This document shows, one piece after another, positions 1 to 64,000 of a DNA stretch of 64,000 nt. Below the pieces are notes generated by a model. The model did no database searches. It was not told where the DNA came from and saw only the letters and a list, made by a program, of their open reading frames with translations. The translations under genes were made by a program, and so were the position numbers. Numbering within the stretch: position 1 is the stretch's first letter; each line of letters begins with the position of its first letter. Source of the stretch: Chytriomyces cf. hyalinus JEL632. Lineage: Eukaryota; Chytridiomycota; Chytridiomycetes; Chytridiales; Chytriomycetaceae. The DNA is taken from assembly GCA_025435555.1 (NCBI GenBank), contig JAIWWG010000053.1:62001-126000 (forward strand). The letters are read 5' to 3'.

Positions 1-200
1 ATTTGGATCTCGACCACGAATAAACGCAGTAGCTCGATTCGAAGATGCATCCGCCCAGCGTGCCGGCCGAAACAATTCCTTTTATGACCGACGTAGAGTG
101 GGCGTAGGTAAGGGACACTAGCAGCCAGGTTACAAGTGCGGTTGATCCCAATATCATTCCAACCAGAGACAAGTTGAAGACGGTACAGATTCCTTTTAAA
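1..200 (-). CDS. Partial multi-pass membrane protein, cut by window edge
   Basis: Reading leftwards from about 200, one minus-strand frame stays open to base 1 and is strongly hydrophobic, with segments such as GMILGSTALVTWLLVSL followed by a polar loop and another apolar stretch ending in YCVYSWSRSK. The last part resembles the end of transmembrane segment 4 in the intact protein at 13970-14929 (LELNYLRYSWARAGS). I infer a second member of that chytrid membrane-protein family running off the left edge. No start or stop is visible; it could be a relic, because its neighbours to the right are degenerate. Confidence 0.4.
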
Positions 201-219
201 TTGCAGAATTCCACTGAGA

Positions 220-650
220 TCAACATTGAGAAGGATGCAACTTTTTAAAGGAGATACCAGCATATCTCATGGGAGTGTCAAAAGGTTGCCAGCCAGTGCG
301 CTTGTTTAAGAACGACACGTTTCCAAACACGACAAAGAATACGTTTGGAATGTCAAGCCAGGCACCAAGCACGTTTCTGCCAAACAACAGGAATTGAACA
401 CGTTGCGCATCGTTGTCCCCTTCAAACGCGTTTTCAATTCCGTCAAGCATGAGGTTAAATCCCGCAAGAAGTCACGCACAAACCTATATTCGTTTGAAAG
501 CATTGAAGGAGGAGTGATGAACATTGGTTTCAACATGACTGACTCAAACGAATCTTTAGACATCTTCCACGCAGTCGAAAACTTGACACATACGATGCGA
601 CATCCGCAAAGACTTTGTTCCATTGGATCTCTTTGAGTCAAGTCCCACAA
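220..650 (-). pseudogene. Crinkler-type NTPase fragment (degenerate)
   Basis: Two overlapping minus-strand frames together carry the same blocks as the pieces at 12.0-12.9 kb and 13.4-13.8 kb. These are LC.C..V.VKF, then PMFITPPSMLSNEY, then a Walker-B-like hydrophobic run followed by LDGIENAFEGD, then LLFGRNVLGAW, then LPNVFFVVFG. The copy changes frame around 430-470, so it cannot give one protein. The blocks match what I know of the P-loop NTPase part of chytrid Crinkler-like proteins (strand-D/E order, LDEIG-type Walker B, FVVLGR sensor strand); family assignment is inference. No Walker A is seen. Nothing suggests expression. Confidence 0.5.
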
Positions 651-659
651 CTCTCGTGA

Positions 660-1395
660 TTTGCCAACGTACTACTTGCCAAAGTCTGATGCGCCAATTT
701 TAATCATCCAGTCTTATCCCTCCCCAGTAACAGCTCGCAAGTACGTTGATTATGACTGCAGAAATACGCTGGAACTAAACAGCCCATGGCAAAGCAACAA
801 CGAAGGAAAAACACAGACGAGATACGCTTTCGAGGAGAAACGAGTCCTATGAAAAATAAGCAAGACGGAAAATATTGGAAACAGATGCCCGCATTTATTA
901 AAATGCGACGCCTGACTCAGAGGAGCAATTTCATCCACCACGGTTTCTGCTTCTGCGCGGTCAAATTTACAGGTTTTTCGCGGTTTGGAAGCCATCTCAC
1001 AGAGTTGCTGCGAAACATGGGCCATGGTGGGACACAGATCTGGATATCGTTGTTGAGTATTTTCGAAGAGGAATGCAACTCGTGGAATTTCTCACAATCA
1101 TGGCCAGCAGGAATCCAGCAACGTTAATTGCGACGAGAGGAAGGAGTGATTCGTATGCGTATCCGACGAAGAAGGAAATGATCTGCGAATGCGATGAGCG
1201 AGGACAAGTCAGGATAGAAATATGTGGAGGCGTTGGCCGATACATCACGAACTGAAGAATCTCAATGAGTTCAAGTTCGCTTAGGCATGCACCCCAAACA
1301 CAATCATCAGTCCCTGAAAGATTCGCTCAACCAGAATCTGTCCGCTGTAATCCTGTCGAAAACGAGTCATAGGAGCGAGCACTATTCCTAGATGT
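660..1395. other. Degenerate stretch, no intact gene seen
   Basis: About 730 bases without a convincing gene. On the minus strand, 997-1248 encodes a hydrophobic run (FFVGYAYESLLPLVAINVAG, then FLLAMIV) and 1290-1380 a second apolar piece, separated by stops. They look like remnants of transmembrane segments, perhaps of the membrane-protein family seen at 1-200 and 13970-14929, but similarity is too weak to assign. Confidence 0.3.
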
Positions 1396-1399
1396 TCCG

Positions 1400-1824
1400 T
1401 ACACGCGCGGAGCCGTTACCACAAGCGATTCCTTCTTGCCATACAAAAGGGCAATGAATCTCTTCCAACAGTTTCCGCTCCTGAATTATATTATCGACAG
1501 CTTTCATTTTGATACACGCCTCCTTGTTGATGTATTTCAACGCATATGTGTTTTTCGTGTTTTTATGTTTCACGACTTTGACTTTGCCGAACGCACCTTT
1601 GCCGATGGAGCGGAGAAGTTCAAAGTGGTTTAGTTCGACTGATTTGTTATTGTGTACGAGTGGTGCGGGTAGTTCGTGTGCGGTAGGTTTGCAGTTGATG
1701 TTTGAAGCAGGGTACGAGCATGGCACAGTAGGACGCACGTGTTAGATTCAGCGAAGCATGACTCAAGTTGTATACCTTCGGCTGTGAAGTCAATGACCTC
1801 TGGTATGCAACAGACGCCTCCCAT
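1400..1824 (-). pseudogene. Truncated inverted copy of STK32-like kinase 5' end
   Basis: The minus strand carries a diverged copy of the first part of the kinase gene at 2477-4294. The first exon begins MGGVCCIPEVIDFT (parent MGLACCKPEAIDFT). After an intron-sized gap comes VELNHFELLRSIGKGAFGKV and then the AIK-type lysine stretch YALKYINKEACIKMKAVDNI, ending near HCPF where the parent has its second intron. No catalytic loop, DFG-equivalent or APE follows, and the frame soon meets a stop. So only the N-lobe survives. The copy is head-to-head with the intact gene, about 650 bases away, which points to an inverted duplication followed by loss of the 3' part. Confidence 0.7.
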
Positions 1825-2476
1825 AGATGACTGATGGTATTCGAGTTACTCCGTTGTTTGATGTGTGGCAAGTATTCGATTGACAACTGGGAACAGACGG
1901 TTGTCGGGATATGTAGTTGCTGGTACCAAGATTCTAAAGCTTCCATCGTTAATTTCGCGTTTTACTGGTTTTGTCATTGATTTATGCTTGGACTGCTGAG
2001 ACCGCGTTTTTCATTAAGTATCATAAATATCAGATGACTGCGTAGTAGGTATGATGAGGTTTCGGTTGTGAGTTTGAAAAGGCCGTGTTCAATTTTTGTT
2101 GCATACATTCAACACGATCCCAACCAGTGAAAGTAGCATTCATCAGTACGAGCATGCGCACAAATGAGTAGGTCCCAAATGAACCAAAGAAAAGCTAGTT
2201 TGAAACAAAGGCGGACGCTGCGGATATTCGCCCATTGTCGACAATCCCAAAATTGTTGGACTCATAAAAAAACGGCAGTGCAAGATTCCGCAGCTCACTC
2301 AAACATCTTCAACAAGTCTCAAAGCACAGCAACTGGATCTATTGTATCCATCAACGCCAGGACTATCGACAGCTGCGATATATACTCTGTTCACAGCCTG
2401 TTTGGATCGAAATCGTATCAAGCGCGTACTCAACCCCGTCAACACACGTAAAGAACGCTGATTACGGCTTGAAAAG
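1825..2476. promoter_or_regulatory. Intergenic region between head-to-head kinase copies
   Basis: This 650-base spacer lies between the start codons of two divergently oriented kinase copies, so it should hold the promoter of the intact gene at 2477. I see no clear coding frame and no specific motif that I can support. Confidence 0.3.
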
Positions 2477-4294
<1,818 letters not shown>

Positions 4295-4630
4295 TGCTGC
4301 GCTTGTTATGGGGGCTGTTCTTACATTTCTTTTTTTGTAGTTTTTTTTTTCTTGTTGTTCAGGTGTCAGACTTGAGTGATACTCTTCCATACATTTTCTG
4401 CTGCATTTTGATTCGAGTTTTTGATTTCTGCATTTTTGCTTTTTAAAAGCAGTGGACCGTATCGCATCGTATAGAAATCCATTCTCCCTCTCTCTGGATA
4501 ACAAAAACGCATCCCTTTTTTGAATGACCTCCCAACTCGGTACGCTAATGTCTTTTCGAGCATTAGCTACCACCGGTGCACTCCCTCTTCAGCACTAACC
4601 AACCATTACTCTTGCTACCTCTACCCTCTC

Positions 4631-6052
4631 TCACGTGTCTCCAGCTGCACTGGAACTTTTCAACACCTCTCTCCTTGACAAGCCACTCCCTTCCTTTTTC
4701 AACCCTTGCTCCAATTTCCCAACACGATCATAATCAGTCCCAGCCATCCCACTTGTCTTCCCCTCCTCATCCCCTTCAAAATCATCCCCATCCGCAATCA
4801 CATACGGCCTCCCTTCACTCTCCGCCCTCTCCCTCTTCAACTGTTCCTTCACAACACTATCATTATACTCAAACAACAACGCAACCCCACCAACAATCAC
4901 TACAAACCCCATCACAAGCGTAACACCATGCTGCGTACTATCCACAGTAAACCCACGAAACAACACGGCACTGCTCACGAGCGTGCTTGTCGTGAATGTG
5001 ACGTAGTATACGGGCGTGACGATGGCGGTGCTGAATTTGTTGAGGGCTTTGTTGAGAAAATGGATTTGGATCATGACGGTGTAGATGATGAAGAGGATGA
5101 GGGGGTAGATGGGCCATTTGAGGAATTGGTTGTCTTCTTCCCAGTGGCCGAATGTGTATGCGATGGAGGATCCGAAGCCTGGTTTTATTTCATTTTGGAG
5201 CATTATGGTGAAGTTATACGCATGAGCCTAAATTGGGGCAAGATACCTTGGCAAGAGAGCACAAGGAATGATCCCACGAGGGAACAAATTGCAATGTACA
5301 CAAGTGGATTCTTTTCTCCCTCAGCAGGTGCAACCTGGTAAACCAGGTAGTAAACTACACACCCAACGCAAACAGCGTAAAAGATAAATCCTGCAAAACC
5401 CCCCCAGTTATTCAAACGCAAAAAATCAGTGGCAATAAATCAGTGCTGACCTGGTGACCCAACATACCCAAAAAACTCTGGAATCGTGTTGCTCGAGTTG
5501 GATTCTGGCGCGTGAATGACAATCAAAATGGCGCCAATAATGCATTGGGCGCAGCCAATTTTGCCGCTGTAGTTGAGCTGTTCGTCAAGGAAAATGGATG
5601 AAAGGATTGCGCTGCGTGTTTGTGTGGTAGGCAGTGTCAGGGGTAAGTCTTTTGTTGTAAGGAAGGAGGGAGTTGTACCTCACGACTACACTGATTGCGC
5701 CCAATGGCGTCACCAGAATCGCTGGACTAAACGCGTACGCCACGAAATTGAAAACTTCACCCAACGCCACTACAACATCAACAAAAAATAACGCATCAGC
5801 ATCGTTCAACAAAGCACACACAACACCCCGCGAAAATTCTCAACTCAAAATCAAGCCAGACCACCACATCCGACTATTCAAATACGCGTGCCCATCCCCC
5901 AACTCGCCATGCAAACTCTTTGTGTCAATCAAGCCCTTCTTTTTGAAAATGAAGCTGCAGCCAATGAATAGGCCGGAAAGCATTGCGAGCGTGATTCCGA
6001 CGGCTTTGTACCAGTGCGGTTCACCGGTTTCTGAGGGTTTGGCGGTTTCCAT
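4631..6052 (-). CDS. Magnesium transporter, NIPA family (DUF803)
   Basis: A multi-pass membrane transporter of the NIPA family, which moves Mg2+ and other divalent cations across plasma or endosomal membranes. The start is ATG at 6052 (METAKPSETGEPHWYKAVGI). The first TM pair contains SGLFIGCSFIFKKKGL, a strong NIPA signature. Further exons give FSPAILVTPLGAISVVV, GCAQCIIGAILIVIHAPE, a loop and WGGFAGFIFYAVC, then GFGSSIAYTFGHWEEDNQF and the last four TM segments (IYPLILFIIYTVM; TAIVTPVYYVTFTTSTLVSS; GVTLVMGFVVIVGGVALL). The tail after about residue 330 is acidic and polar. Introns are short, with clear splice signals near 5440-5460, 5650-5690 and 5770-5850. Length fits the family. Confidence 0.85.
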
Positions 6053-6411
6053 TGTGTGGTTTCTTCGCGGTTGGGTTCTTTTGAACGGTACGGTAGGTTG
6101 TAGCTGGGACGAAGGCTGCTGAACCAGTGGTTGTTGAAGGTGGATAAGGTTGGTGTGACGGATTTACGTGCAAGATTTTCGTGAATTTTTTTTGAACACA
6201 CACGGCCATTTCAGTCTATTAGAAAAACTCCTACTTCTCAATGCAAACATCCCACATGCGCGCGTCATCAGCGCATCAAAACTACTTGAAATAAAAATAA
6301 AAAAAAGAATAGAGGTCAAAACACAAAAAAAACAAAACGACATCCTTGCAACGACACATTTCATAGTTGGTATATCAATCAACACAAGCAAAAAAAAAAC
6401 GTTCCAAACTT

Positions 6412-7599
6412 TTACATGAGCCCTTTACGCGCTCCAGCAACCGCTCGTTGAGCCACAGGCGTCTTTCCACTGCCCAAATTCCTCGCACCACCACCTGCAC
6501 CCATTGCCGAACTCAATGGAGGCCTTTTAGCTCCAGGCACTGGTGACGCCACACGCCGTTTTACATCAGGCACAGTCCAGCTTACCGGCTCTTCCATCTT
6601 CTTTTTCGTGTTCCCGCCAACCATGACAGCTCCGCTCACTGTTCCAACGCCAATCGCGAATCCACCAGCAACAATCCCAACAGACCCGTCTTTTCGTACA
6701 TTTCCGGTTGAAGAGTTTTCGTTTCCTTCGTGTTTACGTTCATAGGATCCAATGAGATCTTGGTGGACGGCTTCAACAAGTTCTACAAGTGTTCCGTATA
6801 GGCAGCGTGGGATTGCAACAGTGCTGCTGTTAGTTTTGCTGAAACTTATTTGTTCGTACATTTCGTCTTCAATTGCGCGATCTTCCTGCTCGATTGCTGA
6901 GGAAAGCGCACGTTTCGAATATGCATGCCGCGCAGTCATTAAAAGTCGCGCTTTTTTGTATATCCGTTCGGTGTCAACGACAATTAGTTCGACAGAGGGT
7001 TCAGAGGATGTTGATTGTTTCCTTGGGGCAGTTGGTGGTTTAGGTGTTGTTGCTGTGGAACGGGTGGAAATTGTTGTTGCTGTTCGTTTAATGGGTGTCG
7101 GTGTAGATGCACGGCTTGATGGGTTGGATGCTGATCGTGGTGGGGAGATTGTTCCTGAGGCTCTTTTGGATGATGCGGGGGTTGTGGATGCGCTCAAGGG
7201 GCTTGGTTTTCGGGAGGTTGAAGTTGTTGTGGGTGGTGAGGCTGGTTTTGGGGAGGGTGTTTGACGAGGGGGTATAGGTTCTGGTTCAGCTACGGGGGGA
7301 GAGATTGTTACTGGAAAGAAAGACCCAGTCAGTGAAGGTTTTTATAAAAGTCGCAGAGAATACAAGAGCTTACTTGGCTCAGGCTGAGAAATTCCTTTTG
7401 GTTCTCTCGGAGTAGGTCCGCGGATGCTGAGTGCACGAGTTCCGTCTTGGATGAGTTGAGAGATGGTTCCGCAGACTCGATTAAATTGCAGTTCAATTTC
7501 TTTTTCGTCGACTGGGCTTTGACTTAGATCATCAACAATCGAGTTTGTGAATGGCTGTTGCGCGGGTTGCTTTGGAATGTTAAGAAACTGATTCCGAAC

Positions 7600-7639
<40 letters not shown>

Positions 7640-8578
7640 ACCGATGAAAACTCACATCGACAAACTGCTTCATCCTCGACCCTCCAATCGACCTTGGACT
7701 CAACATTAAACTAGAATCAGTCCCACTTCCAAGCAACTCTTCTGAATATTCCGAACAATCCGTGTCCAACGATAAATCATCTGGAACCAAATCGGCGCCG
7801 AATTTGCGCTTCAGCATGCCAACAAGCCGCCGCATCTGTTCCAGATTGAGAGCCTGCTCCCGGATCGTGTTTTCAAGGGTCGTGTTGACCGCGAGGAGGG
7901 ATTCGTTTGCAATTTCCAAGTCCATGATCTGTTGGCAAGTTATTGATAAGCACAAACAATGTACTTTTTTTTTTTGGAGAAGAGATACTCTATCGAATTT
8001 CAATGTTTCTCCATGCTAACCTTGCGGACAGCCCGATCATTCACTTGGGCCTTCATTGTCTGTGGATGCATGTCGTTGTGTGATCGAGTGGGTTTCGATG
8101 CGAGAGATGAAGACGGCGGCGATGAAGACAGATTCACATGCGGTGAGTTGGACGATTTGCTGCTGCGTAGATCTTTGAGAGAGATGCGGGCTGAAGGCAT
8201 GGAGGCGGACTCTGGTTCTGCTGGGTATGTGTCTGTTGGAGGGGTTGGCTGGTTCTTTGCAGCAAGAGATTTGGGAAGCTTGACCTGGTTGAGTTTTGAG
8301 TGTGAGGGAGATGGGTTGGCTTGTGAGTGAGTCTGGTTTTGTCATGGTTGATGTTTATGACAGCCCTCAATGTTATGTTCGAAGCGCACATTCGTTTTAA
8401 AAAACAAAAGCAGCGGCGTACATACCCTTATCCGCTGCGGCTGCACGCCCTGGACTGATACGGGTCCTGTGACTGGGATTCCAGGGGCAGGGTCGTAGTA
8501 AGCGGTGTTTGACAGGCCGACCTGGGTTGTCAAGGTCCCGATACCCGAGCCGGCCATGCTGGCAAAGTGCGACTGCAT
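6412..8578 (-). CDS. Fungal coiled-coil protein of unknown function
   Basis: A multi-exon gene starting at ATG 8578 (MQSHFASMAGSGIGTLTTQ) and ending at 6412. The second exon is Ser/Pro-rich. The third carries a coiled coil of about 50 residues beginning MDLEIANESLLAVNTTLE and continuing with leucine/charged heptads to LKRKFG, then an acidic stretch SLDTDCSEYSEELLG. The next exon has FNRVCGTISQLIQDGTRAL. The last exon is Ser/Thr/Pro-rich, with an arginine/alanine-rich tail. The paired LE.(S/A)N.SLLA.N..LE coiled coil and the RC..I.QLI..G..AL block resemble a conserved family of uncharacterised fungal proteins I know only by pattern. No catalytic motif. One intron contains a 37-base A/T run (7602-7638). 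Confidence 0.65.
7602..7638. repeat. Poly-A/T tract inside an intron
   Basis: A run of 37 consecutive A on the plus strand (T on the coding strand). It lies within an intron of the coiled-coil gene, just upstream of the acceptor side, so it acts as an over-long pyrimidine tract. Such a run is also prone to length error in sequencing. Confidence 0.9.
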
Positions 8579-9038
8579 GTGTGGCTTCGGAGTTGGATGC
8601 AGGTGATACGCTGGCTCCAGAGTGTGTTGAGTGCGAGAGGGATCGGACTTGGGTTTGGCGTAAAATTAAGGATTGGGAAATTATTCGTCACGAGTTACGA
8701 ATGAGGTAAAGATGCTACTGAGCATCGCTTGTGCGTAGTCACTTGCTGGTGCCGCACGTAACAGTTGTATGCTACCTGTGAAATGCCTCTCCCTGCCTGC
8801 CAACTGCCTCTCTTCTTATTCCGTCTGCACTAAACAAACCGTCTAAGGTAGATATCTCTCATCATAACGTTGTTACCACTTTCGGGCTGACGTAGGTAAA
8901 AGAGTTCAAATAGCAAGCCGGCTCCACTAAAGTCATGATAAATCACCTCTTCATGTCTCACAGTATTCATGCCTCGCACCCTGAAATGATCCACCCACTC
9001 AGCCAACAGAAAACAATGGTCAATCAAAATAATCCACC
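8579..9038. other. Intergenic, one weak minus-strand ORF
   Basis: A gap of about 460 bases. The only long frame is on the minus strand at 8830-9027 (65 codons, ending RDIYLRRFV). It has a plausible residue mix but no recognisable motif and no upstream exon I can join, so I do not call it as a gene. The region probably holds the divergent promoters of the genes on both sides. Confidence 0.3.
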
Positions 9039-9919
9039 ATGTCCTACCGAATTGTTTTGACAGCGACTCCGCGGAAAGTCACGCTGCGAGTCACCCTTCC
9101 AACTGACATGCCCTCGGCACCAGCAGCAACATCGCTGGACTCTTTTAAGTTGTCCATCACTTTACTTACACACACCCTGCCAAGTCATCTTTTCTTGGAG
9201 ACTTGAACAAGCCTAGACAGAAAGAAGCTTTCTCGTGATAAGGACGCTGCATCAGCCAAAGAGGATGCCAAGGTTTGTTTAGATTTTACTTATCAGGGTT
9301 TCCATGTAAACTCAATGCCAACGCCATAGACTGCTGTGCCAGAGCCTGGGATTAAGCTACAAGTGCACTTGTTTCGTTACAAGGAGACAGCTAAAGAAGA
9401 TGCCACGGTTTGTTTATATATGGTGTTGAATAACTTTCGCGCAGGATTTCTCGAGTCTGGGCCATTGCCGCGTGTGTCATCAATCGTTACAACTCCTTCT
9501 CTCGGCAATTGCTTCAAAAATTCAAATTCGGTTTCCAAGCCCAACCGACAAGTACACCAGCGACTGCTCCTGAGGCCGATGCAACCAAACCAACTGTTCG
9601 AATTGATGAAGACGACCATGAATGTGACAACAATGGCAAATGTGGAGTCCGATGTATTGAAGACGACTTGAACGAGATGCCAGACTACAATCCGCTGCAA
9701 GGCTACATGGCACGCCAAGTGCTTGAGGACTTCCACCCTTTTATTCTCAAAAAATTTCCATACCTCAGAAAGGCCATCAACGAATGGTACGAGATCCTGC
9801 GTGTACCCAAAGTGTATCTGGACCCTTCAAAAAAAAGTCTGGTGGAATCCTCGAGTTCCGGGTTCTTGGAGACCAGACCAAGAGTCTTGCGGTACATGGA
9901 ATGGATCAATGGGGAATGA
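9039..9919 (+). CDS. Unrecognised multi-exon protein
   Basis: The last exon is clear. After an acceptor near 9442 the frame runs ISRVWAIAACVINRYNSFS and on to the stop at 9919, through a Thr/Pro/Ala-rich linker, an acidic cysteine-containing loop (DEDDHECDNNGKCGVRC) and a helical C-terminus (MARQVLEDFHPFILKKF). The 5' part is uncertain. A possible first exon starts at ATG 9039 (MSYRIVLTATPRKVTLRV). Two short similar stretches at 9230-9275 and 9375-9415 (SAKEDAK / TAKEDAT, each before GTTTGT) look like a duplicated small exon. I could not find a single splice pattern that keeps frame throughout. Product not recognised; the 5' model may be wrong or the gene damaged. Confidence 0.35.
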
Positions 9920-10029
9920 GGGTTATTATTTGGTCTTGAGTTTGTTTTTGGTTATGTGCGATTGCGACCCAGCGCGTTTACCTCTAAGTTAAAAATAAAC
10001 CGATAAATATTTGTAAAATCAGGGAAAGC

Positions 10030-10874
10030 ATGTTCCAACACAGTCTACGACATTTGACCGCCACAGCGAGACCGTTCCAAGCACCGCGATTCTTGTCCTC
10101 ATCACCAAGTTGGATCCCAGTGACTATTCCATCGAAACTTCATCTCTCTGATCGCCCGTCTACTTTTCGCAGTCTCTCGACACACGAACGTAACAAAGAA
10201 GCTGAAGGAAGGCGAAGGGTGAACAATGAACTCGCTTGTTTGGATGCATGCACATGCTGACACTTAGGTCTTTCGCAAAGTTACGCCGTGTCGTACATTC
10301 AACAGGACGGCTCCAAAAAGACTGTGTATGCAAAAGACGGATGGAATCTTCTCGATCTGGCGCATTCAAACAACATTGAGCTGGAAGGTGTGTGTTTGCT
10401 TTGCGTGCAGTCGTTGGATGATAGAAGTGGGGGTTTGCTTTGACGGGCAGCCAACTCACGCTTTCTTTGCCTGAACAGGCGCTTGCGAGGGTTCATTGGC
10501 ATGTTCTACATGTAAGTATGGCTGGGAGAGGAGGGTCTTACAGAATCTGATCAAGTTGGGCATTTCACAGGTCACGTTGTGATGCAGAAGGAGTTTTACG
10601 AGAAATTGGAAGAGCCGAGTGACGAAGAGAATGATATGCTGGATCTTGGTGCGTTATTGTTGTTATCTGTCTGGCAGCTTTACTAATCATTTCAAACTCA
10701 GCATTTGGATTGACAGAAACGTAGGTTACCTTCTTGCCTGCAGCATAGCATTCACACGTATTATCAAAACACAGATCTCGACTCGGATGCCAAGTTGAAA
10801 TGAGCAAAGATATGGACGGAATGACTGTTCGAATTCCAAGCGCATCACGGAACATTAAACAGGAAAAGATGTAA
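10030..10874 (+). CDS. YAH1: Mitochondrial [2Fe-2S] ferredoxin (adrenodoxin/Yah1 type)
   Basis: An electron carrier of the mitochondrial matrix that passes electrons from ferredoxin reductase to iron-sulfur cluster and heme A biosynthesis. The first exon from ATG 10030 encodes an Arg/Ser-rich, acid-free leader (MFQHSLRHLTATARPFQ) typical of a mitochondrial presequence. Later exons give SYAVSYIQQDGSKKTVYAKD, LLDLAHSNNIELEGACEG, the cluster ligands in ACEGSLACSTCHVVM (C-x5-C-x2-C), PSDEENDMLDLAFGLTETSR, then LGCQVEM with the fourth cysteine. I see six exons, including a tiny one of about 19 bases at 10701-10719. The stop follows RNIKQEKM. All four cluster cysteines are present. Confidence 0.93.
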
Positions 10875-10955
10875 TCCATCTTATTTAAATTGACCAAGGA
10901 TAGCCAAACGCAAGAACGCGTGGGGGAATAAAAGTAACATCATCCCAAGTGTCTC

Positions 10956-11992
10956 TCATGCCTTCAATCCCGCCTGCTGCAGCACCTCTTCGGCGAAATT
11001 GCTTTCCTTCACTTCAATCCCTTCGCCGCAGACGTACCGGCTGAATTCAACCACTTTGATGGCGACTCCGTGTTTGGTTCGAAAGTTTTCAAGCACTTGC
11101 TCGACAGTTCCTCCGCCCATTAGAAACTGCTGTCGATACAGAATTTGCGCTTCGAGTTCTTCGGATGAGAGTGATGCCAAATCTTTGACGTCCGTGTCTC
11201 TCACATAGATGGGATCGAATCCAACAACTTGTTGCGCCAACTGCCTTGCCAGGGTCGCAAGTTCTTCTTTGGGTGCATTCATTGCATCCGAGATTGACAA
11301 TGCCACAACAGCGCCAATACGGCCCATCAAATCTGAAGACCCATGCGCAAATGCTCCATAAACAAGACTCATGGACGGCTTCATTGGCGTCAAAGTCACG
11401 CGGCGCAGTTTCATGTTTTCGCCCATTTTCGCAATTGCTTCAACAAGAATCGGAGTCACTTTGTTTGCATCGGACCATGTTTTGAGTGACTCTACATCGC
11501 TGCATTCGGAAAACAAGGAGGATCCTGGTGCGGGTTTAACATCCACTCCTCGTTGTTGTTGAACGATTCCACGGATAGTTGAGACGGCAGATTTGAACCC
11601 ATCTGATCTTTGAACAAAGTCCGTCTCGCAGTTTACTTCAACGAGGCCTGCATGCGAGCCGGACGAGAACACGGCAACGAGGCCTTCTTTTGTGGTGCGA
11701 GATGCGACTTTTAACGATGTCTTTGCGGCGGATGCGAGGAGGGATTCGAGCGCTTTTGTGTAGTCGTTGTTGTTTTCCGTGAGTGCTTGGCGTGCTTTTG
11801 CGATGGGTGCTGGGGAGTGTGTTGTTTGTTAAGATATGGGTTGCGTTGCGCTGATGCTTGCTCACCTTGGGTTTCCTTTCGCAGGCGTGCCACCAGTTGG
11901 GCGAGTGACTCTGCCTTGGGTGATGTTGAGTAGAAGCGCAAATAGCTTTGCTGCGATACAGATCGAAGCGCTGATCGGAGAAGACTTGTCAT
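10956..11992 (-). CDS. TSF1: Mitochondrial translation elongation factor Ts
   Basis: EF-Ts is the nucleotide-exchange factor for mitochondrial EF-Tu. Exon 1 (ATG 11992) encodes a mitochondrial presequence (MTSLLRSALRSVSQQSYLRF) followed by SLAQLVARLRKETQ. After an intron near 11820-11865 the frame gives PIAKARQALTENNNDYTKAL, the N-terminal UBA-like region, then GLVAVFSSGSHAGLVEVNCE, TDFVQRSDGF (the EF-Ts signature ETDFV), and the core with HGSSDLMGRIGAVVAL and VVGFDPIYV. The C-terminus ends EEVLQQAGLKA at 10956. Length is normal for fungal mitochondrial EF-Ts. Copies of its exon 1 are scattered to the right (13.2 kb and 16.1 kb). Confidence 0.92.
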
Positions 11993-12039
11993 ATTTTTTG
12001 CTCGTTTTTATAAACATTTCCTTTTTGAACTCACAGAAA

Positions 12040-12400
12040 CTAGTGTCGTACTTCGTAATCATCTCCTTCGAACGCGTTTTCGATTCCGTCCAGCACGATA
12101 AAGACTGGGCCCGCGACTTTTGTGATCCTCTTGTAATCTTTTGCGACCATTGAGGAGGAATGATGAGCATTGGTTCTGTTGTGTTGTTGTTGAAAACTTG
12201 ATATGGACTGTGTGGCAGCTGCAAACTGTTTGCTGGAGTGGATTTCTTTTTGTCGCATTCGGCCAGCTGATCTCTGATGTGTCCTTGCGTGCACTGTCAG
12301 CAATTGGAATCATCCATTCTTGCCCACTTTTAGAAACTGCTCGTATAAAGTTTGCATCTTGAATGTCTTGGAGCTTCGCTACTGCAGCTGTTGTGTTGCT
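12040..12400 (-). pseudogene. Crinkler-type NTPase fragment C
   Basis: A short degenerate copy just upstream of EF-Ts. In shifted frames it carries the LQLPHSPYQVF equivalent of the CSCH.V.V.F block, a PMLIIPP block, a KRITKVAGPVFIVLDGIENA Walker-B-like strand and AFEGDDYEVRH, after which the copy breaks off at the EF-Ts 5' flank. At least one frame change separates the blocks. It is most similar to the neighbouring fragment at 12481-12909, so it is probably the far end of a tandem duplication. Confidence 0.55.
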
Positions 12401-12480
12401 GGAGCACGTGCTTTGATAGCTTCGTTCATTTTTGCACGCACAAATGCTGCCGGCAGCCGTCCACTTTTGGGCAACGCAGC

Positions 12481-12909
12481 CTAATTCAGCATGCATTGCA
12501 GAGACTGGGAGAGTGATAGAGTGAGACAGTACGTTAAAAATTCAACCGTTTGAATTTGTATCCGCCCAGAATGCTGGTAGGTTGCAGTGAAACATCGATC
12601 CAGAACAACGAAGACTTCTTTTGGCAAATAGAGCCAGTTCCCCACAATCTTCTTGCAAAACAAGATAAATCGGTCTCGCCCTTCGAATTCATCCCCTTCG
12701 AAAGCGTTTCCAATTTCGTCCAGCACAATGTAGACGGGGCCGGCAACTTTCGTGAAATCGTTCAAGAAGTCATCAACCCTCTTATAGTCGTTTGCCAGCA
12801 GTGAAGGAGGAGTGATAAACATTGATTCCAAAGCCTCTTTCAGGTGCGCCAACATTGCCGAGTTGAACGAGTCTTGATTCAATGCCCCCTTTCGAAACTT
12901 GACATACAT
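12481..12909 (-). pseudogene. Crinkler-type NTPase fragment B
   Basis: A 142-codon open frame containing the blocks SMFITPPSLLANDYKRVDDF, NDFTKVAGPVYIVLDEIGNA (Walker B with LDEIG), FEGDEFEGRDRFILFCKKIV and LPKEVFVVLDR. It then loses similarity. The upstream part (CSSF.., at 12900-13080) lies in another frame. No Walker A, header or effector domain is attached, so this is a domain-sized fragment rather than a complete gene. The matching copies are at 220-650, 12040-12400 and 13389-13790. Confidence 0.55.
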
Positions 12910-13189
12910 TGTATGGCAGCTACAAAGAGTTTGTTGGAATGGATTCTTTTTCGTTGCGTCACGCCACGACTCTCTTGATCGGTTAATGTACTGGCTGCTG
13001 ATTTCTGATTTGCCATCAAAACACGGGCTTCAGCGATACAATACCTGCAGTCGCGAAACTTCAAGATATTCAAGAATCCAACTTTATACGAGCCGTTTCA
13101 AAAAGTGGGGACGACTAGATGATCCCAATTGCGGATACTGCGCGCAAGGGTCGTGGACTACCGCAACAAAACACGTTTTCTGGTAAGTT

Positions 13190-13335
13190 CGCAGATGCTG
13201 TACACCTTGTGTCTTGTTGTGCACCCGGAGTCCCTTCTGGATGAGCGATACGGCCTTGGGTGCTGTTGATTTAAAGCGGCGATGTGAAGTGTTTTGGGAC
13301 GTTGATCGAAACGCTGGTAATATTTTCCTCTCGTT
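13190..13335 (-). pseudogene. Duplicated EF-Ts presequence exon
   Basis: Read on the minus strand, this stretch encodes AFRSTSQNTSHRRFKSTAPK and then AVSLIQKGLRVHNKTQG. It lines up with exon 1 of mitochondrial EF-Ts (SALRSVSQQSYLRFYSTSPK, then AESLAQLVARLRKETQG). The start methionine region is not preserved and the frame does not continue into an EF-Ts core. The copy lies between two NTPase fragments in the same orientation, so the duplicated unit probably consisted of an NTPase piece plus the EF-Ts leader. Confidence 0.65.
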
Positions 13336-13388
13336 TACAAAAACCACCAACAAATCAGCAACCCCACAAAAGCACACACACAAGAATA

Positions 13389-13880
13389 CTACCACTGCAA
13401 CTGATCCTGATCTTGACCTGGATTTAACCTCTCAAAGTGGAATCTGATGCCTCTCATGGGGATGTCAGCAGGTTGTCGGCCAACATTATTGATGACAGAA
13501 GTGCGTCCAAGTACAACAAAGAACACGTTCGGCAATGCAAACCAGTGACTGAGAATTTTCTTGCAAAACAACAGAAACTGGTGTCGCACTTTCAAGTCGT
13601 TCCCTACAAACGCGCTTTCAATTCCGTCAAGTACAATGTAAACAGAACCCGCGACTTGTGTTAAATCCTCCAAAAAGTCCTCGACAGTCTCATACTCGTT
13701 TGAAAGCATTAAAAATGGAGAGATGAACATTGGTTTCTGAGCGGCTTTCAGGTACTTTATCATTGTAGAGTTGAAGGAGCCTTCAATCAACGGCTGTGTT
13801 GCAGTAAACTGGACACGGACGTTGTGACAGCTGCAAAGAGTGCGTTTGAATGGATCTCGAGTGGTTGCGTCCCATGACTC
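13389..13880 (-). pseudogene. Crinkler-type NTPase fragment A (best preserved)
   Basis: The best-preserved of the four related fragments. The open frame from 13790 reads IEGSFNSTMIKYLKAAQKPM, FISPFLMLSNEYETVEDFLE, DLTQVAGSVYIVLDGIESAF, HQFLLFCKKILSHWFALPNV, FFVVLGRTS and then MRGIRFHFERLNPGQ. Upstream, to about 13880, another frame carries SWDATTRDPF and LCSCHNVRVQF. The order of blocks fits the second half of a STAND-like/Crinkler NTPase (Walker B, then sensor strand FVVLGR). No ATG, Walker A or effector domain is present. Confidence 0.55.
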
Positions 13881-13969
13881 TCAGTGCAGCTGCAGTAACA
13901 TATTTTTCCTTCAAATTTAGTTTTTCTTGAATAAACAGGGCAGTTGCATTGTTCTGTGCGAAACACTTA

Positions 13970-14929
13970 ATGAACACGACGCTGTCACTTCCGACGGTTG
14001 AGACTGCGTTTCTGTACAGCTTTCTTGGCGCAGGACTCTGCGCAACTTGCGCCATCATTGCGGCACTCTTGCACCACTCTTTCTGCGTCGAACCCACTTC
14101 GAAACCCGATCGAAAAAATGCGTTTGCACACTTTGCTTCACCGTTTAATATGCAATTGCTAGCCATGTGTTTTGCCGTCGTTGGGACGTATATTTGCGCA
14201 ATCCTTCAACTCGCAACAACGCAGACGTATATGATCCAACTGTTTATGGATATCTGTGTGGCAACCCTTGAACTCAATTACCTCCGATATTCATGGGCGC
14301 GCGCTGGATCCATCATGGAAATTGTATACCCGAAACTTGCTCGCTCATTGAAACGACTCGTGTTTATGGCGCCGTTGATTTTTTATGCGCAGACGGTACC
14401 GGCGGCTCTTGATGCAATGTGCGCGACGCGGCCTGATTTGGCGCATATTCTGGAGACTGGGAGCCTGTTTGAACAGGCGCTTTCGAGTGTTGCGGGGATC
14501 ACGTTGTTTGTGTTTGATGTCGTGCTTCTGGCCGGATTCACGCGACATATCCAGAAACTGTACCAATCCATGGAAATGGGTGAAGCGGCGAGAACCGATC
14601 GATTCATGATTATTGCGCGGTACGGGCGAGTTTCATGTCTAGTTTGGATCGTGAGCAATTTCATGTACATTGGTAGTTTAATGTTGGAGCAAGGGTCTTT
14701 TTTGTTTTGGTTGTTGATGGTGGGGTTGTATGTGGGGTCGACTTTAACAGTGTTGGTGTTGTATGTTATGAAGTTGGCGTTGTATAAATGTGCGGGTGGG
14801 GTAGGGTCGAATGTGTTGAGTGCAAAGTCGTTGGGGGTTGTGGGTGGATCTACGACGACGCGGAGGAAGGAGGAAGCTGTTTCTGTGAAGGAATTGGTGC
14901 ATGGTGTGAGTCAAAAGGGGCCAAAGTGA
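13970..14929 (+). CDS. Seven-helix-like membrane protein, family unknown
   Basis: A single-exon gene; I prefer ATG 13970 (MNTTLSLPTVETAFLYSF) over an upstream in-frame TTG. The 319-residue product has about seven apolar helices: TAFLYSFLGAGLCATCAIIA, MQLLAMCFAVVGTYICAI, MIQLFMDICVATLELNYL, LVFMAPLIFYAQTVPAAL, SVAGITLFVFDVVLLAGF, VSCLVWIVSNFMYIGSLM and LFWLLMVGLYVGSTLTVLVL, then a basic, Gly/Ser-rich cytosolic tail. The layout resembles a seven-transmembrane receptor, but I see no rhodopsin- or GPCR-family signature. It probably belongs to a chytrid-specific family (inference). A fragment of a relative may lie at 1-200, and pieces of its 3' end are repeated at 15340-15430 and 16150-16280. Confidence 0.75.
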   Translation: MNTTLSLPTVETAFLYSFLGAGLCATCAIIAALLHHSFCVEPTSKPDRKNAFAHFASPFNMQLLAMCFAVVGTYICAILQLATTQTYMIQLFMDICVATLELNYLRYSWARAGSIMEIVYPKLARSLKRLVFMAPLIFYAQTVPAALDAMCATRPDLAHILETGSLFEQALSSVAGITLFVFDVVLLAGFTRHIQKLYQSMEMGEAARTDRFMIIARYGRVSCLVWIVSNFMYIGSLMLEQGSFLFWLLMVGLYVGSTLTVLVLYVMKLALYKCAGGVGSNVLSAKSLGVVGGSTTTRRKEEAVSVKELVHGVSQKGPK

Positions 14930-15130
14930 TCAAGTAGTTTGTGGAAATAAAGTTTGTATATATATTCAACAATTGGACATAGTAAAGCTGACAGAGGAAC
15001 TGGGTTATAAAAAATGGTAACACATTAAGTGAAATGTGGTGCAGAATACGTGCGAATGAGTTTGAGAATTGGAGTTGCAGATACTCGAAACTTTTCCTGC
15101 GCAACAGCGCTTCCGCCGTATTTTTGGACT
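14890..15130. repeat. Segmental duplication, copy 1 (paired with 16150-16430)
   Basis: This 240-base stretch starts in the last codons of the membrane-protein gene (KELVHGVSQK) and runs through its 3' flank into a sequence encoding, on the minus strand, ALLRRKSFEYL. The same order recurs at 16150-16430 in diverged form, where the second half is the genuine 3' end of WOPR gene 1. So here a membrane-protein tail is joined to a dead WOPR tail. Confidence 0.65.
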
Positions 15131-15339
15131 CGGGTTTGTGTTGAGAGTCAGCGTGGCTGTTAACCTAAACCCGTGCAGTATTTGATACGCCACGAGTTCA
15201 CAGTCGCTTCCTACCGTTGCAAAATCGATAGTCATGAGTTTGAAACCAAAGAAACACTATCTTACCAGTTTGGAAGCGCGTCGATAAATTGCCTGAAGGT
15301 GCTTCATGAAGCAGAGGATGCTAATGTGCTGAGTATGGA

Positions 15340-15430
15340 GGTTGGATGGAAATTGGTAGTTTAATGTTGAGCAAGGGTACTATGAAGTTGGCGTTGTATA
15401 AATGTGCGGGTTCGAATGTGTTGACAATTG
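15340..15430 (+). pseudogene. Fragment of the membrane-protein gene 3' region
   Basis: Encodes IGSLML, a deletion, then MKLALYKCAG and SNVLT, matching the end of the gene at 13970-14929 (MYIGSLMLEQ ... MKLALYKCAGGVGSNVLS). The stretch between these blocks in the parent is missing. It sits between diverged pieces of the WOPR gene 1 3' end (15240-15340). Confidence 0.6.
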
Positions 15431-16064
15431 CCGCATCATCCTTGCAATTGATATGTTCCATGCAAGTCATTGCACGTGATTCGAGTTGTGTGCCAGAAAC
15501 GTCAGATTTCAAATCAGCCCTTCAAAATACCAGACACCGTTCCCAAAAACGCCTTGAAGCTGGGCTACTTGAAGCAACTTGTTTCCTTGTGGAAGCAGGA
15601 CAAGCACCGTGGAACAGCTCATTCAGAGTTGCATTCATGTAAAAACGCGTCTTTTTCTTTGAGTCCATGACCTGAGAAAACACATTGAATGAGGTATGCA
15701 CAGTGATGAAGGGTAAGAAAAAAAAAAAAACCAGCAACCTTGAAAAAAAATTCCTTCTCCAGGCAGGAACCACGGGTACGTTGGAATATGGAAGCTTACT
15801 CTTTCGCTTTTTTAGGGATTGTTGCCGTAAGTTGCACGCTCAGAGGTTCTTGCCATTTCTGGAGATCATTTTTCGTGCGTTTTGCCCTCAAGAGTGAGTT
15901 TGATTGAGCCCACATGACCCAGATCCTTGATCTTCTCTGCACGAATAGCCATCTTCAGTCTTGCGATATAAGCTATGGAATCGATTGTGACGTGAAACGC
16001 GGGAAGGTCTGGGTGGTTGGCCAATACGCAACGAACTGTTTCAAAGGAAAGCGGTTAACCCCTG

Positions 16065-16155
16065 TGTTTCTTTTTGTCTCCTTGTGAAAACGGACTGCAA
16101 GCTGGGCGAGCGACTCGTTCTCTGGTGTTGATGCACTGAAGCGCAGATGGGCGTG
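16065..16155 (-). pseudogene. Second duplicated EF-Ts presequence remnant
   Basis: The plus-strand text at 16090-16155 matches the complement of EF-Ts exon 1 (around 11880-11950) over the part encoding FSASTPENESLAQLAVRF-like residues. The base order around the GGGCGAG..ACTC..TCT..TG.TGATG core is shared. There is no start and no continuation. Confidence 0.5.
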
Positions 16156-16430
16156 CTGGGATTAGTTGGTGCACGGTGTGAGTTAAAAATGTCCAAAGGG
16201 ATAAAGTTAGTTCGTGGTGATTAAGTTTGTTGTATATTCAAATAGACATAATAAAGCTGATAGAGAAACTGGGTTATAAGAATAGATTAAGTGATATTTG
16301 GTGCAGAATAAATGCGAATGGGTTCAAGAATTGGAGTGGCGGACCAGTACGGATGATTCGAAAGGTATTCGAAACTTTTTCTGCGCAACAGCGTTCCACC
16401 GTATTTCTGGACTTGAGTTTGGAAACGCGT
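16150..16430. repeat. Segmental duplication, copy 2 (paired with 14890-15130)
   Basis: The first half repeats the end and 3' flank of the membrane-protein gene, now with stops. The second half is the 3' end of WOPR gene 1. The relation to 14890-15130 shows that the boundary between the two genes was duplicated as a block. Confidence 0.6.
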
Positions 16431-17538
16431 CGATAAATAGTCAGAACGCGCTTCATACGGCTGGGGATGGGAATGTTGTGGGAATGGGGGTGGATTGAAA
16501 TGTGATGTGTTTTGAAGGATCGAAAGCCGCCGATTGTGTGTGTGCGTGTTTGATTGATTTGAAGGTATTCGAGGTTGAGAGAATGAAACAGGTTGGTTCA
16601 TGATTGACGATCTTCTTTGTTGTATTGAATGAAACACGGGCGAACTTGGAGACATGACTGCCAAAGGCGGTGTCGCATCCCTTGAATTCGCTGGCTCCAG
16701 AGGGTGATTGTAGTACCGCCGCAGTGACGCATCTTGCCTCGGAGTATGCAACACTGCGTGATTGTTGGAGTTTATTGATGAAATAGTGTCGTAATGGTGT
16801 TGCACGTGGTTTGGATAAAAGTAATTGATGAGCCTAAATTTTGTGCCGCAGCTTCCTTCGACAGTCATTGTTCGTTTTGCAAGTCCGCCTGGAATGAGTT
16901 GTGTGTTTGGACGTACGCTTCTGAGAATGAATTCGCTGTTTTCGAGGATTTGAGGGGGTGTGTTGTTGTGGGAATATTGTGGGATTGGTTCGACTTCGCT
17001 AAAAAAAAACGATTTTGGTATTTTCAGTGTTATGTTGTTTGATAAAGCACAGGCATGAGATGCCTACCGGTACAGTAGAAATGATCCGGATATGCGCGAA
17101 TAAGACCAGTTGAGTCCATCTGGTTGAAAAACGTCGTTTTTCATTATGATGAGGAAGCAAAACACAACTACAGCAGTACCACGAGCACAACTAACCTCTC
17201 CACCGCATTTTCTCCACTTTCGCAGTCTTTTCAGCAAACACGAGCACAGTCCCGCTTCGAATCCTGACACCGCTCATCATGACGGGGAAGTTGTTGACGG
17301 CGAGCAACTGTCCGGCGACGACTGATTCCACGATGCATTTTGCATCAGCGTGGTCTTTTATGAAGCCGGTCCATGTTTCTGAGGATTGGATGATGCGTGG
17401 GGTTGGTTGGCGTGTGTAGGTGTGAGTTATGGGGGTTTGGAGGTGTGGTTGTTGGCGTGGTTGGGGTGGGTGGGGAAGTGGTTGTTGATGGCGGTTTGTG
17501 TGAGAATGGCGGCGGTGTGGGTGGGCGTATGGATGCAT
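16287..17538 (-). CDS. WOPR-domain (Gti1/Pac2) regulator 1
   Basis: A WOPR-family DNA-binding protein (Wor1/Ryp1/Gti1/Pac2 type), expected to act in the nucleus as a transcription regulator. I read three exons: 17196-17538, 17068-17119 and 16287-16998. The N-terminal WOPR half has SETWTGFIKDHADAKCIVES, then VRIRSGTVLVFAEKT, then RWRG/DGLNWSYSRISGSFLLYR. The second half has NTQLIPGGLAKRTMTVEG and FRLINYFYPNHVQHHYD. The start is the ATG at 17538, before a His/Pro/Gln-rich leader. The C-terminus ends with KYGGTLLRRKSFEYL and NHPYWSATPILEPI, a version of the tail motif shared in this array. Introns fall after RWR and after LLYR. Confidence 0.85.
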
Positions 17539-17786
17539 TTTCGGTGCATGGATGGATGGTACCGGAATAAGGAAGTGTATGAAATTTCAAAGTGCTTGAA
17601 AGCTGGTCCTTGTTTTTCATGATGAAATGACACTGACAAAACAGGGAAAATGTAAATGTAAATTGCTATATTGGAAATGTGGGGTGAACCCACTTGCCAA
17701 GTCTGTGCCAAGTCAGATTTTTGATACGGAATATTTGCGTTTGAGGAAAGTATTTACAAATATATTTTAGATCAGTGGACATTGCA

Positions 17787-18428
17787 TTAGTTGAGGATAA
17801 ACTGCAATTGCATCTTGGACGCATTCGTACTTCTGATGCGTCTGATGGGTGGTGCATCCACTGCTACCTTACATGCGTGAACACTCTGCGACACAGTCTC
17901 CAATTTCAAACAATCCCAGCGTGAATACAACCCAGGTCGATGGTACGCAATGACTCTGTACCGACACCCATCACTCCCTCGCACTGACACTGTGCGCTTC
18001 ACAAGTCCGTCTTTCATGACTCGCATTGATACTTGTCCTGTTGACGATTGTATCTCTTCAACTTCCCGATAAGTTAAAAACCCCGCTTTGATCCGCGACG
18101 ACGTCCAATTCAACGCGTCTCGCCATCGCTGCTTTGAAGCGGTTTCTTTGAATACGATTACACTCCCGCTGCGGATTGTTGTGCCGCGTGTCACCGACCG
18201 GATTGCCGCGAAATCAGAGACTGGTGACAACAACCCTGCGATGACTGCTTCAACGCATAGTGCGGCGTCTTGGTGCGTTTCAATGATGCCGTGCCAGGTT
18301 TCTGTTGCCAGGATTGTTTGCGTTGATGGTTGTGGCTCCGGTGTTTGGAAGGGGCTGCTGGGAGACTGAGAGGGTAAAGGGGATATTGGGGTGCGTGGTG
18401 TGTGCCCGGATTGGTGGTACATGTGCAT
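17787..18428 (-). CDS. WOPR-domain (Gti1/Pac2) regulator 2, intronless
   Basis: A 213-codon single-exon gene with a complete WOPR domain: TETWHGIIETHQDAALCVEA, TTIRSGSVIVFKETASKQRW, RDALNWTSSRIKAGFLTYRE, then MKDGLVKRTVSVRGSDGCRY and RVIAYH. The start is ATG 18428 (MHMYHQSGHTPRTP), with a Ser/Pro-rich leader. Unlike its neighbours it has no introns at the RWR or LYR positions. It lacks the tail motif: after the domain the sequence turns into unrelated residues and stops at 17787. It may be a shortened but intact copy. Nuclear DNA binding is inferred from the family. Confidence 0.82.
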   Translation of the reverse strand: MHMYHQSGHTPRTPISPLPSQSPSSPFQTPEPQPSTQTILATETWHGIIETHQDAALCVEAVIAGLLSPVSDFAAIRSVTRGTTIRSGSVIVFKETASKQRWRDALNWTSSRIKAGFLTYREVEEIQSSTGQVSMRVMKDGLVKRTVSVRGSDGCRYRVIAYHRPGLYSRWDCLKLETVSQSVHACKVAVDAPPIRRIRSTNASKMQLQFILN

Positions 18429-20431
18429 TGTGTATTGGGAGATGGTTCTGAGTTACGCAAATGGTGCGTTTTGTTTTATTGACATGATTTTCCGCGTGCG
18501 GATAATTTGTTGATGAAATTCCGCACATACTTTTTCATGGGGCGATTATTGGTTCATTTACTCGGTGAGCTATTTCCGCAGTCTCCAAAGAAATGAAGTG
18601 ATCTTCGAAAATGAAAATGATGGTTGGATGCATCGGAATGTGTAGGACGAAAAGATGGTGTCTTTAAAATCTGACAAACAAGCAAGCAGGGCGCATGCAC
18701 GTTGCCGACACAAGTGACTTGAATCGAAAGGAGAACACAGGGTTCGATTCTGGCTCCTTCCCATTCCAAAACGATCTTGTTTGCTTATGCGCCATGTCTG
18801 GGTTCTCATGAATCAACCGAACCCCCTCACCGCTGTGTCTCTCTGGCAGCTCCGCCCACCTCAACCGCGGCAAATCGGCTCGCTCGCAACGAACTTACAC
18901 CATCCGAGCGCGTATCTCTGCTGCTGAACAAGTGAGTGAAGTTTGCGCCAAAATGAAGTTGATATTCTAAAAATACACCCAACAAGCAGGACACATGGGT
19001 TGTTGAGAACAGCGACCCTTCTCTTGAGAGGACTTTCGAAATCCGATCCATCACGCCGCATTTTCGAAGAGGACTTCAATTTATGTCTGTCGAAACTGGA
19101 ACTGGAAATGTACTTTTCGATCTCCATGCCCAGGTCCCCACCTGTTCATATTTGCGTGCCTGACCGTCGCAAATACTTATCGCATCAGCATCTCATCAAT
19201 TACGCGATCGATTCAGCCGGTGCGTCAAGCCGAAATGGACTATCTGAGTTCTCCAGCAACAAAGGGCCCGCCGCATATCTCTCGAATCAGCGATCAGCAG
19301 CCACCCCGCTCTCAGAACCATCAATATGCAGTTGAAGCATTATTCTGGGGCCCCTGTTTTGCCATCGAATCACAGCAGAAATGAGCGTGACACCGTCAAC
19401 TGCCTCGCGGAACCTTGTTGCGGACAAGAAAACACGCAAGTGCTTCTTCAACCAAAACCACACCAGCAGCCTCCCGTAACCTTCTTCTGCGCCGAAATCT
19501 GTATCCCACCTCATTACAGCATCCAGCGATTCATCACTCTGCGTCCCAGCAAACTCTCGCATCACCACCACCACTACCGCTACAAAAAAAGGTGTTCGTC
19601 GAGGAAAGTGTAGTGGAAGGGGAGGGTGGTCACCAGATGGGTGCATTTGCTGGACTCCACAAGCGGTGGGTGCACTGTTACTGGTTGCCGGTTGGTTTCG
19701 CGCTGCGGACGATTTTGCGGACGAGGAAAAAAAGTGGCCGAATTTGAAGCAGTAAAAGGGTTTTTGGAGAGTGCAGAAAAGCTATGTAAGGTTTGTTTTT
19801 TGCTTTTGGTTTCACATCACTGATTTGAAAATGTGGATGTTATTAATGCACAGCGTTTATAGAGACATCGTTGTAGGCCGCTGAAGAAAGCGTAGTACTC
19901 AGCAAAATAGAATCGCCAGCAATTATGATGTGGTGGAACAAAACTCGCAGCTGTGATCATGGCGAAAAAAACAAACAGGAACCAGCGAATTTTTTTCAAT
20001 CTTCACAATGAAGACTCAACATCAACCATGGATAAGAGCGCAGGATCAAGAGTACGCGAAAAGTGCAGTGACAATGATAACATATGTCGACGTTGGCGCT
20101 TCAAATGCGGTGCATGCGCAAGGATTTTGCCAAAAGGATCGCGAAATGAAGGCTCCCAGACAGAGGTAAGGGACCATAGAAATCTGCAGCTCTTTTGCAA
20201 GAAGCTTCATTTAAAGTGAGCACAACGCAATCAGCTGGTTGCACTCCCTTCCTTGCAAAATCAAAAAATAGTAATAAAAAACTTTGAATGACCTGAAACT
20301 GTGAACTTGATATCCTACTTTTGCCTTTTCCCGTAGTTTTTGTGTTGATAAGTTCTGGGCAATGACTTCTTCAATATTATCAAGGGCAGGTGATTTTGAC
20401 CCTTTGTCTGTTCTTTTCGGATCTCACCATG
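18429..20431. other. Degenerate region, possible small gene at 18830-19335
   Basis: About 2 kb with no firm gene. A possible plus-strand gene joins a first exon ending PSERVSLLLNK (about 18845-18930) through a GTGAGT..AG intron to THGLLRTATLLLRGLSKSDP and on to a stop at 19335 (ending PLSEPSICS). Residue use is plausible, but nothing is recognised and other frames are equally open. A second plus-strand frame at 19953-20219 (88 codons, with a Cys-containing block RFKCGACARI) also has no support. I treat the interval as accessory or decaying sequence separating WOPR genes 2 and 3. Confidence 0.3.
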
Positions 20432-20980
20432 TCACCAAACTGCACTGATTTGTACTGACCAAACTTTTGGTGTACTAAAGAATGCTGGAAGGGCATGACA
20501 TGGTCCTCTTGAAACCAGGAACTGGTCTTGAAACCGTTTCAAAAACATCCACTCAAACACAGTTGAATTATCAGCTGATACACGCGACACACTGCCAACA
20601 TGCTGCAAGAATTCTCTGAATGGAAACATGAAGCTCTTAAGAAACTGCTTCAGCCTTAGAGAAATTCTCAAACGAGCATTGTCAACTCGGCCCTCCCAAG
20701 CAAATGACGAATTTGAAGCGATGATGGCAAGTGGCACGGTTTCCTGGCAAGCATCAAGCACTTCAGTTGTCAGATCCACTGCATCACCAGACTCTGCATT
20801 CAGCAAAAGCTTGTACACTTCATTCTTGTTGTACATGATCTTCTCCCGGAAGAGTTTCAAATCTGGAAACAACCAATCAAATGCAATCTGATGAAGCAGA
20901 TTTGGGCAGATGCCAGACAGTCTTGCTACCAAATAAAATAAAGGAGGAACAAAGTCCTTCAGAATTCGTGATTCCAGCAC
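20432..20980 (-). CDS. Hypothetical protein
   Basis: A 182-codon single frame starting MLESRILKDFVPPLFYLVAR. It is predicted mostly helical, with blocks such as LLHQIAFDWLFPDLKLFREK, EVYKLLLNAESGDAVDLTTE, LRISLRLKQFLKSFMFPFRE and VFEWMFLKRFQDQFL. The opposite strand is interrupted, which favours this frame. The Asn-Ala-Glu-Ser-Gly-Asp block and helix spacing faintly recall ankyrin- or HEAT-like helices, but no family can be named. It may be a fragment of a larger protein, since it lies in a decayed stretch between WOPR genes. Confidence 0.4.
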   Translation of the reverse strand: MLESRILKDFVPPLFYLVARLSGICPNLLHQIAFDWLFPDLKLFREKIMYNKNEVYKLLLNAESGDAVDLTTEVLDACQETVPLAIIASNSSFAWEGRVDNARLRISLRLKQFLKSFMFPFREFLQHVGSVSRVSADNSTVFEWMFLKRFQDQFLVSRGPCHALPAFFSTPKVWSVQISAVW

Positions 20981-21267
20981 ATCTTGCAGTGGAGTGTTTT
21001 GATTGATTTTGATAGGATGGCCGCCTGTCTATTTGTTTATGTACTCTGCTTGCACGCAACAGAGTCCTACTTCAATAGTAGTTTGTACTGCATGAGTGCA
21101 TATTCTCACACGCGCGTGTGATAACAGATTGTTTCAGGGTGTTCAATATCCTTGCTCAAAGTCAACTGACTTGGCTTTTTAATAAATTTCCTTCTTTGGT
21201 AAACATAACCAACAGCGCGTCTCCATACATCCAATCAGTCAAAAAGGGTATAAAATTGCGAGCATTT

Positions 21268-22020
21268 TCAAAACTTGTTTGCTTTGTCCAACGGCGCCAG
21301 CGTAACTGGAAAGTCCGTCCAGTTTGGGTATTTCCTGAAAAATAAAGACGCTGCGCGAATTCCTGTACCTCCAAAGCGCAGCGAGTCTGTTTCAAATTTG
21401 TGGAGCTGCATGGACCAATCAGATCCGGATGGAGTGATGGGAGATACCAACGATTCCGCGCCCCGGGATACCAAATCTTGAAACTCTTGAGCCTGCGAAG
21501 GCGTTTGAAGGAACCCTTGGTGCTGCATTTTCCGACTATACAAGTGCTCCACATCGTTTGGATAAAAGTACGAAATCACGCGAAACTTTTCGCCCGTCTT
21601 CTGCGCCGTGAGTGTGATGGTTCTCTTTGCGAGGCCGTTTGGAATCAAGCGCGTGTTTCCGCGTACACTTGTTGTGATGAATAGGGATGACTTTTCGCGT
21701 TGTACGGTGTGGTTCTTTGATGGAGTTGATACGGGTTCTACTTGTCGGTATAACAGGAATGCACCGCTGATGCGGCTGGAGGACCATGAGAAGGAGTCAC
21801 GCCAGCGAGTCTTTTGGGCCGGGGTTGTGCTGGTATCTTGGAGAATGATTACGCTGCCGCTGCGGATTTCCAAGGTGCTGGTGGATGAGGAGAGTTCTCG
21901 GATGGGTGTGAGGAGGTTTGCGGCGCATGCGTCGACGAGGATTTGAGCGTCCTTTTTTTCTTTGATGAAGCCGAACCAGGTTTCGTGGATGGACTTATTG
22001 AGTTGTTGGTGGGATATCAT
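21268..22020 (-). CDS. WOPR-domain (Gti1/Pac2) regulator 3, intronless
   Basis: A 250-residue single-exon WOPR protein. Start ATG 22020 (MISHQQLNKSIHETWFGFIK). The domain runs through DAQILVDACAANLLTPIREL, LEIRSGSVIILQDTS, TRWRDSFSWSSSRISGAFLL, YRQVEPVS, then NTRLIPNGLAKRTITLTAQK and FRVISYFYPNDVEHLYSRKM. The C-terminus carries SLRFGGTGIRAASLFFRKYP followed by NWTDFPVTLAPLDKA, a clear copy of the array's tail motif. No introns at the positions used by genes 1 and 4-8. This is the cleanest member of the array and divergent to SEC63. Function as a nuclear regulator is inferred from the family. Confidence 0.88.
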   Translation of the reverse strand: MISHQQLNKSIHETWFGFIKEKKDAQILVDACAANLLTPIRELSSSTSTLEIRSGSVIILQDTSTTPAQKTRWRDSFSWSSSRISGAFLLYRQVEPVSTPSKNHTVQREKSSLFITTSVRGNTRLIPNGLAKRTITLTAQKTGEKFRVISYFYPNDVEHLYSRKMQHQGFLQTPSQAQEFQDLVSRGAESLVSPITPSGSDWSMQLHKFETDSLRFGGTGIRAASLFFRKYPNWTDFPVTLAPLDKANKF

Positions 22021-22253
22021 TGTTGCGGTGGGAATAATTGGAGAAAGTGGGGGTTGGTCTCATTGGGGTTTTATACGGTGCGCATTGAATGTTTCGAAAC
22101 TGTTTCAGAAGTTGGTGTTTCGAGATGGATCAGAAGTTTCAGAATGGTTCCAGAACGCGCATCATCAAAACAAAAGAAAGCTTGAGATTTCTGTTTCACA
22201 TGCTGTTTGGTTTAAAACGTGTCAATATATCTACAAATAAAAAAATAAATAAA

Positions 22254-24879
22254 ATGGGCGCATACGAATACGACGACAACGGGACAATCTTCAACTACTT
22301 TGTCATCTCATTCTTGTCGCTTGTGCTTGTCCCGGCCACCTACTCGGTGCTCTCTGCAAAGAAGGGTCAGACTGCGGGTACGGAGGGTCATGTGCGAGGT
22401 AATCATTCAAAGTCACCCCTTTACTTGGAGTTCCCAATTTAACATTTATCCAGGACTCCCCGAATGCCCGTGCGATGGATGCAAGTTGAAACGGGACCGT
22501 GTCGCTCGACGAAAGGTTGCTGAGAAGGGATTCGTATCTGCAAAGTAATTACTTTTTGATCTTGATCCATCTTGTCGATGGTTGTTGTTGTTTGCGTGTC
22601 TGACTGACTGATTGGATGAATGGGATGCATTCATGTTCTTTGGGTTTTTCAGATCTCTTCTTCTCATTGTTGGATGGCTCGTTTTCGCTGCGGTTGCGTA
22701 CCAAACTGCGACAACAAAGATTGCAGACGCTGGGCTCTGGGATCCTTACGAAATCTTGGGTGTCTCGACGGTAAAAACATTCATTCTTAAACCTTGCATT
22801 TCGTCCATCTCATTCATTATTGTTTCCACAGAGCGCCACAGCAAGCGAAGTCAAAAAGGCATTCAGAAAGCTATCCCTCAAATACCACCCCGACAAGGTG
22901 ACGGAAGAGTCTGAAAAGGAAGCTGCTGCCGTTGTTTACAATGATTTGGCCAAAGCTCAAAAAGTGTTGACGGACGATGAAGCGAGAAAGACATGGGATG
23001 AATTTGGACATCCCGATGGGCGGCAAGGTAATTTCTTTTTGATTTTTGTATGTTAGGGGGGTTGTGATTATTGACTTTTTTTTGTGAATTTCGCGAAAAC
23101 AGCACTTCAACTTGGAATTGCGTTACCAAAATATCTGGTCGAATCGAAAAACAACATGATGGTGTTGTTTGTATACGGATCCGTGTTTGGAATCCTGATG
23201 CCTCTTTTGGTTGCAAAATGGTGGTACACGTCAAAAAACATGAACAATGATAAAATCAGCCATGAAACGATGGGAACGTTGTATAAGGAGGTGAAGGATC
23301 AAATGCGTATTAATAGTTGAGTGGGCGCGTTGATTTGTTGATGTATTGTCTTGTTGCTAATTTTTTTTTTTCGAATAGCGCTTTTGGATGTTGTGTTCAA
23401 GGCGGATGATTTGTTGGATGCTGTCACGTATAGTAAATCGGAGAAGGCGGTTTTGGAATCGCTTGGGGATCAAGTTTCTGCCGAAATTGGAAAATACGGA
23501 ATTATTTTTGAATCGCGAAAGAAGGTACTTTTTTCTTGGGTAACCGAACTTGTTCGTCTGATCACATCTGCGTTTTTTGTTTGGCAGTACATTAAAGTGG
23601 AAGATGCACTTCTCCACAAGGTCCAAATTCTTTTGTTTTCGCACTTTTGCCGCTTCCAATTGCCCGACCCCAAATTGGCTGCCGAACAAGCGCTTGTTGC
23701 AGAACGCGCGGCGTTGGTTGTTGTTGGGATTTTGCAGATTTGCGCGGCGCGATTTTGGCTTGCTCCTGCCATTGCAGCGATTGAATTGAGACAGGTAATT
23801 GTATTGACACTGAGGAGAATATCATTTTGCTCAAGGTTTTAAAAAACTTGTTTTTTTGGGCAGTCTATTGTTCAAGCCGTGATTCCAACCAAGGGACCTT
23901 TGGGCCAACTTCCGCATGTTACCCTGGAAACGTTGAAGCACTTTGTCACCTTGAAGGTTAGAACCGGCCTTTTCAGTGCGCGTGAATCCAGCGATATAGC
24001 TTCCTCATGCGCATTCTATACTTTGCAGAAACGAACAACATGTCCTCGTGAGATTGTCGAGTTGGACGATGAGGTCCGGAAAGAGGCGTTTAGTATCATG
24101 CCAAGTCAGCATGCGGATGAGATGAGTAAAGTTGCAGAGCAGTATCCCATTGTGCGGATTAATAAGGCGAACTTTGCGGGTTTGTTTTTGATTCTGTTTT
24201 GTTATGCAATCGAAAGGAGTTTTTCAATGAATTTTGGTTTGTCGATATAGTTGCGGGTGAAGAATTCATTACTCCTGGCTCGATTGTGACATTGACGGTC
24301 CAATTGGAGCATATTACCCCATCTGAAGCCCGCCGCGAAAAGCGTGAGGGTGTGATCCCAGTAGACGTGACACCACCAACCGTCGCCGAATCCGAAGTCA
24401 AACCACCGACCTGGTTCGACAAGCAAGGCCTCGAACCTTTCCCAACGCACTGCCCATACTTCCCGACAGAAAAAAGCAGTTCCTGGTGGGTTCTCATGGG
24501 CAACCTTGAAAACAACCGATTGATTAGTCTTGGAAAAGTGAGCAACGCGGGTCCACCCGGTGCCCAACCGCAAACCTGTAAACTACAATTCCAAGCGCCC
24601 CCGAACGCTGGTTCATGGAAATTTTACGTATTCGTCAAGAATGATTGCAACATGGGATGTGACTTGACGATTGAAATGACGTTGACTGTGATTGATGCGC
24701 CTGAATTGAGTGCTGAAATTATTGAGGATGATATTAGTGAGCCTGGGGAGGATACGATTGCTGGGCAGATGGCTGCGATCAAGAGTGGGAAGGTTCCCGG
24801 GGAGAGCGTAAAGGGTGCAAAGGGTGTGAGGGATGATGTGGATGATTCTTCGGATAGTGATGATAGTGATAGCGATTAA
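22254..24879 (+). CDS. SEC63: ER translocon J-domain protein Sec63
   Basis: Sec63 is the ER-membrane J-protein that recruits Kar2/BiP to the Sec61 channel for protein import. From ATG 22254 (MGAYEYDDNGTIFNYFVISF) I read multiple exons: TM1 (FNYFVISFLSLVLVPATYSV), TM2 (SLLLIVGWLVFAAVAYQT), the J domain with DPYEILGVST, KAFRKLSLKYHPDKVTEE (HPD present) and WDEFGHPDG, TM3 (VLFVYGSVFGILMPLLVA), then the helical Sec63/Brl region and the FN3-like C-terminal part (SWWVLMGNLENNRLISLGKV; GSWKFYVFVKNDCNMGCDLT). It ends in an acidic Ser/Asp tail, typical of Sec63 and a target of CK2 in yeast. It is the only plus-strand gene inside the WOPR array. Confidence 0.93.
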
Positions 24880-25860
24880 GCGAGACGGAGTTTTGTTTTT
24901 TTGAGTGGGATTGTTTTGATTCAAAATACAAGTGTTTGAAGTGGTAAAAAAAAGCAAGTCGGTGATATTGAACACACTGAAACAATTTGTTCTCACACGC
25001 GGGTGTGGGAATATGCACTCTTGCAGTAAAAAACTGCTATCTGAGTAGAAGTCTGTTAGCTGGTAGCAGTGCACGTAAACAATCAGTCAACCAACCAACC
25101 AACCAACCAATCACAATCAACCAACCAATCACAATCAACCAACCAACCAACCAACCAACCAATCACAATCAAGCAATTGGCTTTTGAAAGAAGCTTATCA
25201 AAATATTGATAAAGTCGTTGTCCTGAACATATCGACACCACCGTGCTTGCTGCCTTTTTTGATGTTCACGGCAATTTGTCCAGAATTGTTGACAACATTT
25301 GCTGAAAAGGCGGAAGTGGAAAATCAAGACATCCTTTCAACAGTTTCGGTCCATGTGAGTGTGTGTCTGTGTGGGTATGTATGTGATGTGGGCGACATTG
25401 AGATTAAAAAAGATTTTTACTTTTGCCTGGGCATCCATCACAGTAAAATCGTTTTAGGCGTTGAGTGTTTACAAATTTATGTTGATCTGATTCAAACGAT
25501 TCTATTCATCTTCTGATGAACATTTTATATTTATTTTATTCACATTTTACTTTTTCAAAACAAATCAATGGCGCCAAATGCACAGGCTGCATCAGCCCAA
25601 CACTCGTTGCGGTTCGTTGCCGTTGGGTACGAAATTGATGGCATAGCTTAATGGATGTGTACAGATGGATGGATGGATGGATGCGGTATGTGTGTATGCC
25701 CTGCGTTTTGGGGCTGAGGATGGTTGAAAAAACTTGCAGGTGCAAAGCAACATCTTTCCTGGGGAGACCCGTTCAAAAAAACAAATAACGCGCCCAGATT
25801 TTGTCTCCGCATCCCATAATTTCGAACTGTTTTTTATTACAAAAGAAGCGTATAAGGAGA
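24880..25860. other. Intergenic, repeat-bearing
   Basis: Nearly 1 kb without a supported gene between the SEC63 stop and the WOPR gene 4 stop. It holds the AACC repeat at 25082-25175 and a short GGAT run near 25662-25682. A 110-codon plus frame at 25184-25516 reads through low-information sequence and matches nothing I recognise. Confidence 0.4.
25082..25175. repeat. Tetranucleotide (AACC) satellite with interruptions
   Basis: Blocks of the 4-base unit AACC are separated by a recurring AATCACAATC spacer, giving a higher-order pattern over about 90 bases. Confidence 0.9.
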
Positions 25861-27081
25861 TTACATGAAACGCAACGGTGGTAACATGACGGGTGAATCA
25901 ACCCACTGCGGATTATTTTTAAAATACTGCATTGTTTCTTTCATCCCAGATCCACCGTATCGTCCGCCTTCTTGTGTAAAACGTTGTAGAAGGAAAGTTT
26001 GTTCGAGGGAAATTGGTTTCATTGCGTTGGACCAGTGTTGTGAAGATTTGTCTGGATGAACGCGAGGCGGTGACGGTGCTTGTTGCATACAGATTTTTTG
26101 TTGGTATCGTTGGAATGCGGGGATTCGAGAAGGGACGGGGAAGTGTGCATGTTGTTGTTGTTGTTGTTGTTGTTGTTGTGGAGATGTAGGTTTGTTGTAT
26201 AGGTATTCAACGTCGTTTGGGTAAAAGTAGGATATCACGCGATACCTTTTTTTTTTTTTTTTTTTTTTGAAATTGAATCAGCGTAACAGTTTTTTTTCGC
26301 GTGTGAAAAAGATTTAAGGACAAACCGATTCCCATCACTCCCACGTAAAGTAATGGTCCGTTTGGCCATTCCATTGGGTATCAGTTTTGTGTTGGGTTTC
26401 GCGGCAGCTTGTGAAAAGAGTTGGGTTGTTTCGCTTTGTGGATGGATTGTGCGTGATGTTGTCGGTTCGACTTCTCGATACAAGAGAAACGCGCCGTGAA
26501 TGCGCGATGAGCTCCCTGTTATTTGTGTAAATATAATATTTTAATTACAAATGCATAAATATTTTACAAACAAAAGGGAAACCCTAATTGAATGGGTGGA
26601 AATTTCTTTTCTTTACATGCCCATCCGTCTCTCCAGCGCATTCTAAGCGATTGTGCGGAAGACTCTGCATATATACCGAATGAGTTTTTAGTTAACTGTG
26701 CTTGTATGGATGGATATCAAAAGTCACCTGCAAACACAACGACACTGCCAGACCGAAGTGGCAGCGTGTTGAAGCCAAAGGGAATGTCTTTTACGGGTGC
26801 ATGCATTCCTGCGATGCAGCTCTCAATGAGGAGGGAGGCGTCAAGCGTGTCCTAAGGGGTGATGGTGAGTTTGAGTGGGGTGTGTGTTTGAATCTGGCGG
26901 CTGCTTGGGTGGGATGGGAGCATGCCTTGATGAAGCCGTAGAATGTCTCTGTGAATGGATCTGGGTGGGTGTTGCGTCTGTGAATGCGCGGGTTCAGCAT
27001 CTGTGTGTGTGTGCAGTTTCTTTGATATCTTTTTTCAGAGGGGGGGGGTGAGTGTCCCCAATCCATGTCTCTTGGCCCCAA
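25861..27081 (-). CDS. WOPR-domain (Gti1/Pac2) regulator 4
   Basis: A WOPR protein in about five exons. The first exon contains HTQMLNPRIHRRNTH and TETFYGFIK. The next starts DTLDASLLIESCIAGMHAPV and holds LPLRSGSVVVFA. Then come ESSAQSLRMRWRDGWA|W, SSSRIHGAFLLYREVEPTTS, KPNTKLIPNGMAKRTITLRG and, after an intron with a long A/T run, YRVISYFYPNDVEYLYNKP. A polyglutamine run follows (about 26150-26178), and the C-terminus ends with GRYGGSGMKETMQYFKNNPQ and WVDSPVMLPPLRFM. The intron after FIK appears to use a GC donor (GCATGC), at the position where gene 7 has a normal GT. The tryptophan codon of DGWAW is split by an intron. The start codon is uncertain (27081 or a later Met). Confidence 0.78.
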
Positions 27082-27367
27082 TTAAGAGCACATGGGAGGG
27101 GTCGCAAAGAAAAAAATTGAAAAGAAAAAGAAAAATTTATGGTGAGATTTTAGGGTTTGTTTAATCTGTATTAATTGGGGGGGGGGGGTCTCTTTTGGAG
27201 GGTATGTTTGAAATGGTATGGATTGAATTTGTGGGGGGGGTGGCTGGGATTGAATGCGGGGGTTGATTGAATATGTGGGGGTGGATAAGTCATGCATGCT
27301 TGGGATTTGGGGCAGTGGATGGTAAGAACTTGGAGCACGGCTCATCCATCCTCATCCCATCATCATC

Positions 27368-28193
27368 TCACGCCATTCGAATCGGAGCCAGGATTGCTGG
27401 TTCAAGAAGCCAGAACGGGTTAAACTGCGTGCGTGCGAGAGTCTTCTCGCTTGGAGGCGTGGTATTTCTCATGTTGCGTGTAGTAGTATTCCCTGTTGTT
27501 GTCTTGGTCAAGAATCTGAAGCGATGGTCTTGTGATGGCAGTTTGAATGCATCGAAGGCCGTAGAAGGATGACACGTCTTGTGCCGTAAAGTATGAAATG
27601 ACGCGGTAGAATCTTCCATTCGAGCCTGTTTTAAAAACAAAAAAAAGAGGTTCAAAAATGTTGCGTGCTTGAATGGGATAAACGCAAGTTGACTCACCGC
27701 GGATGGAGATGGTTCGTTTGCATAGCCCGTCGCGCATGATGCGAGTGTTTGGGCGGAGTGATGATGGTGTGATGGAAAACTGGGAGACTGGTTGTTGTTG
27801 ATTCTGTTCGTGATCGTGATGATGCATTTGTTTCTTTGATGACACTCGTTCGACTTGACGGTATAAAAGAAATGGGTGGCAGAGTTTTGACGAGGACCAT
27901 GAGAAGCCGTCTGTATTGGTTGAGAGAGAGATGGATGGATGGGATGGATGTGAGAAAAGAAAAAAGAAGAGAAGAAAACAAAGGATTTTTTTACCTCTCC
28001 AACGCGTACGCATGAAATCCGACTTGTAATACTCGACAAACACGACAACACTCCCCGATCGAATACGTGAGAATTCAGTGCTCAGCGGGTACTCGGACAC
28101 TGCGTCAATGCATCCTGCAATGGCTGCCTCGACTAAAAGACGCGCGCACTCAGCATCTTTGACGAATCCGAACCATGACTCGATTTGGGGCAT
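27368..28193 (-). CDS. WOPR-domain (Gti1/Pac2) regulator 5, tail in a second frame
   Basis: Start ATG 28193 (MPQIESWFGFVKDAECARLL). The WOPR domain runs AAIAGCIDAVSEYP, SRIRSGSVVVFVEYYKSDFM, RTRWR, an intron (about 27910-27995), DGFSWSSSKLCHPFLLYRQV, then NTRIMRDGLCKRTISIRG, an intron (about 27629-27699), and GRFYRVISYFTAQDVSSFYG. The main frame stops at 27420 after REDSRTHAV. The shared tail motif is present but in the next frame (FNPFWLLEPAILAPIRMA, ending 27368). So either a small indel or an unrecognised splice near 27430-27480 separates domain and tail. The rest of the gene is intact. Function inferred from the family. Confidence 0.75.
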
Positions 28194-28722
28194 TTTGTGT
28201 GTGTGTGTGTTTTGTGCTTTGACTTGTTGGAGCAGAAGAAAATTGGGCGGTCTCTGATGTGCTGCTTTAATTCTCAAAGCGAGTGCCCGTGAGTGCATAT
28301 ACAGAAAATGAAGAATTTTATTCACGTGACACGCGGTGCAAATCTTATTCTTGTATCCAGTCATTCTGAGTCACTTTGGAATTGGAGTGCATGCTGTGTG
28401 ACTCATTCTATAACGTTATGCGTTTCATGTTCGAATCTAACTTGCAACGTTTGGCTGGGGATTCCAGAAATTGCGTAACCGTGACTGGAATACTTTACCA
28501 TCAGTTGACAAGCCGCAATTTTCCGTTTCGTCACTTGACATTTATTTATGCCGTAAAATTCACTTAAATCCTTTGCGTAAATCCAGGATTAGTTTTGATG
28601 GAGATATCACGAAACCTTGAGTTTTGGTTAAAACGCGTGGAGTGTTTCTGTGCTGTTTTTTGATCTGTTGAATACATTTGTTTCTTGGACCGCGGTAAAT
28701 GTGTGCATGCAGTATATTCGGG
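28194..28722. other. Intergenic between WOPR genes 5 and 6
   Basis: About 530 bases with no supported gene. It should hold the promoter of gene 5 (right of 28193), including a (TG)n run at 28196-28210. Nothing else specific is seen. Confidence 0.4.
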
Positions 28723-29881
28723 TTATGGAACAAATGGGGTAGCGCGCGCGCTCTTTTTTTTTTTATTGAATGAGTCTTCTAACCAACTCCGATCCAGTTT
28801 AAAATAGTCAAATGCAGACAAGTTGTTGAGTCCACCACATGGACAACAACATTTCTTTACTGGCGGTGCTGAATGATGGATTGATAGCGGTTCAAAATTG
28901 GGTGTTGGAAGACAGCCGTGTAAATGCCGTGGGAGTTGATACCAATTGGTGTACGCTACGATGGGTGATGTTTGTGAGGGAGATTGTTGTTGTTGGAGAT
29001 GCAGGTTAAAGTTGTTGCGAGTGTAAACGCTGTTCATTTCCTCGACGCGGGCTTCGTAGCGGAAAAATTCGGGTAAATGTGAAGGAGTGGGAAGTATGCA
29101 TCGGGAGCGTTTTCCCTTTTTGTAGTGGTCTTGGACGTCTGTTGGGAAAAAGTAGCTGATGACGCGGTATCTGCGTTTTTTTAATGTGTTTTAGAATTTA
29201 ATTTTGTGTTTCTTTTTTGGAAGTAGTGTGCGTAAGTGCCGCTCTTGTGGGGGCTGTGCTGTTGTTTTTTTGGGTTTTACCTGTTGTTGTCGGATCCATC
29301 CACGCTGATGGTTCGCTTTGCCAAGCCGTTGGGTACCAGATGTGTGCCTTGGCGCAAACTAAGGCCGGAGAAGAGGGACGTGTCTTCTTTGGTTTGGTCA
29401 ACAAAGTGGTCGGATTTTGCAACTTCCCTGTGTGTGTATGACAAATATTTGAGACACTTTTCAAAAATGCACAAATAGTGGTTTTTGCGATTCGATGCAT
29501 ACCGGTATAGAAGGAACGAGCCGCATAGTTTTGAAGAGGACCTTGGGTGTAATTTAAAAGTTGTTTAGCCGAGAGAGGGACGGCGTTTCACTTTTTTTTT
29601 TGATAGGTTTTTACACAAAAATCAAGTGTTTTGTTTTACCATTGCCGGCCGTCACGCCATCGCATGCGCATGGATGCAGAAGACCCAGTAACTCCCGAAC
29701 AAGCGCTTTCCTGCAGAACCACGACAGACCCGGATCGAATGCGCAACGAGGAGCCTGAGATGCTAATATCCCGCACTGGGTGGAGCATGCCTTGGACACA
29801 GCTTTCGACAAGGAGTTGGGCGTCGAGGCTGTCGCGGATGTAGCCGTGGAATGTTTCGATGGATGTGTTCTTGTGTATCAT
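28723..29881 (-). CDS. WOPR-domain (Gti1/Pac2) regulator 6
   Basis: Start ATG 29881 (MIHKNTSIETFHGYIRDSLD). Exon 1 carries AQLLVESCVQGMLHPVRDIS and LRIRSGSVVVLQESA, ending SMRMRWRDGRQ. After an intron comes PRSSSKLCGSFLLYR, an intron at the LYR position, then EVAKSDHFVDQTKED, GTHLVPNGLAKRTISVDGSD, an intron, and YRVISYFFPTDVQDHYKKGK. The C-terminal region has a Cys-rich insert (KKCCCPCGGL) and ends with FDYFKLDRSWLEDSFNKKKK, a weakened form of the tail motif, then a basic end. Intron positions match those of genes 1, 4, 5 and 7. Nuclear role inferred from the family. Confidence 0.78.
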
Positions 29882-30428
29882 GGCTATGAAGAGGAGGAAG
29901 AGAGGGGGGGGGGGAAGGATGGGATGGGAGGGAAATTGGGATTTGTTGGTTACTTTTTAAAAATTTGTTTGCCGTCGGAGCGAGTGCGATTAAATTGAAA
30001 AATTTGATGGAATTTTTATTAATGTGAGCGGCTAGTGTGCGCTGATTATGTGGTTGGGGTCCAGCCACGCAACATTGGCGCCGCTCTTTTGTATGGATGG
30101 GTTGTTTGTTTGCATGGATGGGTTACCTCTTTTGCAAGGGGTGGTTACTTGCAAGCATGGTCTCGTCGAAAGGGTACAGCTGATTAATTTCAAAGAAATT
30201 GTGGCTGGTATCCACTTTATGTGTTCCGAGTTGGCGTACTCGACAGCGTATATATTGCACCTTCATCTAACGTCTTCTCCGTCTCCCTCTCCGTCTCCCC
30301 ACCACCACCACCTCCTCTCCAAGACTCCTTCACTTCAGGTATTGCACATAAATCGAACCAAATTTCACCACCCCTCAAAAAAAAAAGAGCGCACTCACTC
30401 TAAAAACAACTTTTTAAAAAAAAAAAAT
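29882..30428. other. Intergenic between WOPR genes 6 and 7
   Basis: About 550 bases with no supported gene. It contains a G-run next to the gene 6 start, a short CCAT/TGGAT repeat around 30095-30125 and A-runs near 30410-30428. It is likely the gene 6 promoter plus the gene 7 3' region. Confidence 0.4.
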
Positions 30429-31542
30429 TCAAAACAATTTGATTTCACTGCTTGGCCGCAACGGGGCCAGAAGAACCGATTCACCTTTCCATCCACTTAA
30501 TCCACTCAAATTTATGTACACGCTTTCCAGTGGCACTACTACTTTCTTTGTTTCCTTTGTCCGTTGCATCACTGGGGTGCTAGAGACTTGAGGTGGTGTT
30601 GCGAGGCCAGATGGTGTCGCCGCGGCACTCGTGGATGGAATCGCGCGTGGTTTATGGAGACTCATGAGAATCATTTCGGGTTCAATGACTTCATTCTGCT
30701 GCTGCTGCTGCTGTTGTTGTTGTTGTTGTTGTACTGGTGTTGCCGGTGTAGTTGGGGTTGCTAGGTGTAGCCCTTTGAATTGGTGGAGTTCCGACAGCTC
30801 TGAGGGTCTTTTGAGTGTGCCACGGGCGGTTTGCTTGTAAATGTGGTCCACGTCGCGTGGGTGAAAGTAGGAAATGATGCGGTATCTGAATCCATCTGCT
30901 CCACGGAGAGAAATCGTTCGCTTTGCCAGGCCGTTTGGAATCAGTTTTGTGTTTGGTCGAACATTCTGGACGACAAAGTTGGAGTGGCGTTCCCGCTGCT
31001 GAGGAACTTGTGCGTTTGAATTTGCAACCTCGCTGTTTGGTGGATGGAATTCAGCGTTAAGAAAAAGATGTGTTTGGGGGTTGCATCGGGAACGTTGGAA
31101 CAAAAAAAAAAAAAGGGCTCCACCGGTACAACAAAAATTGTTGCGAGATTTTGGAGCATGACCACAAGATTCCGTCTGTTGTGCGCAAAAGTAAGGGGGA
31201 TCGATCAGAGAGATAACTAATGACCTGGGGGGCAAGATGGATCGGGTGGTTACCTCGCCATCGAACTCGCATGGATTCCGAGTTTTCGCAAAATACAACG
31301 ACGCTGCCGCTGCGGATGGGTTCAGTGCGGCTTCCTGCGAGGGGCATGTCGCCAATGACTGGGAGTGCGCCTTGGACGCATGCGTTGACTAGGATTTGGG
31401 CGTCTTCGGGGTCCTGAGTGTTTTGATTTGGTTGTTAGAGTGTGGGTTAAGGCGGTTTAATGTGTGTGTTTTGTGTGTATACCTTGACGAAGCCGTAGAA
31501 GGTCTCGATGGATTTGAGGGGTTCTTCTTCTTCTTGCTGCAT
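30429..31542 (-). CDS. WOPR-domain (Gti1/Pac2) regulator 7
   Basis: Start proposed at ATG 31542 (MQQEEEEPLKSIETFYGFVK); an upstream in-frame ATG at 31662 is possible. The intron after FVK uses GTATAC. Then come DPEDAQILVNACVQGALPVI, EPIRSGSVVVFCENSESMRV, RWR, an intron, TDGILWSCSKISQQFLLYR, an intron with a long A/T run, EVANSNAQVPQQRERHSNFV, NTKLIPNGLAKRTISLRGAD and YRIISYFHPRDVDHIYKQTA. A polyglutamine run encoded by a CAG/CAA tract lies at about 30694-30732. The protein ends with GLSGWKGESVLLAPLRPS, a version of the tail motif. It is a complete WOPR domain in four exons. Function inferred from the family. Confidence 0.82.
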
Positions 31543-31949
31543 GGGAAGGGTAGGGGGGAGGGGGAGGGTAGTGGGTAGTTGGTTGGGTTGGGTTGGAGTG
31601 TCCGACGGGGAAGGGGAAAGAAGAAGAAAAAAGAAAAGGTGGTGGAGATGGCATTCACGCACTTTAAGCGGAAAATTTTAGTGTTGCGTTGGTTGGGGAT
31701 TAAAATGATTTGTAAACATATTTTATTTTGTCGCTGTTTCGGACATTCTATCAGATTCTACAGTGTTCTACGGCATTCTATTGATACTCTGCTCTTGTTG
31801 CTGTTGTCGCAGAGACTGTTTGCCATCCCCCCCACGTCTGGCACCCCCCCAATTTAATTGGACCAGAATGCCCAGTCTTATTGTCTATTTAAAAAACCCA
31901 TGTTTTTATTATTACTGCTATATACCCACAAATTCAATATTCTCTCTTT
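31543..31949. other. Intergenic between WOPR genes 7 and 8
   Basis: About 400 bases of purine/pyrimidine-skewed sequence (GGGGA-rich near 31550-31620, then AT-rich). No gene supported. Probably the gene 7 promoter and gene 8 3' end. Confidence 0.4.
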
Positions 31950-33121
31950 TCATTCGCCCTTTTGTCGATTCGATATCGGCGCAAGCGTCACTGGAAACTC
32001 GGTCCAGAACGGATTCGTTTCAAAGTAGTTGAAATGCCGCTTTGATCCCAACCCGCCGCATTCGCAGTCAGATCCAGATTCGTCCTTTACTTGGACTGTG
32101 GATCCATGGTTTGGAGAAGCGTGAAGATCTACAGATTGGGGTGTCGTGACTTTTGGAGATGCGTTCGATGGCGGCGAAGAATACATGGAATGCTTTTTTG
32201 AAATGGTTGTTGAGTGGATAAATTGATTGGACTGGTTTGATTGTGGATGGGTTGTTTCGACCAATTGTTTCTGTTGCTGCTGCTGCTGTTGAAATTGCGC
32301 TGCTGCTGCTTGAGCGTTTGTTGAATTTCGCAACAGCGCAGAGTACGAAAGATCGGGCATCGAAAATGGATGCAGTGGCCCCCTTTTCGAAAACCGCGAA
32401 TATTCAGGCATACTCGAAGGCGTTGAAAGGCCCGATGAATTTGCAACAGGATCTCCATACAAATGCTGGACATGGCTTGGATAAAAATACGAAATGACTC
32501 GGTATCGGTTTCCATCTGACCCGGACAGTGTCAATGTGCGTTTTGCGAGTCCGTTCGCAACGAAGCGGGTTTTCCCACGAACGACTGTGTTGACAAAGCG
32601 AATGTCTCGTTCGTTTTCGGTGTTTGTGCTTGCAGTTGTCGCGGATTCGACTTCGCGGTATAGGAGGAAGGGGCCTTGGAGGCGGGAGGCGGACCAGCGG
32701 CATCCATCCCTTTTTTTTTTAATTTTTTTATTTTTTAGTGCGAGTCAAAAATGCAAATCAACATGAAGAATGAATTTTACCTCCATCGAACCATTTGACC
32801 CAAGTTACTGTTTTCAGCAAATACAAGCACAGTCCCACTCCGGATCTGCAAATCAGACAGCGACATGGGCACCATGTTCAGTGGCTGCAGGATTCCCGCG
32901 ATACATGCCTCGATACACAGCTGTGCATCCAGTGGGTCCTTGATGAAGCCACGGAAAGTCTCTGTGAAACGACGGGACTGTGGGCGTGCGATAGATTGTT
33001 CAGAGTCTTGATGCGCTCGATTCGTTGGTGGGGATGATGTGGATCCACCGATGATGATATGGTCGTCGAATCCCTGCCAGGGTACTGCTTGTTGTTGCTG
33101 TTGGTGTTGTGTGGATGCCAT
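31950..33121 (-). CDS. WOPR-domain (Gti1/Pac2) regulator 8
   Basis: The rightmost array member. Start ATG 33121 (MASTQHQQQQQAVPWQGFDD). Exon 1 has RFTETFRGFIKDPLDAQLCI, EACIAGILQPLNMVPMS and LQIRSGTVLVFAENSN, ending at RW. One intron (about 32711-32780) follows, then DGCRWSASRLQGPFLLYREV, GKTRFVANGLAKRTLTLSGS and DGNRYRVISYFYPSHVQHLY. A long Gln/Ser-rich segment follows (polyQ at about 32268-32305). The C-terminus is HFNYFETNPFWTEFPVTLAP, then ISNRQKGE: the best-preserved copy of the tail motif with gene 3. Only the RWR intron is kept. Nuclear DNA-binding role inferred from the family. Confidence 0.85.
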
Positions 33122-33959
<838 letters not shown>

Positions 33960-36084
33960 ATGCTCTGGGACGCCCTCAAATTTGGTTACGAGTCCATCTC
34001 ATGGATCAGAAACAACTTTCTCACTTTTCTGATCATGGCCGTCATTGGAATCTCGCTGTGGTGGAAGATGCTCATTTCGCAGCAGGTACCTACATCAAGA
34101 CCTCTTCTTTTACATATACACATATGTTGACACTCTCTTACCTGAATAGGCCGACGGTATCCAGAAGTCTCTCCCCGTTGAACCCGAGGTTGAGGGTGAG
34201 AAGAAGGACACCAAAAAGAAAGCGCCCGAGCCCGTGCCCGCACCTGCGCAGGAAGTCACCTTTGCCGCACTGACACGCAAAGCGCTCACATCGCCCGCTA
34301 CGCTGCTGAAGGAGGCTGCCGAGCTCGGAGTGTACCACGTCAAATGGATCATGGCTGCCCCGCTTGTTGTCGCTGCCTCACCCAACATTGCGACCGTTGT
34401 TTTATCTGAGAAGTTTAACTGTAACAGGTGCAGTTTGTGATTTTGCGTGTAATGTTTTTTACTTGTCTCTGTTGACTCATTGCTGGGTTTTGACGATAGA
34501 CATGCTTACAACACCGACCCCAAAGGAACCCTGTCCCAACAGGGCGACGAGCAGGCAAAATCCCACGCTCTTCTCGTCAAAATCTTTGCCGACTCCATTC
34601 TCACTGACTCGCTCGTTGCCCAACTCCAGTCCCGCCTTGCCTCCGAAACCCTTCCCGAACTCACTGAAGCCGCTTCTTCAAAAGAAAATTTGGATCTTTT
34701 GCCCGTGTTTGAAGAACTGTGGGTCGACGTTGTTGCGCTCTGGATCATGGGTGTCCCGACCCCGGCCGAGCTGTCTGGAACGACTCCCGAGGTGCAGTTG
34801 CAGCAGACAAAGAGACGGGAACGTCTTGTTGAAGCAAGAAGGTGTCTTGCGAATTTGACGTTTGTTTTGCCAACTGGTGAGTTGTGTTTATTTTTTTTTT
34901 GGATGAGAAGACGGATGGTGGGGGGGATTCTGACTCGTTATATTTTGCCGCAGGATACGCGTGGTACTTTGACCGTCTGCGTGAAAACGTCCCATTCACA
35001 GAGTATTTCCCGCTTCCTGGATTCCGCGAATACCTGGCGCGCCGCAACGGTAAAACCAAGGCTCGCAAGATTGTGTTTGAGGAATACAAAGACATGGCCA
35101 CCGAGTACAAGGAAAACGGAACCATCCGTGGAGGTCTTGCCGGTGCGCTCTTGAGGGAAACCATTGCGGCTCTGCCTGAAGGAAAAGTGTTGGATGACGC
35201 TGCGTGGCAAAAGATTTATGTCGAGTTGGAAGGGTGCCCGTTTCTTTTTTTGCTTTGTATTTGCTTGTAAAAGTTGGGATATTGACTCTATTTGTTTTAT
35301 AAAAAATAGGATCCAAACGACGGCGCAGATGCCGCTGTTTTCGATTGTCCCGCACTTGCTCTTTTTGCTCGCACACTCGCCGACCAACCAGAAACTTGTC
35401 ATGGCCGAGATCAGTAAAGTCAATGCCAAAACGGTGCTCACCGTGAAACACGTTTCTGCAATGACCAACTTGAACGCGTGTCTTCTTGAAGCTCTGAGAC
35501 TGTGTCCGCCACAAGCTGTTTCATACAACCGTACAAGTGGTCAGAATGCGTATAAATTGCCTGGACAGTGGTCTTTCCCAAAGAGTTGAGTTTTGACCTC
35601 TTTTCTGTTGAGTTTTCTCAAAAAAAAAAAAATGTCGCTTAAACTTTTTTCAAAACTAGACGCACACATTGCCATTGACTTGCTGTCAACAATGAGAGAC
35701 CAAGAAGCATTCGGAAAAGACAGCAACTCCTTTTCTCCATCCCGATTCTCTTCATTCCAGTACACACCCACTGACCAAATCTCGAAAGTGGATGCCATCA
35801 AGTCGCTCAAATCCGCCATTGAAAACCAACCACCCACACAACAATCTGCCTTCCTTCCGTTTGGATCTGGAACTTTTGCATGTCCCGCGCAGAGATTGGC
35901 GCTGGATGTCTGTAAAATCGCGGTTGCTGAAGTGTTGCGCAAGTTTGAACTTGTTGCTGTAAAGGGACGTGAAAGTGTGGATGCAACTGAAATTGTGGAG
36001 GATATGGAAGAGTTTGTGTATCAGCAGAGTGGGGTGTTGAGGCATGCGGATGGGGCGCCTGTTGCTGTCAAGAAGAGAAAGTGA
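33960..36084 (+). CDS. Cytochrome P450-like membrane-anchored protein
   Basis: Start ATG 33960 (MLWDALKFGYESISWIRNNF) with an N-terminal membrane anchor (FLTFLIMAVIGISLWWKM). A charged linker follows (EGEKKDTKKKAPEP). Later exons give FCRD-like helices, LPVFEELWVDVVALWIMGVP, AWYFDRLRENVPFTEYFPLP, LFSIVPHLLFLLAHSPTNQK (I-helix area), the ExxR-type LNACLLEALRLCPP, and the heme loop AFLPFGSGTFACPAQRLALD, with the cysteine ligand in FGSGTFAC. The last exon ends in KKRK at 36084. The heme loop departs from FxxGxRxCxG (A replaces the last G, no Arg before Cys). Six or so exons with clear GT..AG introns. Probably an ER-bound oxygenase or a heme-thiolate relative with unusual chemistry. Confidence 0.7.
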
Positions 36085-37014
36085 TTTTTTTTTTTTTTGA
36101 TTTCTTTCTTCTTTCTTTTGGAGGTGATGGCGGGGTATGGTTATTATTTTTTTTGCTGTGTAAGCAGTGTGATATTTTCTTTTTTTTATTGGATGATGCT
36201 TCGTTTGTGTGGTGGTGAATATACATGTAATTGAGAATGGCAGATGAAACATGAGGAAAATGTTACCAAAAATGACGGACCGTCTCCGGTCAGCGTTTCG
36301 TTCCACATCACTGCACACCCATGTGCGTGCCAACTCAACAGCGTGCCTATGAGAGAGTTGGTTGCCCAGGTGGCAAACCCGCGTTCCCAAGGGTGAGCAG
36401 CACTCGCCCATGACGACAAAATTAATTTTTCAAGAATTTTGCAATTGGGTTCCTGCTCGACGTTTCGCCCACGGAGTATCAGTTGTGACGCTGTTTGCTT
36501 TGGGGATGATAAACTTGAATTTTTCAACGGGCGATGAAGAGCGTGAGCAAAAGAGCTGAATTGACCAAAGTGACTGGCTCACGTGGAACGGGTACGCTAG
36601 TTCTAATGAGGCATCACACAGTGTCCATCGAGCATGTTTGCCAATTTGAACCGCTTCGTCAATGTGTTTCAAAAACGAAAATTGAAGCCGTCCGCCTCAA
36701 GGCACCAGCTGTCGACAAAACCACTTCACACATCCTGCAATTAACGAATCAATCAAGAAATAAATCGGCGTTGATCGCAAAGGTTGTTGTCAACCAGTCC
36801 TTGCAAGAACTTATACTTTGAAGGAAAAAGAAGACACGTGCGAATACATTCAGCACTCGCGTTGGATTGATTGTGTTAATAGAAAAGACGAGACTGCTTG
36901 TTTTTGGACCATTGGAATGGCATCTGCGCGCACAATCGATTCTGTTGACCGGGCGTTGCACAGAACCCCGTTTATATATTTTTAGTTTAAAACCTTTGCA
37001 TAAAAGCCGCAAAA
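36085..37014. other. Intergenic, nothing recognised
   Basis: About 930 bases. Short frames exist on both strands (for example 36534-36821 plus) but carry no recognised motif and no splice logic. The right end should contain the promoter of the uS19m gene. Confidence 0.4.
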
Positions 37015-37338
37015 ATGCACAGCTCAAGAATCGCACTGCGGAGCGTCTGGAAGGGCCCCTTTTTTGTCCCGCTGCCTGCCGCCGTGGATGGCTCCGCTGT
37101 GGAAACGATGGCTCGCTCAAGCACGATCCTCCCCAACCACGTTGGCCGCAAGTTCCTGGTGCGTCCTAACAGCGAAAATCTTCAACATCCCTGACACATT
37201 TCTCTCTCGCAGGTCCACAACGGCAAAGAATACCTCCCCGTCCTTGTCAGCGAGCAAATGGTCAATCACAAACTGGGCGAATTTGCACCGACTCGAAAAC
37301 CATTCACTTTCAAAAAGAGCGACAAGAAGGGGCGGTGA
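37015..37338 (+). CDS. RSM19: Mitochondrial small-subunit ribosomal protein uS19
   Basis: A component of the mitochondrial ribosome small subunit head. Two exons, 37015-37158 and 37213-37338, joined by a GTGCGT..CAG intron. The product starts [20 protein letters not shown], followed by the S19 core: [40 protein letters not shown] and [17 protein letters not shown]. The WKGPF, RSSTILP..VG..F.V.NGK and [10 protein letters not shown] motifs are diagnostic. It is 89 residues, the normal S19 length. The basic N-terminus can serve as import signal. Confidence 0.93.
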
Positions 37339-37484
37339 GCTGAAGGGCGTTGACGCAATTGAACAAATAAAAAGAATCCTGCATGACCATGCGAGTAAAT
37401 GAGGGTAGTTGAGGTTTATTGCGACAAAACTGAGTACTTCTGGTGTGATGCTTCATGCAGAGAATGCTGATCTTCCCCAAGTCT

Positions 37485-37741
37485 TCACGCCCGCGACTCC
37501 TGCGATGCTCTCTCTGCGTACTCTCTCTCAATCACATCCCGATATGCCTGTCGCCGCTTGATGTCCATCTCGCTTCGCACAGTGGAAAGAATGCTGAACC
37601 CAGCAATAGTGATGCCAGCCCTTTCGAACAAACAGGTAAGCTTTCATGATACCCTCAGCATGGTTCTAATTACCATCCAATCATGGACGCCCGCCACGGA
37701 TTTTGCTTCACCCACAAACTTGCTCGCTGCATCCGATTCAT
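37485..37741 (-). CDS. 67-residue single-pass membrane protein
   Basis: A small gene in two exons: 37674-37741 and 37485-37620. The exons are joined by GTAATT..AAAG; a tryptophan codon is split at the junction. The product begins MNRMQRASLWVKQNPWRASM, then one hydrophobic segment (IGWAGITIAGFSILSTV), then a charged helix (RSEMDIKRRQAYRDVIEREY) and an acidic/polar end. A basic N-terminus plus one TM and a charged tail is typical of small mitochondrial inner-membrane proteins (for example assembly factors or respiratory subunits), but I cannot name the family. The reading frame, splice signals and stop are consistent. Confidence 0.6.
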
Positions 37742-37883
37742 GTTTTTCTTGTGGGATAAAAATTGAATCCGGATCTCAGAAAACCTTTATTCACACTTAC
37801 AAACTTGCTTTCCTGAAACGATCTCCTTGCCCACTAGATTCAAAATGCATATTTAATGATGTCATGCAGCCCCATCCTCTAAG

Positions 37884-40688
37884 TTAGTAATCGGCTGACC
37901 CGTCATCGTCATAGTCGGCCTGACCACTCCCACCAACTTTCTCCTGAACAAGCTCATCATGTGCATCATCCCCCATTTCATCCACAACTTTCCTCTTTTG
38001 CTGCGTCGCCAAGATCGTGGCTGCCGATGAGATCGGCTTCCCTCGACCAATCGTGGGAGGTTTCACAAGTCGCTTCACAACAACTGGTTCTTGAGACTCG
38101 GGTATAGTTTCCTCATTTGCCAACGAGAGCTGTGTCATCTGCTGCGAATTTGATTCTGAAGATTGAGTAAGTCCTGGCTGACTTGATGGAATCAATTCAC
38201 TTTCCGGAATGCTCATTTGTAAATTCGCGTTCGGTTTTTTGGGTTTCAAAGTCGGCTTGAATCTTCCTCCAATGCCACCAGTTCCACTCAAGACGGTCGG
38301 TTTGTTTTGAACAGGAAGCGCGGCATGCTCCTTCACCGGGCTGGGAGGTCGAGTGGGACTCATAGAACGAACAACCGGAATCTTTCGCTCAGGGCTACTT
38401 CGAGAGGGACTCTTTGTAGGGCTCCGCGATCTTCGACGAGTTGGTGACACTGCGGTTGATGTTGATGATGCAATCACCGGTTTCGTATTGACTGTGATTG
38501 CTGGTCGTATACCGCGTTTAAGACCGGATGGACCAGACGATCGAGCTTTCACGTTCGCCAATGCGGCTGCACGCTGGAAGATATTTTGGAACATGGATGT
38601 TGATGCCGATGGCGCCTCTGGTTCAGTTTGTGCAAGCAAATCTGGCGTTGGCTCTGATATTTGAGCCCTTTCATCAGATTGAGCTGCGGCGTCCGCTGGT
38701 TTGCTGTTTTTTTCGTCTTTGACATTATCGCTGCGCGCTTTTTCATCGCCAGCATGCTGAGATTCAATTGGTCGCTCTCGGTATGAAGGATCCGGCAATT
38801 CATCTTGAGTTCGAGATGAGCGGCCTTGCTGCATTCTTAACAATTGATACTCCTTCATACGTTCGAGAAGGTCCTTTGCTGCATGTGGGCGACCATTAAT
38901 AAAATAAGCGAGATGGGTGCAAATCAATCGATATTTACGTGGAATCAGCCTGTTTCGCAACGCCCTTGTCACCCGCGTCGGGTTGGCTCTTTCTTCCGCC
39001 TTAAACTTTAACTTGACATGCCGCCGTGTAAGTTCTGGAAACAGCAAACCAATCATCGCAAAATCGGTGCCAAAGTATTGCAAATACTGCACAAACGCCA
39101 AAACGGCTTCCCATCAGCTTCATAGCACACTCTAAACTCATGAAAAATAAGAAACTCACCAAATAAAACAGCTCTGAATCATCCGACGTCCAACGGATCC
39201 TTCGAATTTTACCATATCGGAAACTAGCACTCGTAATATGAACATTGCCTGAAGTCTCATCCACAACTTCCATGTCATCGCGATCCATCTCTTCGACAGT
39301 CGTAAGCGGCACATCCAACACAAGGGATGATTCATCCACAACCATTTTTCCATCAATAATTGTAATCTTTGGTCCAACGCTAGCTTGTGACCCCGGACGA
39401 ACTGAAGCCGGAGGAACGGACGCTGCGGCAGCCGATGGTGCTGCAATTGCCGTCGCACCTGATCCCGTCGGTTCCTCCACTCGCGTACTACTATTACCAA
39501 CAGGATCCACAGGCGCACTCTCGTCTCTCGCAGCATTCGAATCCACAGATCCAGACCTCTGGCTCCGCGACCCAACACTCCCACCACGCCCTCTCTTTCT
39601 CATTTCCGCATCCAACAGCCCGCGTTTACTCAATTTCAGGAAATCGCTCTTCAACATCATGAGTTTATCTAACGGCAGTTTTCGCAGCTCTTCTTCGGAT
39701 TGGATAGTCAACACAACAGGTTTTAAGCGCTTTTGTTTCGCCGATTCTCCTGGTGCATCCGTTTCTTCGCCACTGTTTTCTGGTGTCTCACGTTGAATTT
39801 GAGACGCGTTCAAATGACGTGGTTGCGAGTTTGATTCCATCAGCACCGATGTACTAGATTCAGGGTCCGAGTGCGGGGACGGCTCTCTTCTAGCAGATCC
39901 CGAGCCCGGTTTTGAAACGGATACTCCGGCCGCATTGATACGATTTCCAGGCAGATTGAAGCGTGCAGTGACTCGCAATCCAGGTGTTGCTATTTTGCTT
40001 CCCGGTGCAGAAATCTTTGTCCCAGCTTGCACCACCTTATCGAAATACAAACAAAACACAGAGCGTCAGTGTCCGGATACAAGAGTAAGTTCAACAGAAG
40101 AAAAAAAATCACCTTCGGCGGCCCATTAACTTTTGGAAGTGGAACTGCAAACTCAACAGACGCATCACCAAGATCAAATTCAGAAGAATCGTGGTTTTCT
40201 GAATCCCGGCTCGATGAGAGTTGTGACGGAGTCAATGCTGGTGATTTAAGGATGGATTTTCGAGGTGTCAGACTTGGAGATCTGTGCGCTGGCAAGTGGG
40301 TAAAGTGTGTATCTGTTTGCGGGATTTGAAGCGTGGCTGAAGTGGGTTCGAGCGGTGTTTGTGATTGCGGTGGCTGCTGCTGTTGAGGTGGTTCGCCGTC
40401 CAGTGTTGTTGCTTGATCGCCGTCGACTCCACTTCCAATAGTTTCAATGCCAGTTGGTCCTTCGAACCGGACCCTTTTCGCACTTTCGGCAGGCTGTGGA
40501 GGAGGTGGGTGGTTCGGCCGCTTTGGGACATTTGAGTCGTCTGATTGGGGTTGAGGTTGGGACAGCGGAGGCGGCTGGGTCTTAGTCTGAGTCTGCGATG
40601 GTTGTGAGGCTGAAGCATTGGACGAGGATGGAGGGCCCTTTGGTTTGAACTTGATGCCGCCCTTCTTCACTTGCGAGGACACAAACAT
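37884..40688 (-). CDS. BDP1: TFIIIB subunit B'' (BDP1), SANT-domain protein
   Basis: BDP1 is the SANT-domain subunit of TFIIIB needed for RNA polymerase III start-site opening. From ATG 40688 (MFVSSQVKKGGIKFKPKGPP) the long N-terminal part is low-complexity and Pro/Ser/Gln-rich. Then come VVQAGTKISAPGSKIATPGL, EEELRKLPLDKLMMLKSDFL and VGPKITIIDGKMVVDESSLV. The SANT domain follows, split by an intron near 39100-39160: RRIRWTSDDSELFYL, then VQYLQYFGTDFAMIGLLFPE, LTRRHVKLKFKAEERANPTR and VTRALRNRL. These match the BDP1 extended SANT region (FGTDF.MI..LFP.RTR..IKLKF..EE..NP). The C-terminal half is disordered and rich in Ser/Pro/Arg. The stop is at 37884. Confidence 0.9.
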
Positions 40689-40736
40689 TTTAAGGGATTT
40701 ATCTTTGATTTATTTACATAAAATATTTTCACTCAG

Positions 40737-41100
40737 TGTCCGTCTCTCGTCCTCTGAAATACAAATCCGCATATTCAGTCATCAGCGGGCCGGTGTAGCA
40801 CATGGCTTCATCATACCGACTCATTTGCTTTGCCACAATCTGCGCATTGATGGAAATCTGCCGCGTGCCTTGTCATCATTCCGAAGCAGCCATTCCAACT
40901 TTTCTTCCAAATCGCTGAAATCAACTTGCATGGGCACGTAATGCTCCCACGGCTTCAACCGCGCAAAAAAGTAAATACAATAAGATTCAGTGTTAGCCGA
41001 GAGCACCTGAGACGCGCTCTCGTTTCCAGCGGGAGCCAACGAGGAGGCCCTGAATCATGTCCCACCAAATCGAGATTACTAGTTTTGAATCGTGGAGAAA
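40737..41100 (-). pseudogene. 3' fragment of a CAP10/Rumi-type glycosyltransferase
   Basis: The minus strand carries IWWDMIQGL, then (after a probable intron with acceptor GAAG) PWEHYVPMQVDFSDLEEKLE and WLLRNDDKAR. In a shifted frame QISINAQIVAKQM follows, with SRYDEAMCYTGPLMTEYADL and a stop near 40737. This is the conserved C-terminal end of CAP10/LPMO-like O-glucosyl- or xylosyltransferases (PWEHYVPV..DLSDL..K..WL..ND). The frame changes at about 40880, and everything upstream (the catalytic part) is missing and replaced by the minisatellite at 41170-41370. So this is a broken remnant. Confidence 0.6.
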
Positions 41101-41169
41101 TCAAGCTACTTAGCTATATCCCATCTCAATTTGCGCCCATGGATCGAAAACGAGACCTACGATCCATCA

Positions 41170-41372
41170 CGCATACCCCAGTTATCTCAAAATCCCTCAG
41201 TACCCATAGTTGCCCCCATAGCGTGCCCTCAGTTGTCTCAACATCCCTCAGTGCCCATAAATGCCCCCGATTATCTCAGTATCCCTCGGTGCCCGTATAA
41301 GCCCTCAGTTCTCATAAAACCGTCAGTTCCTGCTTATCCCTCAGTTCCAATAGAATCCGTCATTGCCCGCGC
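41170..41372. repeat. Degenerate minisatellite
   Basis: A loosely conserved unit of about 15-30 bases built around CCCTCAGT followed by a short variable stretch and CCCATA or similar. At least eight imperfect copies. It replaces the 5' part of the CAP10-like fragment. Confidence 0.75.
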
Positions 41373-41704
41373 AACTTGAATCGAGAAACCTGCAATGAGA
41401 GAAACAAAGTAAAAAGAGGTGAGTTGAAAAAGCGTAAAAAAAAGCTCACCGTGTTCAAACTCGTTTAGCCGAGACCAACAAAGCCGAATAACCCTTCTTC
41501 AGTAAGCAGATTTGAAAGAGACTCCACGGCTTGATTGGATCCCACAGTTCATCGACACCAGTTGCGTGATTTGTTCCTCGTCAGCCCTTTTTACAATAAA
41601 TTAAGTGCAGTTAGCGCTGATCCTGATGAGATGCCAGGGTGCTCACGTTATCGACCGACAAATCCCACTGCCACACTGCCAATGCTTGATCTACCCAACT
41701 AACC

Positions 41705-42307
41705 TCACATCCTCGAATCCTTCCCACCTCCCCGAAACTGCCATCCGTTACAAATCCGTTTCCTCCCAATCCATCGCTGTCTCTTCCCAATCCAAGGCAT
41801 CCTGATCGTCAACATCCATCGGATCATCCCCATTTGTTCAATCAGCTTCCCCGGATGTTCGGACAAGTTGAAGGGCGGCAGAAACGTGCGTTTGATTGTG
41901 GCTCGCAACTCATTCCAGTTCTGGGTAGATGTGGTCTTGAAGTTGCGGATAGATGGCTCGCAGTAAATTTCTGGCACCAGGTGTTGGTATGGCTCGAGGC
42001 TTGTAAAGTCCAACAGTGGTGTTGGTGGTTGTTCATACGACTCCATGATGGGTCCAGTGATCAGAGTAACCTCTGTTTCTATCTTGTCGTGAGTGTCATC
42101 GTGGTCGTGTCCGTAATAAGCCAATGTAGCGAAGGTTCTTGAAGGTGGGTGTGGTGGGTCGAGTGAAGATGAAGGTGCGTGGGCCTGGGGTGGCAAGCGA
42201 GCCCACGCGTCGTAGTAGTTTGCTGGAAAAGAGCTGCTTGCATCTCTGTCATCGTTGATGACACGGATAGCATTGGCACCGTTGAGAACGTGTTGCATGT
42301 AGCTCAT
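41705..42307 (-). CDS. Hypothetical protein
   Basis: An open frame of 200 codons starting at 42307 (MSYMQHVLNGANAIRVINDD). It has an Ala/Pro/Ser/His-rich segment, then TEVTLITGPIMESYEQPPTP, LLDFTSLEPYQHLVPEIYCE and NWNELRATIKRTFLPPFNLS. Near 41835 the proposed frame becomes Trp/Arg-rich, whereas the next frame encodes an acidic end (GDDPMDVDDQDALDWEETA). I therefore suspect a splice or small indel there, with the acidic version being the true C-terminus. No family recognised. Confidence 0.45.
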   Translation of the reverse strand: MSYMQHVLNGANAIRVINDDRDASSSFPANYYDAWARLPPQAHAPSSSLDPPHPPSRTFATLAYYGHDHDDTHDKIETEVTLITGPIMESYEQPPTPLLDFTSLEPYQHLVPEIYCEPSIRNFKTTSTQNWNELRATIKRTFLPPFNLSEHPGKLIEQMGMIRWMLTIRMPWIGKRQRWIGRKRICNGWQFRGGGKDSRM

Positions 42308-43886
42308 TTTTCGAAACTATTGTGAGACGCAGTTCTGCATGGGACGACTCCATTTATCTTCCGTCCCGCTCTCCCGCTCTTCTGCCCCAGGGGTTGTTCT
42401 GATTTTCTTTCTTCGGTGTAAATAACCAAACAACAAAAAAAACAAAAAAAAACAAGAACTTATGTTTGCAACACTGTCAGCATCGGCAGCAAAGCAGCAA
42501 TAAAGGAAACTGATGCGCGAGAGACTGTAGCCATATGTATGCATGGGTGTGGAGCATAAAAGCAGACGAGAACGGCGGTTGAAGGCGATGAAACCCATTC
42601 CGTCCGGCAAACCAAAGAGTGCAGACCAAGTGACGAACAAAAAGATCGTCACAGATAATCTCGCGCCACGGCTGCGAGCGGCCTAATCGTTCATTCGATG
42701 AATGGCAATGCTGGGTGTGTTCGTTCGTGACTGTATTGGCTTGCTAGACAGAAACGAAGACCCAGGAACGTGAAAAGAAAGCAACACATTGAGATCTGTA
42801 GCCAAGAGAATGTGCAAAGTCAGTCTGCATATGCATGGATGTGGGTATGAGGGAGTATGGTGGGAACCAACCTGCGCGCCATTTGACGGGGTGGTCCAGA
42901 AGCACATCCAGAGAATCGCGCTACTGAGAAAACGATGCCATCATCATGCATGCGAGACCATGTGTATTCGATGGTTTGGATTCATGGCATTTTCGCGGAA
43001 ATCATTTTATTTACTTTTCATCGTCACTACCAAGTATTTCTTGCACACCAGAATGCCTGTGCGCGCAAGTCTCGGCATTAGCAGTAGCAATGGCCTTGGT
43101 AATAGTGTTGACTTTGATCGCTGGTGCGGTAGGAGCCTTTACCAGGATGTGGACGTCACCAGCATTCGGCTGGTGAAGGTCAGCTGAACCACATCTTCAA
43201 GAAGACACAGCTGTTCAACGAAACTATGAGAAAAAGGAAAAGAGCGCGAACGGCATTCTCTTTCGTTACTTGATCAGCAGCAAATTCTGGCGTAACATCT
43301 CCGTGACCAGACAAAAACAAAGAAGAAAACAAAGAAAACAAAAACACAGATTGCACTGTTAAAGAGACGCGGACGACAAAACACGACGCAAACAGTTTCC
43401 ATAGTCCCCAGTTCTCGCAAACCCGCAACATGCCCATTACCAGCTGCCGAACACAAAATCCGTCAGATTGCACCCAGTCAGAGAACGGCCTGTCACATTG
43501 CGACACCCGCTTACTGGTTTAGCGAACTCAAAACGCTGAATGAGCTGTGGTTGAGAACAAATAGTAAGTATCGGGCACACTGAGCAAGAACGCGTTTTAT
43601 CACGGAAGGAAGCAGCGTGATAAGGATTTGAGTGCTCAGTAAATTGGAATTTTTGGTTTGGGGCCAGTTTTCATTTTACTGAGCTGTTTTAAATAATACC
43701 AAACAGTCTGAAGGAGACAATCAACCAACGGTACTGTGATCCCTCTTCTATCTGCCCATCCATCCATCCATCCGTCCATACATCCATCCATCAGCATACT
43801 CATGCATGCATACAGGTACCCATACAGCAACCCAAGAGCTTATCGACAACCGCCGCCCAACTGTCATCCATCTCCCATCTCCAGAC
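42308..43886. other. Long intergenic region, no gene supported
   Basis: About 1.6 kb. Several frames of 60-130 codons exist on both strands but overlap each other, have uneven residue use and no motif. A short run of CATC units lies at 43753-43794 just ahead of the PC-esterase-type gene. I see nothing else. Confidence 0.4.
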
Positions 43887-45134
43887 ATGGCCACCAATCG
43901 CTTCGCAATCGTCATTGCTGCCATAATCATCAGTCTCCTCGGCATCTTCCTGACTTTATCTTACACCAGCAACACCACCGAATCCAATCGACTCATTACC
44001 GAGCACTTTTTGAATTCCCCGACTCTGCCCCCTCTTTCCACCGCCAACGGAACATGGGTCAACCTTAAATCACACAAAGAATCTGAAGAGTTCCTCACCT
44101 GCAACCTCACAAAATCAGCCGAACCAGAAAACTGCTGCCAACAACACCACATTGAACTCGCCCAACAGCAAAAGTTTCGAATCCGAACTGGAAACGGTGA
44201 TGAAACCGTGGCTCCACGCACCAGCGCCGATCTTGTAAAACTCGCTGCAAACAAGCGGGTCATGTTGATGGGAGACAGCATGACAAACCAAGTCTTTGAA
44301 GCACTGTACGCAGACATGGATTACTTGGGCATCGAAGTTGTCGAAAAGGATTTACACCACAAGTTTCATGTCGATGAAAATCAAAACGGGTTTGAAGTCT
44401 GGTGGAGACGCTTTTATGTCCCCATGTTCAATACGACAGTTCAGACCACGAAGACGTACAAATATCACTACCACAAAGAAGAATTTGCAATGACTCCATC
44501 CACCGCCAACCTCTCCCTCACGCTCGCGGAAAATATCACCGATCCTTTCAAAATGGACGACCTCATGGTCACTCGCCGTGAACACGTGCAATGGATGATT
44601 GACCAGTCCGACATTATCTTGTTCCAAATGGGATACCACTACCAGCCAGAACTCTCCTTGAACGGAAAACGCCGCAACGACAATGTCGCTAAACTGTTTG
44701 AGCCAACAATACACATGCTGTTTGCCTGGTTCCACGATATTCGCAACCAAACCGGCAAACGCTTCATCGTGCGCGACATGTTACCTACAAACAATCGCGA
44801 CTTGGTACACGAAAAACTCTGCAACCAAAAGACTTTTCGATACGACCAAGAGAATGCCTTGCTGCAAAAATTGGCTCAACAGTATGATCTGCCGTTTGTC
44901 CAGACTGAGCAGTTTTACCTGGACAAAGGGCATGCCAAGGTTGGGGTTAGAAAAGGGTCCAAAAAGATTGACTGCCTGCATTATTGCATGAATCGGTTTA
45001 TTTATGCGCCAGTCATCAGCGCGTTGTACGAAGCCATGTATACGGATCTTTTCACACAATCGCTCCTCGGAAACGTATCACTCCTCGGGAACGTATCCTC
45101 GGAAACGCATGAATCACGTTCTTTTCCAAACTGA
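43887..45134 (+). CDS. PC-esterase-type (GDSL-like) type II membrane protein
   Basis: Start ATG 43887 is preferred over an upstream in-frame ATG at 43806. It places a signal anchor right at the N-terminus (MATNRFAIVIAAIIISLLGI). The lumenal part contains VNLKSHKESEEFLTCNLTKS with Cys pairs, then the esterase block I motif LMGDSMTNQVFEALY (GDS serine) and late in the chain the DxxH block in KKIDCLHYCMNRFIYAPVIS. Family knowledge: PC-esterase/TBL-like enzymes O-acetylate or de-acetylate polysaccharides in the Golgi or secretory path. N-glycosylation sequons are numerous. The C-terminus has a short tandem repeat LLGNVS. Single exon, 415 residues. Substrate unknown; wall polysaccharide is a reasonable guess. 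Confidence 0.8.
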   Translation: MATNRFAIVIAAIIISLLGIFLTLSYTSNTTESNRLITEHFLNSPTLPPLSTANGTWVNLKSHKESEEFLTCNLTKSAEPENCCQQHHIELAQQQKFRIRTGNGDETVAPRTSADLVKLAANKRVMLMGDSMTNQVFEALYADMDYLGIEVVEKDLHHKFHVDENQNGFEVWWRRFYVPMFNTTVQTTKTYKYHYHKEEFAMTPSTANLSLTLAENITDPFKMDDLMVTRREHVQWMIDQSDIILFQMGYHYQPELSLNGKRRNDNVAKLFEPTIHMLFAWFHDIRNQTGKRFIVRDMLPTNNRDLVHEKLCNQKTFRYDQENALLQKLAQQYDLPFVQTEQFYLDKGHAKVGVRKGSKKIDCLHYCMNRFIYAPVISALYEAMYTDLFTQSLLGNVSLLGNVSSETHESRSFPN

Positions 45135-45252
45135 CGTTTTGGACTGTACCACTCTGCTGGAAATATTTATAGAAATGCTTTTCTTCGATTTGATCTACAG
45201 ATGCATGACCTTGCTCGAAATCAAACATTAAAACGCGAAAGCAATGTTTCTT

Positions 45253-45737
45253 TTATTGTTGCGTCAATTTCCCGTCAGAGGGACCCACACAGCACCAAAG
45301 CACAAGAAAACCCCTTCCTACAGTCTCAAAAAAAAAATTCACAATCAGCGATGTAACAGGGTCAACAAGTTGGTCAAACGCAACCTCTCTCGCCACTACT
45401 CCAGCCCCTAGAGCAGCAACCTGAAGAATCTCGGAGCTAGCCTTCATCGAACTCGACGTTAATCCACGCGAAACAGCTTGCGGCGGCGGAGAAGCGTCTC
45501 GGATGGATTGTTGTTGTTGTTGTTGTTGTTGTTGGATCGATGAGTGTGTGGAATGCGTGGGTATCGCTGCGCAGGATCATCACGCTGAGAACGAAAATGC
45601 AAAGAGTCGTGAGGAGGGCCGAGTGTCTGAGCAGCGATGCGGATTGTGTCGTTCGTTTGAGGACGCCATATTTCGTTTGTTTTGATACAGCCAAAGTAAA
45701 TATATGTAAAAACAAAAAAATAATAAAATTTAAACAA
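45253..45737 (-). CDS. Possible small membrane protein
   Basis: Two overlapping minus frames with hydrophobic segments. The first contains LLTTLCIFVLSVMILRS, then a Thr run encoded by a (TTG/ACA)n repeat at about 45507-45533. The second begins MKASSEILQVAALGAGVVAR, contains VDPVTSLIVNFFFETVGRGF and stops at 45253. They may be exons of one gene (Thr-rich part then SSSMKASSEI), but the junction is unclear. No family recognised. Confidence 0.35.
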
Positions 45738-45807
45738 AATTACGTTTTATCGAAACGACAAACATCCCACAAATCTACCACCAGAAACTCAAAAAAACAA
45801 AACAACA

Positions 45808-46887
45808 TCACTCCGCCTTGCTCTTGCTCTTGCTCTTCTCCTTCTTCAACGCATCCAACCGCGTCTGATCCTTCTTCCGATCCATCCGATAAAAGTGACT
45901 AAACAACACCAACATTGTAATCATGTACCAAAAATTCATCTGCCCAATCACCGCCGGGAACCCACTCACCTCCCCCAAATCCACACCCTTCACACCCGCA
46001 TACACAGGGAACACAAACGCAATAAAAGTGGCTTGCACCAAATTAATACAAAACTGCGTCAATTGGATCATGGTAATGTACTTTTTGATAAAGACCACTT
46101 GTTTCACGTTCATGCTGCTGAGAAAGTAGTAGCCGTACATGATGACGTGGACAAAACAGTTGAGCATGGATGAGAGGTAGACTTCGCCGCCAGGGGAATA
46201 GAATACGGACACGCCGGTTACGAGGAGGATGGAGCTGTGGTGGTACAGATGCAGGAACGAGATTTGATGGTTGTTTTTCTTGAGCACCATAATCAGCTGT
46301 TGTGTCAAAACAGGTGTGAGTGGCGCGCGCGATGACTGAATTCAAACAAAAATACTCACCGTGTCCACAAACTCAAAGATCTTTGACACGTAAAACAGCC
46401 ACAACATCTTCGCCATCTATAACAGCAGAGGTCAATCAAAACAAAAACTCCTGCATCAAAAACAAAAACTCACAGGCCATCCATTCGGCGAATTGTCAAC
46501 AGGCGTCCTAAACACAGAATACCTGTTCCGCACAGCCTCGGATAAAATCCCAAACCCCATATACGCCGACAACCACGTCAAAAAGATGTTATGCCAGAAC
46601 GCCAATGTCGACACATTCACCCTCTGAAACGACTTCATCACCACAACTCCACTATGGATCACGACCAGATACGTAACAATCAACAGGAGTGCGTAGAACG
46701 GGTTCATGAGCGGCAGTGACTTTGCATGCGGTGCTTTGTACGCATTCAGGGATTCGAGGAATGGAACGAGGGCAGTTGGGACTGGCACATAAGTGTTGAG
46801 GAGGGTGTCGAAGGAAACAAAGGCATCGATGAACAGGTCGACGGGCTCTGTGGTTGCAATCTTTGCTGCGAGTGACGTCAGGTTCAT
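45808..46887 (-). CDS. Fatty-acid elongase (ELO family)
   Basis: An ER membrane 3-ketoacyl-CoA synthase that extends long-chain fatty acids. Start ATG 46887 (MNLTSLAAKIATTEPVDLFI). The first exon holds NPFYALLLIVTYLVVIHSGV and FWHNIFLTWLSAYMGFGI. A short middle exon gives MAKMLWLFYVSKIFEFVDT, the typical KxxExxDT-type motif (K..E..DT). The last exon has LKKNNHQISFLHLYHHSSIL with the HxxHH catalytic histidines, LNCFVHVIMYGYYFLSSM (with the MYxYY-type motif) and TQFCINLVQATFIAFV. The C-terminus is lysine-rich (KKEKSKSKSKAE), consistent with an ER retention signal. Length of about 330 residues fits the family. Confidence 0.93.
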
Positions 46888-47306
46888 TGTGCGTGTGTGG
46901 GTGCTGTGGTGTGGCTGTGGCTGTGAAGGAGAGGAGGAAGGCCCGGAAAGAAAGCTTGGGCGGAAGAAAATAAAGTCAGAAAATGAGTTGTGGCATCACA
47001 TGGGGAAGCGGATTTATCCAAACAGAAACAGGCTGAATTATGTGTCCTTGTTTAGCCTGAATATCCCACTGGCATGAACGCCCAGAGTCTACTGATCCGG
47101 ACAAATAAACCCTGATTATTGGACATGTCAGTCACAGTCTGCGATCGCTCAAGTGACTGCCAAGTCCGCGCCCTTGAAAGTTGAACAATTTGACAGTTTT
47201 TTTAAGAGACAACTCTAACCAGAACCCCCCAAACAAGTCAGGGGAAAACAGTAAAAATGAGAAGAATGAAGAGGAATGAAGACGAAAACGAGAAACGTCA
47301 AAGAGT

Positions 47307-48621
47307 TCACATCATCAAGAACCCAGCAACCAAAGCAACAGCAGCAGACCCAACAACACCCGCAGCAGCAGAAGCACCACTCTTTGATGTAGTAGCAACT
47401 CCATTGGCAGCAGCAGAAGCAGTGGTGGCACCACCAGTCTTTGCAGGCGCAGAAACCGACGCAGACACTGATCCACCAGTAGAGCCAGCACCGGCTGCCT
47501 TTGGAGTGCATGAATCACCCGTGTTGACAAGACCAACGTGGTAGAAGGAGTAGACAACGTTGGGCGGGTTAAAGTTGACAAATGTGGCGTCCTAACGAAA
47601 ACTCAGTCAGTCTTTTCCGCTTCAAAGGAATTGATGATCTGCGCTCCACCTTTGCATGCGCCATGTCGTACAGAGTGACGCCGTCAAACTCAAACTTCAT
47701 CAACGAGAATGGAACAAAGAATGCCTGCGGCTTGCCATTTGGCGTGTGAAAGTCAGACAACTTGACATATGTCGAGTCTGCACCACACAAGTTAAACATG
47801 ACCACCATCAACAATCACACATCCAAACTTTACCCCGCGTACGCGCCGAACAAGCCGCATTCTTTTGCGTCAACGTCAAATACACATCACTCCCCGCCGG
47901 CATCGAAACATTCAAATAAAGGCCTTGGTACGGTGTCAAATCCTGACACACGTTCACATCAAACTTGTTTGAATTGACTTGACCGTCCCACACGAATTTA
48001 AAGTAAAAGTAGTTGTTGGCTAGGATGTTGGCTGGGTGCAAGTCTGCATCGCCGAGCGGGTCTCCAGGGGTGAAGCCAGGGGTGACGTCGACGTGGCCGT
48101 CTGTAGCGGCAAAGTTGAAGGCAACGGATGAGTTTCCGTCGACGCCGTAGTCTCCACCAAGGAGGTTGAGGGTCTGTCCATTGGGTGTGTGAGACACGAC
48201 ATTTGATGAAATATAACAGCCGTCACCTTTGGGTTTTTGAAAGAGTCCTGGAAGAACAAACGCCGATCAGATCTTTCATGTGAAATACAAAATGAGACAA
48301 AGTGACTTACATCTCTGGTTGCTGGGTTGGGTCTGTTGTACGTTGAGTGCAAAAAGAGTGAGTGACAGTTGAACCTGAATCAATGATCCCCAAGTCCGCC
48401 AAGACCCCGTCGCCTCCTTGCTCATTCATGCATTGTCCCCTCGACAAGGGATCCCATTCAATCCACCTCCACCCATCTCATCACCTCCCTCCCTTCATTC
48501 GAACACAGACTTCTCACCTTGGAAGCGCCATGTTGTCCACGAGCTTCTCGCAAGTGGATTCCACGACAAGCTGTGCAGACACGGCTGCGGCTGCGGCGGT
48601 AAGAAGGGTTGCAAACTTCAT
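47307..48621 (-). CDS. Secreted GPI-anchored surface protein
   Basis: Start ATG 48621 with a clear signal peptide (MKFATLLTAAAAAVSA). Several exons follow: QLVVESTCEKLVDNMAL, a mini exon TYNRPNPATRD, then SFKNPKGDGCYIS, LNLLGGDYGVDGNSSVAFNF, PANILANNYFYFKFVWDGQV and VCQDLTPYQGLYLNVSMPAG, and after an intron DSTYVKLSDFHTPNGKPQAF and DMAHAKDATFVNFNP. The tail is Ala/Ser/Thr-rich (SASVSAPAKTGGATTASAAA) and ends in a short hydrophobic segment (VVGSAAVALVAGFLMM), the pattern of a GPI attachment signal. The middle part looks like a galactose-binding-like beta-sandwich (inference). Probable wall or surface protein. Confidence 0.75.
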
Positions 48622-48807
48622 GTTTCTGGTTGTCTTTTCTGAGTGCGACGGGTTTCGAAAAAGTCAATTTTGAGAGATTGAGAGTGATCCAAATAAAGAA
48701 CACGATTTTATTTATTTACATCCAACGCGACACATACAAACTACTGCGACTACCAACCACTGAATGAATACAAGGGAATATACTACAGCCTATATACAAA
48801 ATGCTGT

Positions 48808-49521
48808 TCAACCAACTGCGCGATCAGGACTCTGTCTCGGCGTCGCTTCTTGGTTCGACCGACTATCTTCATGTCCACACAGCGCCAGTTCAGACAAGAT
48901 CTGCAATCCCTCTGCCGTCTTTGTTCCGACGCCAGAAACGCGATTTTGTAAAATCGAATCCGTGGATGGAATTAAAACAGATTCTATCGACGGTCCAAGA
49001 ACCGAATGCATACGAACGAAACTGGTGTTGCTGGGAAAATAGGGATGAGCAGTAGGTGAACTTGATCCAAGGAAACTCCGCTCCATGCTTTTTGCCCTGT
49101 AAAGCCCTCGCAGACTTGCACTCCGACGAGCACGCACAGAGTCCACGCAGGAAGCATCAACGCCCAAGCGTACGCTGGTAAAGATTGACAGTCAATCGAT
49201 TCATAGATATTACAAAGAAATGGGATAATTACCATCTCGGACACGGTCTCTGAGTGTCGCATTTCTTGCACGCCTTTTTACACGTTGCTAGAGTTGCCTG
49301 AGCATCAATACACAAAACGACAACATATCAAAAACATACAAGACTCAACTACATGCATTCTTGACTTGGCTGCGCTTTTTTATTCGCACTTGCGGCTGAC
49401 TTGATGTTGGTGAACTACTTGCTGGAGTCACAGTGAAGCTACTGGGACTGTTGGCAAGTACACTGTCTCTGCTGTGGATGGCTGTCGATGAGAAGAGTGC
49501 GTTGGTATGGATGGCGTCCAT
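48808..49521 (-). CDS. Zn(2)-Cys(6) fungal transcription regulator
   Basis: A small nuclear regulator in three exons: 49355-49521, 49233-49287 and 48808-49174. Exon 1 starts MDAIHTNALFSSTAIHSR and ends VRIKKRSQVKNA. Exon 2 gives TCKKACKKCDTQRPCPR. Exon 3 gives the closing cysteines CVRLGVDASCVDSVRARRSA, then a Ser-rich tail ending SPDRAVG. Together they form C-x6-C-x5-C-x2-C-x8-C of the Gal4-type cluster. The first cysteine (C-x2-C) is not clearly encoded with this splicing: the codons around the exon 1 donor read NAS where NAC..C is expected. So the junction may be misread, or the cluster is altered. The frame is otherwise open through all three exons. Confidence 0.65.
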
Positions 49522-49890
49522 TTTGAGAGAGAGATGCGCAGCTGCTTGTTGTGCATCAGATGGACCTTCACCCCTGGCTTGAAAACACTGATTGCACCCT
49601 TGTCGCAAACACACAACAAACTAACCCCCTTTTGCTATTCATTCAACCCGATCAAGCAAACGAAGAAGAGATGGAGATTTGAGTCTGACATTTGATCAAT
49701 TGAAACCATCTCCCACCAACACAACCAACACACACTTGCTGCAACAATCCCAGTCCCAACGCCAAAACAGCAGCTGCATGACTGGTGATCACACAAATAC
49801 CAGCCCTTCTCACCCACGTAAAAATATCACCTTCTCAAAGCTTCCAGAACTTCCCAACCAAAAAACTAACCATTCACACACAACACACAC
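49522..49890. promoter_or_regulatory. Divergent intergenic region (Zn2Cys6 gene / PEX11)
   Basis: About 370 bases between two divergent start codons (49521 minus, 49891 plus). No gene supported. CA-rich stretches precede the PEX11 start. Confidence 0.4.
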
Positions 49891-51189
49891 ATGGGCCTTT
49901 ACACGCACTCCCTCACTGCAGCCCAACTGAAACTATCAACACCGGACCTCAAACCTGCACTTCAGTCAAGACCGTTCCGGGATCGGATGCCGTCCACAAC
50001 GGTCAAGAAGGAAATGTCCATCACGGAGGAGATCCTGCTCAAAGTCAATGAACTGAATGCGCAGGAACCATCCTTGACTGGCGAATGGCCAATGAAATCA
50101 AACTCATCGAATCATGCAGCCAGCGTCACTGACCGGAAGCAGTCTCCAACCAGACTCGAAAAACTGGACCCATCGTCAACAGGAGCAAAGACACTTTCTC
50201 CCACCACAGTCCCAACAGAACCCACCCCAACCCCAAACTTCAAACACCTCCTCGAAACCGCAACCGCAAACCACCCAACCCCCAACAACTCCACTAAAAT
50301 CTCCCCACTCTTTCTCCGCTTCATCATTTTCCGAAAACTACTCCTCCTCAGCGACGGCCGCGACAAAATCTTCAAAGTCATTCAATACGCGTCCAAAATC
50401 CTCCTATGGTCCCAATTCTTGTCCACCCTCGGCAAAACCTACCCATCCTTCGAAACACAAACCCGTCAATCTCTTTCGTCATTAATCCCGCATTTATCCA
50501 TCCTCCGAAAACTCGTGCGAACGGGGAACGCCCTGGCACCGATCGAAACCTTGTGTCGCGGCACTGCTACAACAAATTGGTTCACATTCTTGAATACCAT
50601 CAATTCGCTGTTCACATCACTCGCAGATGATGGCGTTACGCTCGCAAAAATCGGCATCACGAAACCAAACCCGTTCTTCATCACCTGGGCAGACAGGTTA
50701 TGGCTTGCCGGGATCGGTTTCGATTGGTTAAACGCTTCCGAAAAAATCAAAACCGCCAAACGGAGCGTCACTCTCTTGACGGAAAAGAAACGAATCCTCG
50801 GGTTACAATCAAACCACTCCTCAACAGCAGTCAACGGCAGGCTCCTCAAAACCACCGAATACTTGGATGAAGACGGTGTCCACATTTCCGCAGACACTTC
50901 CCCACACACGGCGCAAGTCCTAATCAACAATGCCAACACAAAAATCAAACAAGCGAATCAAGAAATTTGGCTATCGCAAATCACGTTGGCAAAGTTGGTT
51001 GCCGATTTCATTTTTTGCTCATTTGACGTGTTTGGTGTGGTCAAAAAGGTGGAAAAGGGGGGCGGTATCAACCTCAGTCGCGGTGCATCGGTTAGCGCTT
51101 CTCAGCTTCAAAAGTTTCAGGATGTCGCTGCACTCGTTGCTGGGGTTTTGGGGACTTGGAAACTGTATTCCTCCAACATTGGGAAATGA
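49891..51189 (+). CDS. PEX11: Peroxisome membrane proliferation protein, Pex11 family
   Basis: Pex11-type proteins elongate and divide peroxisomes. A single exon of 432 codons starts MGLYTHSLTAAQLKLSTPDL. The first 150 residues are polar and low-complexity. The Pex11 core starts with PLFLRFIIFRKLLLLSDGRD, KIFKVIQYASKILLWSQFLS (the LLLLSDGRDK..K.IQY block is typical), and continues through LVRTGNALAPIETLC and PNPFFITWADRLWLAGIGFD. The C-terminus has a membrane-associated segment AALVAGVLGTWKLYSSNIGK. The N-terminal extension is longer than in yeast Pex11, closer to PEX11C-like relatives in fungi. Confidence 0.85.
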   Translation: MGLYTHSLTAAQLKLSTPDLKPALQSRPFRDRMPSTTVKKEMSITEEILLKVNELNAQEPSLTGEWPMKSNSSNHAASVTDRKQSPTRLEKLDPSSTGAKTLSPTTVPTEPTPTPNFKHLLETATANHPTPNNSTKISPLFLRFIIFRKLLLLSDGRDKIFKVIQYASKILLWSQFLSTLGKTYPSFETQTRQSLSSLIPHLSILRKLVRTGNALAPIETLCRGTATTNWFTFLNTINSLFTSLADDGVTLAKIGITKPNPFFITWADRLWLAGIGFDWLNASEKIKTAKRSVTLLTEKKRILGLQSNHSSTAVNGRLLKTTEYLDEDGVHISADTSPHTAQVLINNANTKIKQANQEIWLSQITLAKLVADFIFCSFDVFGVVKKVEKGGGINLSRGASVSASQLQKFQDVAALVAGVLGTWKLYSSNIGK

Positions 51190-51287
51190 TTTTTTCTTTT
51201 GCTGATACTCGGGGGCCGCGTGGTATTTATCAATCTTGTTTGGAAAGTAAAATTTCTTTTTTATTTCGCGCGTTGAATTGGGACAGT

Positions 51288-54080
51288 CTATGTCCAATAC
51301 CGGATCTTGAAGAACGCTTGCAAGTCCGGATGATCAACCGGCCTTTTACTCACCGCTGCATACACTTGCATCAATAGTTTAGACTCACCAGCAGCCTATA
51401 AACTAAAAACATTTCGTCAAGTCATAAACACAAACCCTTACCAAAAAAAAAATCAACTCACATCCAACGCCTCCACATGCACGGCATCCCCATCGCCCTC
51501 CCCTCCGCAACCAACCAATCCACCAGCAACACCTCCTTGTACCGCTATTCCTTCATGAAACATCTCCCCAACTCTGTATACAAGTACAAATCATCTTGCC
51601 CATGATCTCCACCACCACGACGGAAAGGAAACGATACGTAATTATCCGCAGCAGCACGCATGGATACTTTACGTTCAAGCAGTGCGCCTAATTCAATATA
51701 CGCGTCATGTGCACCCGGTGTACTTATAATCGCGTGGTTGAAGTGGGTTGTGATGGATTCAACGAGTGACGGGATGCGAGGGTCTTTAGGTCCAGATTGA
51801 TCTTCGATGAACTCGACTTTTCTTGCAATTGCGCGTGCGAGGCCGATACTTGTTTCGTACATTGGTAGTGTTGTATTTTTTTTGGAGTGTGGTGGAAGGA
51901 GATTTGGTTTTTGAGAGGGATACGTTGGAAGCTTTTGGGGTTGTGTTTTGTGAAGTGGTCGTTGAAGACTTTTTGGAGGTCTCTTTAGTTGTGGACTCTT
52001 TTCCTTGTAATTTGGGTGCTACGGTGGTTCCGTTTTTATCTGACGCCGTAGCTTTTTGTGTCGCATTTACTGCTGGTGCCGTCTTCACTGCTGCCACTGG
52101 TTTCGATTGTTGGGGTACAGATTTTGCTGGTGGCACTGCCTTTGCGGCTGGCACGGCTTTAACAGGCACAATCGCAGCCTTCTTAGCACCCGCCTTCAAC
52201 ACAGCAGCCACTTTGACATCTTTCGCTTTCGCAGCACCTTCTTAACACCCCATTTCCTCCTTCATCCTCACAAACCACTCCTGCTTCTCCTCCAATGTCA
52301 CCCAGATACAACAAATCGAGTACAGGTTTTGAAGCTTTCGAAATTGTTCCGGAAAGCATGTGCCCCGCGAATGATGCGCGAAGAAGTGGAGAAGATAGAT
52401 GCATGATTTTATCGGAGAGTTTAAGATTGTGCACTTGTTTCGTTTCTTTGATATCCAGCCATAGATTAGTCTGGAACTGTAGCAACTGATGCTTAATAAC
52501 ATTGATGCCAAACGGAACCAAAGAACCCGCAGGCTTGGATTGAAACAGCACAGCCACCGCAAACAAGAAGAGCGCGTTTTCCAAAACCGGTCGCGCCGCG
52601 ATCGCATGCTCGAAGCTCAACTGCGCCTTTTCGAAATGTCCCCAAATCAAATTCACACGGCCAAAATTATATTGCGCGTCACTGTTGACGGGGTTGATTG
52701 AAACAGCACCTTCGTACTTTGAAAGCGCTTTCGACAATCTTCCAGACCCGCGTTGTTGTTGCTGATGAGAGTTGTTGTTGTCGGTTGAAGAAACATGTGA
52801 TCTAGCATTCACTTTCTTGACTTTCCATTGATGCAATCCTTGCACTTCAGCTGCTTGGTCCGAGAGACCCCCCGCAGTTAACCGATGGAACTCTTCCTCC
52901 ATCGCTTTCAGTTTACTCGCATCACTGGCAGTCTTGGCGATCCGCAACCCCATCAACAACCCATCCACCTCATCTTTTATGAAACTATCACTCGCTTCAT
53001 CGTTATCGTTGACCTTCACTTTCACAGCCCTCGTCTCGACAGCTGGAAACATTGCTTCGCACAACTCCATTTCCTCCATCACCAGCCCCAATTCAATATG
53101 TATCTCATTGTCGAAAGCACCGCATCCTTTTCCCCATCCGTCCGCGCCAGCACTCTCCCGTGCGCATCGCCACACAGAAAACAGTTCATTTCCAACTTGT
53201 TTGAATCCTTCAAAGCCGCGCCAAACAACTCGAAACACGTTAAACAGAATTCATGCGTGCATTTGGATGTCAGCGGTTTCGATTGGGAGTATACAGCAGC
53301 ATATGGAGCATGTGTGGGATGCTCTGATTTACAGTCTTTGTTCAGCACTAGTCTTGACCCGACTTTGTCTGGCAAAATTCAACGCGTTAGTTAGTTTTAA
53401 TGTGGGAAATCCCCACTCCTACCATTTCGAAGGAGAAGAGAGTACGTCTGTTTCAGAGTACCATCCGCCGACACGACTTCAAAAGAAACTTCAGTCTTAT
53501 TGCCGTTGGATCCGTTTGGAGCGGTACCGTGACTGATGACTTTTGCAGTTGCGTTTGTCGGAGAAGCAGTGACAGTGACCTCGGAAACGGTGGGTGCTGC
53601 ATATTCCAAAACACTTTATCAGCACGTTCCAAACAAGGGTAAGTTATCACGTTACCAATGCGAAGCACATATGCCGTTTCCAGGCGATGAAAGTCCGGTT
53701 CAATCACGCCACAAGAAAATTGAACAGCTTTCAAAGTAGCGTCATTCGCAGACGGTCGGAAAACACGGATCACAATATTCGATGAAGATCCATCCACAGC
53801 ATCGCATTTAACGATAATATCGCTGGTGCCCTCCTGCATCCCAACAACTATTCGTCATTAGCAGGCACTCCAACCACAGCAGAAAACTTATTTCCGTTCG
53901 CAGCAGCTTTCTGAACTTGAACAAACGCGTCTCCTTCATTTGGACTCGCGCTGACAACAACTCCATCGATCCGACGCACAGCGTGTATTCCTTCACGTTC
54001 TTGCTAAACACTGGTACCAACTGAAGCAGCTCATTCTTCTTGGTACATGTGCGTAAACTCTTGAGCGCAGAATCATCCAT
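51288..54080 (-). CDS. Cadherin-like/RING-like/TPR protein with frame breaks near its end
   Basis: Start ATG 54080 (MDDSALKSLRTCTKKNELLQ). Two cadherin-like beta-sandwich domains: NVKEYTLCVG..VVVSASP..EGTSDIIVKC, and LKAVQFSCGVIEPDF followed by TAYVLRIGN, intron, PTVSEVTVTASPTNATAKVI and TYSLLLRN. A RING-like zinc module follows (PLTSKCTHEFCLTCFELF ... NCFLCG). Then helical regions, and a TPR-like part (KYEGAVSINPVNSDAQYNFG; AQLSFEHAIAARPVLENALF). A Lys/Ala/Ser-rich linker leads to a second helical part (IGLARAIARKVEFIEDQSG) and an end in VYAAVSKRPVDHPDLQAFFK. The final 700 bases need at least two frame changes (an A-run at 51873-51880 and around 51500-51550, where there is also a TAG). These may be base-call errors or true damage. 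Confidence 0.6.
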
Positions 54081-54169
54081 GACTATTTTATTTTTGTAAG
54101 AACACCCGCAACAATACAACATTGTTTCACAAATCTTACAAGAAATCCTAATTGCCTCCCCTTCAAAAA

Positions 54170-55015
54170 ATGGCACCACTACCACCGCAGCTATCCCAAG
54201 CCAAACAACTCCCCGGCACAACCACCATCAAATCCGGCATGTCCTTGAACGGGCGAAAAATGTCAATCGCATCGGGCGTTCCATCGGCAGCAATGTCGTA
54301 TTCACCTGCGCGTCAACTGTTTGACCGTTACGATAATGACGGCAGCGGGTCCATTAGTATCAGCGAGTTTCGAAGCTTGTGTTATGATATGGGATATTTC
54401 TTGAGTGATGAGGAGTTGTTGCTGGATATCAAGTTGTTGGATGTGGATGGAAATGGGACGCTGAGTTATGCAGAGTGTAAGTCTTTACAGAAATAACGCG
54501 TGTTTAACTCTAATCTCCACACGCTTTATTAAAGTCATCAAGTGGTGGAAACAGGATGATCGGTTTAGAAGACTGCAGTTGACTGAGGCCGAGGTCGAAA
54601 GGCTCAACAAATATTTGAACCATTTTAAAAAGTACCAAACAGTACATCGGGTTTTCGAATCTTCAGCGTTTAATAATCTCGCGTTTTTCCTCAGATTCGA
54701 TAGAGACTGCAGCGGGATCCTGGACATCCGCGAATTTAAAGGACTGTACGCGGATCTTGTTAAAAAGAAGGTAATTCCATTGATCACTACGCACCTCATT
54801 CTGACACGTAGTATCACCTCAAAAAGATGGCACGGACTTCGTTAATGGCAACGCTGCAAGAACTCGACTTGAACAAGGACGGAAAAGTTTCCTTCAACGA
54901 ATTTGTAAATTGGGCCATCAAACATTGCACAGAATCCTCAGAATCAAAATTACCCCCAGCCAGAACTCCGAGCCGAATGGTACTTCCTGCTGTAGACGTG
55001 TCAGAAGCTCAATAA
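54170..55015 (+). CDS. EF-hand calcium-binding protein
   Basis: Start ATG 54170 (MAPLPPQLSQAKQLPGTTTI). After a polar leader, four EF-hand loops can be read: DNDGSGSISISE, DVDGNGTLSYAE, DRDCSGILDIRE and DLNKDGKVSFNE. Each has Asp at position 1 and Glu at 12. Three introns split the gene (after YAE near 54478-54525; near 54635-54690; near 54771-54825). Between the second and third hands lies a helical part (WWKQDDRFRRLQLTEAEVER). The C-terminus is short and polar, ending VDVSEAQ at 55015. No targeting signal seen. It is likely a cytosolic or cytoskeletal Ca2+ sensor; the closest named family is not clear. Confidence 0.85.
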
Positions 55016-55036
55016 TAAAAGAAATAAACTGTTCAT

Positions 55037-56133
55037 TTAATTGCGAGTGAATTCCCACTCGTCAATATGTTTCGCTGCAGCAAGGCATTCCTCCAACTCC
55101 CAAGAATTTACAAAAAACTCCTCAATACAATTGAGTATGTCATCCTCGATGTTTGTCTTGCCACGGGATGATGCTGAGCATACAACAACCAGCCGTCGGT
55201 CCTTCAGAAGACTCTCTCTTGGCCGTTACATGCAGAGCTTCTGTTGATACATATCCATCCAGAAATACAATGTGCTTCCATTCAACTTCATCCAAGAATT
55301 CATCTAGATCTGATACGTCCTTGTGCTTGATACTATACGACCATTTCCGGTTGTTGGAAAAGCGAACACACTTTGGAGCGTCAGCATGCCTGAGACGAAT
55401 CCAAGTCACTATCCATCCGGGGACAAGCGTTGGCATTAATGAAATAAACACCACACTGGTTGTTGATTTTCCAGTACCAGGCGGGCGAGCCTTGCATCAC
55501 TCGCTCACACAGGAACTCAATTTGATCGTGAAAATCCTTGCGACAGTATAGAACAAGCTTCATTGGAGACAGTCCAGATTCAGCCAAATAGTCAGAACCC
55601 AATTCGAAAAGTCTCTGTGTGTGTGAATATGTGTGGGATTTCGAGTTTCTGTTGTTTTGGAGAGACCATGCAAGTAGAGGGCATTTGCGGGACTAGCACC
55701 AACAAATGGTAGGACCCTTTTAATGGCGGAGGCGTGAAGTATTTGGAGATGTCTGTCAGTGGGTTCATGACCTGGCTTTTGCGTTAATTCAAAAACAAGA
55801 CTCAAGTGGAAACCCTGATTGATACCTTAAAATACAGCCCCTCATTCACAAGGCAGGCACCTGCGAGACCGCTGAACTTTGAAATTCCATTCGCTCCAAT
55901 TCCATTTTTGTGAGTCCGCGCAATACCGACTCCCCCATGCCCATCCCGCCCATGTCCTCCTTAAACATCCTGACTAGGATGAGATCGTCTGCATCTACAT
56001 GGGCAAGGGCTTTGCGCTTCTTCGTGTGAATCACTTCCTTGAAATCATCCACCGCGGCATCGGTTTCGTTGATGGTGACAAAGAACGGTCTGAGATCGAG
56101 ATCGTTGCTGAGTGCGTAGTGGATCTTGAGCAT
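55037..56133 (-). CDS. Crinkler (CRN)-type protein 1: Ubl header plus P-loop NTPase
   Basis: Start ATG 56133. The first 66 residues read as a CRN ubiquitin-like header: MLKIHYALSNDLDLRPFFVT, VDDFKEVIHTKKRKALAHVD, then ADDLILVRMFKED in place of the LxLFLAK block of oomycete CRNs. A later frame gives GLAGACLVNEGLYFK, an intron (about 55725-55830), then VMNPLTDISKYFTPPP and SYHLLVLVPQ, the HVLVxVP motif that closes CRN headers. The NTPase has RPPGTGKSTTSVVFISLMP (Walker A), WIVTWIRLRH, VFLDGYVSTEALHV (Walker B-like) and ends FFVNSWELEECLAAAKHIDE. The header changes frame near 55930 and the middle near 55600, so the copy may be damaged. Such proteins act in host nuclei in oomycetes; in chytrids the role is open. 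Confidence 0.6.
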
Positions 56134-56403
56134 CTTTGGTTTGTTTTATTTCGTTTCACTTTAAGCGTAATTTTTTTGATCATTTGCTGTCGCAGGTATC
56201 CTTTTCCAAAGCAGTGATCGCGGCGACTGTGCTGTTTTGGGCTATCAGATGCCAGCACTGGAACCAAGTATATGCTTTCCTGACCTCAAAATTGAACTGG
56301 TCACTAGCGCCACAAGTGGCATTCTTATGCGCAGTGTCCCACAATCGAATTGAAGCCATCTTGCGGAAGCGCGCTGGCACTTTGTCTTTAAGAGAATTCC
56401 CAC

Positions 56404-57459
56404 TCATTTAATATGCTGCGCTGCAGTACGGTATTCCTCCAAATTCCAGGAATCCACAAAAAACTCCTCAACACTGTGGACTTTGTCATCATCCATATTC
56501 GTCTCGCCACGGGATGATCCTGAGCATACAACAACAAGCCGTCGGTTTGTTGTGTCACTTATGCGCCATCCACTGCTCCTTGCATGAACAACAATGTGCG
56601 CGTCTTCTGAGGGAACAAAACCATCCAAAAACACATGCTTCCCTTCAACATTGACCAAAAATTCATTCAAATCCCCCATGTCAATAACCATAGACCATTT
56701 CTGTCTGTTGGCAAAGCGAATACAGGCCGGACGGAATTTTTGGCAGAGATGAATCCAAGTGACTGTCCATTCGGGGAAATAAGTTGGCATCAATGAAATG
56801 AATGCAAGGTTGGTTGTTGATTTTCCAGTGCCCGGTGGGCCAAGGATCCATCCAAAACGAGACTCGCAGAGAACACGCTCATGTAGGAATTTGAATTGGT
56901 CATGAAACGATTTGAGACAGAAAAGAACGAGTTTCGTTGATGGCAATCCTGATCCATGCAAATAGGTAGAGTCCAATTCGAAGAGATACTGGGTATAGGA
57001 ATAAGTGTGCGGATGTAGAGTTGTGGTTTCGAATTTCTGTCGTTTAGAAAAGAAATAAGGACTTGGTTGCGTTGTTCCCAAATAATATGACACCACCTTT
57101 TGCTGCGGAACCAGCACAAGTACGTGGTACACTTTCTTGTCCAGAGGATCTGAAAAGTACGCAGACATGTCTTTCATCGAGTTCATAACCTGCAGAACTA
57201 AGAATGAGGAAGCAGTGGAAAACATTACGAGAGAGAAATACATACCTTGAAGTACAAATCCCCCACCTCCAAGCAGACACCCAGAACACCTTCAAACACT
57301 TTTGACTCTTCCTCCTTCACCCTTTCCGGTTCCTTGCCATAAGTCTCCAGCTTGAGACAGTCCGGCCAATTCTTAAGCTCATTTTCGGCCAATCCTGCAG
57401 TCTTGGTAGGGAGCCATGGGTCCAAGTGATGGTGTACCGGTAAGCAGCGCTGCCTGCTG
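56404..57459 (-). CDS. Crinkler (CRN)-type protein 2: P-loop NTPase, header interrupted
   Basis: The main exon (56404-57195) reads VMNSMKDMSAYFSDPLDKKV, YHVLVLVPQQKVVSYYLG, LVLFCLKSFHDQFKFLHERV, GWILGPPGTGKSTTNLAFIS (Walker A GPPGTGKST), EWTVTWIHLCQKFRPACIRF, GKHVFLDGFVPSEDAHIVVH (Walker B-like), VVVCSGSSRGETNMDDDKVH and FFVDSWNLEEYRTAAQHI. The preceding exon (57247-57425) reads MDPWLPTKTAGLAENELKNW and VFEGVLGVCLEVGDLYFK, matching the DPWLP region of CRN headers. The frame is open upstream to about 57480 (RCLPVHHHLDPWLPT), but no Ubl domain follows. Instead there is a 1.25 kb insertion bounded by 55-base repeats. It is better preserved than protein 1 in the NTPase and lacks its header. Confidence 0.65.
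57405..57459. repeat. 55-base direct repeat, copy A
   Basis: Begins GGTAGGGAGCCATGGGTCC and ends near GCGCTGCCTGCTG. It agrees with copy B (58714-58768) at all but about two positions. This copy lies inside the CRN 2 header exon and encodes LPVHHHLDPWLPT on the minus strand. Confidence 0.9.
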
Positions 57460-57959
57460 CCTGTCGGGACAAATTGTTTGGTTTTGAACTTGGGCTGATA
57501 AGTATTTATTATCTTAAGGGTGAATCACAACACATCAAAACAGCTCTCCTTATATACATTTTTGTCTCCCATAAAATCTAATTAGGCTTTCTTCAATTTC
57601 ACTTCTCAGCCACCTTTTTTTCCATTTCATTTGTCATAATTGAGATTTTCAGTCAGAAAAGTCATTATGGATGTGAAATCACTCATTTGTCATTTTCCAG
57701 TTTGAAATTGCTGAAAAAGTGAGTCATTGCTCACAAATCAGTTTTCAGGCTGATTCATTAATCAGAACTGGGCTGACAGCAAAGGCTTGTCAATTATAAT
57801 CAATATCCCCACAGTGGGTAAGGTTATTGATTAATTGCTTGACTGGCTTGACATATTAGTCATACAAAAGTGGTAATAGAATACTTGTCTAAGGTGATTT
57901 CTATTTCCTCTTCTTCTGCTTATTTCCCTATAAAGATCAGAAGATAGCTGCATGAAGTT

Positions 57960-58030
57960 GGCAGCAGTGTGGGTTGAACCAGTGACCTGCAGGTCTGTGG
58001 TCGCGAACCTTAACAGCTATGCCAGAATCA
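57960..58030 (-). repeat. tRNA-like unit (SINE head or tRNA relic)
   Basis: On the minus strand an A-box-like stretch (TGGCATAGCTGTTAAGG, complement of 58008-58024) is followed 28 bases later by a B-box-like GGTTCAACC (complement of 57972-57980). Their spacing and order match the internal RNA polymerase III promoter of tRNA genes. The T-arm stem pairs poorly and no clean acceptor stem is visible, so this is not an ordinary tRNA gene. A tRNA-derived SINE or tRNA relic fits better. Confidence 0.5.
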
Positions 58031-58713
58031 TATAAATTCTAAACATTTGCTTTCCAACCATGTTTATGCTTGATCAGAGCAAGAATAGTTGAAATCATGT
58101 AATAGAATAAGCTATCGTCATCTACAAGTCTGCACCCTTTATAGAACACGAGGATTCGTGTATTCATTCCTTGTTATAGTATCTACTAGACGTTTACCCT
58201 ACTCAATGTCATAATTCATGCCCATTTGTATTGAGGTTGGTGGAATGGTGAGGTGCAGGACTCTTCTTTATCTGCAGTAGAGAATAAGAGATGAATTGGG
58301 GAGAATTAACCTTTATTGAAGTAAACAGTGCTCCATCACTTGAGACTGATATTCAACACAAATGGTGGTGGCACGCAGTACAAGGGTTTGTGACTTGAGG
58401 ACTAGGTGCTACAACGATGATTTTGGTCTAAGATGATGTTTATTTGCCTTGTGGAAGCTCTACCATTTATACCCTTTGGAATAGAACATGAAAGAATCAC
58501 TCATGGGTGGAAAATCGTGGGTATCTCCATGGTTTTCTATTTTTTCACGGTAGAAATTATGAAGAGCCGAGATGGAAATCCCCCGAACGTCCCCAAGGAC
58601 TGTTGGGCCTTTACCAATCCAAAAAGTTACGATTTGAATAAGAAACTATCCAACCAATGTCCAAAGTGCATATGACTGTATCCTTGGACCTCTGACGGGG
58701 ACTCTCCCACCTG

Positions 58714-58768
58714 GGTAGGGAGCCATGGGTCCAAGTGACGGTGTACAGGTAAGCAGCGCTGCCTGCTG
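58714..58768. repeat. 55-base direct repeat, copy B
   Basis: Near-identical to copy A at 57405-57459 and in the same orientation. Here it is not part of a recognisable CRN frame. Between the copies lie about 1.25 kb of AT-rich DNA with the tRNA-like unit. Confidence 0.9.
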
Positions 58769-59365
58769 TCCATGTACGTTTCAGCGTGTCAGTTTGACTG
58801 TGGTGTACTAACTTTGAACTTTGCTTATGCAAGATCTGGGTCCTCAAGTGCCACCTATCCAGGCTCAAACCTTTGTTTCAACTACACAAGGTATGTACTG
58901 GTGTGTTTCTGCCGAATGCTTGGTGTTGCAGGTAGTTTGGCTTAGTACTGTTGGTATTCTCTAGAGTGATAGAGTCTGACACCTTATGACGACTTGGTGA
59001 GGGTGTCATGTGATGGTGTGTTATCATGGTGGATCGTTTAAGGTCCCAACTTTGTGTAAATAAAGCTTTATTGGGGTCTTGGCAGTAATGCCTCACAACT
59101 TCTCATCCAGTGACCATAAATAGCCGTGGATGGCACATGGGTGCTTGTAGGACTTGGCAGATGTGCCAGAGACCGGTGTGTGTGATCGACGGTGTGTTAC
59201 CGTCCCCGTGGCTTGTCTATATTTACACGAAGTCGTGTGTATTTCACGTCTTTGTTACGTATGGGGTCTGCAGGTGCTCAAACACCTGTTTCCCACATCT
59301 TCATGCATTCCAGAGATTTTGAGCTCTCCTTTATGTTGAGTACATGAGGAGACCGCTGGTCCACC

Positions 59366-60166
59366 TTGACCAGGATCCGCAACACTCAAGAATTTGCAGC
59401 AAACACCAAACAGCTTGAAGCTTCAGTGATGGGTCATTGTAACATCAACAAGTCTGGGTGCTTTCACAAAACAATTCATAGTGTCACCAAGCATTTGAAA
59501 CTGTCCATGAAAATGATTGCACACTGGGCTCAACAAATCAACGCGGGTATCCCTGGGGTGTCTTTCACTTCTCCCCCTGATCTTCCTGCCTTTGACACTC
59601 CGGAGTTCATGGATGCTGATGGTCGTACTCCTTCAAAAGCTCTCGACAATATTCCAATAGCTCCATTCACTTCATTTGTGTAGAACCAACATAATCAGCA
59701 ACCGCCTCAGTTCTCTAATCAGCATTTCTTCCAAATGCCAGCAACGCGCTTCTATTCGAATCCTGGGCCACAGCAGCACTATATGAACAGTCCACCAACA
59801 CCAACAGTTCAGCCACGCCAGCCAATGCATATTGTGCAACTTGCTCAACCACCTCCCAATGTACAGACATCCCTGCAGGCTCATTCTATTCAGCCAATGT
59901 TGTGTAACACTATTCGCTTTTGTCATGAGCTAAATGGCACATTCCTTCCATTAACTGGGACAATACCATACAGTGGCAGTGATACTCTTATCACTGTTGT
60001 GGAGATGGCAAGGCTGCCTACTGCTAAAAAAGGCAAAATTCTGACTGCGTGGGACAAGAAAAGAAGCGGGATGCAAGTGATGTTTGGTTTGGAGATTTCG
60101 TGTTCCTTTGAAAGCAGGAATGCAGAAGTAATCATAAGATCCATAGATGAAGTGGACATTGAGTAG
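59366..60166 (+). CDS. Hypothetical protein(s) next to a transposase
   Basis: Two plus-strand frames: 59366-59683 (start MTRIRNTQEFAANTKQLEAS, with HCNINKSGCFHKTIHSVTKH and LPAFDTPEFMDADGRTPSKA) and 59735-60166 (Pro/Gln-rich leader, then NTIRFCHELNGTFLPLTGTI, YSGSDTLITVVEMARLPTAK and VMFGLEISCSFESRNAEVII). They are separated by a stop at 59681-59683 but have the same low-complexity style around the junction (Gln/Pro-rich), so they may be one gene cut by a stop or a small intron. They end convergently with the transposase and may belong to the same element. No family recognised. Confidence 0.4.
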
Positions 60167-60248
60167 TAGTTTTTAGACAGTTGCATGGGATTTTGTTTGT
60201 TTGGCATATGCAACATTTGCGAAATACACAGCAGCTTTATTGTTTTTA

Positions 60249-61200
60249 TCAGATATACTTTGAGTGTGCAAAACATGAATTTGCTGCACAGTATTGAATG
60301 ACCATACATGCTTCAGCAATGGCGTCTTCCTGATCAATTGTCTTTAAATGTTCATTGAAACGCTGCAAATAATTTTTCACCAGGTAGAAGCTTTGCTCAA
60401 TCTGCGAAAGATACATGTAAGCAAAATGAAACCATAATTGCGCTTGTTTACCGGATTCAAATCAGGTGAATATGGTGGGAGGAATACAAGCAGCACTCCA
60501 GCATCAAGGCAGGCAGCAGCAATTCGAAGGTCTTTGTGAATGGGGCAGTTATCCATTACCAGAACACTGTTTGGAAGAGGGTGAGGATTCATAGAGGGCA
60601 GCTGTGGTAATAACAATTTATCAGACATGCGACACAACTGTTAGCTCTAAAACTTACCAAATGGTCTGTAAGCCAGTCAATAAAATCCTCTGACTTCACT
60701 GATCCTTCTTTTATCAGATACAAAAGATAACCGTCTATGCAAAGCACTGCCAGCAGTGAATGCCCTGTGCCGCGAACAAAGGGTGCAGAATGGTGGGCCT
60801 GGAAGCCAATGTGGGAATACCCACAAGTTCACTCCATAGTTTTTTGATTGATCGCTGGTTCATCCGCAAACATAAGCTGCTCTGCTGAAAATTGCCTAAT
60901 GAAGAATTGAAAGTTAATTTGTTCCATTTCATTGCGCTCTGATGCTGCAACTGTAAGCTGAGGAAAATTATACATAACAGGAGCAGAACAGCGGTGATCC
61001 AATCAATTTTACTGTACCTTTCGAAGTGTGCCATATGTCTTGAAATATAGGTGGGTACGGCACACAAGGTCTGGCTTCAGGAATAGATGATTGCAGATCT
61101 TGCTCACAGTGTCCCCTTCCATCTGGGAATAGATGATCTGCCACAGGACCCCATTTGATTGCTCCAGTCATCCAGGATGTCATGTTTTCTGCGACCAGCC
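60249..61200 (-). pseudogene. Tc1/mariner-like DD34E transposase, decayed
   Basis: The minus strand encodes an HTH-like part (GDTVSKICNHLFLKPDLVCR, FKTYGTLRK), then after a junction AEQLMFADEPAINQKTME (first Asp), CGYSHIGFQAHHSAPFVRGT, LLAVLCIDGYLLYLIKEGSV, SVLVMDNCPIHKDLRIAAAC (second Asp) and LLVFLPPYSPDLNP. A 50-base GTAAAC..CGCAG intron (about 60403-60452) precedes IEQSFYLVKNYLQRFNEHLK. The second Asp and the Glu are 34 residues apart, as in Tc1-type DDE_3 enzymes. After KTME there is an in-frame TGA where an Arg codon (CGA) would fit, and the 5' end also has a frame break. So this copy is very likely inactive. Confidence 0.75.
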
Positions 61201-61388
61201 CGATAATATCAGATGCGATATTCGTTTTTTGATTTATCACAATTTTTGGGAAAACGCAAAAGATATGAAATCAGCTGTAAATAATAATTGCGCAGGTGCC
61301 CATTTCCAAAGAGCAACAAACATAACAGTATAAAACCAAATTATTGCCATCACCATTGCACGATAAATATAAAAATGCAAATCCATCA

Positions 61389-63256
61389 TCACTTGTTCTT
61401 CTCTTCTGCCTTTCCAGAAGACGGGATCCCCAAAGTCCCAGCCTTACGCTTTCTCCGAATCTTACATTTCCGACATAAACAAAGCCCGCCTCCATTGCTA
61501 CTCTCACTCTGCGTATTGTCTTTACTCGCACCATCAGTCTCACTCGATGCACTACCGCTACTACTGCTACTACTACTCGAACTCTCAGTCCTGCTCGGCA
61601 GAAGCGCAGGAACAAAACTCACAGCCGTCGCAATATCCACTAACCCTTGAAACACAGCCACCCGTGCAGAATCCTTCCCATCTTTCGAAAACTCGACAAA
61701 CTTTTCAAGCAACCATTTCCCCATCCGTGGTCAACTATTCCGCGTCTTGAGCCACACAGTTTCCCAATTAGGAACGCTACAGAATTCTGCGTGACACCGA
61801 CCGTGAAATCCAAGTTGATGACGAGGTGGTGCCATCCACCGGGAACAAAGACGGTTTCGCCGGGTCGTTGGATAATGTCAACGATTCCAAGGCGTTCGGC
61901 AAGAGTTTTACCTGACGTGTCAATCGTGCTTGAACCATGCAGGCGAGGGTAACCATGACGAACCAAGTGGCCGCTTCGTGGTCCGGCATTCCTCTCATTG
62001 TAACCATGTGTTTGGGTACGGTTGGAGGAAACAGAGCCCATCTGTAAGAAAGCAACTGGTTCATCTTCATTTTCGAAACACTTGGCAGATCATACCTTTT
62101 ATGCCCAAACACCAACGTATTCCAAGCAGAAGTGCCCAACGGATCCACATGAATTCCAGTCCCAGATCGCTTAGGTCCAATCACAACCCATCGATGCGGC
62201 GGTCATCTTGATCCCGTGTACTGAAACAAGTCATCTCGAAAATATCGCGGGATTTTATAATCCGGAAGCATTTCGCATGTCGGTTTCGATGGTGGGAATG
62301 TGTCAGTCGGGCTCGCTTGCGGAGGTCAAGGCGGGAGATTTCGGTACTTCCAGATTCAGTTTCAATGAAACGGGTGGGATACGAGGTTCCTCCGAGACAA
62401 GATCTTCTTCTTTGATGCCCTCTATTTTATCCTTTTTCCTCGCAACTCCTTCACCACTCTCGGACCCCTCATTCTCAACATCCTTCCCGCCCCCACCGTC
62501 ACCACCCCCACTCCCCGATTCCTTCCCCTTCTTCTTTTTTTTATTCTTGCGTTTCTTAGCGATATCCAGCGCAGTATTGCTTCGCTTGCGGTCCCCGAAA
62601 TTCGGATCGAAAATGTACAATGGCGAGTCATCCCGCGCAGCTTCCCCGCTCAGGCAATAATGCATGAAATACGAAAACTGAACATAGACTGCAAAAGCTT
62701 TCGATCAGCCCCGCCACTCTCTTGATACAGCATAAAGATCGCTCGCCCCCATCATCATCCTCCCCAACCTTAAACTTTTCCACATGAAACCTTTCAAGAA
62801 GCCTCTGCACAAAAAGCACAATCCATCAGCAACCCCACACCAAAAACCACATATCAAAACACACACCTGTGGCGTCCACTCCCTCTGCGCCTCCCAATCC
62901 CTTATAACCCCCGCCAACACTGCTGGAACTCCATCTCGTTCAAACCGCGCCACAAAATCTGTGTACGAAACTTGGTCTACATCGATTCGATTGGCGCAAT
63001 AGTGTCCAAATGATCCGGGATGTTGGAAATTTAGAGATGCGAATCGTGCGCGGGACCAGTCTCTGGCGTCGAGCTCTATAGAAAAAAAACATGAAGTTTA
63101 ACGGACTGGCCACACCCGCATTGGATGGCATTGTCCAGAAGAGGAAACTACCTCCCGTGCATCCCGCTTCCACCGCTTAATCCACGGCTGGAACCGGGAT
63201 TCCCTGATATCCAGATGGATTTCAGGTTCACAAGAGTTTCGCAAGTTTGTCGTTTG
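61389..63256 (-). CDS. JmjC-domain hydroxylase, JMJD6-like
   Basis: A 2-oxoglutarate/Fe(II) dioxygenase of the JMJD6 group, which in animals lysyl-hydroxylates splicing factors. The 5' exon(s) give [18 protein letters not shown] and [20 protein letters not shown]. Then come [58 protein letters not shown] and FDPNFGDR. A Lys/Gly/Glu-rich insert of about 90 residues follows (62310-62600). The core is [20 protein letters not shown] (HxD Fe ligands), NTLVFGHKR (2OG lysine) and [20 protein letters not shown] (distal His). The tail is Ser-rich with a [13 protein letters not shown] motif. The start is uncertain: upstream of 63200 the frame leads to a possible exon with [14 protein letters not shown]. 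Confidence 0.85.
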
Positions 63257-63353
63257 CTAGCAGCCACCGCATGGGACTGTTGGTGTCACTGGTGATGCTG
63301 ATGCTGCCAACCGGGTCCTGGCCACCCATCCCGCCCCCCTTCATGCGCATCAT

Positions 63354-63376
63354 CTTTTTTTTTTTTTTTTTTTTTT
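63354..63376. repeat. Poly-T tract
   Basis: A run of about 22 T with no interruption, in the spacer between the ABC-F gene 3' end and the JMJD6-like gene. Confidence 0.85.
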
Positions 63377-63574
63377 AAAAGTACTTGGCACCACACTTCT
63401 TCACAACAAACAAATCCGCACTACCAATTTCGTATTGCAACAATAGCCCCCAAAAGAAAACATCTGCAGAATACACCACTGCGAGGAATAATAAGAAGAG
63501 ACCACAAATAAACAGCAGAAACACATTTTATACGAATCAATAAAATAAAAAACAAAACAAAAAAGGATGCAAAT

Positions 63575-64000
63575 TTAGAACAAGTTGTTCTCAGTAGCAA
63601 ACTCATACTCCTCCTCATCCAAATCAATGTCAGCATCAATCTTGGCCTTGACAGCCTTGAGGTACACCTTCTCCTCACGCTTGGACATCTTCTTCTTGGT
63701 CTTGACGGCAGACTTGTTTCCAAACGCGTCTTCCATTACAGTGATGGCTTCTTGCTCCTTCATGTCTCCTTCAACACGGTCCATCCATCCAGACTCTCCC
63801 TTGGTGGTCAAGTGTCCAGCGTCCATCAACCATTCTTCCTTGCAGCACTGGGACACGAATTCAGAGTTGTGGGAAATGATAACGACACCTCCACCGAATC
63901 CTTCGATGGCGTTGGCAAGGGCACCAAGAGCCTCACGGTCCAAGTAGTTGGTGGGCTCGTCGAGAATCAAAATGTGGGGCTGGTTCCAAAGGGCAGCGGC
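63575..64000 (-). CDS. EF-3-like ABC-F ATPase, 3' part only
   Basis: The 3' end of a fungal EF-3/New1-type ABC-F protein, a ribosome-associated ATPase that helps E-site tRNA release. The open frame runs from the right edge: ALWNQPHILILDEPTNYLDR (Walker B with D-loop), EALGALANAIEGFGGGVVII, SHNSEFVSQCCKEEWLMDAG (H-loop), then the C-terminal tail SGWMDRVEGDMKEQEAITVM and TKKKMSKREEKVYLKAVKAK, ending ATENNLF at 63575. The tail with a lysine-rich helix is nearer to New1/Elf1 than to EF-3 proper, but the subgroup cannot be settled from this piece. The 5' part lies beyond the window. Confidence 0.9.
   Translation of the reverse strand, partial: AAALWNQPHILILDEPTNYLDREALGALANAIEGFGGGVVIISHNSEFVSQCCKEEWLMDAGHLTTKGESGWMDRVEGDMKEQEAITVMEDAFGNKSAVKTKKKMSKREEKVYLKAVKAKIDADIDLDEEEYEFATENNLF

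Follow-up and report, generated by a model that had tools for sequence, protein, structure and literature searches.

Organisation of the locus

The window, the whole 64-kb stretch of DNA that was analysed, corresponds to positions 62001-126000 of contig C192 in the genome of Chytriomyces cf. hyalinus JEL632 (37.8 Mb in 242 contigs). When both strands of the whole window were scanned with a spliced profile, eight WOPR domains were found, all on the minus strand and scoring 231-371 bits, and the best leftover score was 21. The aligner was purpose-written and its profile seeds took in window sequences; reversed sequence served as a control and gave a maximum of 19 over 76 scans of the window and locus sequence. 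The refined gene models are as follows.

16287..17538, minus strand, WOPR gene A, exons 17538-17196, 17119-17068 and 16998-16287; PF09729 80.2 bits
17787..18428, minus strand, WOPR gene B, intronless; PF09729 78.9 bits
21268..22020, minus strand, WOPR gene C, intronless; PF09729 76.0 bits
22249..24879 (bounds approximate), plus strand, SEC63-like gene, not WOPR
25861..27066, minus strand, WOPR gene D, introns 26852-26925 (GC-AG), 26665-26727, 26516-26616 and 26246-26325; PF09729 77.1 bits
27420..28193, minus strand, WOPR gene E, introns 27911-27994 and 27626-27697; PF09729 83.1 bits
28723..29881, minus strand, WOPR gene F, introns 29542-29639, 29428-29502 and 29171-29280; PF09729 75.4 bits
30429..31542, minus strand, WOPR gene G, introns 31414-31482, 31176-31253 and 31033-31123; PF09729 96.1 bits
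31950..33121, minus strand, WOPR gene H, intron 32710-32780; PF09729 90.6 bits

An earlier note on this DNA had described eight tandem minus-strand genes of the WOPR (Gti1/Pac2) family, each with both halves of the domain. The eight genes, their strand and both halves were recovered, and the row of same-strand genes stands, but it is interrupted by the plus-strand SEC63-like gene, giving the order A-B-C, SEC63, D-E-F-G-H. This gene matches PF02889 at 24166-24876 with 26.3 bits (cut-off 25) and is present in three copies in the genome with 90-100% identity. The left ends given for the eight genes mark real loci; one of them, 27368, marks where a second, overlapping frame with the tail of gene E ends, whereas E itself ends at 27420.

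The family assignment was confirmed with the spliced full-length proteins, all of which passed PF09729 (75.4-96.1 bits against the curated cut-off of 23.6), with the best stretch spanning about the first 100 of the 168 profile positions. A plain six-frame PF09729 search gave nine exon matches in seven of the eight loci and missed gene D. All eight spliced-profile models contain both WOPRa and WOPRb with a variable linker, which is short in gene B. For B, F, G and H the second half is supported by our own profile, and outside support comes from Pfam exon matches (A and E), from alignment to PDB entries 4m8b and 4qtj, which gene C matched by sequence, and from the fold of gene D. The structure model of D has the fold of PDB 4m8b/4qtj/4qtk, with lower confidence (66) across the block just before RW.

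The introns are of the GT-AG type with the single GC-AG exception in gene D. In gene F, the boundaries of intron 29428-29502 were set by eye; the aligner read through it and the deposited protein P0078 splices it. The C-termini were modelled assuming no further introns, and it is there that the deposited models of A (P0039) and F (P0078) differ from ours, while their domains agree. The protein of gene D equals the deposited P0007 letter for letter, and that of gene H is the same as P0022. The PGEKKRA nuclear signal that several family members have was not seen on reading the eight proteins; it is likewise absent from Ros1, yet this protein is nuclear according to passages of PMC4917244.

Several repeats were observed in the window. 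A long GA/CT microsatellite lies at about 33560-33710, upstream of gene H, and several of its frames give (ER)n or (SL)n. Beside the array, an inverted repeat (12283-13149, 138-nt arms, 81%) and a direct repeat (12602-13790, 281 nt, 71%) are found, and positions 12697-12768 recur on several other contigs at 81-84%. The 1-kb element at 58358-59384 is present at 38 or more further places at 95-98% identity, one of them adjoining a breakpoint on C13, and is likely a young transposable element.

Predicted DNA-reading loop and C-terminal tail

Since the DNA contacts are known from the Wor1 and YHR177W structures, we take the RWxDGxxWSxSR loop to be the DNA-reading element. All eight window genes have RW-x-D, W-(S/T) and S-(R/K) at this place. 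The loop reads RWRDGLNWSYSR in gene A, RWRDSFSWSSSR in C, RWRDGWAWSSSR in D, RWRDGILWSCSK in G and RWRDGCRWSASR in H. Residues within or next to the loop segment tend to be constant within orthologue groups and different between groups; the comparison was set up with the sequences already in view, and alignment is better in well-anchored columns than in those of the linker. Most window genes also share a conserved C-terminal tail, often C.CGGLG followed by W, 4-8 residues and L-x-P-L. The tail is WSATPILEPI in A, WTDFPVTLAPL in C, WVDSPVMLPPL in D and WKGESVLLAPL in G, and runs ECGGLG...WTEFPVTLAPI in H. Gene F has C.CGGL with a divergent end that fails the motif, and in gene B the tail is absent. 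The tail is likely an element that binds a cofactor or partner.

In the earlier note the copies were also proposed to be free to bind different targets. Different targets are plausible in view of the residues that are specific to single paralogues around the predicted loop, and particular positions can now be named; "free" goes too far, because the purifying selection described below shows the copies to be constrained. A different reading is that all copies recognise the same WOPR site and differ in the timing of expression alone, the loop differences being neutral or tuning affinity. There is indeed almost no variation in the core loop residues RW-D-W-S-S or in the second-half motif G-x-x-K-R-T, and passages of PMC4567300 report the WOPR site to be conserved between distant fungi. 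However, the variable positions cluster in or beside the loop and tend to persist within orthologue groups across species, which argues against neutral drift, since drift would not preserve them. We regard such a redundant array as unlikely, though it is a serious alternative to paralogues with differing sites.

The Wor1 core site TTAAAGTTT was not enriched within the window, with one match against 0.80 expected and, allowing one mismatch, 17 against 24.5 expected. These numbers neither show nor exclude binding to that core, and autoregulation through this site is thus without support.

Homologous segments and selection

The window region is present in three collinear segments, on C192, C229 and C5 (apparently continued by C13), that are mostly 81-92% identical with shorter pieces lower. 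They differ among themselves nearly as much as from the C. hyalinus and C. confervae proteins. The WOPR genes on the segments, and on the stretch seen of C191, are as follows.

C192: A B C D E F G H
C5: A C I K F G H
C229: A, inverted C fragment, I K J G H
C191: D and E present, F absent, G broken by stops

At C229:32792-36103 the block of SEC63 and gene C is inverted with respect to the window, and C is reduced to a fragment. The coding DNA of gene B had no match on the homologous segments of C5 or C229; pieces at 18.4-19.4 kb, beside it, do match homologous segments. Copies have been gained, lost, inverted and broken between the segments, and the differing gene content shows birth-and-death in progress.

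The domains of all eight refined models are free of stop codons. In gene E, 20 nt directly behind the intact domain that are present in the C191 copy are missing, which puts the C-terminal tail out of frame and ends E at 27420; an unseen splice may bridge the gap. For the domains, dN/dS against the homologous copies was 0.06-0.09 for A (C5, C229), 0.13 for C (C5; the 31-codon fragment on C229, with zero nonsynonymous changes, was left aside), 0.07 for D (C191), 0.11 for E, 0.20 for F, 0.02-0.03 for G and 0.05-0.09 for H. Gene B is without a second copy. We conclude that the seven testable genes A, C, D, E, F, G and H are under purifying selection. Open domain frames and purifying selection, the two marks of a functional array, are found together in these seven. 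The earlier note had named as evidence against itself a domain in fewer than five of the loci or mostly broken frames; neither was observed.

The tailless gene B, the lost frame of E and the off-motif tail of F suggest that part of the array may be decaying. A cluster made up mostly of relics on their way to loss could further point to the C fragment on C229 and, on C191, to the broken G and the missing F. It is very unlikely in view of the eight stop-free domains and the dN/dS of 0.02-0.20 in seven of the genes.

Age of the array and relatives in other chytrids

A tree was calculated from 149 domains of eleven labelled taxa, comprising the 52 models of JEL632 and 97 of 104 others; seven short domains were omitted, as were 22 JEL632 database proteins that were duplicates. 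The window genes are scattered over the tree, in which many deep branches are poorly supported. Gene H falls into a clade (SH-aLRT 98) of six genera, Chytriomyces, Physocladia, Podochytrium, Rhizoclosmatium, Siphonaria and Obelidium. Gene G groups with other Chytriomyces (support 100), its orthologues being found in C. hyalinus, C. confervae and Chytriomyces sp. MP71, and the adjoining Obelidium P0012 has support 0. Gene F groups with C. confervae (99) and Rhizoclosmatium (89), and C and D each with other Chytriomyces (99). Gene A joins a C177/Rhizoclosmatium/Siphonaria/Obelidium set (79) at distances of about 2, which is slightly closer at most than window gene G at 2.16. For E, the nearest outside relative is at 2.26 compared with 2.42 for an array mate. 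The placement of B is unsupported.

The earlier note had taken the row for a local expansion. Eight neighbouring genes of one family on the same strand, with gene B lacking a copy on the other segments, are what a recent tandem amplification in strain JEL632 would leave behind. Yet in a quick tree a single clade of seven window genes, with B omitted, was rejected (AU p 0.0004), and the nearest other window gene is 1.6-3.7 substitutions per site away, whereas C, D, F, G and H have orthologues from other species at 0.02-0.16. These five genes contradict a recent amplification. A and E, for which the set contains no close outside relative, test it least, and B, with its unsupported placement, may yet have arisen in this way. 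For the array as a whole we consider a recent amplification highly improbable. The array consists instead of old paralogues, and for five of these (C, D, F, G, H) orthologues exist in other species.

The scale also speaks against a local event, with about 26 WOPR groups in the genome and related runs in other genera, seen as neighbouring locus tags or a common contig. The runs are Siphonaria HDU68_008339-8342, ten Obelidium proteins on one 152,575-bp contig, four listed proteins from HDU79_006180 to 6186 in Rhizoclosmatium JEL0117, HDU81_001988/1989 in C. hyalinus and g09123/g09124 in C. confervae. Among the proteins listed there are at least 21 WOPR members in Obelidium, at least 18 in Chytriomyces sp. 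MP71, at least 14 in Physocladia, at least 13 in C. confervae, at least 12 in Rhizoclosmatium JEL0117, at least 9 each in R. globosum and Siphonaria, at least 6 in Podochytrium, at least 5 in Entophlyctis luteolus and Entophlyctis sp. together and at least 2 in R. hyalinum. C. hyalinus has at least 20 (several strains) and JEL632 at least 24 (clustered database).

WOPR genes in the genome

Across the genome, PF09729 yielded 69 matches at the level of exons, spread over 22 contigs. Around them 53 loci were modelled, one of which is a fragment (C229_35k), leaving 52 domains that form 26 groups at 78% identity or more; a degenerate locus on C174 was omitted. Two of the groups, C166_141k and C221_44k, are probably one. 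Their members are divergent with very long branches and keep the tail motif, and the usual RWxDGxxWS frame was not recognised in them. The count is a lower bound in one respect, since the first-look search misses genes such as D, and inflated in another, since the window region exists in three segments and some contig pairs are near-identical (the domain DNA of C104 and C222 is identical, and C152 and C111 differ by one synonymous change). PF00562 was found at four loci, where a full triplication would give nine, and of three PF00562 genes two look single-copy. The genome may be a hybrid or a polyploid that has partly lost heterozygosity, or its haplotypes may have been assembled separately.

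Separately assembled haplotypes or subgenomes, to which the three similar segments and the near-identical pairs point, are likely a partial account of 52 loci versus 26 groups, but as the explanation of the whole they are scarcely tenable and for the array they are contradicted, since they leave eight different genes within one contig unexplained and there are still 26 groups at 78% identity, with at least 9-21 proteins in each of seven other named taxa.

Interpretation and comparison with known systems

Taken together, our results are best explained by an ancient array of WOPR transcription factors at the level of the order Chytridiales, kept by birth-and-death, whose paralogues have differing sites and target sets; we consider this reading probable. 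Each protein would act in the nucleus and bind promoters by means of both WOPR halves, which interlock, the RW...WSxSR loop lying in the minor groove. The paralogues would read sites that differ or overlap only in part and would thereby govern different sets of targets, most likely at steps of the life cycle (zoospore, germling, rhizoid, sporangium), in the way that single WOPR proteins act in Dikarya. A bolder proposal, which we put forward tentatively and consider rather doubtful, is that in the Chytridiales the WOPR switch of one or two genes that other fungi have has given way to a set of at least some twenty factors, clustered in part, each with a loop of its own and many sharing the partner-binding tail, that jointly specify the successive cell states of the life cycle as a combinatorial identity code.

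Morphology and virulence of fungi such as Candida and Histoplasma are governed by WOPR proteins as master switches, and the array now supplies named candidate regulators of chytrid development. Because a clade has kept and diversified a whole array, it offers natural variants of the DNA-reading loop in which the evolution of WOPR specificity is directly testable. No account of the array, the tail or the loop pattern was found in the open-licence literature. A term search of the main text of a development atlas of a related species (PMC8887899), which compares transcriptomes during chytrid development, gave zero occurrences of "transcription factor", WOPR and Gti1. Merenyi et al. 2023 (PMC10406608) place Gti1/Pac2 among the transcription-factor families that changed most dynamically when fungi first evolved, and the passages of that study that we consulted do not describe arrays, the C-terminal tail or loop diversification.

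The domain is known, and the genomic arrangement and the subfamily are new. With the WOPR/Gti1-Pac2 proteins (Wor1, Ryp1, Mit1, Sge1, Ros1, OsaA, S. pombe Gti1 and Pac2) the window genes share PF09729, two halves around a variable linker, the RWxDGxxWSxSR loop and the fold of PDB 4m8b/4qtj/4qtk. Q-rich stretches are a further shared feature, as they occur in several WOPR proteins (passages of PMC4917244). According to the same passages, most fungal genomes have two WOPR genes, which the earlier note had said of most Ascomycota and Basidiomycota, whereas in JEL632 we modelled 52 loci, forming 26 groups, and found a clustered array. In addition, the SPSR proline of Wor1 and YHR177W is replaced in all eight window genes, RWR stands here in place of the RWT of those two proteins, and most window genes carry the conserved C-terminal tail, unlike the known family. 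The vertebrate KRAB zinc fingers are likewise clustered transcription factors with fast turnover, forming birth-and-death arrays with paralogue-specific DNA-reading residues. They use a different domain, however, and in the chytrid array several orthologues have persisted in more than one genus and dN/dS values are small.
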